The notes under the pieces: model-generated | What the model saw: only the letters and a program-made list of their open reading frames with translations | Database searches by the model: none | Told to the model about the DNA's origin: nothing | Translations under genes and position numbers: made by a program | In this document: positions 1-64,000 of the stretch, piece by piece | Layout: every line of letters starts with the position of its first letter | How positions within the stretch are numbered: the first letter of the stretch is position 1 | Assembly: GCA_030737835.1 (NCBI GenBank) | Contig: JAUJYN010000022.1 | Coordinates: 2,448,712 to 2,512,711 of the forward strand | Length of the DNA stretch: 64,000 nucleotides | From: Acorus gramineus | Lineage: Eukaryota > Streptophyta > Magnoliopsida > Acorales > Acoraceae | Direction of reading: 5' to 3'

Positions 1-1272
1 AGGTTGTGGCTTACGCGTCGCGTCAGTTGAAGCCCCATTAGCAGAATTACCCCACCCATGACCTTGAGTTGGCAGCGATCATGTTTGCGCTGAAGATGTG
101 GAGGCATTACCTCTATGGCGAGGAGTTTGAGCTCTTCACTGATCACAAGAGCTTGACTTATTTGCAGTCCCAGCCGGAGCTCAACATGCGTCAGAGACGT
201 TGGGTCGAGTTCCTGAAGGACTATGATTGTGACATCGCTTACCATCCGGGTAAGGCGAATGTCGTGGCGGATGCTCTCAGCAGGCAGCCCTTGGGCATGG
301 CCGCCCATATGGCTGTACGTCGTTGGAGGCTTCTGGAGGAGGCCGCTTGCTGGATCAGCGTTCGAGAGACTCCTGCGGGTGGCTTTTTGGCCAGGCTAGT
401 GGTGCAGCCCGTTCTCCTCGACGAGATCCGCACGGCTCAGGGGCAGGATTCTCACTTTCTAGTCCTCTCTGAAGGCGTCACCCGGGGCGAGCGTCCGGAC
501 TACCAGATTCGCGAGGACGGGATCCTGCGGTTTAGAGGCCGAGTATGCATTCCTGACGACGCAGAGCTGAAGCAGAAGATCTTGGACGAGGCCCATCATT
601 CGAGGTACACAGTGCATCCTGGTGGCATGAAGATGTACAGGGGCCTTCATCGTGGCTACTGGTGGCGCGGGATGAAGACGGATATTGCCCGTTTCGTTGC
701 CCAATGCTTAGTATGCCAGCAGGTGAAGTCGGAGCATCAGCGTCCTGCGGGGAAGCTACAGTCCATTGAGATCCCTCAGTGGAAGTGGGAGCAGATCACC
801 ATGGACTTCGTCTTGGGTTTGCCGAGGTCACGTTCGGGTCGCGATGCCATCTGAGTAATCGTCGATCCGACTGACAAAGTCTGCTCATTTCCTCCCCATC
901 CGACTCACCGATTCTCTGGACATCCTAGCGCAGTTGTTTGTCTCCGAGATTGTTCGTCTCCATGGCACTCCCGTCAGCATCATTTCTGATCGAGACGCAC
1001 GATTTACTTTGAGGTTCTGGCGTAGCCTCCAGCACGCCCTTGGTACGAACCTCCACTTTAGTACAGCGTTTCATCTACAGACGGACGGCCAGTCGGAGAG
1101 GACGATTCAGACCCTGGAGGACATGCTGCGAGCCTGCGTTCTCAATTTTGGGGGCAGTTGGGAGAGGCACCTTCCGTTGGTGGAGTTTGCCTACAACAAC
1201 AGCTACCACTCGAGTATCCGGATGGCTCCTTATGAGGCGCTCTATGGCCGCAGCTGCAGGTCCCCCTTGTGC
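1..1272 (+). pseudogene. Tekay-type Ty3/gypsy pol remnant (RNase H end to integrase)
   Basis: This is the oldest-looking chromovirus piece at the left edge. Bases 1 to about 290 encode the end of the RNase H domain, with [18 protein letters not shown] and the [13 protein letters not shown] motif. From about 540 the integrase is recognisable: the HHCC zinc region ([21 protein letters not shown]), the DDE-core stretch around [10 protein letters not shown], and [16 protein letters not shown]. The protein closely matches the two fuller elements at 15031-26063 and 9596-31829. The homology stops abruptly inside the integrase and passes into AT-rich DNA, so no chromodomain or 3' LTR follows. The element continues leftward outside the window. 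It is a broken fossil with a few breaks. Lineage is assigned from the close relatives in this window. Confidence 0.9.
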
Positions 1273-1628
1273 TTTTTAAAAATTGGGTTCGAAACATAAA
1301 AAATTTTAAAAAATTTCAAATATACCCTACAAATACATGCTATTATTTTTGTACCATAACAAACTATGTGTTTATTTATTTATCATTAAAAAATTATTTA
1401 ATGTCAAATATATTATTTGATCACTTATTCTGATCTGAACTAACATAACTAGAACCTAACATAACTAGAGTTAACCCTCAAGTGAAAAGAAAAGACAAAA
1501 TAACCTTAGCTTATAATGATAGTCTAATTTTATAATAACGTAAATAATTGATAATTAATAACCTCATTGATTATTTTTTCCTTTTTCATATTTGTTTTAA
1601 ATTAAATGAATATATTGAGTTTTTCTAG
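1273..1628. other. AT-rich intergenic DNA, no gene
   Basis: The composition shifts sharply from the GC-rich pol remnant to AT-rich sequence with long A and T runs. I see no open frame, tandem array or recognisable element here. It is plausibly old host intergenic DNA. Confidence 0.6.
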
Positions 1629-1640
1629 AACTTTATCATT

Positions 1641-1991
1641 GTACGACAAGAAATGACATTATCATGTTCAACGATGCAAGGTTTCAATCTGAGAATCAGT
1701 GGGCCATGTGGATGGTATTCATGGCACATTGGGAAATTTGCATCGTAGGTGCAACAGGTGTCTACATTTTGTACCATCACAACGTGACTCGGGTGCTTCC
1801 GAGATGGCTCCGTCTAGGGTAGACCCCTTATCAACCGGGGCGGATGTGGCCTCACTTCTTGGTCTTACTTTTGCTTTTGCTTTTGTTTTGTATTGTTCAT
1901 TTTACTCCTCTCATCCCATTCAAGCTTTGTAATTCCGATTTTGTAATACAAATCACAATAGCAAAAGTCTATCTTTTCCTATAAAAAAAAA
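1641..1991 (+). mobile_element. Short poly(A)-tailed retroposon (truncated LINE or retroposed transcript)
   Basis: The 351-bp insert ends in a run of about a dozen A residues. It is flanked by a perfect 12-bp duplication, AACTTTATCATT, at 1629-1640 and 1992-2003, and similarity continues a few bases beyond. This is the signature of target-primed reverse transcription. The 5' half has one open frame of about 60 codons beginning MFNDARFQSENQ, which I do not recognise. The 3' half is T-rich with repeated TTTTGC and resembles the 3' end of plant L1-type LINEs. A 5'-truncated LINE is the likeliest reading; a processed host transcript is the alternative. Confidence 0.65.
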
Positions 1992-2003
1992 AACTTTATC
2001 ATT

Positions 2004-2461
2004 ATATGATTAATATATGATAAGTACTTAAAATATTTATTTTACTTTTATTACATTATTGTAATCAAAATATAAATAAAACTATTTAATGTTTAAAGTA
2101 TATATTATTGAAAATATTTGTTTGATTAAACATCTTTTATTGTGAGAGTAAATACTAAAGTAAAATAGAATAAATACTATATATAAATAAATATAGTTTT
2201 ATATTACAAATAAATACTATATTGTGAGAGTAAATATTAAAAAAAAAAGGGGTATTTTGATCTTTCTGCATGATTTAATGGTGTTAGTGGATAAATTTAG
2301 AAAAAAAATCTTTAAGTAGGGTGACAAATATGTAAAAAAAATTAATTTTTAAATGATATAAAACTAAATAGAGATTTTTTAAAGGTATAAATATAAATAT
2401 CATATCATTAGGGGATATATGTGTAAGAACCCCTTTTTTAAAATTTTAATTTCCACCAAAC
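2004..2461. other. AT-rich intergenic DNA, no gene
   Basis: This stretch is very AT-rich and non-coding. The phrase TTGTGAGAGTAAATA occurs twice, near 2139 and 2222, around a short region rich in TATA-like palindromes. I see nothing that supports a gene. Confidence 0.6.
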
Positions 2462-5034
2462 GTCCAAATTTTGCATGCCTAGAGGACTCAAGGATGCATC
2501 CCAACGATTGCGACTTTCGATTGTAAGGGATGAGTGCTTAAATATATCATTCAAGCGGGTGCTTTGGCTATATTGCTCACTAGAGATAAAGTGGTCTTTA
2601 GGTCACCGATGTACTATTTTGAGAACATATGGCAGCTCTTCTCTCATTTTATTTATGAATGGGGCATGTATTGTCACCCCCCATTGAGGCCGTCCCCGAG
2701 ACGTGGCAATAATAAAATATCAGCTATCAAGTACAAGAGATCAATAATGACTCCAATAAACAATACACAAGCTGGCAAACCAATGATAACTGATAACTCA
2801 ACTGAAAAGCGGAAGCATAAGATATCAACAATGTCTGTAAACAAAAAACATTATTACAGACTCGAATACACAATCACTGTCATGTGAGAGCCAAGTCTAG
2901 TCCAAATAAAATACAACCTGTGCCACATGCACGATTTACAATACATAAAATGACTCTAGGACTGTTGACAGCCTCGCACTCGCCACCCACCGGACAGAAC
3001 GCTCCACGCACATATGACCACGCCACAGGGAAGCTCCAGCTCCACGCCCAACACTGCCCCTGAAAAGAAACAGTATGCGAGGGGTGAGCTACAAGCTCAG
3101 TGAGTGGCTGAAAACCAATCACCATTACAACAGTTCAATGTTAAGGCAATTTCCTTTCAAGGAAAACATGGGTAGAAACCCAATGGATAACAAGGTCACG
3201 TGGGGTGCGACCAACCTCACCCTCACCCTCACTCCCGGAGGAAGACTCTTGGGACTTTTGGGGAGAGATCATACCGTTGGTCGAAGAGACGCGGAATTAC
3301 TGGTCCACACAACACTACTGATCACCAACCTCACCCTCACCCTCACTCCCGGAGGGAGACTCTTGGGACTCTTGGGGAGAGACCATACCGTTGGTCAAAG
3401 AGACGCGGAATTACTGGCCTACACAACACTACTGGATCATCTACATCGAGATAACTGCCCAACGATGTCTTTGAACATCGATACGCAACCAGACCCAACA
3501 ACTATGGGAACGGACGAACAATGAATGGGTCACGCGGCGACGTGTCTTCACCTCATCCTCACCCTCACCCTTTAGAGGTGACATAGGACTTTTGGAGAGA
3601 TTAGACTCCTCTACACCCTTGGTCCACCGGTAGCCCTTTCCCCGGGTAGTCTCTACCTGGTATACTCCCACGATCAGTACGCTCCTGAACGCATCGGTAG
3701 TACCTACGGATGAGAGCCCTCTGTCAGGAAAGCTTTTCCAACGCCGGGGAGTTCCTACACGGATCCAACGAAGGGGAGAACGATTCCACGCTCGCAATAT
3801 CATTCGTTAGCCCTCTCCTGGGTAGCCTCTACCTGGTACACTCCCACGATCAGTACGCTTCCGAACACATCGGTGGTACCTACGGATGGGAGCCCTTTGT
3901 CAGGACAGCTTTAACCCGGACCGCTTCAACACGGACGACATTGGGAGGAAACACTCCATGTTCGCAAAGCAAACCTAATGGAAAAACAACTACTCTCGTT
4001 AATCGCCTACTTAATGACCAAGCTACCGGTTTAACAAAACTGATACAACAAATGAATTCTCCTGAATTCCATTCAAGTGCATCACATAGACACAGGGGCA
4101 ATTACATCGCTCCAACACTAACTAATGAGGTACATCCCAACGACGAGTCGTACCCACGCCTATTTCAGATAGGCCTATTTAGATTTAACATGTGTGTATA
4201 TATAACAGAAGAATCATATCATAGCTATGTGCATGAACCATATGCACGATCATCTAACAATTGATTATAAGGGTAACCCCTAACATGGATTTACATCATA
4301 AACAACATGCATACAAGGTATGGCCATTAATCATATAAGCACACAAGGCATAACTTAAGCATGCGTTGGATATCACCAACTTAAAAAGAAAGGGTCAAGC
4401 GCGATCTCGCGCACTAACAGGTGCATGCCAATATTCCAAACGAACCTGAGTCGAGCAGGAAATTGCATCTACTTACTCAGTTCGTGCAGAGGGAGAGGGC
4501 GAGAGAGATCATCATCTCATGAAGCTGGTCATAGCTTTGCCCCATTAGCATGGGCGCAACAACTACACCACGCCCTCGAGTCTTATCGCAAGGGAATATT
4601 AGGCAGGTGCCCGTTATTAACCAAGACTTAATCATGCTGGATATTCCAATTAATATGGTGGGAGTAGTATTACAATACTACCTAAGGCATGCCCTATTCT
4701 ATACATCCGTACACATTACAGAAATACATGCCCATACTAGAGGGGCGCATGCGATACAATCATTCATACATGGATACAATACATGCAATATAAGCCTAGC
4801 ATGCAAGATATCTAACATATTATAGTTTAAGCATGGCCATACTACTTATCTACACAAGTAGTATAGCTAGGATGCCCCATCGATGCGCGACGCATGACTA
4901 CGCGCGTCGAGCGCATCTCGAGGGGGGGGGGGATTGGATCAAACCACTCACAGATACCCGGATCATCGCGCGTCCGGTCTACGAGATCTGCAAAACACAA
5001 CCAATGATCCACAATTAAAATATGGAACCTCCTA

Positions 5035-7828
5035 TGTCACGCCCCAGGGCGGCCGTCCCCGAGACGCGGCAATGGTATATATGATATCAGCAGTCTATAC
5101 AGGAGGTCAATAACATACTCTAAACAACATCAAAAATGACAACACAGACAACAATGAGGCTGACATAATATATACACAAATAGCGGAAGCTAAAAGACTG
5201 AGTCTGTAATTCAAAAGACATATTACAGACCCGATACATAATCAATTGTCCTGTGAGAGCCAATATATACAACGACATCCAAATGTAATACAAACGTGTG
5301 CCCAAGCACGGAATACAATACATACAATCAAAGGGGGATGCTGATGGCCTCTCACTCGTAGAACGTGACGCTGCTCCGCTACTGCTGATGTGCCTCGGGG
5401 AGCTCCTCCTTCAGATCCGACTCAGATATCACTGGGGAAAAGAATATGCGAGGGGTGAGCCACACGCTCAGTGAATAGCACAACCCATGCATCACAATTC
5501 ATATTAACCTTAAATGATTTATATCCCCTAAGTGGGAGTAACTACACAATCCAGTGGGTCGTTACATCGCCGACCCACCCCATCCTCACCCTCACCCTCA
5601 AAGGGATGACATGGTCTTTTGGGATTGACTAGGCTGCTAATCACCCTTGGTCCACCGATAGCCTCTCCTCCACTCCGTAGCTTGCCTGGTATACTCCCAC
5701 GATCAGCACAGACGCATCTGAGGTACCTACAGATGGGATCCCTCTGTCAGGACAGCCTATCTAACACTGGGGAGTCCCTACACGGATCCAACGAAGGGAA
5801 AGAGAAACAGCCTACCCACACGGATACGATCCTCATGGATCCGCCGACACCGATTTCAACTCTACTAATGCCATGAATTCACCAGAATTCCTCCAGGGCG
5901 CATAAGATGCGGGGAGACATATATTATAACAACGAGGTTATAATATTCTCTAAGGCATGCTCACATTTGATTTAATTAAATTAAACTAGGTGGGAACATG
6001 CACAGATCGGGGCAAGGTGTCTAGGCATGCACAGGCCTCTATACATGATGTAAGGGTAAATATCCCTAGCATACAAATGTAACGCGGCATGGATACATCA
6101 CATTAATCAATATAAGGGTGCATATCCCTAGCATGCAAGTCTAGGTGGCATGGATACAACATAATATTCATGCAAAACATAGTTTACATTAATATTAGCT
6201 AATATGCAACTATGGTGCCCCAGGGGAGGGCGATGCACGCCTACGTGCATCGAACGCCTCCCTACTTGGTCGGATTGTCCCACTCACCAACACCCGGGTC
6301 ATCGCGTGACGCCTCGTCAAGATCTGCAAGACATGGGTAATCAAATTGGTGAGTAATTACACAAATACATAAGAAATATGCTAGAAATACGCTCCACTCG
6401 GACAAGCATGCATACGGCCCGCACGAACGCGAGCCCGAGTGCCCCGACATCCTCCCGCACCCACGACAGCCATGCACACGGCCACCCGCACGCACACACA
6501 CGGGTGCTCACGCACGCACGCACCCCCGCGCCCCGGGCGCACTGCCGCGCCCCAGCCCGCGCGCCTAGGCGCGCTGTCGCGCCCCTGTCCGCACTCCCAG
6601 ACACGCTGCGCTCGCGCGCGCCCGTGCGCACCGTGCGTCCAGCCCTGCGTCTACCCGCGCGTACTGCGCCCCTGCACAGCACCACGCGCGCACCCCTGCA
6701 CTGCACCCCGCGCGCACCCCTGCGTGCACCCCGCGCACTGCGCCCCAGCGCAGCACCCCGCGCGCACCGTGAGTACTGCACTCCCCGCGTAGCACACCGC
6801 GTGCACGCCCGTGCGTCTGCGCGTACGCGCGCACGCCCCCAGCGCACCCGACTGCGCGCGCCTGCTCTGCCTGCGCGCGTAGACTCGCGCGCACGCGCGC
6901 GGATGACCCTGCACGCGCGCCCGAGTCCTTCCCACCACCTCCCTCAGCCCTCCCACACCCCTAACACACATGCATACCATGCACACCAAAAAACACATCC
7001 TAATCAAGCATCTACACAAGAAAAAGGGAGAAGGACTCACCCAAGGGAGGAAAGGAAGGGAGGGAAGAACGGGTGCTCTTCGCGCACCGAAACGCCACCA
7101 ACAAGACCACCACTACCAAGCCTCTCCTCAGCCCTAGCAAGGCTGAAAAACAGAGGAGAAAAGGAGCCATTAGAGGGGGTCAACATAGGGGAAAGCAAAA
7201 ACGAAACCATGGGAAGGTAGATCGGGTCCTCACCTTCCATTTCTTCTTCAATGGCTTTCCTTTTCCACCTCTCCTACTAGGTCAAAAGGAGGATATAAAG
7301 AGAGGGGAGATGAGCTTTTGGTGTGTGTGAGAGAGAGGAATGAATAAAGAAGAAGAACTATTGGTGGGCGTGGACTTAAAGGCCACACACACACACACTC
7401 ACACTCACACACTCACACACACACACACTTAGAAAAATTTAGGTTTAGGTGAACTTTGACCCTAGTCAACCCAACCACACTAACAAACAAAACCAATTGA
7501 CCAAGTCAAGGGTCAAACTTGACTTGGTAAAAGTCACCTTTGACTCGGTCAAGTCTCCCAATGACTTTTCGCTTGGTCAAAACCTGGATATGATTCGGAA
7601 CTGCAAAATTCTGAAACGTTACCGGAATTCAATGAAATTTTCATGTGTGGCTTGAAATGGCACCAAGACACATAATATGCAGTTAGATTTTCAATCGGAG
7701 TTCTCAAGCTCATGATGATAGCCAAAAATCCAAAATTTTAGCGGTTCCGATCGAAAAAAGAAAAAGTTGAAAAACTGCCAGAATGCTCCAATGGTGACCA
7801 GAAAGCTAAAAGTGACACATATATAACA
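5035..7828 (-). repeat. Solo LTR, subfamily A, inserted in a B LTR
   Basis: Minus-strand LTR of 2794 bp. It begins TGTTATATATGTGTCAC on the minus strand and ends GTGACA. The perfect target duplication TCCTA lies at 5030-5034 and 7829-7833. The sequence on both sides joins smoothly into the surrounding B LTR, so this insertion is younger than that one. It has the GC-rich block (about 6420-6920) and the 36-bp cassette at 6288-6323. It lacks the mobile module found in most other A LTRs (see 46723-46843). Confidence 0.93.
7380..7430. repeat. CA-rich microsatellite in the LTR
   Basis: Imperfect (CA)n/(ACTC)n repeat of about 50 bp within the A LTR, in the stretch corresponding to just downstream of the proposed promoter. 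A similar GT-rich repeat lies in the B LTR at about 53901-53935. Confidence 0.85.
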
Positions 7829-9289
7829 TCCTATCACACATATAAGCCTACTTCATGAAGACCCTAACCCCTGATACTTCCATATTATCACCCAAGACAC
7901 ATGCAAACAACTCCTTGACACTCAACCAAGCAAAACTGCCAAACCTGCTGCAATAAGCCCTACTAATTGGTCTCCATAGCACCCAATACACTTCCGAAAA
8001 TTATGCAATAAAACATGCACATTCTCTGATATGTTGGGATCATAATCCATGAAGACATTAGAACCTAATTTTTCCTCTACAAGCCCAAAATAAATTATTT
8101 CCAGAAGCAGGTCAATTCCTACGCGAATCTGGACAGGCCATGCAAAACAGGTTCTAACTTACACCACAGATATCATAATCACCTCAAATTTCATATATAA
8201 CAACTAAACACATAGATGATCATATCATATGAAGACATAATCCTAGCAATGTGCCTCTAAATACTAGATTCACTGAGATCTTTAACATACAGAGTGCTGC
8301 CTTACCAAAACATGGGGAGAGAAATGGGGAGATGCGGGGTGCTCGACACACCCACAGCCACCTCAAGCATCATCACCACCACCACCTCATCAGCATCTCT
8401 TTAAGCCCTTCATGGCAGAAAACAGGGGTGCAAAGGGGCATGAGAAGGGGATAGAGAGAAGAGAAACAACAACAACACATACTCACCCTTTCTCACTCTT
8501 TCTTGCACTCTATCTTGATCATCTCATGAACTCCCTCTTCCTCTCCTCCTTGATCTCCATTACTCCCAACAATTATACACAATGAAAGGGAGAGGAGAAA
8601 AGAAAGCCTCGGATGGCTTCATTTGCTTGAGAAGGGGAGAGAGAGAGACAAATGGGGGTCTTTAATTCTCATAAAGTGAGTTGGTGGGAGGGGGGGTGTT
8701 GACAAGTCAACCCAACCAATGAAAAAAAACAAAACGTCAAGACTTAGTTGACCATCCCCACTTAGGCGTGTGCATTTTCTCACAATTATCCAAATCAGTA
8801 ACGACCAAACCCGGATGTCATTCAGAACTGCATATTTTCCAAAACGTTATCGGAATTCGATGAAATTTTTATGGGTAGTACAAACAGTATCAGGACCCAT
8901 AATATGAAGTTAGATTTTCAATCAGAGTATTCTAACTCCCGCAAGCAGCTAAAAGCTAAAATTTTAGCGACTCCGATTGAAAAAGAAAAAAGTCCTGAAT
9001 GACTCAGATGTGACCAAGGCTTAACTGAAATGGCTCCAAATGACACAGGCATAACATGTATCTAGCGGGAGCATGCACCGTTCATATAGAGGGGGGTAGA
9101 CTTTGCATTGAGGAGTAAAAAGATTTGTATGTTCGATCCGGGTGGCTATCGTCCACCGGGTTCTCTTGTTAGCGCTGGGTTGTTTTGTTTTAAAATTTTT
9201 TTAATATTTTCATCTCCAAATCAGTCATTGTACTTTAATCTATTTGAATACAATATCTACCTTTCTCTAAAAAAAAAAAAGTCCAAATT

Positions 9290-9411
9290 CCAAGATGCAG
9301 CCTCTCATCAAAAAATCATCTGGGCAACACAGTGTTTATTTTTCTCTTTTTAGAAATTTAAACCCCATTTAGAGGGATTTTGTGTTTCAAAATCTAAGAA
9401 TTTTCAACCAT
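9290..9411. other. Short intergenic spacer
   Basis: AT-rich sequence between the retroposon and the DNA transposon. No features seen. Confidence 0.5.
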
Positions 9412-9420
9412 CCAACCAAA

Positions 9421-9595
9421 GGGCGCGTCTATTTCCACCAACCAATTAACTAATATCACCAACCAAAAAACAAAAAAATCATAATTTAAACAACACTAAT
9501 CCCACCAGCCATTCGAGAGTCTCTCTGTCAATTATTGTTTAACCCATTCGACAATCTTCCTGTCAACCATTATTTAAACCATTCGACAAACTCTT
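9421..9595 (+). repeat. MULE left terminal inverted repeat (outer part)
   Basis: Outer 175 bp of the left inverted repeat; it resumes at 31835-31895 beyond the inserted retrotransposon. It contains about three degenerate subrepeats of roughly 45 bp sharing CATTCGACA and TGTCAACC. Confidence 0.85.
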
Positions 9596-10035
9596 AGTTA
9601 TATATGTGTTACTTTTTGCCTTGTGGTAACCATTGGAGCATTTTGGCAGTTTTTGAGTATTTTTCGTTTTTCGATCGGAACCGCTAAAATTTTGGACTGT
9701 GAGCTATCATCCTGAGTTTGAGGAGTCCGATTGAAAATCTAACTGCATATTATGTGTCCTGTCGCCATCCCAAGCCACTCACGAAAATTTCATCGAATTC
9801 CGGTGACGTTTCAGAAATTTTGCAGTTCCGGGGCGTATCCGGGTTTTGACCGAGCGAGAAGTCATTGGGAGACTTGACTTGGTCAATGTGGGCCCATGAC
9901 TTGGTCAACTCTTTTGTCCTTTTGTGTGGTTGAGTTGACTTAGGTCAAATTGCACTTAGACCCACTTAAACCCTCCCTAAACCTAATTAGGGCTAATCTA
10001 ATTAGGGGTGTGAGTGTGTGTGGAGTGGGAGTGAG

Positions 10036-10046
10036 GATAAATAAAT
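10036..10046 (+). promoter_or_regulatory. TATA-like box of the outer 5' LTR
   Basis: ATAAATAAATCC-type AT stretch at the position of the clean TATATAAA in the inner LTR (23283-23290), and followed by the same CACTATTCATCATC sequence. It is inferred to set the transcription start about 30 bp downstream. Confidence 0.5.
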
Positions 10047-11973
10047 CCTACGACTTCAACCCCTCACTATTCATCATCTTCCCCATTTGTTTTCTCTCTC
10101 CCCCTCTCTCTTTTTCTATGTTTTGACCTAGTTCTCGAGGTTGAAACCAAAAACCCAAAGAAGAGAAAGGTTAGATCTTGTCCCGATCTATCTTCTGGTG
10201 GTCTCGGATTCGAGTTTCCACTTGTTTGACCCCCTCTCATACCCTCTTTTCTCCTCTGATTTCAGCCCCTTTGAAGGCTGAAAGAGATCTTGGTGGTGGA
10301 GGTCTTTGGGGAGGTGTTTCGGTGCACGAAGAGCTCCCGGTCCCCTTCCCTTCCTTTCCTCTCCTAGGGTAAGCTTTCTTCCTTCCTTTTCTTGCTTAGA
10401 TGCATGTTAGGAGGGTGTTTTTGGGTGTGTGGTGGCTGTTGGTGGCTGTTGGTGGTGGTTAGTGGCCATTGGTGGCCGGTGAGGGGTGGTAGGGTGGCTC
10501 GGGCAGGATGGCAGGCTGTCCCGGGTAGACTGGCAGGCAGACAGGCAGCACAGGCAGGCGCAGGGCTGGGCACTGTCGGGCTTGCAGGCAGAGCAGCGCG
10601 GGCGTGCGCACGGGCGTGCACGCGGGTGGAGCAGGAGCGTGCGGGTGCTGCGTGCTGGGCGCCGTGCGAGGGCATGCGCGTGGGGCGCTGCGCAGAGGCG
10701 CAGTGCGTTCCGTGCGCAGGGGGCCGCGTGCGGATGCTGCACGTAGGGTGCCGTGCTGGGGGGTGCGCGCGGGGCGAGACACTGGGCGTAGGAAGTGCGG
10801 TGTGCGCGTGATGGGGCGAGCGGTGGTGTGCGAGGGGCAACGCGCTGGGCGCAGGGCGTGCGGTGTGCGCGCGGGTTGCTGCGCTGGGGCGCAGTGAGCG
10901 CGCGGTGCACCCGGGGAGCTCGGCGGCGTGTCCTGGCGCGGGCAGGGGCTCGGCAGTGCGCCTGGGTGCGCGGGCTGCGGCGCGGCGGTGCGCCGGGGCG
11001 GGTGGCCGTGCGGATGGTTGTCGGGGGTTCGGGAGTGAGTCAGAGTGCTCAGACTCGCGTGCGTACAGGCCGTATGTACGCTTGTTCGAGTATTGTGTAT
11101 TTTTAGTGTATTTTTGTGGTATTTGTGTATTTTACTCACCAAATTGATTACCCTGTCTTGCAGATCTTGACGGACGGTCGCGCGACGACCCAGTTATCAG
11201 TGAGTGGTACAATCCAACCCAGTAGGGAGGCGCTATATGCACTTGGGCGTATACCGTCCTCCCCTGGGGCACCGCAGTTGATATTAACTTGTTAACATGT
11301 AATCCATGCAAGCATGATTAGTGTGTAGAATGCATGCCACCCTAGACTTTGTATGTTAGGGACTTGCACCCTTAGGATATGTGTAAGAGCCATGCATCCT
11401 GTCACCTTGTTATCATGCTAGGAAAGCCTCGACCTATGCATGCGTTCTATTAGTTTGATTTATTAAATTAAATGCAAACTTATGATATTGTTAGCATGCC
11501 TTAGGGAATATTAGGGGGCCTTGCGAGGTCAACATTGAGACCCGGGCTAGGGTACTCCGTGTTCCTTGTTTGGTTGTCGGGATGTCCTATATCGGGACCT
11601 CAGGTTGCCCTCCCAAGGTTTCTTTTCCTCATTATTATCTTATATATTCCCCACATCTTGGTTATGCGCCCTGGAGGAATTCTGAAGAATTCAAGACATT
11701 AGAGTTGTTGAGATGTGTTGTCGGCGGATCCGAGTGGATCATATGCGTATGGATAGGCTGTTTTGTTCCCTTCGTTGGATCCGTGTAGAGACTGCCCCGG
11801 CGTTAGAAAGGCTGTCCCGTGGAGGGCTCCCATCAGTAGGCACCTCCTGATTTGGGACGGACTGTGCTGAATGTGGGAGTGTCCAAGCGGCCTACGGAGT
11901 GGGGAGAGACTATCGGTGGACCAAGGGTGACCAACAGCCTAGTCAGTCCCAATATCCTATGTCACCATATTGA

Positions 11974-11998
11974 GGGGTGAGGGTGAGGGTGTGGTGGG
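11974..11998 (+). other. G-quadruplex-prone GGGTGA repeat in the LTR
   Basis: Four runs of three or more G separated by short loops (GGGGTGAGGGTGAGGGTG then GTGGG) fit the usual G-quadruplex pattern. A second copy lies near 12079. Equivalent runs occur in the other A and B LTRs, as CACCCT repeats on minus-strand copies. Confidence 0.6.
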
Positions 11999-12659
11999 TC
12001 GGCGATGTGGCGACCCACTAGATTTGTGTAAGGATGATTATCAGCCTATTAAGTCCCAACATCCTATGTCACCTATTGAGGGGTGAGGGTGAGGGTGTGG
12101 TGGTTCGGTGATATAACGACCCACTGGATTTGTGTAGTTCCTGCCACTTTGAGGCTATCGATTTGATTAATTATGGTTAATATAAATTGTGATGCATGGG
12201 TTGTGCTATTCACTGAGCGTGTGGCTCACCCCTCGCATAATTATTTTCTCTCCAGTGATTACTGAGGCGGACCTGAAGGGGGAGCTCCACGAGGCGCCTC
12301 ATCAGTAGCGAGTAGCGCCACGTCCCGTGAGTTTTTTAGGCCATCAGCACCCTTTTCTATTGTATGTATATATTCTGTGCTTGGGCACCCAGTTTGGATT
12401 GTATTTGGATGTATGTGTGTATATTGGCTCTCACAGGACATATGATTATGTATCGAGTCTGTAGTATGTTTTTGGATTACAGACTCAGTCTTTTAGCTTC
12501 CGCTATCTGTGTATATATCATGTCAGCCTTGCTTTTATCTGTGTTGTTGTCATTTTAGTTGTTGTTTAGAGTGATTTATTGATCTCCTGTATAGACTGCT
12601 GATATCATGTATACACTTGCCGCGTCCCGGGGATGGCCGCCCTGGGGCGTGACAAAAGT

Positions 12660-12675
12660 TGGTATCAGAGCCTGG
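12660..12675 (+). other. Primer binding site (initiator Met tRNA), outer element
   Basis: TGGTATCAGAGCCTGG, five bases after the LTR end. It is complementary to the 3' end of plant initiator-methionine tRNA, the usual primer of Tekay-type elements. Confidence 0.93.
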
Positions 12676-12774
12676 TCCTGTCAGAGCCAATTGTCTTCTT
12701 TTTCATAGAGATGAGTCCTAGGATTTCTATATGAGTATTCTGATCCTAGTGTCTGGTTTTCTTAGGTTGCTGAT

Positions 12775-14150
12775 ATGCCTCCTCGCAGAGGACGGCGCGG
12801 ACGTGGTCCCTCTCGACCTTTGGAGGTTTCCGGACCTACTAGAGGCGAGGATGCTACTGGAGAGTCCTTGGCCGTGAGGCCAGGATCGGCACAGGAGCCT
12901 CCTGCCTGGGAGCGCGCGTTTGCGCGGATAGCAGATTTGGTAGAGACGCAGACCAGGGCACTGGAGGCCCAGACCAGAGTGTTGGCAGATCAGGCACGGG
13001 ATATTCAGGAGCTGCGGGCGGCCCACGAAGCAGTTCAGCAGGTTCCCTTGGTGGCAGATCCACCTGTGGTACCCGATGTACCACCAGTCCCCGTGGTGGT
13101 TCCGGCAGCCAGAGATCAAGATCCCTAGGAGAGGGAGGTGGGGCTAGAGGCTGCAGTGCGGGTGCAGCAGAGTGGCCTCGCAGCCTTTCTGAAGCTCCAC
13201 CCTCCCGAGTTCTAGGGCCAGACGGCGGATCCCCTTGCCCAGAGCGTTGGTTAATGGAGGTGGATGCGATCTTCTCGACCATGCTTTGCACCGACCGCCA
13301 GCGAGTCTCCCTGGCCACTTTTATGCTGAAGGGTAGCGCCGCCGACTGGTGGGCTACTAGATCAGTGGACATCCCGGAGGGAGTGGAGCAGCTTTCATGG
13401 ACGGGGTTCCGGAGGTATTTCTTGGAGGAGTACTTCCCATTCTCGACGCGCCAGATAGTGATGCAGGAGTTTGAGCAGCTGATGCAAGGCTCTATGTCTT
13501 TCGCTGACTACTCCACGCGCTTCACGAGGCTGTCCAGATTCGCTCCAGCTTTGGTGATGGACAAGGAGACGAGGTGTCATCGTTTTGAGCTCGGTCTCAG
13601 CCACGCCATTCGGGTGCACGTCACCTCCCAGGCATTCACGAGGTACTCTGACTTGGTGTCTCGGGCAAAGACAGTCGAGCGAGACCTCGGGATCCTCGTG
13701 ACGGCTTCGACCCCTTCGGCATACCAGAGACCTCCCAGGAGCCAGGACCAGGGACAGCGCAAGAAGAAGAGGCCCCGCTTTGATCGGTCAGCGGCTGCCT
13801 CTCCTCTAGCAGATGTGGTGCCAGTGCGAGGTCCAGCACCCATCGCAGCAGTGCCAGTCCAGTCCAGGCGACCAGAGATGCGGTGCTGCTATCACTGTCA
13901 GCGCATCGGGCATATCTTGTATAATTGCCCTGATGCTGGTCGACCCCGCGTGCTGCCTCTGCAGCAGCAGCCTCAGCGCCAGCAGGAGCAGTAGCCTCAG
14001 CGCCAGCCGCAGTAGCAGCCTCAGCGCCAGCCGCAGCAGCAGCCTCAGCGTCAGCAGCAGCAGCCAAAGGGTGGCCGTGTTGACCAGAGGAGGCAGCCAG
14101 CGCAGCCGGCGAGGCGTGCCCCTACTCCTCAGCCGCAGTTTGTTCAGGGC
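12775..14150 (+). pseudogene. gag region of the outer element
   Basis: Begins with the MPPRRGRRGRGPSRP start shared with the inner copy. A retrotransposon capsid domain follows (FMLKGSAADWWATRS, then [12 protein letters not shown] and [15 protein letters not shown]). A CCHC zinc knuckle, CYHCQRIGHILYNC, lies near 13885-13930. Downstream is a glutamine-rich linker built on CAG-type repeats (about 13960-14060). Gag normally packages element RNA into cytoplasmic particles. This copy is broken in several places. Confidence 0.9.
13960..14062 (+). repeat. CAG/CAGCCTCAGCGC repeat in gag
   Basis: Imperfect tandem repeat of CAGCAGCAGCCTCAGCGC-like units encoding a glutamine-rich linker. Its length differs from the inner copy at 19344-19470, as expected for slippage. 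Confidence 0.8.
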
Positions 14151-14159
14151 CGAGTGGGA

Positions 14160-15030
14160 GCGCTTTCGGTAGAGGAGGCTCAGGCATCAGGCAGCGTGGT
14201 CCGAGGTATTGTTCAGATCTCCCAGCTCCCTGCATATGTGTTGTTTGATTCCGGAGCCACACACTCGTTTGTGTCTCCTGCTTTCGCGAGACGGATGGGT
14301 GTGGCGTCCGCCCCTTTAGATGCTATCCTGGAGATATCATTGCCCGTAGGAGACCGTATTCTCCTCCGTTCTGTGTACCGAGGGTGTACGGTGGAGGTTG
14401 CGGAGCATGAGTTTCCGATGGAGTTGGTGGAGCTCGCTATGACGGACTTTGATGCCATCCTGGGAATGGATTGGCTTTCAGCTAGTCACGCCAGCATCGA
14501 CTGTTTTGCCAAGTTGGTGTCTTTCCACCTTCCGGGTCGGAGGTCCTTCCAGTTCGTGGGCGATCGTGACGTAGCCCCTTTGGAATTCGTGTCGTCCATG
14601 CAAGCGTGGAGACTCCTTCAGGGAGGATGCGAGGGCTTTCTAGCGTATATTGCTCAGGAGGATGCACCGCTGCAGGCAGATATCAGTCAGACTCCGGTCG
14701 TGGTAGAGTATCCCGAGGTTTTCCCCGATGATCTTCCGGGATTACCGCCGGATCGCGCGATCGAGTTTGAGATCAATCTGATTCCGGGGACCGAGCCGAT
14801 TTCGAGAGCTCCGTACCAGATGGCCCCTGCAGAGCTGAGGGTGCTCAAGGAGCAGTTGGAGGAGTTGCTGGAGAAGGGCTTCGCACGTCCGAGTGTTTCT
14901 CCGTGGGGAGCCCCTGTCCTGTTCGTCCGGAAGAAGGACGGTTCGCTGCGGCTGTGTATTGATTACAGGCAGCTGAAAAAGCGGATAGTAAAGAACAAGT
15001 ACCCCGTGCCGCGGATCGACGATCTGTTTG
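14160..15030 (+). pseudogene. Protease and start of RT, outer element
   Basis: An aspartic protease with the [10 protein letters not shown] active-site motif (near 14250) precedes the RT N-terminus ([28 protein letters not shown]). The region ends exactly at the insertion point of the inner element; the last five bases, GTTTG, are its target duplication. The remaining RT lies at 26069 onward. Fossil. Confidence 0.92.
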
Positions 15031-16100
15031 TGTTATATATGTGTCACTTTTTGGCCTGCTGGTAACCATTGGAGCATTTTAGCAGTTTTTGAAAATTTTG
15101 CATTTTTCGATCGGAACCGCATAATTTTGGACTGTTAGCTATCGTCCTGAGTTAGAGGACTCCGATTGAAAATCTAACTGCATATTATGTGTCCTGGTGC
15201 CATTTTAAGCCACTCATGAAAATTTCATTGAATTCCGGCAACGTTTCTGAAATTTCGCAGTTCCGGGGTGTATCCGGGTTTTTAAGTCGCTCACTACATA
15301 AAGGTGGGATATAATTTTCAAAACACTATTCATCATCCCTACCAAGCTTCCCCTCTCTCCTCTCTCTCATTTTTCTCACTTTTGAGGCCCCTAGACCCCT
15401 CAAAACCAAAAACCCAAAACCTAGGAAGTGTGACCCGATCTACACCCCGGTGCCTTCAAATCCCGATTCCGGCGATCCTAGCCTCCCTGACCTCCCCTCT
15501 TTCTCCTCTGTTTCGGGCCGTTTCGAGGGCCGTGATAGATCGGGGCGTAGGAGAGCCTTTGAGAAAGGTTTCGGCGCGCGGAGAGCAACCGGACTTCGCT
15601 TCCTCCCCTTGGTAAGGTCCTTTTCTTCTCTTTTCTTGCATAGATGTATGCTAGGGGGATGGATCTAGGGTGGGTGGTGGTCGGCAGCGGTGGGTGGCCG
15701 TCGGGGGGCTGTGGGAGGCGATCGGAGGCCGTCGGAGGCCTTTGGGTGGTGGTGGAGGTGCTCGAGCAGTGAGGGTTGCTGTTCCGGGCAGCAGGCAGCG
15801 CGCAGGCGTGCGCGCGTGCGTGCGCGCGGGCATGCGCGCGGGCGTGCGTGCTGGTCATGCTGGGTGTGCTCGGTGCTGTGCGCGAGATGCTGGTCGAGCA
15901 GCTGTGCACGAGGAGCTGATGGCGAGCTGCGCGCGAGGTGCTAGCCGCGCGGGTCTGTGCGCGAGGAGCGGGTCGCGCGGGTCTGGCACGAAGGGTTGTT
16001 CGAGCGGTTATGCGCACGAGTTGGCGGTGCTGGGCATGCGGGTGCTGGGGGTGATGGCCGAGGGCAGTGCGCGCGGGAGGGCGTGCAGGGTATGCGCGGA

Positions 16101-16214
16101 GGGCGCGGCGAGGCGGCTGTGATGCACGGAGGGCGCGGCGAGGCGGCTGTGGTGCGCGCGGGGCGCGGCGAGGCGGCTGTGGTGCGCGCGGGGCGCGGCG
16201 AGGTGGCGAAGGTG
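16101..16214 (+). repeat. 30-bp GC-rich tandem repeat in the LTR
   Basis: GGGCGCGGCGAGGCGGCTGT recurs every 30 bp at 16101, 16131, 16161 and 16191. The 3' LTR has the matching array at about 24117-24226 with one divergent unit. Part of the CpG-dense block. Confidence 0.88.
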
Positions 16215-16605
16215 CGCGCAGGGTGCGCGCGGGGAGAGGCGCTGCGTGCGGGGGCGTGCGGGGTGCTCGCGGGCGGCGCGAGGCGTTCGGGGCGCGCGCG
16301 GACTGCTGCGGCTTGGTGCAGTGGACGCGCGGTGCCCGGGTGGTGCGGCGGCGTGTCCAGGCGGCGGGCAGGGGCCGGCGGTGCGCGGGGTGCGCGGGCT
16401 GAAGCGTGGCGGTGCACCCGGGCGGTCGGGTGGCCGTGCGGGTGGTTGCCGGGGGTGCGGGTGGTTGCCGGAGTGCTCGGGTTAGCGTGCGTACGGGTCG
16501 TGTGCACGTTTGCCCGAGTGTGGGTGTTTGTTGTGGGTTTTGTATTTATTTGTGTATTTTGGGTATTGTGGATTTATACTTACCAGTTAATACCCTGTCT
16601 TGCAG

Positions 16606-16641
16606 ATCTCGACGGACGGTCGCGCGTCGACCCGATTTCCG
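16606..16641 (+). other. 36-bp conserved LTR cassette with splice-site-like borders
   Basis: It is preceded by CTGTCTTGCAG (acceptor-like) and followed by GTGAGTGG (donor-like), starting ATCTCGACGGACGGTCGCGC. Equivalents on the plus strand are at 11164-11199, 24569-24604, 30340-30375, 34262-34298 (37 bp), 41415-41450 and 54790-54825. On the minus strand they are at 4952-4987, 6288-6323, 38587-38622 and 47158-47193. The length is 36 bp in ten of eleven copies even where the base sequence has diverged. A candidate micro-exon in the element leader; splicing is inferred, not shown. Confidence 0.6.
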
Positions 16642-18074
16642 GTGAGTGGGACAACCCAACCCAGTTTGGGAGGCGTTACATGCTTTGGGCGTGTACCGTC
16701 CTCCCCTGGGGCACATAGTTAGTATTAACTGTTGCAATTATAACCCATGTAAGCATGATGTGTGTGTAGAATGCATGCCACCCTAGACTTGTATGTTAGG
16801 GACTTGCACCCTTAGGTTTTGTGCATGAGCCGTGTATCATGTCACCCCGTTATCATGCTAGGAAAGCCCTGACCTGTGCATGCGTCCTATTAGTTTGATT
16901 TATTTAAATGCAAACTGCTAATATATTAGCATGCTTGGGAATATAGGGGGCCTTGCGAGGTTAACATTGAGACCCGGGTTAGGGTACTCCGTGTTCCTCG
17001 TTTGGTTGTCGGATGTCCTACATCGGGACCTCAGGTTACCCTCCCAAGGTCTCTTTTCCCCTTTTTGTCTTATTTATTTCCCCGCATCCTGGTTATGCGC
17101 GCTGGTGGAATTCTGAGGAATTCAAGACATTAGAGTTGTAGAGATGTGCTGTCAGCGGATCCGAGTGGATCATATGCGATGGATAGGCTGTTCTGTTCCC
17201 TCCGTTGGATCCGTGTAGAGACTACCCGGCGTTAGAAAGGTTGTCCCGTGCAGGGGCTTCCATCAGTAGGCGCCTCCTGATTTGGTAGAAGGACTGCGCC
17301 GAACGTGGGAGTGGCCAAACGACCTACGGAGTGGGGAGAGACTATCGGTGGACCGAGGGTGACCAACAGCCTAGTCAGTCCCAAGAGCCTAGGTCACCTG
17401 TTGAGAGGTGAGGGTGAGGGTATGGTGGGCCGGCGATGCGACGACCCACAGGATTGTGAATGGATGATTATCACCCATTAAGTCCCAACATCCTAGGTCA
17501 CCTATTGAGGGTGAGGGTGAGGGTAAGGGTATGGCGGTTCGGCGATGTGACGAACCCCCGGATTTGTGATGTTTATGCCGCTTGGGCTATTGGCTTGATT
17601 TAAATGTGGTTAATATGAACTGTATGCATGGGTTGTGCTATTCACTGAGCGTGTGGCTCACCCCTCGCATATTATCTTTTTCAGTGATCTCTGAGGGAGG
17701 AGCTTCCCGAGCGACTACACCAGTAGAGGAGTAGCGCCGCGTCCCACGAGTTTTGAGGCCATCAGCACCCTTCTCTGTTGTATGTATATATTCTGTGCTT
17801 GGGCACCTAGTTGGCTTATGTATGGAGTTTATTTGTGTATATATGGACATGTTGGCTCTCACAGGACTTATGATTGTGTATCGAGTCTGTAGTATGTTTT
17901 GACTACAGACTCAGTCTTTTAGCTTCCGCATTTGGTGTATATATTATGTCAGCCCTGCTTTTATCTGTGTTGTCATTTTAGTTGTTGTTTGAGTATGTTA
18001 TTGAATCCTGTTACTGATATCATATATACACTTGCCGCGTCCCGGGGACGGCCGCCCTGGGGCGTGACAAAAGT

Positions 18075-18090
18075 TGGTATCAGAGCCTGG
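18075..18090 (+). other. Primer binding site (initiator Met tRNA), inner element
   Basis: TGGTATCAGAGCCTGG, five bases after the 5' LTR end. Same match as in the outer element. Confidence 0.95.
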
Positions 18091-18189
18091 TCCTGTCAGA
18101 GCCAAATGTCTTCCTTTTCATAGAGATGAGTCCTAGGATTTCTATATGCGTATTCTGATCCTAGTGTCTGGTTTTCTTAGGTTGCTGAT

Positions 18190-19500
18190 ATGCCTCCTCG
18201 CAGAGGACGGCGCGGACGTGGTCCCTCTCGACCCTTGGAGGTCTCCGGACCTGCCAGAGTCGAGGATGCTATTGGTGAGTCCTCAGGCGTGAGGCCAGGA
18301 TCAGCTCAGGAGCCTCCTGCCTGGGAGCGCGCGTTTGCGCGGTTAGCAGATTTGGTAGAGACCCAGACGAGGGTGTTGGCAGATCAGGCACGGGAGATAC
18401 AGGAGCTGCGGGCAGCCCGCGAGGCAGTTCCGCAGGTTCCCTTGGCGGCAGATCCGCCTGTGGTGCCTGATACACCCCCAGTCCCCGTGGTGGAGATTCC
18501 GGCGGCCAGAGTTCAGGATCCTCAGGAGAGGGAGATGGGGCTAGAGGCAGCAGCGAGGGTGCAGCAGAGTGGACTCTCAGCCTTTCTGAAGCTCCATCCT
18601 CCCGAGTTCCAGGGTCAGACGGAGGACCCCCTTGCCCCAGAGAGATGGCTGATGGAGGTGGATACCATCTTCTCGACGATGCTTTGCACAGACCGCCAGA
18701 GAGTCTCCCTGGCTGCGTTTATGCTGAAGGGTAGCGCCGCCGACTGGTGGGCTACTAGATCAGTTGACATTCCAGAGGGATTGGAGCAGCTCACGTGGGC
18801 GGGATTCAGGGGATATTTCTTGGAGGAGTATTTCCCCTTCTCGACGCGACAGATAGTGGAGCGGGAGTTTGAGCAGCTGACTCAGGGCACTATGTCCGTC
18901 GCTGACTACTCCACGCGGTTCACGAGGCTGTCCAGATTCGCTCCAGCTCTGGTGATGGACGAGGAGATGAGGTGCCGTCGATTCGAGCTCGGTCTCAGCA
19001 GTGCCATCAGAGTGCACGTCACCGCCCATGCTTTCACGAGGTACTCCGACTTAGTGTCTCGGGCGAAGACAGTCGAGAGAGACCTCGGGATCCAGGTGCG
19101 GGCTCCGACCCCGTCGACAGACCAGAGGCCACCCAGAGGTCAGGACAGAGGGCAGCGCAAGAAGAAGAGGGCCCGCTTCGAGCAGTCAGCGGCTCCCTCT
19201 CTTCCAGCAGATGTGGTGCCAGCGCGAGGCCAGCACCCATCGCAGCCGTGCCGGTCCAGTCGAGGCGACCGGAGACGAGGCGCTGTTATCACTGTCAGCG
19301 CGTCGGGCATATTCTGTATAATTGCCCTGACGCTGGCCGACCAGCAGTGATGCCCCAGCAGCAGCAGTTGCAGCAGCGGCCGTTCCAGCAGCCGTTCCAG
19401 CAGCAGTTTCAGCAGCAGCAGCCTCAGCGCCAGCCGCAGCAGCAGCCTCAGCGTCAGCAGCAGCAGCCACAGGGTGGCCGTGCTGATCAGAGGAGGCAGC
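18190..19500 (+). pseudogene. gag region of the inner element
   Basis: The start ATG opens MPPRRGRRGRGPSRPLEV, about 100 bp after the primer site. The basic N-terminus is followed by a coiled-coil-like stretch (ADLVETQTRVLADQAREIQ). The capsid domain runs from about 18570 to 19090 ([47 protein letters not shown]). The zinc knuckle [14 protein letters not shown] lies at about 19284-19325, then a glutamine-rich linker. Typical of the nucleocapsid and capsid precursor of Ty3/gypsy elements. The gag-pol unit as a whole has about two breaks. Confidence 0.93.
19344..19470 (+). repeat. CAG-type repeat encoding a glutamine-rich linker
   Basis: Imperfect repeats of CAGCAG, CCGTTCCAGCAG and CAGCCTCAGCGC between the zinc knuckle and the protease. 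Longer than in the outer copy. Confidence 0.8.
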
Positions 19501-19559
19501 CAGCGCAGCAGGCGAGGCGTGCCCCTGCTCCTCAGCCTCAGTTCGTCCAGGGCCGAGTG

Positions 19560-21430
19560 GCAGCGCTTTCGGCAGAGGAGGCCCAGGCATCAGGCAGCGT
19601 GGTCAGAGGTACTGTTCAGATCTCCCAGCTTCCTGCTTATGTACTATTTGATTCCGGAGCCACCCACTCGTTCGTGTCTCCCGCTTTCGCGAGACGGACG
19701 GGTGTGGCGTCCGCTCCTCTAGATGCTGTGTTAGAGGTGTCATTGCCCGTGGGAGACCGGATTCTCCTCAGTTCGGTGTACCGAGGGTGCACGGTGGAGA
19801 TCGCGGAGCATGAGTTCCCGGTGGAGCTGGTGGAGCTTGCGATGGCGGATTTTGATGCCATCCTGGGGATGGATTGGCTTGCAGCTAGTCATGCCAGCAT
19901 CGACTGTTTCGCCAAGTCGGTGTCGTTCCACCTTCCTGGTCGGAGGTCCTTCCAGTTCGTGGGCGATCGAGACGTAGCTCCTCTGGGGTTCGTGTCGTCC
20001 ATGCAGGCGTGGAGACTCCTTCAGGGTGGGTGCGAGGGCTTTCTGGCTTATATTGCTCTGGAGGATGCACCGCTGCGGGCAGATATCAGTCAGACTCCGG
20101 TCGTGGCAGAGTTTCCCGAGGTTTTCCCCGACGATCTTCCGGGATTACCGCCGGACCGCGCGATCGAGTTTGAGATCAATCTGCTTCCGGGGACCGAGCC
20201 GGTTTCGAGGGCTCCGTACCGGATGGCTCCCGCAGAGCTGAGGGTGCTGAAGGAGCAGTTGGAGGAGTTGCTGGAGAAGGGCTTCGCACGTCCGAGTGTG
20301 TCTCCGTGGGGAGCCCCTGTCCTGTTCGTCCGGAAGAAGGACGGTTCACTGCGGCTGTGTATTGATTACAGGCAGTTGAATAAGCGGACAGTGAAGAACA
20401 AGTACCCGTTGCCGCGGATCGACGATCTGTTTGACCAGCTCCAGGGAGCGTGCGTCTTTTCCAAGATCGATCTCCGCTCGGGGTACTACCAGTTGAAGAT
20501 CCGGGAGTCAGACATATCGAAGACGGCCTTTCGCACCCGGTATGGGCACTACGAGTTCAGAGTACTGCCATTCGGGTTGACGAACGCGCCGGCGGCCTTC
20601 ATGGATCTGATGAACCGGGTATTTCGACCCTTCCTCGACTCCTTTGTGGTAGTATTCATCGATGACATATTGGTGTACTCGAGGAGTCTTGAGGAGCACG
20701 CTCACCATCTTCGCACTGTTTTGGAGACTTTGGCCAGACATCAGTTGTTCGCCAAGTTCAGCAAGTGCGAGTTCTGGTTGGAGCGGATGGCCTTTCTGGG
20801 CCATGTGATTTCCGGTGAGGGTATAGCTGTGGACCCGGAGAAGACGCTCGCCGTGTCGAATTGGCGTCGACCGTCGAACCCCACTGAGATTCGGAGCTTC
20901 TTGGGCTTGGCGGGTTATTACAGGAGGTTTGTGGAGGGTTTCTCCAAGATAGCCGTTCCTCTTACCCGCCTCACTCGGAAAGACGTTCGGTTCGAGTGGT
21001 CCCCTTCTTGCGAGGAGAGCTTCCAGGAGCTGAAGCGAAGGCTCACCTCAGCGCCAGTTCTTACCCTTCCATCTGGGAGTGGTGGGTTCGCAGTATACAC
21101 AGATGCATCGCAGTTGGGTGTGGGTTGCGTCCTGATGCAGCACGGTAAGGTGGTGGCTTACGCGTCTCGTCAGTTGAAGCCCCATGAGCAGAACTACCCC
21201 ACCCATGACCTCGAGTTGGCTGCGATCATATTTGCGCTGAAGATGTGGAGGCATTATCTCTACGGAGAGGAGTTCGAGCTCTTTACTGACCATAAGAGCT
21301 TGACGTATCTGCAGTCTCAGCCGGAGCTCAACATGCGACAGAGGCGTTGGGTTGAGTTCCTTACAGACTACGACTGTGACATCGCTTACCATCCGGGTAA
21401 GGCGAATGTCGTTGCAGATGCGCTCAGTAG
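19560..21430 (+). pseudogene. Protease, reverse transcriptase and RNase H of the inner element
   Basis: The protease has [20 protein letters not shown] (near 19640) with catalytic D in DSG. RT spans about 20270-20830: [20 protein letters not shown], then [32 protein letters not shown], and the catalytic FIDDILVYS near 20657. The thumb contains [17 protein letters not shown]. RNase H (about 21080-21430) has [41 protein letters not shown] and [12 protein letters not shown]. Together they copy element RNA into DNA in the virus-like particle. All hallmark residues are visible. Fossil unit with few breaks. Confidence 0.95.
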
Positions 21431-21559
21431 GCAGCCCCTGGGCATGGCCGCCCACATGGCTGTCCGTCGTTGGAGGCTTCTGGAGGAGGCGGCTTGCTGG
21501 ATCAGTGTTCGAGAGACCCCTGCGGGTGGCTTTTGGCCAGGCTGGTGGTGCAGCCGGTT

Positions 21560-22990
21560 CTTCTCGACGAGATCCGCACGGCTCAGGCTCAGGACCCGCA
21601 TTTTATAGTCCTTTCTGAGGGCGTCGCCCGGGGCGAGCGCCAGGACTACCAGATTCGCGCGGACGGGATCCTGAGATTCAGAGGCCGAGTGTGCATCCCC
21701 GACGACGCGGAGCTGAGGCGGAAGATTCTGGACGAGGCCCATCGCTCGAGGTACACCGTGCACCCTGGTGGCACGAAGATGTACAGGGGCCTTCGTCGCG
21801 GCTACTGGTGGCGCGGGATGAAGACGGATATCGCCCGTTTCGTTGCCCGGTGCCTAGTATGCCAGCAGGTGAAGTCGGAGCATCAGCGCCCTGCGGGGAA
21901 GCTGCAGTCCATTGAGATCCCTCAGTGGAAGTGGGAGCAGATCACCATGGACTTCGTCTCGGGTCTGCCGAGGTCACGTTCGGGTCGCGATGCCATCTGG
22001 GTGATCGTCGACCGGCTGACGAAGTCTGCTCATTTCCTCCCCATCCGACTCACCGATTCTCTGGACACCCTGGCGCAGTTATTCGTCTCCGAGATTGTCC
22101 GACTCCATGGCACTCCAGTCAGCATCATTTCTGATCGAGACGCGCGTTTTACTTCGAGGTTCTGGCGTAGCCTCCAGCACGCCCTTGGTACGAACCTCCA
22201 CTTCAGTACAGCGTTTCATCCTCAGACGGACGGCCAGTCGGAGAGGACGATCCAGACCCTTGAGGACATGCTGCGGGCCTGTGTGCTCGATTTTGGGGGC
22301 AGTTGGGAGAGGCACCTTCCGTTGGTGGAGTTTGCCTACAACAACAGCTACCACTCGAGCATCCGGATGGCTCCCTACGAGGCACTTTATGGCCGCAGCT
22401 GCAGGTCCCCCCTGTGTTGGGATGAGGTCGGAGAGCGCCAGCTAGAGGGACCAGAGATCATTCACCAGACCTCCGAGATGGTGAAGACGATCCGCGAGCG
22501 TATCCGAGTCGCTCAGAGTCGTCAGAAGAGCTACGCCGACCGCCGTCGCCGTGAGCTCGCCTTCGAGGTCGGTGATCATGTGTTCTTGAAGGTGTCCCCG
22601 ATGAAGGGCATCTTCCGATTTGGTGTGCGGGGCAAGCTGAGTCCGCGTTTCATTGGGCCGTTCCTCATCCTCGAGCGAGTTGGGGAGGTGGCCTATCGCA
22701 TAGCTCTGCCCCCACAGTTGGCTCAGGCCCATGACGTCTTCCACGTCTCGCAGCTGAGGCGATACGTCCACGATCCTGCTCACATCATCCCGTTCGAGCC
22801 GCTCGTCTTCGAGCCGGACTTGTCTTTCGTGGAGCAGCCGATTGAGATCATGGACCGCCGCGAGAAGAGGCTCCGCACCAAGACCGTCCAGCTGGTCAAG
22901 GTGCGATGGCAGCACCGTTCCGGTGCCGAGGCCACCTGGGAGCTCGAGGACGCCATGCGTGACGCGTATCCGCATCTTTTCCCTTCTTAG
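21560..22990 (+). pseudogene. Integrase and C-terminal chromodomain of the inner element
   Basis: The HHCC zinc region ([29 protein letters not shown]) lies at about 21745-21875. The DDE core follows with D in [14 protein letters not shown] (21943), D in [14 protein letters not shown] (22122) and E in [16 protein letters not shown] (22222). The C-terminal GPF/Y-like region has [20 protein letters not shown]. The protein ends with a chromodomain-like stretch, [20 protein letters not shown], at about 22880-22985. Chromodomains at the integrase C-terminus define chromoviruses and are thought to steer insertion toward heterochromatin, which fits the nested pattern here. Confidence 0.95.
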
Positions 22991-23023
22991 ATGTTCTTGT
23001 ATTTATTTTGAGGACAAAATTTC

Positions 23024-23037
23024 CTAAGGGGGGAGAA
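23024..23037 (+). other. Polypurine tract, inner element
   Basis: CTAAGGGGGGAGAA directly before the 3' LTR; it primes plus-strand DNA synthesis in LTR elements. Confidence 0.9.
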
Positions 23038-26000
23038 TGTTATATATGTGTCACTTTTTGGCCTGTGGTAACCATTGGAGCATTTTAGCAGTTTTTGAAA
23101 ATTTTTGCATAATTTTGGACTGTTAGCTAACATCCTGAGTTAGAGGACTCCGATTGAAAATCTAACTGCATATTATGTGTCCTGGTGCCATTTTAAGCCA
23201 CTCATGAAAATTTCATCGAATTCCGGCAACGTTTCCGAAATTTCACAGTTCCGGGGCGTATCTGGGTTTTTAAGTCGCACACTATATAAAGTGGGATCTA
23301 ATTTTCGAAACACTATTCATCATCCCTACCAACCCTTCCCTCTCTCCTCTCTCTCATTTTTCTCACTTTTGAGGCCCCTAGACCCCTCAAAACCAAAAAC
23401 CCAAAACCTAGGAAGTGTAGATCGGGTCCCGATCTACACCCCGGTGCCTTCAAATCCCGATTCCGGCGATCCTAGCCTCCCCGACCTCCCCTCTTTCTCC
23501 TCTGTTTCGGGCCGTTTCGAGGGCCGTGATAGATCGGGGCGTAGGAGAGCCTTTGAGAAAGGTTTCGGCGCGCGGAGAGCAACCGGACTTCGCTTCCTCC
23601 CCTTGGTAAGGTCTTTTCTTCTCTTTCCTTGCATAGATGTATGCTAGGGGGATGGATTTGGGGTTGGGTGGTGGTCGGCGGCGGTGGGTGGCCGTCGGGG
23701 GGCTGTGGGAGGCGGTCGGAGGCCGTCGGAGGCCTTTGGGTGGTGGTGGAGGTGCTCGGGCAGTGGGGGCTCTGTTCCGGGCACCGGCAGCAGCAGCAGC
23801 GCGGCAGGCTAGGCGCGCGCGGGCGTGCGGCGGGCGTGCGCGCGAGCGTGCGCGTGGGCGTGCGTGCTGGTCGTGCTGGGTGTGCTCGGTGCTGTGCGCG
23901 AGATGCTGGTCGAGCAGCTGTGCGCGAGGAGCTGATGGCGAGCTGCGCGCGAGGTGCTGGCCGCGCGGGTCTGTGCGCGAGGAGCAGGTCGCGCTGGTCT
24001 GGCGCGAAGGGCTGGTCGAGCGGTTATGCGCACGGGTTGGCGGTGCTGGGAGTGCGGGTGCTGGGGGTGATGGCCGAGGGCAGTGCGCGCGGGAGGGCGT
24101 GCAGGGTATGCGCGGAGGGCGCGGCGAGGCGGCTGTGATGCGCGGAGGGCGCGGCGAGGCGGCTGTGGTGCGTGCGGGGCGTGGTGAGGCGGCAGTGGTG
24201 CGCGCGGGGCGCGGCGAGGCGGCTGGGGTGCTCGCGGGGCGGCGCGAGGCGTTCGGGACGCGCGCGGGCTGCTGCGGCTGGGCACAGTGGACGCGCGGTC
24301 CCCCGGGGTGGTGTGGCGGCGTGTCCAGGCGGCGGGCAGGGGCCGGCGGTGCGCGGGCTGAAGCGTGGCGGTGCACCCGGGCGGTCGGGTGGCCGTGCGG
24401 GTGGTTGCCGGGGGTGCGGGTGGTTGCCGGAGTGCTCGGGTTAGCGTGCGTACGGGTCGTGTGCACGTTTGCCCGAGTGTGGGGTGTTTGTTGTGGGTTT
24501 TAAGTATTTATTTGTGTATTTTGGGTAATTGTGGATTTATACTCACCAGTTAATACCCTGTCTTGCAGATCTCGACGAACAGTCGCGCGTCGACCCGATT
24601 TCCGGTGAGTGGGACAACCCAACCCAGTTTGGGAGGCGTTACATGCTTTGGGCGTGTACCGTCCTCCCCTGGGGCACATAGTTAGTATTAACTGTTGTTT
24701 GAAATCCATGTAAGCATGATGTGTGTGTGTAGAATGCATGCCACCCCTAGACTTGTATGTTAGGGACTTGCACCCTTAGGATTTGTGCATGAGCCGTGTA
24801 TCATGTCACCCCGTTATCATGCTAGGAAAGCCCTGACCTGAGCATGCGTCCTATTAGTTTGATTTATTTATTTAAATGCAAACTGCGATATATATATTAG
24901 CATGCCTTGGGAATATAGGGGGCCTTGCGAGGTTAACATTGAGACCCGGGTTAGGGTACTCCGTGTTCCTTGTTTGGTTGTCGGATGTCCTACATCGGGA
25001 CCTCAGGTTACCCTCCCAAGGTCTCTTTTCCCCTTTTTTGTATTATTTATTTTCCCCGCATCCTGGTTATGCGCGCTGGTGGAATTCAGAGGAATTCAAG
25101 ACATTAGAGTTGTAGAGACGTGCTGTCAGCGGATCCGAGTGGATCATATGCGATGGATAGGCTGTTCTATTTTTCTCCGTTGGATCCGTGTAGAGACTAC
25201 CCCGGCGTTAGAAAGGTTGTCCCGTGCAGGGGCTTCCATCAGTAGGCGCCTCCTGCTTTGGTAGAAGGACTGCGCCGAACGTGGAAGTGGCCAAACGACC
25301 TACGGAGTGGGGAGAGACTATCGGTGGACCAAGGGTGACCAACAGCCTAGTCAGTCCCAATATCCTATGTCACCATATTGAGGGGTGAGGGTGAGGGTGT
25401 GGTGGGTGGGCGATGCGACGACCCACAGGATTTGTGAATGGATGATTATCCACCCAATAAGTCCCAACATCCTAGGTCACCTATTGAGGGTGAGGGTGAG
25501 GGTAAGGGGTATGGCGGTTCGGCGATGTGACGAACCCCCGGATTTGTGATGTTATGCCGCTTGGGCTATTGGCTTGATTTAAATGTGGTTAATATGAACT
25601 GTATGCATGGGTTGTGCTATTCACTGAGCGTGTGGCTCACCCCTCGCATATTATCTTTTTCAGTGATTACTGAGGCGGACTTGAAGGAGGAGCTCCCCGA
25701 GCGACTGCATCAGTAGCAGAGTAGCGCCACGTCCCACGAGTTTTAGAGGCCATCAGCATCCTTTTTTATTGTATGTATATATTTCTGTGCTTGGGCACCC
25801 AGTTTGGATTGTATTTGGATGTATGTGTGTGTATATTGGCTCTCACAGAACATATGATTATGTATCGAGTCTGTAGTATGTTTTTGGATTACAGATTCAG
25901 TATTTTAGCTTCCGCTATCTGTGTATATATCATGTCAGCCCTGCTTTCATCTGTGTTGTCATATTTGTTGTTGTTTAGAGTATTTTATTGATCTTCTGTA

Positions 26001-26063
26001 TAGACTGCTGATATCATGTATACACTTGCCGCGTCCCGGGGACGACCGCCCTGGGGCGTGACA
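23038..26063 (+). repeat. 3' LTR of the inner element, partly converted
   Basis: 3026 bp from TGTTATATATGTGTC to GGGGCGTGACA. Through most of its length it matches the inner 5' LTR, including the 30-bp GC repeat (24117-24226), the 36-bp cassette (24569-24604) and the mobile module (about 24917-25040). From about 25330 to 25410, and again from about 25665 to the end, it instead matches the outer element's LTRs. Examples are GTGATTACTGAGGCGGAC, TCACAGAACATATG and ACAGATTCAGTATTTTAG. The last two are shared with the outer 3' LTR but not with the outer 5' LTR. Confidence 0.93.
23283..23290 (+). promoter_or_regulatory. TATA box of the A LTR
   Basis: TATATAAA followed by GTGGGATC, about 245 bp into the LTR and upstream of the conserved CACTATTCATCATC. 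This is the clearest core promoter in the window. It implies a short U3 and an R-U5 of about 2.7 kb. Confidence 0.65.
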
Positions 26064-26068
26064 GTTTG

Positions 26069-27080
26069 ACCAGCTCCAGGGAGCGCGTGTCTTTTCCAAG
26101 ATCGATCTCCGCTCGGGCTACTATCAGCTGAAGATCCGAGAGTCAGACATTCTGAAGATGGCCTTTCGTACCCGGTATGGGCACTACGAGTTCAGAGTAC
26201 CGCCATTCGGGTTGACGAATGCGCCGGCGGCCTTCATGGATCTGATGAACCGGGTGTTTCGGCCCTTCCTCGACTCCTTTGTGGTAGTATTCATCGATGA
26301 CATATTGGTGTACTCGAGGAGTCTTGAGGAGCATGCTCACCATCTTCGCAATGTCTTGGAGACTTTGGCCAGACATCAGTTGTTCACCAAGTTCAGCAAG
26401 TGCGAGTTCTTGTTGGAGCGAATGGCCTGTCTGGGCCATGTGATTTTCGGCGAGGGCATATCTGTGGACCCGGAGAAGACGCTCGCCGTGTCGAATTGGC
26501 GTCGACCGTCGAACCCCACAGAGATTCGGAGCTTCCTGGGCTTGGCGGGTTATTACAGGAGGTTTGTCGAGGGTTTCTCGAAGATAGCGGTTCCTTTTAC
26601 CCGCCTCACTCGAAAGGATGTCCGGTTCGAGTGGTCCCCGTCTTGCGAGGAGAGCTTCTAGGAGTTGAAGCGAAGGCTCACCTCAGCGCCAGTTCTTACC
26701 CTTCCGTCTGGGAGTGGTGGGTTCGCAGTTTACACTGATGCATCGCAGTTGGGTGTGGGTTGCGTCCTGATGCAGCACGGTAAGGTTGTGGCTTATGCGT
26801 CGCGTCAGTTGAAGCCCCATGAGCAGAATTACCCCACCCACGACCTTGAGTTGGCAGCGATCATCTTTGCGCTGAAGATGTGGAGGCATTACCTCTATGG
26901 AGAGGAGTTCGAGCTCTTTACCGATCATAAGAGCTTGACATATTTGCAGTCCCAGCCGGAGCTCAACATGTGTCAGAGACGTTGGGTCGAGTTCCTGACG
27001 GACTACGATTGTGACATCGCTTACCATCCGGGTAAGGCGAATGTCATGGCAGATGCTCTCAGTAGGCAGCCCTTGGGCAT
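26069..27080 (+). pseudogene. Rest of RT and RNase H, outer element
   Basis: Resumes the outer element's RT after the inner insertion, beginning within [19 protein letters not shown]. The catalytic FIDDILVYS (about 26295) and the RNase H motifs [15 protein letters not shown] and [14 protein letters not shown] are present. Very similar to the inner copy. Fossil; see the element entry for the overall break count. Confidence 0.93.
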
Positions 27081-27199
27081 GGCCGCCCATATGGCTGTCC
27101 GTCGTTGGAGGCTTCTAGAGGAGGCCGCTTGCTGGATCAGTGTTCGAGAGACTCCTACGGGTGGCTTTTTGGCCAGGCTGGTGGTGCAGCCCGTTCTTC

Positions 27200-28617
27200 T
27201 CGACGAGATCCGCACGGCTCAGGCTCAGGATCCGCATTTTATAGTCCTCTCTGAAGGCGTCGCCCGGGGCGAGCGTCCGGACTACCAGATTCACGCGGAC
27301 GGGATCCTGCGGTTCAGAGGCCGAGTATGCATTCCCGACGACGCAGAGCTGAAGCGGAAGATTCTGGACGAGGCCCATCGTTCGAGGTACACAGTGCATC
27401 CTGGTGGCACGAAGATGTACAGGGGCCTTCGTCGTGGCTACTGGTGGCGCGGGATGAAGACGGATATTGCCTGTTTCGTTGCCCGATGCTTAGTATGCCA
27501 GCAGGTGAAGTCGGAGCATCAGCGCCCTACGGGGAAGCTGCAGTCCATTGAGATCCCTCAGTGGAAGTGGGAGCAGATCACCATGGACTTCGTCTCGGGT
27601 TTGCCGAGGTCACGTTCGGGTCACGATGCCATCTGGGTGATCGTCGACAAGTCTGCTCATTTCCTCCCCATCCGACTCACCGATTCTCTGGACACCCTGG
27701 CGCAGTTGTTCGTCTCAGAGATTGTTCGTCTCCATGGCACTCCCATCAGCATCATTTCCGATCGAGACGCGCGTTTTACTTCGAGGTTCTGGCGTAGCCT
27801 CCAGCACGCCCTTGGTACGAACCTCCATTTCAGTACAGCGTTTCATCCGCAGACGGACGGCCAGTCGGAGAGGACGATCCAGACCTTGGAGGATATGCTG
27901 TGAGCCCATGTTCTCGATTTTGGAGGCAGTTGGGAGAGGCACCTTCCGTTGGTGGAGTTTGCCTACAACAACAGCTACCACTCGAGTATCCGGATGGGTC
28001 CTTACGAGGCGCTCTATGGCCGCAGCTGCAGGTCCCCCTTGTGTTGGGACGAGGTCGGAGAGCGCCAGTTGGAGGGACCAGAGATCGTTCACCAGACCTC
28101 TGAGATGGTGAAGACGATTCGCGAGCGTATCCGAGTCGCTCAGAGTCGTCAGAAGTGCTACGCCGACCGTCGTCGCCGTGAGCTTGCCTTCGAGGTTGGT
28201 GACCATGTCTTCTTGAAGGTGTCCCCGGTGAAGGGCATCTTCCGTTTGGGTGTGTGGGGCAAGCTGAGTCCGCGTTTAATTGGGCCGTTCCTCATCCTCG
28301 AGCGAGTTGGGGAAGTGGCCTATCGCATAGCTCTGCCCCCACAGTTGGCTCAGGCTCATGACGTCTTCCATGTCTCGCAGCTGAGGCGCTATGTCCACGA
28401 TCCTGCTCATGTCATCCCGTTCGAGCCGCTCGTCTTCGAGCCGGACTTGTCTTTCGTTGAGCAGCCGATTGAGATCCTGGACCGCCGCGAGAAGAGGCTC
28501 TGCACCAAGACCATCTAGCTGGTCAAGGTGCGATGGCAGCACCGTTCCGGTGTCGAGGCCACTTGGGAGCTCGAGGACGCCATGCGTGACGCGTATCCGC
28601 ATCTTTTCCCTTCTTAG
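27200..28617 (+). pseudogene. Integrase and chromodomain, outer element
   Basis: Zinc region ([28 protein letters not shown]), DDE core ([30 protein letters not shown]), the C-terminal region with [17 protein letters not shown], and a chromodomain remnant with VRWQHRSG and [17 protein letters not shown]. Same arrangement as the inner element. Broken. Confidence 0.92.
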
Positions 28618-28650
28618 ATGTTCTTGTATTTATTTTGAGGACAAAATTTC

Positions 28651-28665
28651 CTAAGGGGGGGAGAA
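28651..28665 (+). other. Polypurine tract, outer element
   Basis: CTAAGGGGGGGAGAA adjoining the 3' LTR. Confidence 0.9.
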
Positions 28666-31600
28666 TGTTATATATGTGTCACTTTTTGCCTTCTGGTAAC
28701 CATTGGAGCATTTTGACAGTTTTTTAATTTTTCGTTTTTCGATCGGAACCGCTAAAATTTTGGACTGTTAGCTATCATCCTGAGTTTGAGGACTCCGATT
28801 GAAAATCTAACTGCATATTATGTGTCCTGGTGCCATTCCAAGCCACTCACGAAAATTTCATCGAATTCTGGTAACGTTTCAGAATTTCACAGTTCCGTGG
28901 CGTATCCGGGTTTTGACAGTGCGAGAAGTCATTGGGAGACTTGACTTGGTCAATGTGGGCCCATGACTTGGTCAACTCTTTTGTCCTTTTGTGTGGTTGA
29001 GATGACTTAGGTCAGATTGCACTTAGACCCACTTAAACCCCCCTAAACCTAATTAGGGCTAATCTTATTAGGGGATTGAGTGTGTGTGGAGTGGGAGTGA
29101 GGATAAATAAATCCTACGACTTCAACCCCTCACTATTCATCATCTTCCCCATTTGTTTTCTCTCTCCCACTCTCTTTTTCTTTGTTTTGACCTAGTTCTT
29201 GAGGTTTAAACCAAAAACCCAAAGAAGAGAAAGGTTAGATCTTGTCCCGATCTATCCCCCGGTGGTCTCGGATTCGAGTTCCCACTTGTTTGAGCCCTTC
29301 TCACGCCCTCTTTTCTCCTCTGATTTCAGCCCCTTTGAAGGCTGAAAGAGATCTTGGTGGTGGAAGTCTTTGGGGAGGTGTTTCAGTGCCCGAAGAGCTC
29401 CCGGTCCCCTTCCCTTCCTTTCCTTCCTTGGGTAAGGCTTTCTTTCCTTCCTTTTCTTGCTTAGATGCATGTTAGGAGGTTGTTTTAGGGTGTGTGGTGG
29501 CTGTTGGTGGCTGTTGGTGGTGGTTGGTGGTGGTTAGTGGCCATTGGTGGCCGATGGGGGGTGGTAGGGTGGCTCGGGCAGGATGGCAAGCTGTCCCGGG
29601 TAGACTGGCAGGTAGACAGGGCAGCGCAGGCAGGCGCAGGGCTGGGCGCTGTCGGGCGTGCAGGCAGAGCAGCGCGGGTGTGCGCGCGGGCGTGCGCGCG
29701 GGCGTGCACGCGGGTGGAGCAGGAGCGTGCGGGTGCTGCGCGCTGGGCGCCGTGCAGGGCATGCGCGCGTGGCGCTGCGCAGAGGCGCAGTGCGTGCCGC
29801 GCGCAGGGGGCCGCGTGCGGATGCTGTGTGCAGGGCGCCGTGCGGGGGCTTGCGCGCGGAGCGCTGCGCAGAGGCGTATGCGTGCGGTGTGCGCGCGATG
29901 GGGCGAGCGATGGTGCGCGCGGGGCGAGACGTTGGGCGCAGGGCATGCGGTGTGCGCATGATGGCGCGAGCGGTGGTGCGCACGGGGTGCGCGCGGGGCG
30001 AGGCACTCGGCGCAGGGCGTGCAGTGTGTGCGCGGGTTGCTGAGCTGGGGCGCAGTGAGCGCTCGGTGCACCCGGGGAGCTGGGCGGCGTGTCCTGGCGT
30101 GCGGGCAGGGGCTCGACAATGCGCCTGGGTGCGCGGGCTGGGGCGCGGCGGTGCGCCGGGGCGGGTGGCCGGGCGGATGGCCGTGCGGATGGTTGCCCGG
30201 GGGTTCGGGAGTGAGTCGGAGTGCTCGGACTCGCGTGCGTACAGGCCGTATGTACGCTTGTCCGAGTATTGTGTATTTTTAGTGTATTTTGGGGGTATTT
30301 GTGGATTTTACTCACCTAGTTGGTTACCCTGCCTTGCAGATCTTGACGGACGGTCGCGCGACGACCCAGTTATCGGTGAGTGGTACAATCCAACCCAGTA
30401 GGGAGGCGCTATATGCACTTGGGCATATACCGTCCTCCCCTGGGGCACCGCAGTTGATATTAACTTGTTAACATGTAATCCATGCAAGCATGATTAGTGT
30501 GTAGAATGCATGCCACCCTAGACTTTGTATGTTAGGGACTTGCACCCTTAGGATATATGTAAGAGCTGTGCATCCTGTCACCTTGTTATCATGCTAGGAA
30601 AGCCTCGACCTATGCATGCATTCTATTAGTTTGATTTATTAAATTAAATGCAAACTTATGATATTGTTAGCATGCCTTAGGGAATATTAGGGGGCCTTGC
30701 GAGGTCAACATTGAGACCCGGGCTAGGGTACTCCGTGTTCCTTGTTTGGTTGTCGGGATGTCCTATATCGGGACCTCAGGTTGCCCTCCCAAGGTTTCTT
30801 TTCCTCATTATGTTTATATATATTCCCCGCATCTTGGTTATGCGCCCTGGAGGAATTCTGAAGAATTCAAGACATTAGAGTTGTTGAGATGTGTTGTTGG
30901 CGGATCCGAGTGGATCATATGCGTATGGATAGGCTGTTCTGTTCCCTTCGTTGGATCCGTGTAGAGACTGCCCCGGCGTTAGAAAGGCTGTCTCGTGGAG
31001 GGCTCCCATCAGTAGGCACCTCCTGATTTGGGACGGACTGTGCTGAATGTGGGAGTGGCCAAGCGGCCTACGGAGTGGGGAGAGACTATCGGTGGACCAA
31101 GGGTGACCAACAGCCTAGTCAGTCCCAATATCCTATGTCACCATATTGAAGGGTGAGGGTGAGGGTGTGGTGGGTCGGCGATGTGGCGACCCACTGGATT
31201 TGTGTAAGGATGATTTATCAGCCTATTAAGTCCCAACATCCTATGTCACCTATTGAGGGGTGAGGGTGAGGGTGTGGTGGTTCGGCGATGTAGCGACCCA
31301 CCGGATTTGTGTAGTTCCTGCCACTTTGAGGCTATCGATTTGATTAAATGTGGTTAATATAAATTGTGATGCATGGGTTGTGCTATTCACTGAGCGTGTG
31401 GCTCACCCCTCGCATAATATTTTCTCTCCAGTGATTACCGAGGCGGACTTGGAGGAGGAGCTCCCCGAGCGACTGCACCAGTAGCGGAGTAGCGCCACGT
31501 CCCGCGAGTTTTAGAGGCCATCAGTATCCTTTTTTATTGTATGTATATATTTCTGTGCTTGGGCACCCAGTTTGGATTGTATTTGGCTGTATGTGTGTAT

Positions 31601-31829
31601 ATTGGCTCTCACAGAACATATGATTATGTATCGAGTCTGTAGTATGTTTTTGGATTACAGATTCAGTATTTTAGCTTCCGCTATCTGTGTATATATCATG
31701 TCAGCCTTGCTTTTATCTGTGTTGTCATTTTAGTTGTTGTTTAGAGTATTTTATTGATCTCCTGTATAGACTGCTGATATCATGTATACACTTGCCGCGA
31801 CCAAGGGACGACCGCCCTGGGGCGTGACA
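28666..31829 (+). repeat. 3' LTR of the outer element (subfamily A)
   Basis: 3164 bp, from TGTTATATATGTGTC to GGGGCGTGACA, partner of 9596-12654. It includes the TATA-like AT stretch near 29103, a donor-like GGGTAAGG near 29430, the GC-rich block (about 29560-30200), the 36-bp cassette at 30340-30375, the mobile module near 30689-30805, GGGTGA repeats near 31150 and 31258, and an acceptor-like CTCTCCAG near 31430. Confidence 0.95.
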
Positions 31830-31834
31830 CTCTC

Positions 31835-31895
31835 TGCTGATGTCAACCTTCTTTTAAAACCTTTGACGGTTGGTCTGTCCATCTGATAAGACCAT
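31835..31895 (+). repeat. MULE left terminal inverted repeat (inner part)
   Basis: Continues the left inverted repeat after the retrotransposon and its duplicated target CTCTC. It pairs with the inner edge of the right repeat (for example GTCAACCTTC and AGTTGGTCTATC-like phrases). Confidence 0.75.
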
Positions 31896-32507
31896 TTAAA
31901 TTTGTTTAGTTTTGTTGTTGTTTGCATTTGATGTTGGTTTAATAGTTGGGCTTTGTATAGAGAATTTTTGGGTTGAACAAATCACATGTGTATTGTTTGG
32001 ATTTGGAGTTGTGATGGATTTTGGGTGTAATTCTGTGTATGATATGAGGAATGAATTGTTGCATTGAGTATTTTAATTTACTCAATTTTCTTTGTTGTTT
32101 GAGTAATGCGTGTAGTTGGATTTGGGGTTATTGGTGTTTAAGAATGACAAATTTGAATAGATTCATATGATGATTGACAATCAATTGAATATGATTTCGT
32201 TAGATTTTTTTAAGGTGCATAACTAACATCTTGATCTTGAATCGAATATGATTTTGTTAGATTTTTGAGGTGCATGACTAACTTCATTATTTTTTTTCTA
32301 GTAATGGTAGTTTTGATTTGTCTAGTATTTAATTTAACTGAACTGTTTGGTTGTGATACATTTGGAGTTCACCTTGTTGTAATTATGTTCATGTTTTTTT
32401 TAATGTGTTAAAAGTTGAGTGAATATACTGTAAATGTTGAATGAAATGTGAATGTGAATGCATTTATATTTTAATGTACTTTGAATGTTGAATGTGGTTG
32501 AATGTGT
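31896..32507. other. MULE interior, AT-rich, no transposase
   Basis: About 610 bp of T-rich non-coding sequence with no long frame. A direct repeat of about 40 bp (GAATATGATTTYGTTAG...) occurs at 32187-32228 and 32244-32282. The T-rich, TTTGTTG-like texture resembles a plant intron, so capture of host DNA (a Pack-MULE) is possible but not shown. Confidence 0.5.
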
Positions 32508-32730
32508 CTCAGGTCGATAGACCAACTGTCGAAGGTTTTAAAGGAAGGTTGACAGAACGTCTGTCGAATATTTTAAATGGTGATTGATAGACCTACTGTC
32601 GATTGTTCTAAAGGAATGTTGACAGTGAAACTATCAAATGGTTGATGAAATTAGTATTGTTCAAATTATAATTTTTTTGTTTTTTTGATTGGTGAGATTA
32701 GTTAATTGGTTGGTGGAAGTAGCCGTGCCC
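32508..32730 (-). repeat. MULE right terminal inverted repeat
   Basis: About 223 bp, the reverse-complement partner of 9421-9595 plus 31835-31895. It ends at 32730, next to the CCAACCAAA duplication. Confidence 0.85.
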
Positions 32731-32820
32731 CCAACCAAATGGTTCTCCGGCTGCATCTGTTTTTTATAAGTGTGGAGGTAAAAATTCTCACAACAACACG
32801 TGTCATGTCAGAGTTGACGC

Positions 32821-35800
32821 TGTTGTGCCTGTGTCATTCGGAGCGCTCTGATTGAAAATTTGGTTACATAATTTTTTTCTCTTTCCCATAGAAGTTATGT
32901 ATTTCCAATTTGGTATTTGGATTTGATTTTGTTAAAATCCAAGATGAAGAGGTTTAAATATGATTTTATTATGAGATTTCCAGTTTTGAGTTAGCTTTCG
33001 TACAAAAGTGGAATTAGATCAATTGGACTCCTGTAGTAAAAGTTATGGGTATTTTTCCAATATACCCCGGGGATGAAAATTCTGGTAGCAGCCCTGCTCT
33101 ATGTTTAGCTCTAATTTCAGAATAGCTGGAGAGATTATTTGATCTTGGCATAAACACAAAAGTTGTAGATAATCCTCTTGGCTTTCCAACAGAATTGGAA
33201 TTGTGTAATTCGGAGCTACATTGAGGAAGTTATGGCTGTTCTAGTGAAGCATGTGCAGAATTTCTAGTCAATGGATGAATAGGTCATTTCCACCCCTCTT
33301 TAGATATTTATTTTCCCCAAACAAATATCTCTCTCTCTCTCTCTCTCCCTCCCATTCCCAACGTGGGATCCTAGCTCTCTCTTCCTCTCTCTCAAGCCCC
33401 CCAAGTGTTTGTTATATCTCCTCAATGAGATGGAGAAGGAGATGGTGCAAGTGCAAGAGGAGTTTGTGTAGGTTTTGTTGTTGTTGTTGATCTCCTCTCT
33501 CTCAAGCACCCTCTCATATCTTGTTCTCCCCCCCCCCCTGATTTTCAGCCAAGAAGGAGGCTGAGGAGGCTGAAGAGGTGGTGGTGGTGGTTGAGGTGGC
33601 CGTGGGCGCGTCGAGAGCCCCGCATCTCCCCCTTTCCGTTTCCCTCTTTTGGTAAGTCCTCTTCCCCTTCTTTTTTATTTTTAGGGTTGTTGGGATGCTT
33701 AGGGTGTTCATGCATGCTATGCATATGGGTTAGGGTGTGTGTGAGGGGTTGGGGAGGGTTAAAAAGGGGTAAAGGTAGGCTGGGCGCGCGCAGGCGAGCG
33801 CTAGCAGGCGCAGGCGGGCGCGCCGACGCGTGCGGGCGCGGGTGCGCGCGGAGTGGACGCGCGGGTGCTAGCGCGAGCGGGAGTGCGCGCGAGTGCGCGC
33901 GGGCGCGCGGGGCAGTGCGCCTGGGCGCGGGGCTAGGGGCCAGTGCGCGCGCGCGCGTGCGTGCGTGTGCTGGGGCATGCGCGGGGTTCCGAGCGAGGGC
34001 TCGCGGGCAGGCGCGCGACAGTGCGCCGAGGGTGCTGGGGCGCGTTCGTGCGTGCGTATGCGTGCGTGCGCGTGCGGGGGGCCATGCGTGTGGCTGCCCG
34101 AGGGTTCGGGTAGGTGTCGGGGAACTCGGACTCGCGTGCGTACGTGCGTGCTCGCAGGCGAGCGAGTCCGTATGCATGCTTGTCCGAGTATTTGGTATTT
34201 CTAATAATTTCTATGTGTATTTGTGTAGTTTACCACCATATTGAAGGCCCTTACCCTGCAGATCTCGTCGGATGGGATGCACGAGGTCTCGGGTAATGGT
34301 GAGTGGTTCGATTCCAATCCCTCCCCCCCTCTAGGGATGCGCTCGACGCGCGTAGTCGCGCGTCGCGCATCGATGGGGCCCCTTAAGCTATAATATGTAG
34401 ATATCTTGCATGCTAGGCTCATATACAGGTATTGCATCTATGTACGAATGATTGTGTTGCATGCGCCCTCTCTAGTATGGGCATGTATGTTGTAAATGTG
34501 TATGGATGTATGGAATATGACATGTCTTAGGTAGTATTGCAATAATACTCCCACAATATTAATGGGAATATACACATGAATAAGTCTGGGTTAATAACGG
34601 GCAACTGCCTAATATTCCCTTGCGATAAGACTCGAGGGCGTGGCGTAGCTGTTGCACCCATGCTAATGGGGCAAAGCTATGACCAGCTGCATGAGATGAT
34701 GATCTCTCTCGCCCTCTCCCTCTGAACGAACTGAGTAAGTAGATGCGATTTCCTACTCGACTCAGGTTCGTTTGGAATATTGGCATGCACCTGTTAGTGC
34801 GCGAGATCGCGCTTGACCCTTTCTTTTAAGTTGGCGATATCCAACGGATGTTAGAATATATTTTGTATGGTTATGTGATAAATGACCATGTATGCATGTT
34901 GTATGATTAATTATGATGTGAATCGATGATTAGGGAGTATCCCTATGATTAATTGATATGGGATTGTGCATATGGTTCATGCACATATCCAAGATTAAAT
35001 TATCCTCTAAAATATATGCGCAAATTAAAACTAATTAGGCCTAGCTGGAATAGGCGTGGGTATGACCCGCTGTCGGGTTGTACCTTATTAGTTAGAGCGC
35101 TAGCGATGTAATCGCCCCGTGCATCCGAGCGATGCCCTCGTTTGGAATTCAGGAGAATTCATTAGCTTATGGGTTTACTTCTACGTGAGAGCAGAGGTAA
35201 CCCCTTTGTGTCTGAGCAACGCAACGGTGTGGGAGTACAGTAGTATTCTATATCTCGATAAGTGATTATCGAGAGTAGTTGTTTTTCATTAGGTTCGCTT
35301 TGCGAACGTGGGATCGTTCTCCCCTTCGTTGGATCCGAGTAGGGACTCCCCGGCGTTGGAAAGCTGTCCTGACAGAGGGCTCCCATCTGTAGGTACCTCC
35401 GATGCGTCTGAGGGTGCTGATCGTGGGAGTATACTAGGGCGAGGCTACGGAGTGAGGGAGAGGCTACTGGTGGACCAAGGGTGTAGAGCGGTGTTGAGGG
35501 GGCTCGAGTGTAGCTGTCCTGACAGAGGGCTCCCACCCGTAGGTACCACCGATGCATTCGGGAGCGTACTGATCGTGGGAGTATACCAGGTAGAGGCTAC
35601 CCGGGAGAGGGTTAACGAATGATGTTGCGAGCGTGGGATCATTCTCCCCTTCGTTGGATCCAAGTAGGGACTCCCCGGCGTTGGAAAGCTGTCCTGACAG
35701 AGGGCTCCCATCTGTAGGTACCTCCGATGCGTCGGAGGGTGCTGATCGTGGGAGTATACCAGGTAGAGGCTACGGAGTGAGGGAGAGGCTACCGGTGGAC

Positions 35801-36628
35801 CAAGGGTGTAGAGCAGTCTAAGTCTCTTCCAAAAGTCCCAATAGTCTCCCTCTGGGAGTGAGGGTGAGGATGAGGTGAAGACACATCGCCGCATGACCCA
35901 TTCGTTGTTCGACCGTTCCCATAGTTGTTGGGTCCGATCTCGTATTGATGTTGAAAGACATCGTGGGTCAATTATCTTGATGTAGATGATCCAGTAGTGT
36001 TGTGTAGACCAGTAATTCCAGGTCTCTTTGACCGACGGTATGGTGTCTCCCCAAAAGTCCCAAGAGTCTCCCTCCGGGAGTGAGGGTGAGGGGTGAGCTT
36101 GGTCGCGCCGCCGCGTGACCCAGTTATCCATGGGTTTCCACCCATGTTTTCCTTGAAAGGAAATTGATTATGTATTGAATTGTAGTATGGTGATTGGTTT
36201 CCAGCCACTCACTGAGCTTGTAGCTCACCTCTCGCATACTGTTTTTTTCAGGGGCAGTGTTGGGAGTGGAGCTGGAGCTTTCCTGTGGCGTGGTCTTATG
36301 GGCGTGGAGCGTTCTTCCGGCGGGTGGCGAGTGCGAGGTTGTCAGCATTCCTAGAGTCATTTTATGCTTTGTAAATCGTGCATGTGGCACAGGTTGTATT
36401 TTCTTTGGTCTAGACTTGGCTCTCACAGGACAGTGATTGTGTATTCGAGTCTGTAATAATGTTTTTGATTTACAAACATTGTTTATATATTATGCTTCCG
36501 CTTTTCAGTCAGTTATCATTATCTTGCTTTGCCGCCTTGTGTATTGTTGTTGGAGTCTTTATTGACCTCAGCTATTGATAGCTGATATTTTATTATTGCC
36601 ACGTCTCGGGGATGCCTGGGGCGTGACA
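32821..36628 (+). repeat. Solo LTR, subfamily B, inside the Tat 5' LTR
   Basis: 3808 bp from TGTTGTGCCTGTGTCA to GGGGCGTGACA, flanked by GACGC (32816-32820) and GACGT (36629-36633). Contains a GC-rich block (about 33780-34100), the 36-37-bp cassette at 34262-34298, the GAATTCAGGAGAATTC palindrome at 35145-35160, and an internal direct repeat of about 190 bp (about 35305-35494 and 35625-35818) with a partial unit between. No internal region is attached, so it is a recombination-derived solo LTR. Confidence 0.88.
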
Positions 36629-36724
36629 GACGTGTCACACCAAGACGGACATGGGCCGTCTGTGGGACCTGCAAATCTGAGTCTAGATCCTTAGTCATAA
36701 TGACGCTTCCGAATGTGATTGATA

Positions 36725-36964
36725 CGAGTAGTCTAAAGCACGACCAGATATGAGGTCTGGTCAGTCGACCTTACTCTTCAGAAACAAGTAGTCTAAGGCA
36801 CGACCAGGTATGAGGTCTGGTCGGTCGACATTACTCTTCGAAGGCGAGTAGTCTAAGGCACGACGAGACATGAGGTCTGGTCGGTCGACCTTACTCCTCG
36901 AAAACGAGTAGTCTAAGGCACGACCAGACATGAGGTCTGGTCGGTTGACCTTACTCCTCGCAGG
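36725..36964 (+). repeat. Four-copy 60-bp tandem repeat in the Tat LTR
   Basis: The unit GAGTAGTCTAAGGCACGACC... followed by AGACATGAGGTCTGGTCGGT and CGACCTTACTC repeats four times at an exact 60-bp period, with a few substitutions per unit. Each unit contains the partial palindrome GACCAGA...TCTGGTC. It lies within the presumed Tat 5' LTR. Confidence 0.92.
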
Positions 36965-37214
36965 CGTACTATGAAACGTATGGGCGAGCACATCAAGAGA
37001 CCCCGAGCAGAATGGAGAAATAGTTAGAAGACCACTAACGCCTATAACTGCCAAGTTGGCACTTAAGGCCCATTACCAGCAGAACGTGGGTAATCAAGAG
37101 CCGACGTGAAGCATAAATATTAGGGATGTTTCCCTGGAAGAAAGCCCACTAGACACTTAGTGGCAAGGCAGTTACAAAGGTCATTAAAGAAACTATGTGT
37201 GGCTTGATCCCCAA

Positions 37215-40207
37215 TGTCACGCCCCAGGGCGGCCGTCCCCGGGACGCGGCAAGTGTATATATATGATATCAGCAGTCAATACAGGAAGTCAATAACATAC
37301 CCTAAACAACATCCAAAATGGCAACACAGACAACAAAGGGGCTGACATGATATATACACAAATAGCGGAAGCTAAAAGACTGAGTCTGTAAATCAAAACA
37401 TATTACAGACTCGATACATAATCAACTGTCCTGTGAGAGCCAATATATACAACACGACTTGCAATATAATACAAACGTGTGCCCAAGCACGGAAATATAA
37501 TACATACAATCAAGAAGGGATGCTGATAGCCTCTAACACTCGTGGAATGTGGCGCTGCTCCGCTACTGCTGAGGTCCCTCGGGGAGCTCCTCCTCCAGAT
37601 CCGACTCAGATGACACTGGAGAAAAAAATATGCGAGGGGTGAGCCACACGCTCAGTGAATAGCACAACCCATGCATCACAATTTATATTAACCACAATAA
37701 TTATTCAAAGCCTCAAAGTGGCAGGAACTACACAATCCAGTGGGTCGCAACATCGTCGACCCACCACACCCTCACCCTCACCCTCCAATAGGTGACATAG
37801 GATATTGGGACTGACTAGGCTGTTAATCACCCTTGGTCCACCGATAGTCTCTCCTCCACTCCGTAGGCCGCCTGGTCTACTCCCACAATTCAGCACAGTC
37901 CGTCCCAAATCAGGAGGTGCCTACTGATGGGAGCCCTCTGTCAGGAAGGCCTGTCTAACGCTGGGGCAGTCTCTATACGGATCCAATGAAGGGAAAAGAA
38001 ACAGCCTATCCACACGTATACGATCCACTTGGATCCGCGGTATTCCCTTAACTGGAAAAAGAAACCTTGGGAGGGCACCATGAGGTCCCGATATAGGATA
38101 TCCCGACAACCAAACAAGGAACACGGAGTACCCTAGCCCGGGTCTCAATGCTGACTTCGCAAGGCCCCTTAATCTAGAGAAGGGAGATTCTAATGGTGTC
38201 ATGAATTCTTCAGAATTCCTCCAGGGCGCATAACCAAGATGCGGGGAACATATACAATAACCATCAAGTTATAATACTTACTAAGGCATGCATAAATACC
38301 ATAAGTTCGCATTTAATTTAATAAATTAAACTAATAGGACACATGCATAGGTCGAGGCTTTCCTAGCATGAAAACATGGTGACAGGATGCATGGCTCTTA
38401 CACATATCCTAAGGGTGCAAGTCCCTAACATACAAGGTCTAGGGTGTCATGCATACTACATATTAATCATGCTTGCATAGATTACATATTATACAAGTTA
38501 ATATTAAACTATGGTGCCCCAGGGGAGGACGGTATATGCCCAAGTGCATATAGCGCCTCCCTACTTGGTTGGGTTGTCCCACTCACTAATAATCGGGTCG
38601 TCGCGCGACCGTCCGTCAAGATCTGCAAGACAGGGTAATCAACTCGGTGAGTAAAATACACAAATATATACAAAAATACACTAAAATACCCAACACTCGG
38701 ACAAGCGTACATACGGCCTGTACGCACGCGAGTCCGAGCACCCCGACTCAATCCCGAACCCCGGGCAGCCGTACGCACGGCCACCCGCCCCAGGCGCATA
38801 GCCGTGCCCCAGCCCGCACGCCCAGACGCACGCCGAGCCCCTGCCTGCATGCCTGGACACGCTGACGAGCCCCCCGGGTGCACCACGCGCTCACTGCACC
38901 CCAGCGCAGAAACCCGCGCGCACACCCGCACGCCCTACACCCCAGCGCAGCACCCCGCGCGCACCACCCACTCGCCTCACCGCGCGCGCACAGCATGCAC
39001 TGCGCCTCTGCCCAGCGCTCCGCCCGCACGCCCCCGCACAGCCCCCTGAGCGCAGCACCCGCACGCGGCCCCGTGCGCATAGCACGCACTGCGCCTCTGC
39101 GCATCGCTCCGTGCGCACGCCCTCGCACGGCGCCCAGCGCGCAGCACCCGCACACTCCTACTCCACCCGCGCGCACGCCCGTGCGCATGCCTGCGCGCCC
39201 GCGCGCGTGCCCTGCCAGCCTGCTCTGCCCGCCCTGCCTGCCAGCCCGCCTGCCTGCGCTGCCTGCGCTGCTAGCCTACCCGAGACAACCCTACCACCTC
39301 CCCGACGGCCACCAATGGCCACCAACAGCCACCAACCGCCACCAACAGCCACCCAAACCACCATGAAAGCCTTACATACCCAAAAACACCTCCTAATCAA
39401 GCATCTAAACAAGAAAGGAAGGAAAAGAAACTCACCCAAGGAGAGGAAAGGAAGGGGAGGATGATCGGGTGCTCTTCGCGCACCGAAACACCGCCTCCAA
39501 GACTACCACCACCGAGATCTCCAACTCAGCCAAAGAGGGGCTGAAACAGAGGAGAAAAGAGGGTATGAGAAGGGGTCACACATGTGGGAATTCGAATCCA
39601 AGACCACCGGAAGGTAGATCGGGTTCTTACCTATCCTTTCTCTTCTTAGGGTTTTTGATTTCCACCACTAGAACTAGGTCAAAAGGGGGGATTAAAGAGA
39701 GGGAGAGAGAGAGAAATTTTGGAGAAGATGATGAATAGGAGGCTTATGTTGTCGTGGGATTTCTTTATACTCACACACCCACCACACACTCTCACACCCA
39801 CACTTAGATTAGCCCTAATTAGGTTTAGGCTAGGATTAGTGAGGTTTAAGTGCACTTTGACTTGGGTCAACCCATCCACACTAGAAAACAAAAGAGTTGA
39901 CCAAGTCATGGGCCCACATTGACCAAGTCAAGTCTCCCAATGACTTCTCGCTCGGTCAAAACCCGGATACGCTTCGAAACTGTGAAATTCTGAAACATTA
40001 CCGGAATTCGATGAAATTTTCGTGAGTGGCTTGGAATGGCACCAGGACACATAATATGCAGTTAGATTTTCAATCGGAGTCCTCAAACTCAGGATGATAG
40101 CTAAAAGTCCAAAATTTTAGCGGTTCCGATCAAAAAATGAAAAAGCTGAAAAACTGCCAGAATGTTCCAATGGTTACCAAAAGGCTAAAAGTGACACATA
40201 TGTAACA
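37215..40207 (-). repeat. Solo LTR, subfamily A, inside the Tat 5' LTR
   Basis: 2993 bp on the minus strand, flanked by a perfect CCCAA duplication at 37210-37214 and 40208-40212. It has the 36-bp cassette at 38587-38622, the GC-rich block at about 38700-39290 and the palindrome at 38203-38218. Unlike other A LTRs, its usual module site is empty (near 38255-38285) and the module sits at a second site (38054-38166). Confidence 0.95.
38054..38166 (-). mobile_element. LTR-borne module at a second site (candidate MITE)
   Basis: About 113 bp with inner ends CCTTGGGAGG and CTTCGCAAGG on the plus strand. It is flanked by CCTTAACT (38046-38053) and CCTTAATCT (38167-38175), a probable imperfect target duplication. 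It lies on the other side of the GAATTC palindrome from the site used in the outer and inner LTRs. Confidence 0.6.
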
Positions 40208-40368
40208 CCCAAGGGGTATGTAGGCAGCCTATAAAGTGGTCGCGAGATAGCACTCTAAAGGCCCAGTCAGTGATTGAGTCAAAGACAGTCATAAATTCTT
40301 ATACTCCAAGTTTATTTTACCACAAAAAGATATAAAAATTTAACTAAAGGGGGTAAATATCCACCTCA
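40208..40368 (+). repeat. End of the Tat 5' LTR
   Basis: Resumes the Tat LTR after the solo LTR and ends ...CACCTCA just before the primer site. It contains GTCGCGAGATAGCACTCTAA, which resembles the 25-bp repeat in the Tat 3' region near 63258-63319. Confidence 0.65.
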
Positions 40369-40371
40369 ATT

Positions 40372-40388
40372 TGGCGTCGTTTGTGGGA
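40372..40388 (+). other. Primer binding site of the Tat element
   Basis: TGGCGTCGTTTGTGGG matches, with one change, the TGGCGCCGT-type primer site widespread in plant Tat and Athila elements. It sits three bases past the LTR end. Confidence 0.8.
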
Positions 40389-40406
40389 TACTGAAACAAA
40401 AAGCCA

Positions 40407-40606
40407 ATGTCCGCAATGTCAGATCCCAGTGACACCAATGCAGGGGAACGACAAGAACAAGACGTTCTCCCATCTGACTCTGCTGATGGCTCACCGGAGA
40501 CCCTGGTTAGTCAAGTCCAGGACCTCAGGCGGATAACAGAGTCCACCCAAGAAACTCTATTTACCTGTCTACAGGGATCCATCCAGCAGATGATCGAAGC
40601 CTCAAT
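40407..40606 (+). pseudogene. Start of the Tat gag region
   Basis: An acidic N-terminus beginning MSAMSDPSDTNAGERQEQ, followed by a coiled-coil-like SQVQDLRRITESTQETLF stretch, opens 20 bp after the primer site. The region ends where the compound insert (40607-57826) begins; the rest of gag lies at 57827 onward. Fossil. Confidence 0.75.
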
Positions 40607-41277
40607 GTGTTATGCCTGTGTCATTTGGAGCCATTTCGGTTAAGCCTTGGTCACATCTAGGTCATTCAGGGCCTTTTCTTTTTTTCGATCGGAGTCGCTA
40701 AAATTTTGGCTTTTAGCCACCTACGGGAGTTAGAGTACTCTGATTGGAAATCTAACTATATATTATGGGTCCTGGTACCGTTTAGTATTACCCATAAAAA
40801 TTTCATCAAATTCTGGTAACGTTTTAAAAAATATGCAGTTCCGAATCGCATCCGGGTTTGGCCATTACTGGGTTTCGGTGGGCGAGATATTTTTGAGTGT
40901 GTGGTGCTTCTCCGCACGCTTCCCAATAAAGCAAAAATAAGTGACTCTCACAGGACATTAGAGGCCATCAACATCCTTCCTTTTGATTGTATGTATATAT
41001 TTCCGTGCTTGGGCACCGTTTGCATATTATTTGGATGTGTGTGTGTATATTGGCTCTCACAGGACATTTGATTATGTATCGAGTCTGTATTATGTTTTTG
41101 AATTACAAACTCAGTCTTTTAGCTTTTGCTATCTGTTTATACATCATGTCAGCCTTGCTTTCATCTGTGTTGTCATTTTAGTTGTTGTTTAGAGTATTTT
41201 ATTGATCTCCTGTATAGACTGCTGATATCATGTATACACTTGCCGCGTGCCGGGGACGGCTGCCCTGGGGTGTGACA
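40607..41277 (+). repeat. Short chimeric LTR (B start, A-like end)
   Basis: 671 bp. The first 330 bp or so match the B LTR start; from about 40945 (CTCTCACAGGACAT) the sequence matches the last 330 bp of an LTR and ends GGGGTGTGACA. The 3-kb middle is absent. No primer site follows; an A LTR fragment abuts it directly. Confidence 0.75.
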
Positions 41278-42743
41278 GCGGGAGTGTGTCGAGGCGCTCG
41301 GACTCGCGTGCGTACGGGCCCGTATGCATGCTTGTCCAAGTGTTGGGTATTTCTAGCATATTTCTTGTGTATTTGTGTATTTTACTCACCATTTTGGTTT
41401 CCCATGTCTTGCAGATCTTGACGAGCGGTCACGCGACGACCCGGGTATTGGTGAGTGGGACAATCCAACCCAGTAGGGAGGCGTTCGATGCACGTAGGCG
41501 TGCATTGCCCTCCCTTGGGGCACCATAGTTGCATATTAGCTACTATTAACTGTAAACTATGCCTTGCATGAATATTATGTTGTATCCATGCCCCCCTTAG
41601 ACCTGCATGTTAGGGATATGCACCCTTATATTGATTATTATGATGTGTCCATGCCACCCTAGATTTGTATGCTAGGGATATACACCCTTACATCATGTTA
41701 GAGGCCCGTGCCTGCCTAGACACCTTGCCCGACCTGTGCATATTCCCAAGTAGTTTAATTTGATTAAATCAAATGCGAGCTTATGGTTATTAGCATGCCT
41801 TAGAGAATATTATAACCTCAATGTTATAATATATGTCTCCCCGCATCTTAGTTATGCGCCCTGGAGGAATTCTTGAGAATTCATGACCTTAGTAGAGTTA
41901 CAACCGGTGTCGACGGATCCAAGAGGATCGTATCCGCGTGACTAGGCTGTCTTCTCCTTATTGGTTGGGATCCGAGGTAGGAACTCCCCGGCGTTAGCTG
42001 GCCTGGCAGAGGGCTCCCATCTGTAGGTACCTCCTGATGTGTTTCGGACTGTGCTGATCATGGGAGTATACGAGGTGAATGCTACGAGCGTGGGAGAGGC
42101 TACCCGGTGGGACCAGGGGTGGGAAGCGGTCTAGTATGCCCCAAGAGGCCCATATCACCCCCAGGAAAGGGTGAGGGTGAGGGGGGGGGGGGTGGGAGGT
42201 GGGTTGGCGATGAAATAACCCATTAGAATGTTGATGTTGCGCCCGTGTTAGGGGCTATGAATTGTATAAGGTTGATATGAATTGTGCTGCATGGGTTGTG
42301 CTATTCACTGAGCGTGTGGCTCACCCCTCGCATATATTTTTCTATAGTTATATCTGAGTCGGATCAGAAGGAGGAGCTCCCCGAGGCACATCAGCGGTAG
42401 CGGAGCAGCGTCACGTTCTGCGTGTGAGAGGCCATCAGCATCCCCCTTTGATTGTATGTATTGTATTCCGTGCTTGGGCACATGTTTGTATTACATTTGG
42501 ATGTCGTTGTATATATTGGCTCTCACAGGACAGTTTATTATGTATCGAGTCTGTAATATGTTTTTGAATTATAGATTCAGTCTTTTAGCTTCCGCTATTT
42601 GTGTATATATCATGTCAGCCTCCTTGTTGTCTGTGTTGTCAGTGTTGATATTGTTTAGAGTATATTATTGACCTCTTGTATAGACTGCTGATATCATATA
42701 TACCATTGCCGCGCCTCGGGGACGGCCGCCCTGGGGCGTGACA
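41278..42743 (+). repeat. A-like LTR fragment (middle to end)
   Basis: Begins in the middle of an LTR (CGGACTCGCGTGCGTACGGG) and runs to GGGGCGTGACA. Has the 36-bp cassette at 41415-41450. The module site near 41810 is empty (GAATATTATAACCTC). Contains a GGGTGA run and a G stretch near 42175-42200. Confidence 0.85.
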
Positions 42744-43605
42744 TGCGGGGCTCTCGACGCGCCCACGGCCACCTCAACCACCACCACCACCACGCCTCCT
42801 CTTCAGCCTCTCTCCAGCCCTCATTGGCTGCAAATCAGGGGGGGGGGGACAAGATATGAGAGGGTGCTTGAGAGAGGAGAATCAATAACAACAACAACAC
42901 CTACACAAACTTTTCTCTTCCTCCTTCACCTTCTCCTTCTCTTCTCTTTGAGGAAATAACACAAACACATGGGAGGGGATTGAAAGAGAGAAAGAGAGAC
43001 CCAAGAGAGTCCACGTGAGAGTGAGAGGGAGAGAGAGAGAGAGATATTTTTTGGGCCAATAAATATCCAAAAGAGGGATACAAATGACCAATTCATCCCT
43101 GACTAGAAATTCTGTACATGCTTCACTAGAACAGCCATAACTTCCTCAATATAGCTCCGAATTGCACAATTCAAGATCCACTGGAAAGCCAAGAAGATTA
43201 TCTACAACTTTCATGTTTATGCCAAGATCAAATAATCCCTCCAGCTATTCCGAAATGAGGGCTAAACATTGAACAGGGCTGCTGCCAGAATTTTTCATCC
43301 CCGGGGTATACTTGGAAAAATACCCATAACTTTTACTACATGAATCCAGTTGATCTAATTCCACTTTTGTACAAAAGCTAACTCAAAACTGAGCATCTCA
43401 TAATAAAATCATATTTAAACCTCTTCATCTTGGATTTTAACAAAATTAAATCCAAATACCAATTCGGAAATACATAACTTCTAGGAGAAAAATTATGTAG
43501 CCAAATTTTCAATCAGAGCGCTCCGACTCCTGCAGGTGGCTAAAAGCCAAAATTTTAGCGACTCTGATCGAAAAAAATAAGGCTCCAAATGACACAGGCA
43601 TAACA
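42744..43605 (-). repeat. B LTR start fragment, minus strand
   Basis: First 862 bp or so of a B LTR in reverse, ending with the complement of TGTTATGCCTGTGTCA at 43605. It closely resembles 32821-33620, including the CTCTCTCT and GTTGTTGTTG tracts. It directly adjoins the minus-strand internal remnant, so it is its 3' LTR remnant. Confidence 0.85.
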
Positions 43606-45502
43606 TTTTGCTCCCAAGTGGTCTTATGCACCAGACTGGTGCTACCGACACACTTTAATCAAAGGAATGGTCTTAGAATGGAGCTTCTTCACACGTTTGT
43701 CCATGATCTCGATCCACTGCTACACGAACGACGAAACCAGCTCAAGGGTGAGGCAGTCGAACGGAATAACATGAGAAGGACCGAGGACATAACGCCTCAG
43801 CTTCGAGACAAGGACGACGTCGTGGGCATGAGCCAACTTTGGGGGAAAGGCTACATGTCAAGCCACCTCCCCAATCCACTCAAGGATGAGAACTTTTCCG
43901 AAGAAGGGCCGACTCAGCTTGCCCCAATGTCGAAACAGAGGATGCCCTTAAACTGGGACACCTTCAAGAAAAACATGGTCGCCAAACCCGAAGGTAATCT
44001 CCTAGAGACGATGACTTGCGTAGCCCTTTTGTCAGTTCCGGGAGGTGCGGATGCACACACTAACCAATCGCAAGGTAAAAAAAATAACTTATGGCCGCTC
44101 CAACTGGCGCTCGTAGAGTGCCTTTTACAGTTCCATCTCGAATGGCAGTCGTCTTGCAGGCATACCCCACCAAATGGGTGGTGCCTCACCCAACTGTCCC
44201 AACTCGAGCATGCAAGCACTTAACATGTCCTCCAAGGTCTGAATCGTCCTCTTTGCCTGGCCATTCGTCGGCGATGAAATGCTATACCTTAAAATGGAGG
44301 CTTGCGCCTAAGCCTACCAAGGCTGCGCCACAACCTAAAAGTAACCCTCGCGTCTCAATCCGAAATAGCACCGGCCAGAGTGCCATAAAGACGAAAAATC
44401 AAGAAGGCAAATACCCGCATCAAGGCGTTCAGAGACTCAGTCAGTCAGATAGGGAGGAAAGCGCGGACTTAGTCAGTCGGTCAATGATCAGCTAGACGGT
44501 GTTGCGACCCGAATGTGACTTTAGTGAGCCTGCAACAATCCATGATAACTCACTCCCACGTCCACTAAGGAATCTCGATGAACTAACACTTTCCACGCAA
44601 TAATAATTCTTGAACTTTGCCTGAGGGCATGCCAACCAAGGGGCAACGAAGTTACCCATATCGCCTTTACATTGATAACCTCAACGAAGACTACCTCAGA
44701 GTAGTCCACGGAAACCCAATAAAACTTTTGAGGTCCCCGAAGGCATCCAGCGCATTCGTCAACCTTGACGGCAATACTTAGAACTCGTAGTGCCTGAAAC
44801 GGTCATCAACGGAATGCCCGACTCCCAGATCTCCAATTGTGGTACCCCGCGCGAAGATCGATCTAAAAGTAGACATTGACTCCATAGCTGGTCAAACAGA
44901 TCATCAATTCGTGGCAAGGGGTACCTGATCTTCAACCCCTATAGGAAGATCAAAACAACTCCTCAAATGATTAAGTCTGAATTCCGCTCCTCGAGCATCT
45001 CAATGCTCCTCGGCCTGGCGCTCATGATGACCTTGACACTCTAGGTAAGCCGATCAACCGCACTTAATCCGCAAGATGCGCAACCAAAGGTCGTTGAACC
45101 CTGACAACGCCTATGCGACATCATCTACCTGATATGGCGGTTGAGTCCCATCACGAACGCTAGCATCGCGTCTCCTCATTTGCGACCAATGTGGGGGCAA
45201 AACGTGACAATATCGAAAACTGTGCTTCACATGCTGCCACTAACTGGTCGCCCAACTACAATCATTAGAACTCCAGCATCCTGCACTCAATGGGCAGATT
45301 CATCACATGGATCCACGCCCTCGACATCATCCGGTAGCACTCCCCCAGCGTGGCCTCTACCTGGTAGCCTCCCATGCCCACTATCTCTGCCATATGGGCG
45401 CACCAACAAGCATCCTGGATAGTATCTCGGAGCACCTCACAGGGCTCTAGTCTCTATCGGGTAGCCTCAACACGTGATGATATATTGAAGCGACTCCAGA
45501 TG
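43606..45502 (-). pseudogene. Decayed chromovirus interior, minus strand
   Basis: Reverse-strand pol-derived sequence, recognisable by alignment with the plus-strand copy at about 51290-53400 and by integrase-like phrases (LRRYV-type region near 43790, TDGQ-like region near 44260). Heavily decayed with many breaks. Continues at 49007-49415 beyond the inserted solo LTR. Confidence 0.75.
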
Positions 45503-48500
45503 TGTCACGCCCCAGGGCGGCCGTCCCCGGGACGCGGCAAGTGTATATAAAATATCAGAATCTACACAGGAGGTCAATAATATATCATACACAAACAACC
45601 AGAATGACACACAGACAACAAAGAGGCTGACATGATATATACACCAAATGCGGAAGCAAAAGACTGAATCTGTAAAATAAAAAATCTTCCAACAGACTCG
45701 ATACTCAATCATCTGTCCTATGAGAGCCAATATACACTAATACAACTGAATATAAACAGACGCGTGCCAAGCACGGAAATAAAATACATACAGCCAAGAC
45801 GGGATGCTGATAACCTCTGGCACTCGCGGAACGTAGCGCTGCTCCGCTACTGAAGGAATCCCTCGGAAAGCTCCAACTGCTGCTCCGGCTCCAGCTCAGG
45901 CTCAGTGACCACTGGGGAAAACATATGCGAGGGGTGAGCCACACGCTCAGTGAACAGCACAACCCATGCATCACAGACAATATTTACCACAATTCCATTA
46001 TTTATCCAGCCTCTAAGTGACATAACAACATGATCTGGTGGTTCGTACATCGCCGAACCACCACACCCTCACCCTCACCCACCAATGGGTGACATAGGCT
46101 ATTGGGACTGATAATCACCCATAGACAAATCCAGCGGGTCGCTCATCGCCAACCCACTACACCCTCACCCTCACCCTACCACGGGTGACATAGGATTTTG
46201 GGACTGACTAGGCTGTTGGTCACCCTTGGTCCACCGATAGTCTCTCCTCCACTCCGTAGGCCGCTGGCCTTCACCCATAACTTCAGCACAGTCCGTCACA
46301 AATATCGGGAGGCGCCTACTGATGGGAGCCCTCGAAAGGGACGACCTTATCACGCTGGGGCAGTCTCTACACGGATCCAACGAAGGGAAACAGAACAGCC
46401 TATCCATACGCATATGATCCACTCGGATCCGCCAACAACACATCTCTACAACTCAAATGTCATGAACTCTTCAGAGTTCCTCCAGGGCGCATAACCAAGA
46501 TGCGGGGAAACATGTACAATAAAAGCAAGGTTGGAATATCATTGGGGGAAAGAAACTCGGGAGGGCGGCGTGAGTTCCCGATATAGGATACCCCGACAAC
46601 CAAACAAGGAACACGGAGTACCCTAACCCAGGTCTCACCGCTGTCCTCGCAAGGCCCCTCCCCTATAATATTCACTAGAATTGCTAATAATCATACCAGT
46701 TATAACATTACTTATAATATTACTGGGACTAGAAACCTTGGGAGGGCAGCATGAGGTCCCGATACAGGACATCCCGACAACCAAACAAGGAACACGGAGT
46801 ACCCTAACACTTGTCTCAATGTTGACCTCGCAAGGCTCCTCCCTATAATATTATCTAAGGCATGCAATTTAACATACACTAGCATTTAATTTAATAAATA
46901 AACTAGCAGGACGCATGCATGGGCCAAGGTTTCCTTGCATGAAAATAGGGGGCATGGTGCATGGCTCTTACACCTATCCTAAAGGTGCAAGTCCCTAACA
47001 TACAAAGACTAGGGTAGCATGCATTCTACATTTAAATCATGCAAGCATGGATTACATATTACTGCCGGTTAATATACATCCATGGTGCCCCAGGAGAGGT
47101 CGGTATACGCCCAAACGCGTATAACGCCTCTCTACTGGGTTGGATTGTCCCACTCACCGAAGATCGGGTCATCGCGCGACCGCCCGTCAAGATCTGCAAG
47201 ACAGACATTTATACGGTCAGTTAAAATCCACAACTACTACCAAAGACATCAAAAATACACAAAACCCACAAACAAACACCCAACACTCGGGCAAACGTGC
47301 ATACGACCCGCACGCACGCTAGCCCGAGCACCCCGGCACACTCCCGCACCCCCGGCAACCACCCGCACGGTCACCCGCCCTCGGATGCGCCGCCGCGCCA
47401 CCGCCCGCGCACCCAATCGCACCGTCGGGCCCCTGCCCGCCGCCTGGACACGCCGCCTAGCCTCCCGGGTGCACCGCGCGCCCACTGCGCCACAGCGCAG
47501 CAGCCCGCGCGCACCCCGCACGCTTCGCGCTGGCCAGCGAGCACCCCGCACGCCCCGCGCGCACCTCCAGCCCCCTATCCGCGCGCACTCCGCGCGCACC
47601 TACCAGCCTCTACCCGCGCGCACCACGCGCGCACCACCCGCTCGCACCCACTGCACCGCGCGCACGCCTGCGCCTCAGCCCAGAGCCCGTATCCGCGGCC
47701 CAGCACCCGACGCTCAGCGCCCAGCACCCGGGACCCTCACCCAGCGCCCACGCGCACGCCCGCGCAACACGCGCCTGGCAGCACGCGCCCAGCGCGCCTG
47801 CCTGCCTGCGCGCGCTGCTGCCCGCGCTGGCTGCCTGCGCGCGTCGCCGAGTGGCCCGAGCACCGCTCGCCCTGCACGCCCAGCCACTGCCCGCCTGATG
47901 CCCGAGCACCCCTGCCAGCTGCCCGAGCATGGCCTGCCCAGCCGGCCTGCCCTGCTCGCACAGCCCGCAGCCAGCCTACCCGCATGCCTCCCCCGCACCC
48001 CCCGAGCGCACGCCGACGCGCGCGCCCGCGCGCACGCGCTGGCGCGCCTGCTCCCAGCCTACCCGGCTAGCCCCCTCCCAGCGTGCCTAGCACGCCTGCG
48101 CACAGCACGCCCAGCCTGCCTGCAGCACCACCCGAGCGCACGCCGCGTGCACGCCTGCGCGCACGCACATGCGCGCCCGGCACCTGGTGCCCCAGCCTGC
48201 TGCGCCTGCTTCCTACTCTCCTGGAACAGCCTCCCAGCCTACCCGGACAGCCCAGCACCCCTACCCGAGCACCCAACCTCCTACCACCGGCCACCCCAAG
48301 GCCTCCGACCACCACCACTGCCCTCCGACGGCCAGCCCACCGCCGCCGACCACCCCCCAACCACAAATCCGACCTCCTAACAAGCACCTATGCAAGAAAA
48401 GAGGGGAAAGAGGGCTTACCGAGGGGAAGAAGGGAAGTCTGGATGCTCTCCGCGCACCGAAACCTTTCCCCAAGGGCTTCCAACGCCCGGATCTCACTCG

Positions 48501-49001
48501 GCCTTCGAAACAGCCCAAAATAGAGGAGAAGAGAGGGGGGATGGAGGGGCAAAACTCGCCGGAATTCGAATTTGAAAGCACCAGGGTGTAGATCCCGATC
48601 TACACTTCTATGCTTTAGGTTTTTAGGTTTGAGGGGTCTAGGGGCTCAAAAGTGAGAAAAGGAGAGAGGGGACAGAGAGAAATCACTTGGTAGGGATGAT
48701 GAATAGTGGTCAACCAATTTTAGATCACCCCTTATATAGTAAGTGACTTAAAATACCCGGATACGCCCCGAAACTGTGAAATTTCAGAAACGTTACCGGA
48801 ATTCGATGAAATTTTTGTGAGAGGCTTAAAATGGCACCAGGACACCAAATATGCAGTTAGATTTCCAATCGGAGTCCTCTAACTCAGGACGATAGCTAAC
48901 AGTCCAAAAATTAGCGGTTCCGATCGAAAACTGAAAAAAATGAAAAACTGCCAGAACGCTCCAACGGTTACCAGCAGGCTAAAAGTGACACATATATAAC
49001 A
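45503..49001 (-). repeat. Solo LTR, subfamily A, with a doubled module
   Basis: 3499 bp, minus strand, flanked by AGATG (45498-45502) and ATATG (49002-49006). The plus-strand derivative copy near 51278 shows the uninterrupted sequence. It is longer than its relatives partly because the LTR-borne module is present twice (about 46537-46660 and 46723-46843). Also has the 36-bp cassette at 47158-47193 and a GC-rich block (about 47300-48200). Confidence 0.9.
46723..46843 (-). mobile_element. LTR-borne 121-bp module with a perfect 10-bp duplication (candidate MITE)
   Basis: Flanked on both sides by TATAATATTA (46713-46722 and 46844-46853). Subterminal inverted sequence: CCTTGCGAGG at one end and CCTTGGGAGG reading inward from the other. 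LTRs without the module show one GAATATTATAACCTC at this place. Other copies: about 11513-11623, 16945-17060, 24917-25040, 30689-30805 and 51001-51112 on the plus strand; 38054-38166, about 46537-46660 and 49159-49276 on the minus strand. Non-coding. Confidence 0.65.
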
Positions 49002-49006
49002 ATATG

Positions 49007-49415
49007 CCACTATGGAACCCAGTCCATAAGCGATCGCCAACCAAGCTGCAATAGGATGCACCCAATCCTGATCGTACACATCACCACTCGCTACAGCAAC
49101 TTCCAAGTGAAAGGAAAAATCAATCATCAAATAGATGTTTCAAAGATTTTCCCTGACTGGGGGAAAAAGAACACCTTGGGAGGGCACCATGAGGTTTCGA
49201 TATAGGATATCCCGACAACCAAACAAGGAACACGGAGTACCCTAGCCCGGGTCTCAACGATGACCCCGCAAGGCCCCTTAATCCTGAGCAAGAAAATGGA
49301 AGAAGACATCGCCCATTAATGAACAATATGCCACATCCTCAAAACTTGAAACGAGCACCGTACGTGAACTCCACGGTTACCAGCAATACCGATGCATGGC
49401 AACGAAGCTCCAATA
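49007..49415 (-). pseudogene. Decayed derivative interior, minus strand (5' part)
   Basis: Reverse-strand match to about 50870-51285 of the plus-strand derivative, including the captured module at 49159-49276. It ends near 49415-49437, where sequence switches to a plus-strand B LTR. Non-coding in its present state. Confidence 0.7.
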
Positions 49416-49436
49416 TTCCATATACTAGGGGACGGC

Positions 49437-50563
49437 CGGAGTATACCAGGTAGAGGCTACCCGGGGAAAGGGCTACCGGTGGACAAAGGATGTAGAGCGA
49501 TGAGTTGAGGAGATCGGGTTGTAGATACTACCCGGGAGAGGGTTAACGAATGATGTTGCGAGCGTGGGAATCGTTCTCCCCTTCGTTGGATCCGAGTAGG
49601 GACTCCCCGGCGTTGGAAAGCTGTCCTGACAGAGGGCTCCCATCTGTAGGTACCTCCGATGCGTCGGAGGGTGCTGATCATGGGAGTATACCAGGTAGAG
49701 GCTACGGAGTGAGGGAGAGGCTACCGGTGGACCAAGGGTGTAGAGCGGTCTAAATCTCTTCCAAAAGCCTATGTCACCCCTAAAGGGTGAGGGTGAGGAT
49801 GAGGTGAAAAATATCGCCGCGTGACCCATTCGTTGTTCGACCGTTCCCATAGTTGTTGGGTCCGGTCTTGTATCGATGTTTAAAGGCATCGTTTGAGCAA
49901 TTATCTAGATGTAGATGATCCAGTAGTGTTGTGTAGACCAGTAATTCCGGGTCTCTTTGACCGACGGTATGGTCTCTCCCCAAAAGTCCCAAGAGTCTCC
50001 CTCTGGGAGTGAGGGTGAGGGTGAGGTTGGTCGCGCCGCCGCGTGACCCTGTTATCCATTGGGTTTCTACCCATGTTTTTCCTTGAAAAAGGGAATTGAT
50101 TATGTATTGAACTGTAGTATGGTGATTGGTTTCCAGCCACTCACTAAGCTTGTAGCTCACCCTCGCATACTATTTCTTTTCAGGGCCAGTGTTGGGCGTG
50201 GAGCTGGAGCTTTCCTGTGGCGTGGTCTTATGGGCGTGGAGCGTTCTTCCGACGGGTGGCGAGTGCGAGGCTGTCAGCATTCCTAGAGTCATTTTATGCT
50301 TTGTAATTCGTGCATGTGGCACAGGTTGTATTTTCTTTGGTCTAGACTTGGCTCTCACAGGACAGTGATTGTGTATTCGAGTCTGTAATAATATTTTTGA
50401 TTTACAGACATTGTTTATATATTATGCTTCCGCTTTCAGTCAGTTATCATTATCTTGCTTTGCCACCTTGTGTATTGTTGTTGGAGTCTTTATTGACCTC
50501 AGGTATTGATAGCTGATATTTATTATTGCCACGTCTCGGGGACGGCCGCCCTGGGGTGTGACA
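49437..50563 (+). repeat. Partial 5' LTR, subfamily B
   Basis: Last 1.1 kb of a B LTR, ending GGGGTGTGACA before the primer site. Matches the ends of 32821-36628 and 53489-57159. Confidence 0.88.
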
Positions 50564-50569
50564 AAAAGT

Positions 50570-50585
50570 TGGTATCAGAGCCTGG
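50570..50585 (+). other. Primer binding site (initiator Met tRNA), derivative
   Basis: TGGTATCAGAGCCTGG, as in the A elements. Confidence 0.92.
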
Positions 50586-51000
50586 TCCTGTCAGAGCCTA
50601 AGTCTAGTCGTATAGATGATGAGTCGTAGGATTGTCATCCGAGTACTCTTGTTTTAGAAGTTATCTTAGGTTGCTGACATGCCTCCTCGCATCCGTTGAC
50701 GTGGACGTGACCCCCTGGACCCACCCTTAAGTTGTCGACTGGGTTAGGGTCAGTTGTTGGATCCCTTGTTGTGGGATTAAGGCTTGGGTAGGAGATTCTA
50801 GCCTAGTAGTGTGATAATGATGAATTGGTCAAAATTTCTAAGGTATGGATTGCGTCTTGAAAATGGAGCTTCTTTCCCGTGTATCGGTATTGCTGGTAAC
50901 CATTGAGTTCGCGTGCGGTGCCAGTTTCAAGTGTTGAGGATGTGGCGTATTGCTCATTAAGGGTGATGTCTTCTTCCAGTCTTCCTACTCAGGATTAAGG

Positions 51001-51112
51001 GGCCTTGCAGGGTCAGCGTTGAGACCCGGGCTAGGGTACTCCATGTTCCTTGTTTGGTTGTCGGGATATCCTATATCGGGACCTCATGGTGCCCTTTCGA
51101 GGTTCTTTTCCC
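51001..51112 (+). mobile_element. LTR-borne module captured in the derivative interior
   Basis: Matches the module of A LTRs (GAGACCCGGGCTAGGGTACT, TCCTTGTTTGGTTGTCGGG). Flanks AGGATTAAGG and AGTCAAGG resemble the second-site flanks of 38054-38166, so it may have arrived with neighbouring LTR sequence. Confidence 0.65.
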
Positions 51113-52613
51113 AGTCAAGGAATACCTTAGAAGCATCAAATTGATGATGGATTTTTCCTCTCACTTGGAAGGTGCTGTAGCGAGTGGTGATGCATACGAT
51201 CGGGATTGGGTGCATCCTATTGCAGCTTGGTGGGCGATTGCTTGTGGACTGGGTTCCATAGTGGCATCTGGAGTCGCTTTGATATATCATTGTGTGTTGT
51301 AGCTGCCCGGTTGAGGCCAGAGCCCTGTGAGGTGCTCCCAGATGCTATGCTTGTTGGTGCGCCCATATGGTAGAGATAGCGGGCTTGGGAGGCTACTAGG
51401 TAGAGGCCACACCGGGAGAGTGCTACTGGATGATGTCGAGAGCGTGGACTCCCTGTGATGAATCTACCCATGGAGTGCAGGATGCTGGAGTTCCAATGGT
51501 TATAGATGAGCGACCTATCTCTGGTGGCATGTGAAGCACAGTTGTGGATACTGTCGCATTTTGCCCCGCATTGGTAGCAAATAAGGTGACGCGATGCTAG
51601 CGTTCGTGATGGGACTCAACCGCCCTATCGGATAGATGACGTCGCATAGGCATTGTCGAGGTTCGACGACCCCTTATTGCATGTCTTGTGGATTAAGTGC
51701 GGTTGAGCAGCTTACCAAGCGTGTAAGTGTTATCATGAGCGCCAGCTATGCTCGAGGAGCAGAATCTGGACTTAATTGTTCAAGGTGTTGTTTTTATCTC
51801 CCGTGGAGGTTGAAGATCAATTACCTTTGCCGCGAATCGATGATCTGTTTGACCAACTCTGGGAGCGAGTGTCTGCTGTTAGATCGATCTTCGCACAAGG
51901 GTACCACAAGTCAGAGATCCGGGAGTTAGACATCCCGTAGATGGCCTTTCGTGACCGTTCGGGCACTGTGAGTTTTAAGTACTGCCGTTGGGGTTGACGA
52001 ATGCGCCGGATGCCTTCGTGGATCTCAAAAGTTTTATTGGGCTTCCGTGGACTACTTTGGGGTAGTCTTCATTGAGATTGCTGTGGTGTGATGAAAAGGT
52101 GATGTGGGTGACCTTGTTTCCCCAGGTTGGCATGCCCTCAGGCAAAGTTTGAGAATCATCATCATCGCGTTGGAAAGCGTCAGTCCATGGAGATTCCTCA
52201 GTGGACGTGGGAGTGGGTTATCAGGGATTGTTGCGGACTCGCTAATGTCACGTTCGGGTCACGACGCCGTCTAGGTGATCAATGACCGACTGACTAAGTC
52301 CACGCTTCCCTCCCTAATCCGACTGATTGAGTCTCTGGACGCCTTGACGTGGGTTTTCACCTTCGCGATTGTTCGTCTTCATGGCACTCCAGTCGGCGCT
52401 ATTTTCGGTTGAGACACGAGGGTTACTTTGAGGTTGTGGCACAGCCTTGGCAGGCTTTGGCGTGAGCCTCCATTTAAGTATAGCGTTTCATCGCCGATGG
52501 ACAGCCAGACAAAGAGGACGATTCAGACCTTGGAGGACATGCTAAGTGCCTGCGTGCTTGATGATGAGGGCAGTTGGGTGAGGCACCACCCATTTGTTGG
52601 GGTATGCCTGCAA

Positions 52614-52985
52614 GACGACTGCCATTTGAGCATCCTGATGGTACTGTGAAAGGCACTCTACAGGCGCAGTTTTATACCTCCCTTGTGTTGGGACGGTTGA
52701 GGAGCGCCAGTTGGAGGGGCCACAAATTATTTATTTGACCTTGTAGTGGCCAGGTTGGTTCATGTGTGCATCCCTTGTGTTGGGATGCTCAAATGGCAAG
52801 ACGGCTGCCATTTGAGCATCCTGATGGTACTGTGAAAGGCACTCTACAGGCGTAGTTTTATACCTCCCTTGTGTTGGGACGGTTGAGGAGCGCCAGTTGG
52901 AGGGGCCACAAATTATTTATTTGACCTTGTAGTGGCCAGGTTGGTTCATGTGTGCATCCACACCTCCCAGAACCGACAAAAGGGC
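52614..52985 (+). repeat. 186-bp tandem duplication
   Basis: GCCATTTGAGCATCCTGATG starts at 52621 and again at 52807, and near-identical sequence follows through GGTTCATGTGTGCATCC. The near-identity against a decayed background suggests a recent local duplication. Confidence 0.88.
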
Positions 52986-53488
52986 TACGCAGGTCATCGT
53001 CGCCAGGAGGCTTACCTTTGGGTTTGGCGACCATGTTTTCATGAAGGTGTCCTAGTTTAAGGGCATCCTATGTTTTGACTTTCGGGGCAAGCTGAGTTGG
53101 CTCTTTAATGGGACTGTTTCTCGTCATTGAGTGGATTGGGGAGGTGGCTTGTCATGTAGCCTTTCCCCCACAGCTGGCTCATGCCCACGACGTCGTCCTT
53201 GTCTCATGGCCGAGGCGTTATGTCCAAGATCCTGCTCATGTCACTCCGTTTGACCGTCTCATCCTTGAGCTGGATTGGTCGTTCGCGGAGCAGTGGATCG
53301 AGGTCAAGGACCAACATGAGAAGAGGCTCCACGCTAAGACCGTTCTTTTGATTTGAGTGTGTCGGTAGCGCCAGACTGGTGCATGGACCACTTGGGAGCA
53401 AAAGGTCTATGCGAGATACTTGCTATATGCGGTCTTCCCTTTGGGTTTCCTTAAATTTCAAGGACTAAATTTCCTAAGGGGGGAAGAA

Positions 53489-56400
53489 TGTTATGCCTGT
53501 GTCATTTGGAGCCATTTTGGTTAAGCTTTGGTCACTTCTGGGTCATTCAGGGTCTTTTTAATTTTTCGATCGGAGCCGCTAAAATTTTGGCTTTTAGCCA
53601 CCTGCGGGAGTTAGAGTACTCTGATTGAAAATCTGACTGCATATTATGGGTCCTGGTACCATTTGGTATTGCCCACAGAAATTTCATCGAGTTCTGGTTA
53701 CGTTTTAGAAAATTTTGCAGTTCCGAATCGTATCCGGGTTTTGACCGATTTTAAAGTGTCAAAGGGTGACTTTGACCAAGTCAAGTGGACTTGGACCAAG
53801 TCAAGGAAGACCATTGACTAGGTCAATGGGTTTTGTCTTCTAGTTTGGTTGGGTTGACTCAAAGTCAATCCCCACCCACCCCCTTTTTCTCTAATAAATG
53901 GTGTGTGTGTGTGTGTGAGTGTGTGAGTGTGCTTGAGGTGGGCGTCCCCTTCATTTCCCTCTCCCTCTCACTCTCTCCTTCACTCCCTGGTTTTCTTTGT
54001 TTTTTGGGTTAAATAAAAGAAGAACAAGAAGGAGAAGAAGAAACATTAAAAGGAAAAGGGAAAGGTATGTGTGTGCAAGCTTTGGGTGTTGTAGTTGTTG
54101 TTGTTGTTTCTCTTCTCATTAGCTCCTTCTCATGCCTTCCCCCCCCCCTGTTTTCAGCCAAGGAAGGCTGGTGGAGTGGCTGATGAGGTGGTGGTAGTGG
54201 TGGTGGTGGTAGAGGTGGTCGTGGGTGTGTCGAGAACCCCACATCTCCCCATTTCCCTTCCCCTGTTTTGGTAAGGCAGCACACTGTCTTTTAAAGATCT
54301 CAGTGAATCTAGTATTTAGAGACATATTGTTAGCATTATGACTTCTTATGATTTGATCAGCTATGTGTCTAGATGTTATATATGAAATTTGGGGTCATTA
54401 TGATATCTGTGGTGTAAGTTAGAACCAGTTTTGCATGACCTGTCCAGATTCGCGCAGGAATTGACCTGCTTCGGGAAATGATTTGTTTCGGGCTTGTAGA
54501 GGAAAAATTAGGTTCTAATGTCCTCATGGATTATGCTCCCAGCATATCATAGAATGTGCATGATTTATTTCATAATTTTTGGAAGTGTATTGGGTGCTGT
54601 GAAGACCAATTAGTAGGGCTGGTTGCAGCAGGTTTAGCAGTTTTGCTTGGTTGAGTGTCAAGAAGTTGGTTGCATGTGTCTTGGGTGATAATATGGAAGT
54701 ATCAGGGGTTAGGGTTTTCATGAAGTAAGCTTATATGTGTGATAGGAGGTTCCATAATTTAATTATGGATCATTGGTTGTGTTTTGCAGATCTCGTAGAC
54801 CGGACGCGCGGCGATCCGGGTATCGGTGAGTGGTTCGATCCAATCCCCCCCCCCTCTCGGGATGCGCTCGACGCGCGTAGACGCGCGTTGCGCATCGATG
54901 GGGCCCCCTAGCTATACTACTTGTCTAGATAAGTAGTATGGCCATGCTTAAGCTATAATATGTAGATATCTTGCATGCTAGGCTTATATACATGTATTGT
55001 ATCCATGTATGAATGATTGTGTTGCATGCGCCCCTCTAGTATGGGCATGTATTTTGTAAACGTGTATGATGTATAGAATATGGCATGCCTTAGGTAGTAT
55101 TGTAATACTACTCCCACCATATTAATTGGAATATCGAACATGATTAAGTCTGGGTTAATAACGGGCACCTGCCTAATATTCCCTTGCGATAAGACTCGAG
55201 GGCGTGGTGTAGCTGTTGCGCCCATGCTAATGGGGCAAAGCTATGACCAGCTTCATGAGATGATGATCTCTCTCGCCCTCTCCCTCTGAACGAACTGAGT
55301 AAGTAGATGCGATTTCCTACTCGACTCAGGTTCGTTTGGAATATTGGCATGCACCTGTTAGTGCGCAAGATCGCGCTTGACCCTTTCTTTTAAGTTGGCG
55401 ATATCCAACGCATGTTAGAGTATATTTTGTATGTTTATGTGATTAATGACCATGTATGCATGTTGATGATTTATTATGATGTAAATCCATGATAGGGAGT
55501 GTCCCTATAATTATTAGATGATTGTGCATATGGTTCATGCACATAGCTGATATAAAATTCTCCTGGATATATTTATATGCGCATGTTAAAAGCTGATTAG
55601 GCCTATCTGGAATAGGCGTGGGTATGACCCGCTGTCAGGTTGTACCTTATTAGTTAGAGCGCTAGCGATGTAATCGCCCGTGCATCCGAGCGATGCACTC
55701 GTTTGGAATTCAGGAGAATTCATTATCTTATCGGATTGTTAAGCCGGTAGTTGGGGTGTGACACCCCCCCTGTGTCCGAGCGACGCAACCGTGTGGGAGT
55801 ACAATAGTGTTCGCTATCATCGATATGTGATTATCGAGTGTAGTGTTTTTCCATTGGGTTTGCTTTGCGAACATGGAATGTTTACTCCCAATGTCGTCTG
55901 TGTTGAAGAGGCCCGGGTTGTAGCTATCCTGACAGAGGGCTCCCATCCGTAGGTACCACCGATGCGTTCGGGAGCGTACTTATCGTGGGAGTGTACCAGG
56001 TAGAGGCTACCCGGGAGAGGGCTAACGAATGATATTGCGAGCGTGGAATCATTCTCCCCTTCATTGGATCCGATGTAGGAACTCCCCGGCATTGGAAAAG
56101 CTGTCCTGACAGAGGGCTCCCATCCGTAGGTACCACCGATGCGTTTGGAAGTGTACTAATCGTGGGAGTATACCAGGTAGAGGCTACGTGGGGAAAGGGC
56201 TACCGGTGGACCAAGGGTGTAGAGCAGTCTAAGTCTCTTCCAAAAGTCCCAAGAGTCTCCCTCCGGGAGTGAGGGTGAGGATGAGGTGAAGACACGTCGC
56301 CTCGTGACCCATTCGTTGTTCGTCCGTTCCCATAGTTGTTGGGTCCGGTCTCGTATCGATGTTCAAAGACATCGTTGGACAGTTATCTCGATGTAGATCA

Positions 56401-57159
56401 TTCAGTGGTGTTGCGTAGACCAGTAATCTCAGGTCTCCTCGACCAACGGTATGGTCTCTCCCCAAAAGTCCCAAGAATCTCCCTTCGGGAGTGAGGGTGA
56501 GGGTGAGGTCGGTGATTCAGTAGTGTTGTGTGGACCAGTAATTCAGCGTCTCTTTCACCAACGGTATGGTCTCTCCCCAAAAGTCCCAAGAGTCTTCCTC
56601 CGGGAGTGAGGGTGAGGGTGAGGTTGGTCACGCCGTCGCGTGGCCTTGTTATCCATTGGGTTTCTACCCATGTTTTCCTTGAGAGGAAATTGTTTGAGTA
56701 TTGAACTGTTGTATGGTGATTGGTTTCCAGCCACTCACTGAGCTTGTAGCTCACCCCTCGCAACTGTTTCTTTTCAGGGGCAGTGTTGGGCGTGGAGCTG
56801 GAGCTTTCCTGTGGCGTGGTCTTATGGGCGTGGAGCGTTCTTCCGGCGGGTGGGGAGTGCGAGGCTGTCAGCAGTCCTAGAGTCAATTTATGTATTGTAA
56901 ATCGTGCATGTTGCACAGGTTGTATTTTATTTGGTCTAGACTTGGCTCTCACAAGACAGTGATTGTGTATTCGAGTCTGTAATAATGTTTTGGTTTACAG
57001 ACATTGTTTATATATTATGCTTCCGCTTTTCAGTCAGTTATCATTATCCTTGCTTTGCCACATTGTGTGTTGTTGTTGGAGTCTTTATTGACCTCAGGTA
57101 TTGATAGCTGATATTTCATTATTGCCACGTCTCGGGGACGGCCGCCCTAGGGCGTGACA
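53489..57159 (+). repeat. 3' LTR of the derivative (subfamily B)
   Basis: 3671 bp from TGTTATGCCTGTGTCATTTG to GGGCGTGACA, preceded by the purine tract CTAAGGGGGGAAGAA (53474-53488). It has a GT microsatellite (about 53901-53935), a donor-like TTTTGGTAAGG near 54268, the 36-bp cassette at 54790-54825, the GAATTC palindrome near 55706, internal repeats near 55925-56210, and G-rich GGGTGA repeat units of about 118 bp near 56250-56630. Confidence 0.92.
54790..54825 (+). other. 36-bp cassette, subfamily B example
   Basis: ATCTCGTAGACCGGACGCGC... between GTGTTTTGCAG and GTGAGTGG. Its sequence differs clearly from the A version, but length and borders are the same. Confidence 0.6.
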
Positions 57160-57826
57160 CTCCCTCCGGGAGTGAGGGTGAGGGTGAGGTTGGTGATCCA
57201 GTACTGTTGTGTGGGCCAGTAATCCCGGGTCTCCTCGACCAACGGTATGGTCTCTCTCCAAAAGACCCAAGAGTCTTCCTCCGGGAGTGAGGGTGAGAGT
57301 GAGCGTGACCCTGTTATCCATTGGGTTTCTACCCATGTTTTTCCTTGAAAGGAAATTGTGTTAGCATTGAACTGTGTAATGGGATTGGTTTCCAGTCACT
57401 CACTGAGCTTGTAGCTCACCCTCGCATATTGTTTCTTTTCAGGGGCAGTGTTGGGCGTGGAGCTAGAGCTTTCCTGTGGCGTGGTCTTATGGGCGTGGAG
57501 CGTTCTTCCTGTGGGTGGTGAGTGCGAGGCTGTCAGCAGTCCTAGAGTCATTTTTATGTATTGTAAATTGTGCATGTGGCATAGGTTGTATTTTATTTGG
57601 ACTAGGCTTGGCTCTCACAGGACAGTGATTGTGTATTCGAGTCTGTAATAATGTTTTTGGTTTACAGACATTGTTTATATATTATGCTTCCGCTTTTCAG
57701 TCAGTTATCATTATCTTTGCTTTGCCACCTTGTGTGTTGTTGTTGGAGTCTTTATTGACCTCAGGTATTGATAGCTGATATTTCATTATTGCCATGTCTC
57801 AGGGACGGCCGCCCTTGGGCCTGACA
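57160..57826 (+). repeat. Extra B LTR 3' end
   Basis: A second copy of the last 667 bp or so of the B LTR directly abuts the end of the 3' LTR. It ends GGGCCTGACA, after which the Tat gag resumes. It may be the original right end of the B element that first hit gag. Confidence 0.82.
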
Positions 57827-59100
57827 CGATGCAACAGTTCTATACAAACATGCATCAACAACAGCCAGTCCAGGAGGGAATTCGATCACCACCTCCTGTA
57901 CTGCCCAACCCCCCAACCGTCAATGCTCAAGGTTCGGAGGGAAGTACCTCTTCCTCCAATCAAAGGCAGTGGTCCCGTCGACGTTCTCGCACTCATCGAG
58001 CAGGTGGACGGCTTCATGAAGAGTAGAGGCGCGAACGTTCACCTCATGGAGAACACTCCGCTCGGTGGGAGGCTTCGCGGAGAAAAATACACCCAAGAGC
58101 GCTCGACTTTACGTGAAGTACCCGAAGGGCCTCGGCTTGACTCACCACCCCACTAGCAAGCTGGGGGAGCAGTCATGTGGCCTCATTACACCTTGCGCTC
58201 TGAGGTACGGCGCATTCTGAGTTACGAAATGGTGGAGCATGCAATACGGGGATTCGCCTCCCCGTTTTGCGTAGAGATTCTCAGATAACGACTTCCCCGA
58301 AAGTTTGTTCAACCCAAATTCAAGATACACAATGGTACGACGGATCCCTACGATCATATCTTGGTGTTCCGTCATTCAATGGCATTGTACGAGCTTTATG
58401 ATGGGTTGATGTGCGCCTCTTCCCCTGCAACCTGGAAGGGGTCGCATTGACTTGGTTCCATCTCCTTCCACCTGCGACAATAAGAATTTTTGAGGAGCTC
58501 GACACTATGTTTGCTGAGCGCTTCATCTGTAGTCGACGCAGGAAGAAGGATCTCGGTGATCTGATGAAGATCCAGATGCAGTCAGGAGAGACGATTTGGC
58601 AGTACGTCGATCGCTTCCGTATCTTGAAGTTTGAAGTCGAAGACTGCAATGAAGACGCTGCAATCATGGCTTTCCGGAATGGTCTTCCATCTGAAAACGG
58701 CCTCAAGGAGTCGCTTATCAAGCGGATTTGATGGGGCGTGCTGAAAAGTACGCCAAGGTGGAAGAAGAATCCAAGATTCTTAAGCAGGCAGCGGCTGCAC
58801 CCCGGTCTTCACGAAAGGCTGCTACCTCATTACCAGCAACAAAACGCCAGCAGGAGCTATGTCAAAAGGACCAGCGGAGCAAGAAGGGCAAGAAGCCTGG
58901 TGCCTCAACTAATGAAGTGTGAGAAGGACGGGGATGTTCTTTGAGATCCCTCTGTCGCAGATCCTGTCCAGGATCCAGGGGGAGCCTTGGTTCAGATGGC
59001 CTGTGCCCATGAGAAGCAACGAGTCAAAGCGGGATCAAACTCTTCACTATGATTACCACAAGAGTGTGGGCCATACTACCGACCAATGCCGTATCCTCTG
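57827..59100 (+). pseudogene. Tat gag region, main part
   Basis: Proline- and glutamine-rich start (MHQQQPVQEG, SPPPVLPNPP), then a capsid domain at about 58290-58730 (MFAERFICSRRRKKDLGDL, IQMQSGETIWQYVDRFRIL, AFRNGLPSENGLKESL). A lysine-rich linker follows. Near 59041-59095 a Tat-type zinc-finger-like YHKSVGHTTDQC stretch is seen. Structural protein of the particle. Heavily broken. Confidence 0.85.
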
Positions 59101-59279
59101 AGGTTTTTGGAAAGCCAGGTTCAGAAGGGGCACCTGAAGGAATATGTTCCTATTGAGAAGACCCCAGCTCCCAGTGAGCAACATGTGACTAATATTGACC
59201 CCAACACTTCGGCGGGGGATTGACATCATTTTGGGAGCGTACCACACTTTGTCACGCCAAAAAGCACCCGACGAGATTC

Positions 59280-59860
59280 GAGGAAGTTGCAGGTCTCCTT
59301 CGAGATGATGCAGATTGACCAGGAGCCAAAGCTGGTCGTGAAGAGACCAAGAAGTGGTGATGAAGGGGCCATCACTTTCTCTGACGTCGACCTGGAAGGA
59401 GTCCAAGCCCCGCACTCGGATGCACTAGTAATCACTTTGCAAATCTCTAACTTTGATGTTAAGAGGATTCTTGTCGACATAGGAAGCTCGGCCGACATCC
59501 TCTTCATGAAACCCTTTCCTCGGATGGGGTTGAAAGCCACTGATCTCACCCCAATGAAAGATCCTCTGATTGCATTCAATGGAGCACGAGTCGTCCCAGT
59601 CGGACGTATTACATTACTAGTCCGAGCAGGGAACTAGACCACCATGACAGAGTTCAGCATCATGGACCTCCAATCCCTGTACAACGCTATCGTCGGACGC
59701 ACCTGGATGGCTACGATGAAGGCGATCCCGTCCACTTACCACCAACGTCTCCGTTTCCCCACGGCCGAGGGGATAATGGAAATTGGGGGAGACCAAGTTG
59801 TCGCGAAGCGTTGCTACATGGCTGCGATGGGAGGGAAGTCAGCCTTGCCCTAGTTCGAGG
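59280..59860 (+). pseudogene. Tat protease region
   Basis: Contains RILVDIGSSADILFMKPFPR (active-site motif normally D-[TS]-G-SS-A) and MTEFSIMDLQSLYNAIVGRTW, characteristic of Tat/Athila aspartic proteases. Fossil. Confidence 0.85.
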
Positions 59861-59929
59861 AGCACCCTGAGGACGGAGAGATTCATCCAAAATGGTAGCA
59901 ATTACTTTAGGACCGAGTCAAGGCCGATG

Positions 59930-60970
59930 AGCGCCGACCCGGTCCTGAAGACATGGTTCTTGAAGACCTCGAACAAGTTCTGATAGATCCCCTAGACCCC
60001 AAGAAATACTTTCTCGTCGGGAGTTTACTCTCTGCAGAAGAGAGAAGGGCAATACTTGACCTCCTTGTTGAGAATAAGGACATCTTTGCCTGGAAGCCTC
60101 AAGACATGCCGGGGATCGACCCCGAGGTGGCAAGCCATCGGCTGTTCATCTCGCCCACCATCCGTCCAGTTTGACAGAAGCAGCAATGAATGGCCACAGT
60201 ACACGCTGAAGCAGTACTCGACCAGGTGAACAAACTCCTAGCCGCCGGATTCATCCTCAAAGTGCAACACCCTGAGTGGTTGGCCAACACCGTAGTGGTT
60301 CCCAAGAAGAATAAGAAGTGGCGGGTCTACGTGGATTTCACCAACCCGTCCGAAGGACAGCTTCCCATTTCTGAAGATTGACCAGCTGGTGGACTCCTCA
60401 TCGGGTAATGAGCTAATGAGTTTCATGGATGCTTATTCAGGCTATCACCAGATCCCGATGTATGAGCCCGACCAAGAAAAAACGATGTTCATAACTCCCA
60501 CTGGCATTTATTGCTATAAAGTAATGTCGTTCGGGTTAAAGAACGCTGGGGCCACTTATCAGAGGCTGGTGACTAAGGTCTTCCAACGCCAGATCGGCAA
60601 GACCGTGGATGTCTACATTGACGACATGATGGTCAAAAGCGAGCGCCGAATTGACCATTCGGCCCACCTGGAGGAAGTCTTCGCTGTGTTGCGTAAGTAC
60701 CGCCTAAAACTGAATGCGACGAAATGCTCCTTCGTAGTTACCTCGGGTAAGTTTTTGGGTTATCTGACGACACGGCGAGGAATCGAAGCCAATCCTAATC
60801 AGATCAAGGAGATCATAGAGATGGAGCCTCCACGAAACAAAAAGGAGGTGCAGAAACTAGCAGGGAGGTTGCCCTCACTCAATCGGTTCATCTCCACGAC
60901 CACCAATCGATGCCAGCCATTCTTCCAGCTGCTGCGCAAAACTCAGAGGTTCGAATGGACTCCATAATGT
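59930..60970 (+). pseudogene. Tat reverse transcriptase region
   Basis: Starts with the typical pre-RT stretch (LDPKKYFLVGSLLSAEERRA, NKDIFAWKPQDMPGIDPEVA). RT motifs: VVPKKNKKWRVYVDFTNP, FMDAYSGYHQIPMYEPDQEK, FGLKNAGATYQRLV, and the catalytic VYIDDMMVKS near 60610-60640. The thumb has KFLGYLTTRRGIEANPNQI and VQKLAGRLPSLNRFIS. Clearly distinct from the chromovirus RTs. Broken. Confidence 0.9.
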
Positions 60971-61430
60971 CAAGAGGCGTTCGAGGAAATAAAAAATTAC
61001 CTTAGCACGCCACCACTTCTGGTAAGCCCTTCCTTAGGAGATATCCTACTTCTTTACATTGCAGCCTTCGAGTATGCTGTTCGCTCCGCGCTACTGAAGG
61101 ACATCGACCGGGCATAGAGGGCTATCTACTATGCAAGTAAGGCACTCAGCGGGGCAGAAACAAGGTATTCTCGCATCAAAAACTTGTGTTCGCCTTGCTC
61201 ATCTCTGCCCAGAAACTGCGCCATTACTTTGAAGCCCATACGATCCATGTCATCACCGACTCGCCTCTCAAAGCTATGTTGCGAAAGGTGGATGTTGCAG
61301 GACGGTTGCTCAAATGGGCAGTGGAACTTTCAGCTTTCGATATCTACTACCAGCCCAAGAATGCAATCAAAGGACAAGTGGTCGTAGACATCATCGCTGA
61401 CCTCACACCTGCAGAACAACAGATCTGTGG
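60971..61430 (+). pseudogene. Tat RNase H (first)
   Basis: Remnant of the gypsy-type RNase H: YYASKALSGAET-like sequence, then LLISAQKLRHYFEAHTIHVI, TDSPLKAMLRKVDVAGRLLK and WAVELSAFDIYYQPKNAIKG. Broken. Confidence 0.85.
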
Positions 61431-61439
61431 TGTGTCTGA

Positions 61440-61880
61440 CTACAGACAAATTTCTTGGACACTCCATATCGATGGGGCGTCCAATCAAAGAGGGTCAGGA
61501 GCAAGGCTGATCTTGCATAGTGAAGATGGATTCCTATTTGAGCACGCGATCAAGCTTGGCTTCAAGGCTTCTAACAACGAAGCTGAATACGAGGCTCTCA
61601 TCGCGGGCTTGGAATTCACAGTAGATCTCGCTGTCCGTAAACTGGCGATCTATAGCGACTCTCAGCTCGTGGTATGTAAGAGCACTAGAGAATATCAGAC
61701 GAAGGACAATCGTATGGTGACTTACCAGGGCTACGCACGTACTATACTCACACAAATCGGTTATTGGGAAATCCATGCAATCGATCATGAGCATAATACT
61801 CAAGCTGATACCCTGGAAAATTTGGTGAGTGCGCTAGAAGGAGAACCATCCCGGGTAATTCAGGTCGAGTTCTTAGGCTA
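61440..61880 (+). pseudogene. Second, archaeal-type RNase H of the Tat element
   Basis: WTLHIDGASNQRGSGARLIL, then FKASNNEAEYEALIAGLEF, LAIYSDSQLVV and HEHNTQADTLENL give the D-E-D-D pattern of an RNase HI of archaeal/plant type. A second RNase H after the first is the diagnostic trait of the Tat lineage. Confidence 0.92.
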
Positions 61881-61989
61881 ACTGAGTATCGCCCACCTCG
61901 AGCATGTTATAGCAGTGGAGTCGGAACCCCGTGAGACGACTTGGATGGATCCCATCCTTTCTTACCTGAAAGATAAATTCCTCTCGCTC

Positions 61990-63141
61990 CGCTCGATTCT
62001 TGATTTCTGATCAAGGAGTTCTACACAAGCAAAGCTTCAAAGGTCCACTCTTCAGGTGCATCACCCTGGAGGAGGCCAAGGAGGTGTTGGAAGAGATGCA
62101 TTCGAGAATATGCGGGATCCATACGGCCTCAAGGTCTTTGGTGAAATGTGTATTGATTGCCGGATACTTATTGCTGACCCTCGCAATAGACTCACCTGAC
62201 CTGGTGAGGAAATGCGACAAGTGTCAGCGATTCGGTCCTTTGATTCACCGACCAACCAGGGATTTGAATACACTGTGAAGTCATTGGCCGTTCGCACAAT
62301 GGGGGTTCGATATAGTCGGACCTATGCCCTTGGCGCCATCCCAGAATCGATTCCTCCTAGTCGCCACTGACTATTTCACCAAATGGGTGGAAGCTGTGGC
62401 CCTGACCAGAATCCGTGACATCGAAGTACGAAGTTTCCTTTGCAAGGAGATTGTGTGCCAGTTTGGAGTACCGAACACCATAATCTCCGATAACGGGACG
62501 CAATTTGATAACGCCGCCATAAGGGAGCTTTGCGAGGAGTTGGGGATAAAATACCTTTTCTCCTCACCGCGCTATCCCCAAGGAAATGGTCAGGCAGAGA
62601 TCACCAATCATACCATCCTAGATGAGAACAAGAAGCGACATGACGCTACCAAAGGCAACTGGGCGGACGAACTTCCCTTGGTGTTATGGGCGTACCGGAC
62701 CACAACGCTGAGGACCACAGGGGAGACTCCATTTTGGCTAGCCTTTGGCATCGAGGCTATAATTCCCACAGAGCTCAGGATCCCAACCTTCCGGAGAACT
62801 TTGAGCCACGCACTAATGAAGAAAATTTTGCGTCTGACCTGGACCTGAGGGACAAGTGAAGGGAAGCAGCCTCCATCAGAATGGCAAACTACCGGAACCA
62901 GATCGCTCGCAGCTACAACAAAAGGGTTTCACGATAAAACTTTTGAATTGGAGATCTGGTCCTGCAAGAGGTATTTCCCAAATCCTGAAAATGATCTAAT
63001 GGTAAGTTCGGACCCAGTTGGGAGGGACCATATAAGGTCATCGGACTAGGTCCCAAAGGAGCTTATTATCTAGAACGAATGAATGGAGAGGCACTCATAA
63101 GACCTCGTAATGTAATGCATTTGAAAAAGTATTACTTTTGA
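61990..63141 (+). pseudogene. Tat integrase region
   Basis: A zinc-binding region ending VRKCDKCQRFGPLIHRP, then the DDE core: WPFAQWGFDIVGPMPLAPS, TDYFTKWVEAVALTRI, IISDNGTQFDNAAIRELCEE and YPQGNGQAEITNHTILDENK. The core ends with LPLVLWAYRTTTLRTTGETP. The C-terminal tail ends near 63141 with RNVMHLKKYYF. No chromodomain, as expected for Tat. Broken. Confidence 0.9.
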
Positions 63142-64000
63142 AATAAAATGTTTTTTTGCTTGGTTTCTATTCGTTATGAATATTTTATGTGAATGAAAGC
63201 CCGTTCTTTGTCGCACGTGAATAGCATTCTTAAAGAGAGATTGCGAGAATAGCACTCTCGTCGACAAAGAGGTCACGAGAATAGCACTCCAAAGAGGTTG
63301 TGAGAATAACACTCTAAGGAGGTCACGCGTTGAATCAGTTCAGGTCGGTCGGATGAGCACTCTTTGCATAAGAGGTCACGTGGGGGACACCCCATCCATT
63401 GATAAGCACTCGAGTAAAAGGCATGCGAAAGTAAGGCACATAGGTTACACTCAAACGATGAGGTCGTTAAGAAGTACAAGCTTCCCCCTATGCTCACTCG
63501 GTCTCAAAGAGCCCAGTCTCTACGACAAAAAATTGGAGGTCGCTAGGAAAGGATGAGCAGAATTAGTCCGCAGACTTAAAATTCTAAAAGGGTACTACCC
63601 TCTTGTCCTAAGCACTCCATCTTCAAAGCTCTCAAACGCGAGGAGAAGGGATGCACAAGACACCCTCACACGATGAAGACGAAAGAAGGATAATCTTTCC
63701 CTATGTTTACCAGGTCTCGAGGGGCCCCGGCCCTACAGAGGTTGCGATGACGGGATAAACAAGAGTTGGTCCATCGAGTGGGCACAAAACTATGAAAAAA
63801 GCACGACCCTATGACAATAAGCACTCCAAACATTCAGACCATGCGAAATACAAATAAACATGTAAAAGACAAGTTGTTTATGAAAACATTGTTATTTACA
63901 AAAACATCTAGATCTGAGACGCATCACCAAGGCTAGAATCAAAACCAGAAGGAGGAGTGGCAGTGATGCGAGGAAAGACATTGTGGGATCTATCTTCATA
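63142..64000 (+). other. Tat 3' non-coding region
   Basis: No coding potential recognised. It carries degenerate repeats: 25-bp units (AGGTCACGAGAATAGCACTC...) at about 63240-63329, and two looser copies of a segment of about 80 bp around CTTCCCCCTATGCTCACTCG (63490) and CTTTCCCTATGTTTACCAGG (63697), about 210 bp apart. Tat elements commonly have long, repeat-bearing 3' regions. The 3' LTR must lie further right. Confidence 0.7.
63240..63329 (+). repeat. 25-bp degenerate tandem repeat
   Basis: Three to four units sharing GAGAATAGCACTC. A related phrase occurs near the end of the Tat 5' LTR at about 40232. Confidence 0.75.

Follow-up and report, generated by a model that had tools for sequence, protein, structure and literature searches.

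A module of roughly 115-120 bp recurs in the long terminal repeats (LTRs) and interiors of retrotransposons in Acorus gramineus, and it raises the question of how so short a segment came to lie at several positions in related elements. The original prediction held that the module hops between and within LTRs. We considered this claim in the window, that is, the whole 64-kb stretch of DNA that was analysed, and in copies sampled from the source assembly.

Nine module copies at three addresses in the window

Searching the window by blastn with 46723-46843 recovered nine copies at the predicted places, and the eight non-self matches had 84-93% identity. The copies occupied three addresses: six were at site A, one was at site B (38039-38187), and two were at site C. 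Those at site A comprised one in each of the four LTRs of two nested elements, as had been predicted, and two in the solo LTR 45503-49001. In this solo LTR, the first copy of the pair, belonging to lineage A-I, was located at 46551-46658 (blastn match 46551-46662), and the second, belonging to lineage A-II, at 46731-46839 (query 46723-46843), both on the forward strand. The perfect 10-bp duplication predicted around the second copy was found on the same strand, with TATAATATTA at 46713-46722 (left) and 46844-46853 (right); the window contains exactly these two exact occurrences, compared with 0.04 expected. The subterminal stretches CCTTGGGAGG and CCTTGCGAGG, predicted to be near-inverted, matched as an inverted pair at 9/10 positions.

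The four blastn matches in the nested elements were on the reverse strand, at 11515-11623 and 30691-30799 in the 5' and 3' LTRs of the outer element and at 16947-17054 and 24919-25026 in the 5' and 3' LTRs of the inner one. All were without the left repeat, which these site-A alleles appear to have lost. The nest spans 9597-31829, where a long-LTR element (LTRs 15031-18069 and 23039-26063) lies within an element of the same group (LTRs 9597-12654 and 28666-31829).

At site B, the solo LTR 37215-40207 carried a forward-strand unit of 149 bp (38039-38187; core 38063-38168; blastn match 38060-38169), with approximately 15 bp of the LTR replaced. This unit exceeds the module, and it matched the DNA of site C (51126-50980) over 149 bp with 89% identity. 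The site-C copies were located at 49168-49277 on the forward strand (blastn match 49168-49278) and at 50999-51106 on the reverse strand (blastn match 50998-51114), the latter inside a non-autonomous derivative. They had been described as lying in each of two derivative interiors; both copies are present, but they occupy opposite arms, left and right, of a single inverted duplication (49004-49412 against 51267-50864, 88%) and therefore count as one address. An inverted structure was also seen at 43598-53412, in which 43598-49412, minus the solo LTR 45503-49001, is an inverted copy of 53412-50864 at 82-88%; it is centred on an LTR with a primer-binding site at 50569.

Site A was also found empty, as predicted for three LTRs of the window. 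The sequence GAATATTATAACCTC matched exactly in the solo LTR 5035-7828 (5934-5948, reverse strand) and in the LTR 41278-42743 (41805-41819, forward strand), and nowhere else in the window with up to three mismatches, a tolerance at which approximately 1.4 chance matches are expected. The solo LTR 37215-40207, which carries its module at site B, had a diverged form of the empty site at the corresponding aligned position (38268-38291, forward strand). Just before this LTR, a short tandem repeat with a period of approximately 60 bp was observed at 36721-36966. The solo LTR 45503-49001 was flanked by AGATG and ATATG (45498-49006), likely a 5-bp target duplication with one change.

Copy number and addresses in the assembly

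The source assembly of A. gramineus comprises 398.6 Mb, and a published k-mer estimate for the genome is approximately 400.3 Mb (PMC10281966, in part). Copies were counted with a 31-bp module core, allowing up to three mismatches, and the reversed pattern served as the control. The core matched 15,539 places in the assembly (7,935 + 7,604), and the reversed core matched none.

All sampled DNA together amounted to 352,847 bases and contained 98 module copies. It included 198,711 bases sampled from the assembly (L009-L028), loci picked for matching A or B (L002-L008 and L034-L053), and 20 loci drawn from 100 listed core matches, all on contig C1; L001 was excluded because it was identical to a window copy. 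Address labels were assigned by flank patterns, and the flanks themselves were read for 53 copies. Every one of the 98 copies was assigned to one of the three addresses (63 to A, 22 to B, 13 to C, and none elsewhere), and all three belong to one group of Ty3/gypsy elements. When the 53 copies from loci picked regardless of address were examined separately, 38 were at A, 2 at B, 13 at C, and none elsewhere, which bounds free copies at roughly 6% (95%) and allows for rare ones. The loci L009-L028 held 23 copies (15 at A and 8 at C), and the contig-C1 loci held 21 exact cores (17 at A, 1 at B, and 3 at C). Five 10-kb stretches elsewhere, of lower GC content (50 kb), contained no copies.

The predicted hopping between and within LTRs was not borne out, as the 98 copies were located at three aligned addresses in one retroelement group. 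A tabulation of flanks had been put forward with the prediction as a way to check it, and its outcome went against hopping, with 0/98 copies outside A, B, and C and none in the 50 kb elsewhere. Self-driven hopping is not supported by the sampled copies, and the confinement of these copies to three addresses in one group suggests that the copy number comes mainly from carrier retrotransposition.

The reading that we favour, with a probability of roughly 0.6, takes the module for an imperfect, MITE-like hairpin in a decayed state, a passenger of one Ty3/gypsy group and its non-autonomous derivatives, which multiplied with its carriers and was reshuffled by recombination. The module probably entered once, as a tiny insertion, and would have come to site A by transposase-type or similar insertion. 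Recombination, for example template switching between co-packaged RNAs, may then have moved it between carriers, and its copy number would have been reached through retrotransposition of the carriers rather than through movement of its own. The overall reading of the original prediction survives here in part: the insertion at site A and the imperfect inverted-repeat core are kept, and hopping between and within LTRs is not.

Junctions at sites A, B and C

Site A in the LTR was filled at 28 loci and empty at 16, the latter count excluding L027 and L028, which are not true site-A loci. The empty loci had a single target, reading TATAATATTC in nine and a diverged form ending in AATACTTA in the other seven. 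A filled and an empty allele on the same backbone could be compared directly: the sequence is gaggt-TATAATATTA-[module]-TATAATATTC-cctaagg in L034 and aaggt-TATAATATTC-cctaagg in L043. Of the 87 copies in which the core could be recognised, 19 retained flanking repeats of 9-11 bp, each time TATAATATT-like, and 68 were without a 9-bp repeat; in the displaced-pair control, a repeat of at least 9 bp occurred in 3/289. The site-A target is AT-rich. Site A is a true insertion, and it is the only address where a target site duplication was found with a matching empty site. Of the claim of transposition rather than LTR divergence, insertion at site A is supported, with its 9-11 bp repeat and its empty alleles on the same backbone, and free hopping is not.

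These alleles also bear on the explanation by ancestral LTR indels only, according to which the module is an old LTR segment that some LTRs have lost and that recombination has relocated. The small number of aligned addresses and the recombination between LTR types would agree with it, but the flanking repeat is present in filled alleles only, the empty ones have a single target, and site B is derived, so that we consider it extremely unlikely. Perfect inverted repeats are not present at the ends of the module, and these ends vary from one site-A lineage to another. A MULE-type origin would be allowed by the length of the repeat, at A only, and is a candidate origin.

Site B is located approximately 200 bp from site A in the same LTR. 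Its native stretch, GGATCCGC...CTCTAATG, was found in A-empty and A-filled LTRs alike, which identifies the B state as derived. The left junction was matched in 17/20 loci, where GGATCCGC runs directly into the unit; the LTR resumes at CTCTAC, and about 15 bp of it are missing. No flanking repeat was seen at site B in the sampled loci. At one B junction, the LTR and the C unit have the bases ACT in common, and the other (left) junction has no shared bases. Together with its LTR flanks, site B was present at full length with at least 96% identity in at least 40 places (40 scored of 798 candidates).

Junctions of this kind raise the explanation that reverse transcriptase placed the hairpin everywhere, through template jumps between retroelement RNAs, with the repeat at A resulting from re-copying after a jump. 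In the copies with flanks read, the orientation was the same relative to the LTR sense strand, although three or four events are too few to show an orientation bias. Site B, with no repeat, approximately 15 bp lost, and ACT in common with the C unit at one junction, agrees with such jumps, as do the variable unit edges (125-150 bp), the chimeric carriers, and the recombination of A and B. Conversely, the left B junction is without shared bases, and the repeat at A is clean and 9-11 bp long, which is more usual for a DNA transposon. We regard jumps at every site as possible but unlikely. It is improbable, in our estimation, that the hairpin is a portable retroelement part, copied into new LTR positions with variable edges when reverse transcriptase jumps near the base of a strong hairpin; we are just as doubtful that such copying sometimes leaves a 9-11 bp repeat imitating a DNA-transposon footprint. 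For the passenger hairpin that we favour, the first entry could have been made either by a transposase or by a reverse-transcriptase jump, and C may plausibly have come first, followed by B and then A. In this module, insertion by a transposase can be set against capture by reverse transcriptase in a testable way.

Site C lies within a non-autonomous derivative lacking most of gag. By exact pattern, 409 filled sites were found with flanks at the filled spacing, a count that leaves out alleles with changed flanks, and the exact pattern spanning an empty site C had no match in the assembly; site C looks fixed. A target repeat at C was considered and rejected: 6/9 bases matched, yet 8.7% of control pairs reach this. 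The derivative with site C was collinear with the window over approximately 1.6 kb in three loci (L009, L012, and L018) and approximately 1 kb in two (L021 and L022). On contig C1, near-identical same-strand copies of site C were observed 5,666 bp apart, at 8731284 and 8736950, as would be expected if site C were part of a pair of LTRs at that locus.

MITEs are short and non-coding, with terminal inverted repeats, a target duplication with a corresponding empty site, and many dispersed insertions, and Mutator-like (MULE) MITEs share their ends with a transposase-bearing MULE. The module resembles MITEs, especially Mutator-like ones, in its small size and non-coding nature, its inverted-repeat core, its AT-rich target, and the 9-11 bp repeat with empty alleles at A. 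It differs from them in having imperfect inverted repeats at its ends and a copy number that tracks the LTR carriers; many independent dispersed insertions were not seen, with 0/98 sampled copies (of 15,539 matches) off-address. An active non-autonomous DNA transposon (a MULE-type MITE), still moving by itself and often landing in LTRs, would explain the repeat and the empty alleles at A, the inverted-repeat core, and the 15,539 core matches. We nevertheless consider it most improbable, given that no sampled copy lay outside the three addresses or in the 50 kb elsewhere, that no empty C was found by exact pattern, and that B has no repeat. Since carriers can supply the number of a MITE-like repeat, a large number of copies together with a single clean target repeat does not in itself prove self-mobility.

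Recombination, hairpin structure and carriers

All four combinations of the A and B states exist among the LTRs (neither, A alone, B alone, and both), and seven LTRs were without the module at both sites. Given the native B site that they share, these combinations require recombination or repeated events. The presence states at A and B mark recombination between LTR lineages, in a host that is sister to all other monocots.

The pair in the solo LTR 45503-49001 was examined for its origin. In the module tree, which has few columns, 40/68 inner branches open, and an unsettled bootstrap, copy 46551 was placed in clade A-I (100/95) and copy 46731 in clade A-II (98/92). Both lineages also occur singly elsewhere, A-I in L016 and L027 and A-II in L012 and L028. 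A simple tandem duplication was rejected, as the copies belong to different clades that occur separately, and the pair is better explained by unequal recombination between two filled LTRs. The spacer of the pair could be aligned to the LTR sequence flanking site A on the right, and LTR 41278 gave the best result (0/1000 shuffles); over the four comparisons with right flanks, 0, 5, 8, and 128/1000 shuffles were equally good, the last value, for LTR 37215, being no fit. Two-module LTRs formed one clade in the LTR tree (100/99). The perfect repeat at 46723 had been taken as a sign of transposition; it flanks a site-A copy adjoining a second site-A lineage and, with the two lineages set side by side, is the site-A repeat itself and marks no extra or independent hop.

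Of 11 site-A modules from B-carrying LTRs, 8 were placed among B and C modules and 1, a chimeric copy (L042), among C modules; the remaining 2 (L052 and L069) were inside the main A-II clade (98/92). On the LTR tree, the A-filled state needs five changes, and neither this tree nor the module tree is well resolved. At L010:5365-5467, a single module had a left flank of A-I type and a right flank of A-II type, as expected from recombination between the copies of a pair. Carriers are chimeric, since a piece of LTR in L010, L012, and L022 is connected through a related unit to pieces of pol or of the derivative. Exchange of parts between related families, non-autonomous ones included, has been described as giving chimeric lineages in Athila (PMC2410132, in part). 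There, according to the same partial source, the gag, pol, and env genes are exchanged, whereas the exchanged part in Acorus is a short non-coding hairpin, located in LTRs and inside a derivative.

The core of the module measures approximately 106 bp, and the units extend to 125-150 bp with variable edges. When the inverted alignment was compared with shuffles, 0-1/1000 were as good for four copies from A and B, and 38 and 247/1000 for two C copies, where the signal is weak. The outermost bases of the module are not inverted. Extension of the hairpin into the flanks at B and C was rejected, because the arms beyond the core were beaten by more than 20/1000 shuffles in 18/20 copies. Folding gave z values of -4.5 and -4.1 for the 149-bp B unit and of -2.2 and -2.3 for the 121-bp module; with the core only, median values were modest (-2.8 for 39 A copies, -1.5 for 10 B copies, and -1.7 for 10 C copies).

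Stem changes were analysed in sets of 58 copies and 70 distinct cores, from which copy A_L042_372, with its right part replaced, was excluded. In the 58 copies, 95.1% of the stem cells were paired, a value reached by 0/500 shuffles, and two-sided changes affected 5 pairs compared with 3-6 in slid controls (24/500 shuffles reach 5). With the 70 cores and five reference folds, changes from Watson-Crick pairs to G-U and to A-C stood at 32:30, 35:27, 33:33, 24:30, and 32:27 on the sense strand and at 33:30, 27:29, 37:34, 31:23, and 29:30 on the opposite strand. A selected RNA hairpin had been suggested by a lean toward G-U in the 58 copies (38 vs 25) and was rejected, since the lean vanished with the 70 distinct cores. 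The sampled cores showed neither the clear compensatory changes nor the tolerance of G-U in the RNA strand that mark a structured cis-acting RNA. Similarity of the module was 0.96, 0.92, and 0.89, compared with 0.86, 0.83, and 0.79 for the median LTR stretch, and 51/387, 34/365, and 19/372 LTR windows were as conserved. Rfam (hammerhead and others) gave no match at gathering score in 37900-51300, and no match was found in viral or prokaryote contigs.

These data bear on the explanation that the module serves its carriers as a cis-acting RNA hairpin, for example for packaging, which was kept by selection and exchanged between them. Its occurrence both in LTRs and in a derivative lacking most of gag, its stable fold with 95.1% of stem cells paired, and a similarity above that of the median LTR stretch would suit such a role. 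However, G-U and A-C changes were equally frequent on both strands, two-sided changes did not exceed those of the slid controls, a number of LTR windows were equally conserved, seven LTRs do without the module at A and B, and Rfam had no match in 37900-51300; we therefore hold it to be very improbable. Stem changes like those of neutral DNA fit an old inverted-repeat insert, as in the passenger reading, and speak against a selected RNA signal.

The frames of the carriers matched gag, protease, RT, RNase H, and integrase domains in Pfam, above the cut-off except for rve (25 bits; cut-off 32.6); a chromodomain match of 19.5 bits was below its cut-off of 25.1. The gag frame of the inner element had seven protein matches, all from A. 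gramineus. The carriers may belong to the Del/Tekay lineage of chromoviruses. They resemble Del/Tekay-type chromovirus LTRs in being Ty3/gypsy elements with a chromodomain match (below cut-off) and with a GC-rich stretch in their long LTR. Titles and abstract openings in the literature yielded no description of the module, which is not a claim of its absence from print. For Del LTRs, CpG islands of variable length have been described (PMC4029996, in part); in the same partial source, and unlike in the carriers studied here, different LTR positions are not described as having a hairpin or MITE-like module in common.

Within the solo LTR 45503-49001, the stretch 47300-48300 was strikingly GC-rich, like the CpG islands of Del LTRs (PMC4029996, in part). 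Tandem LTR 3' ends were observed at 56479-57160 and 57160-57827 (91%), and a similar pair of LTR 3' ends was located at 40960-41282 and 42427-42749 (85%).
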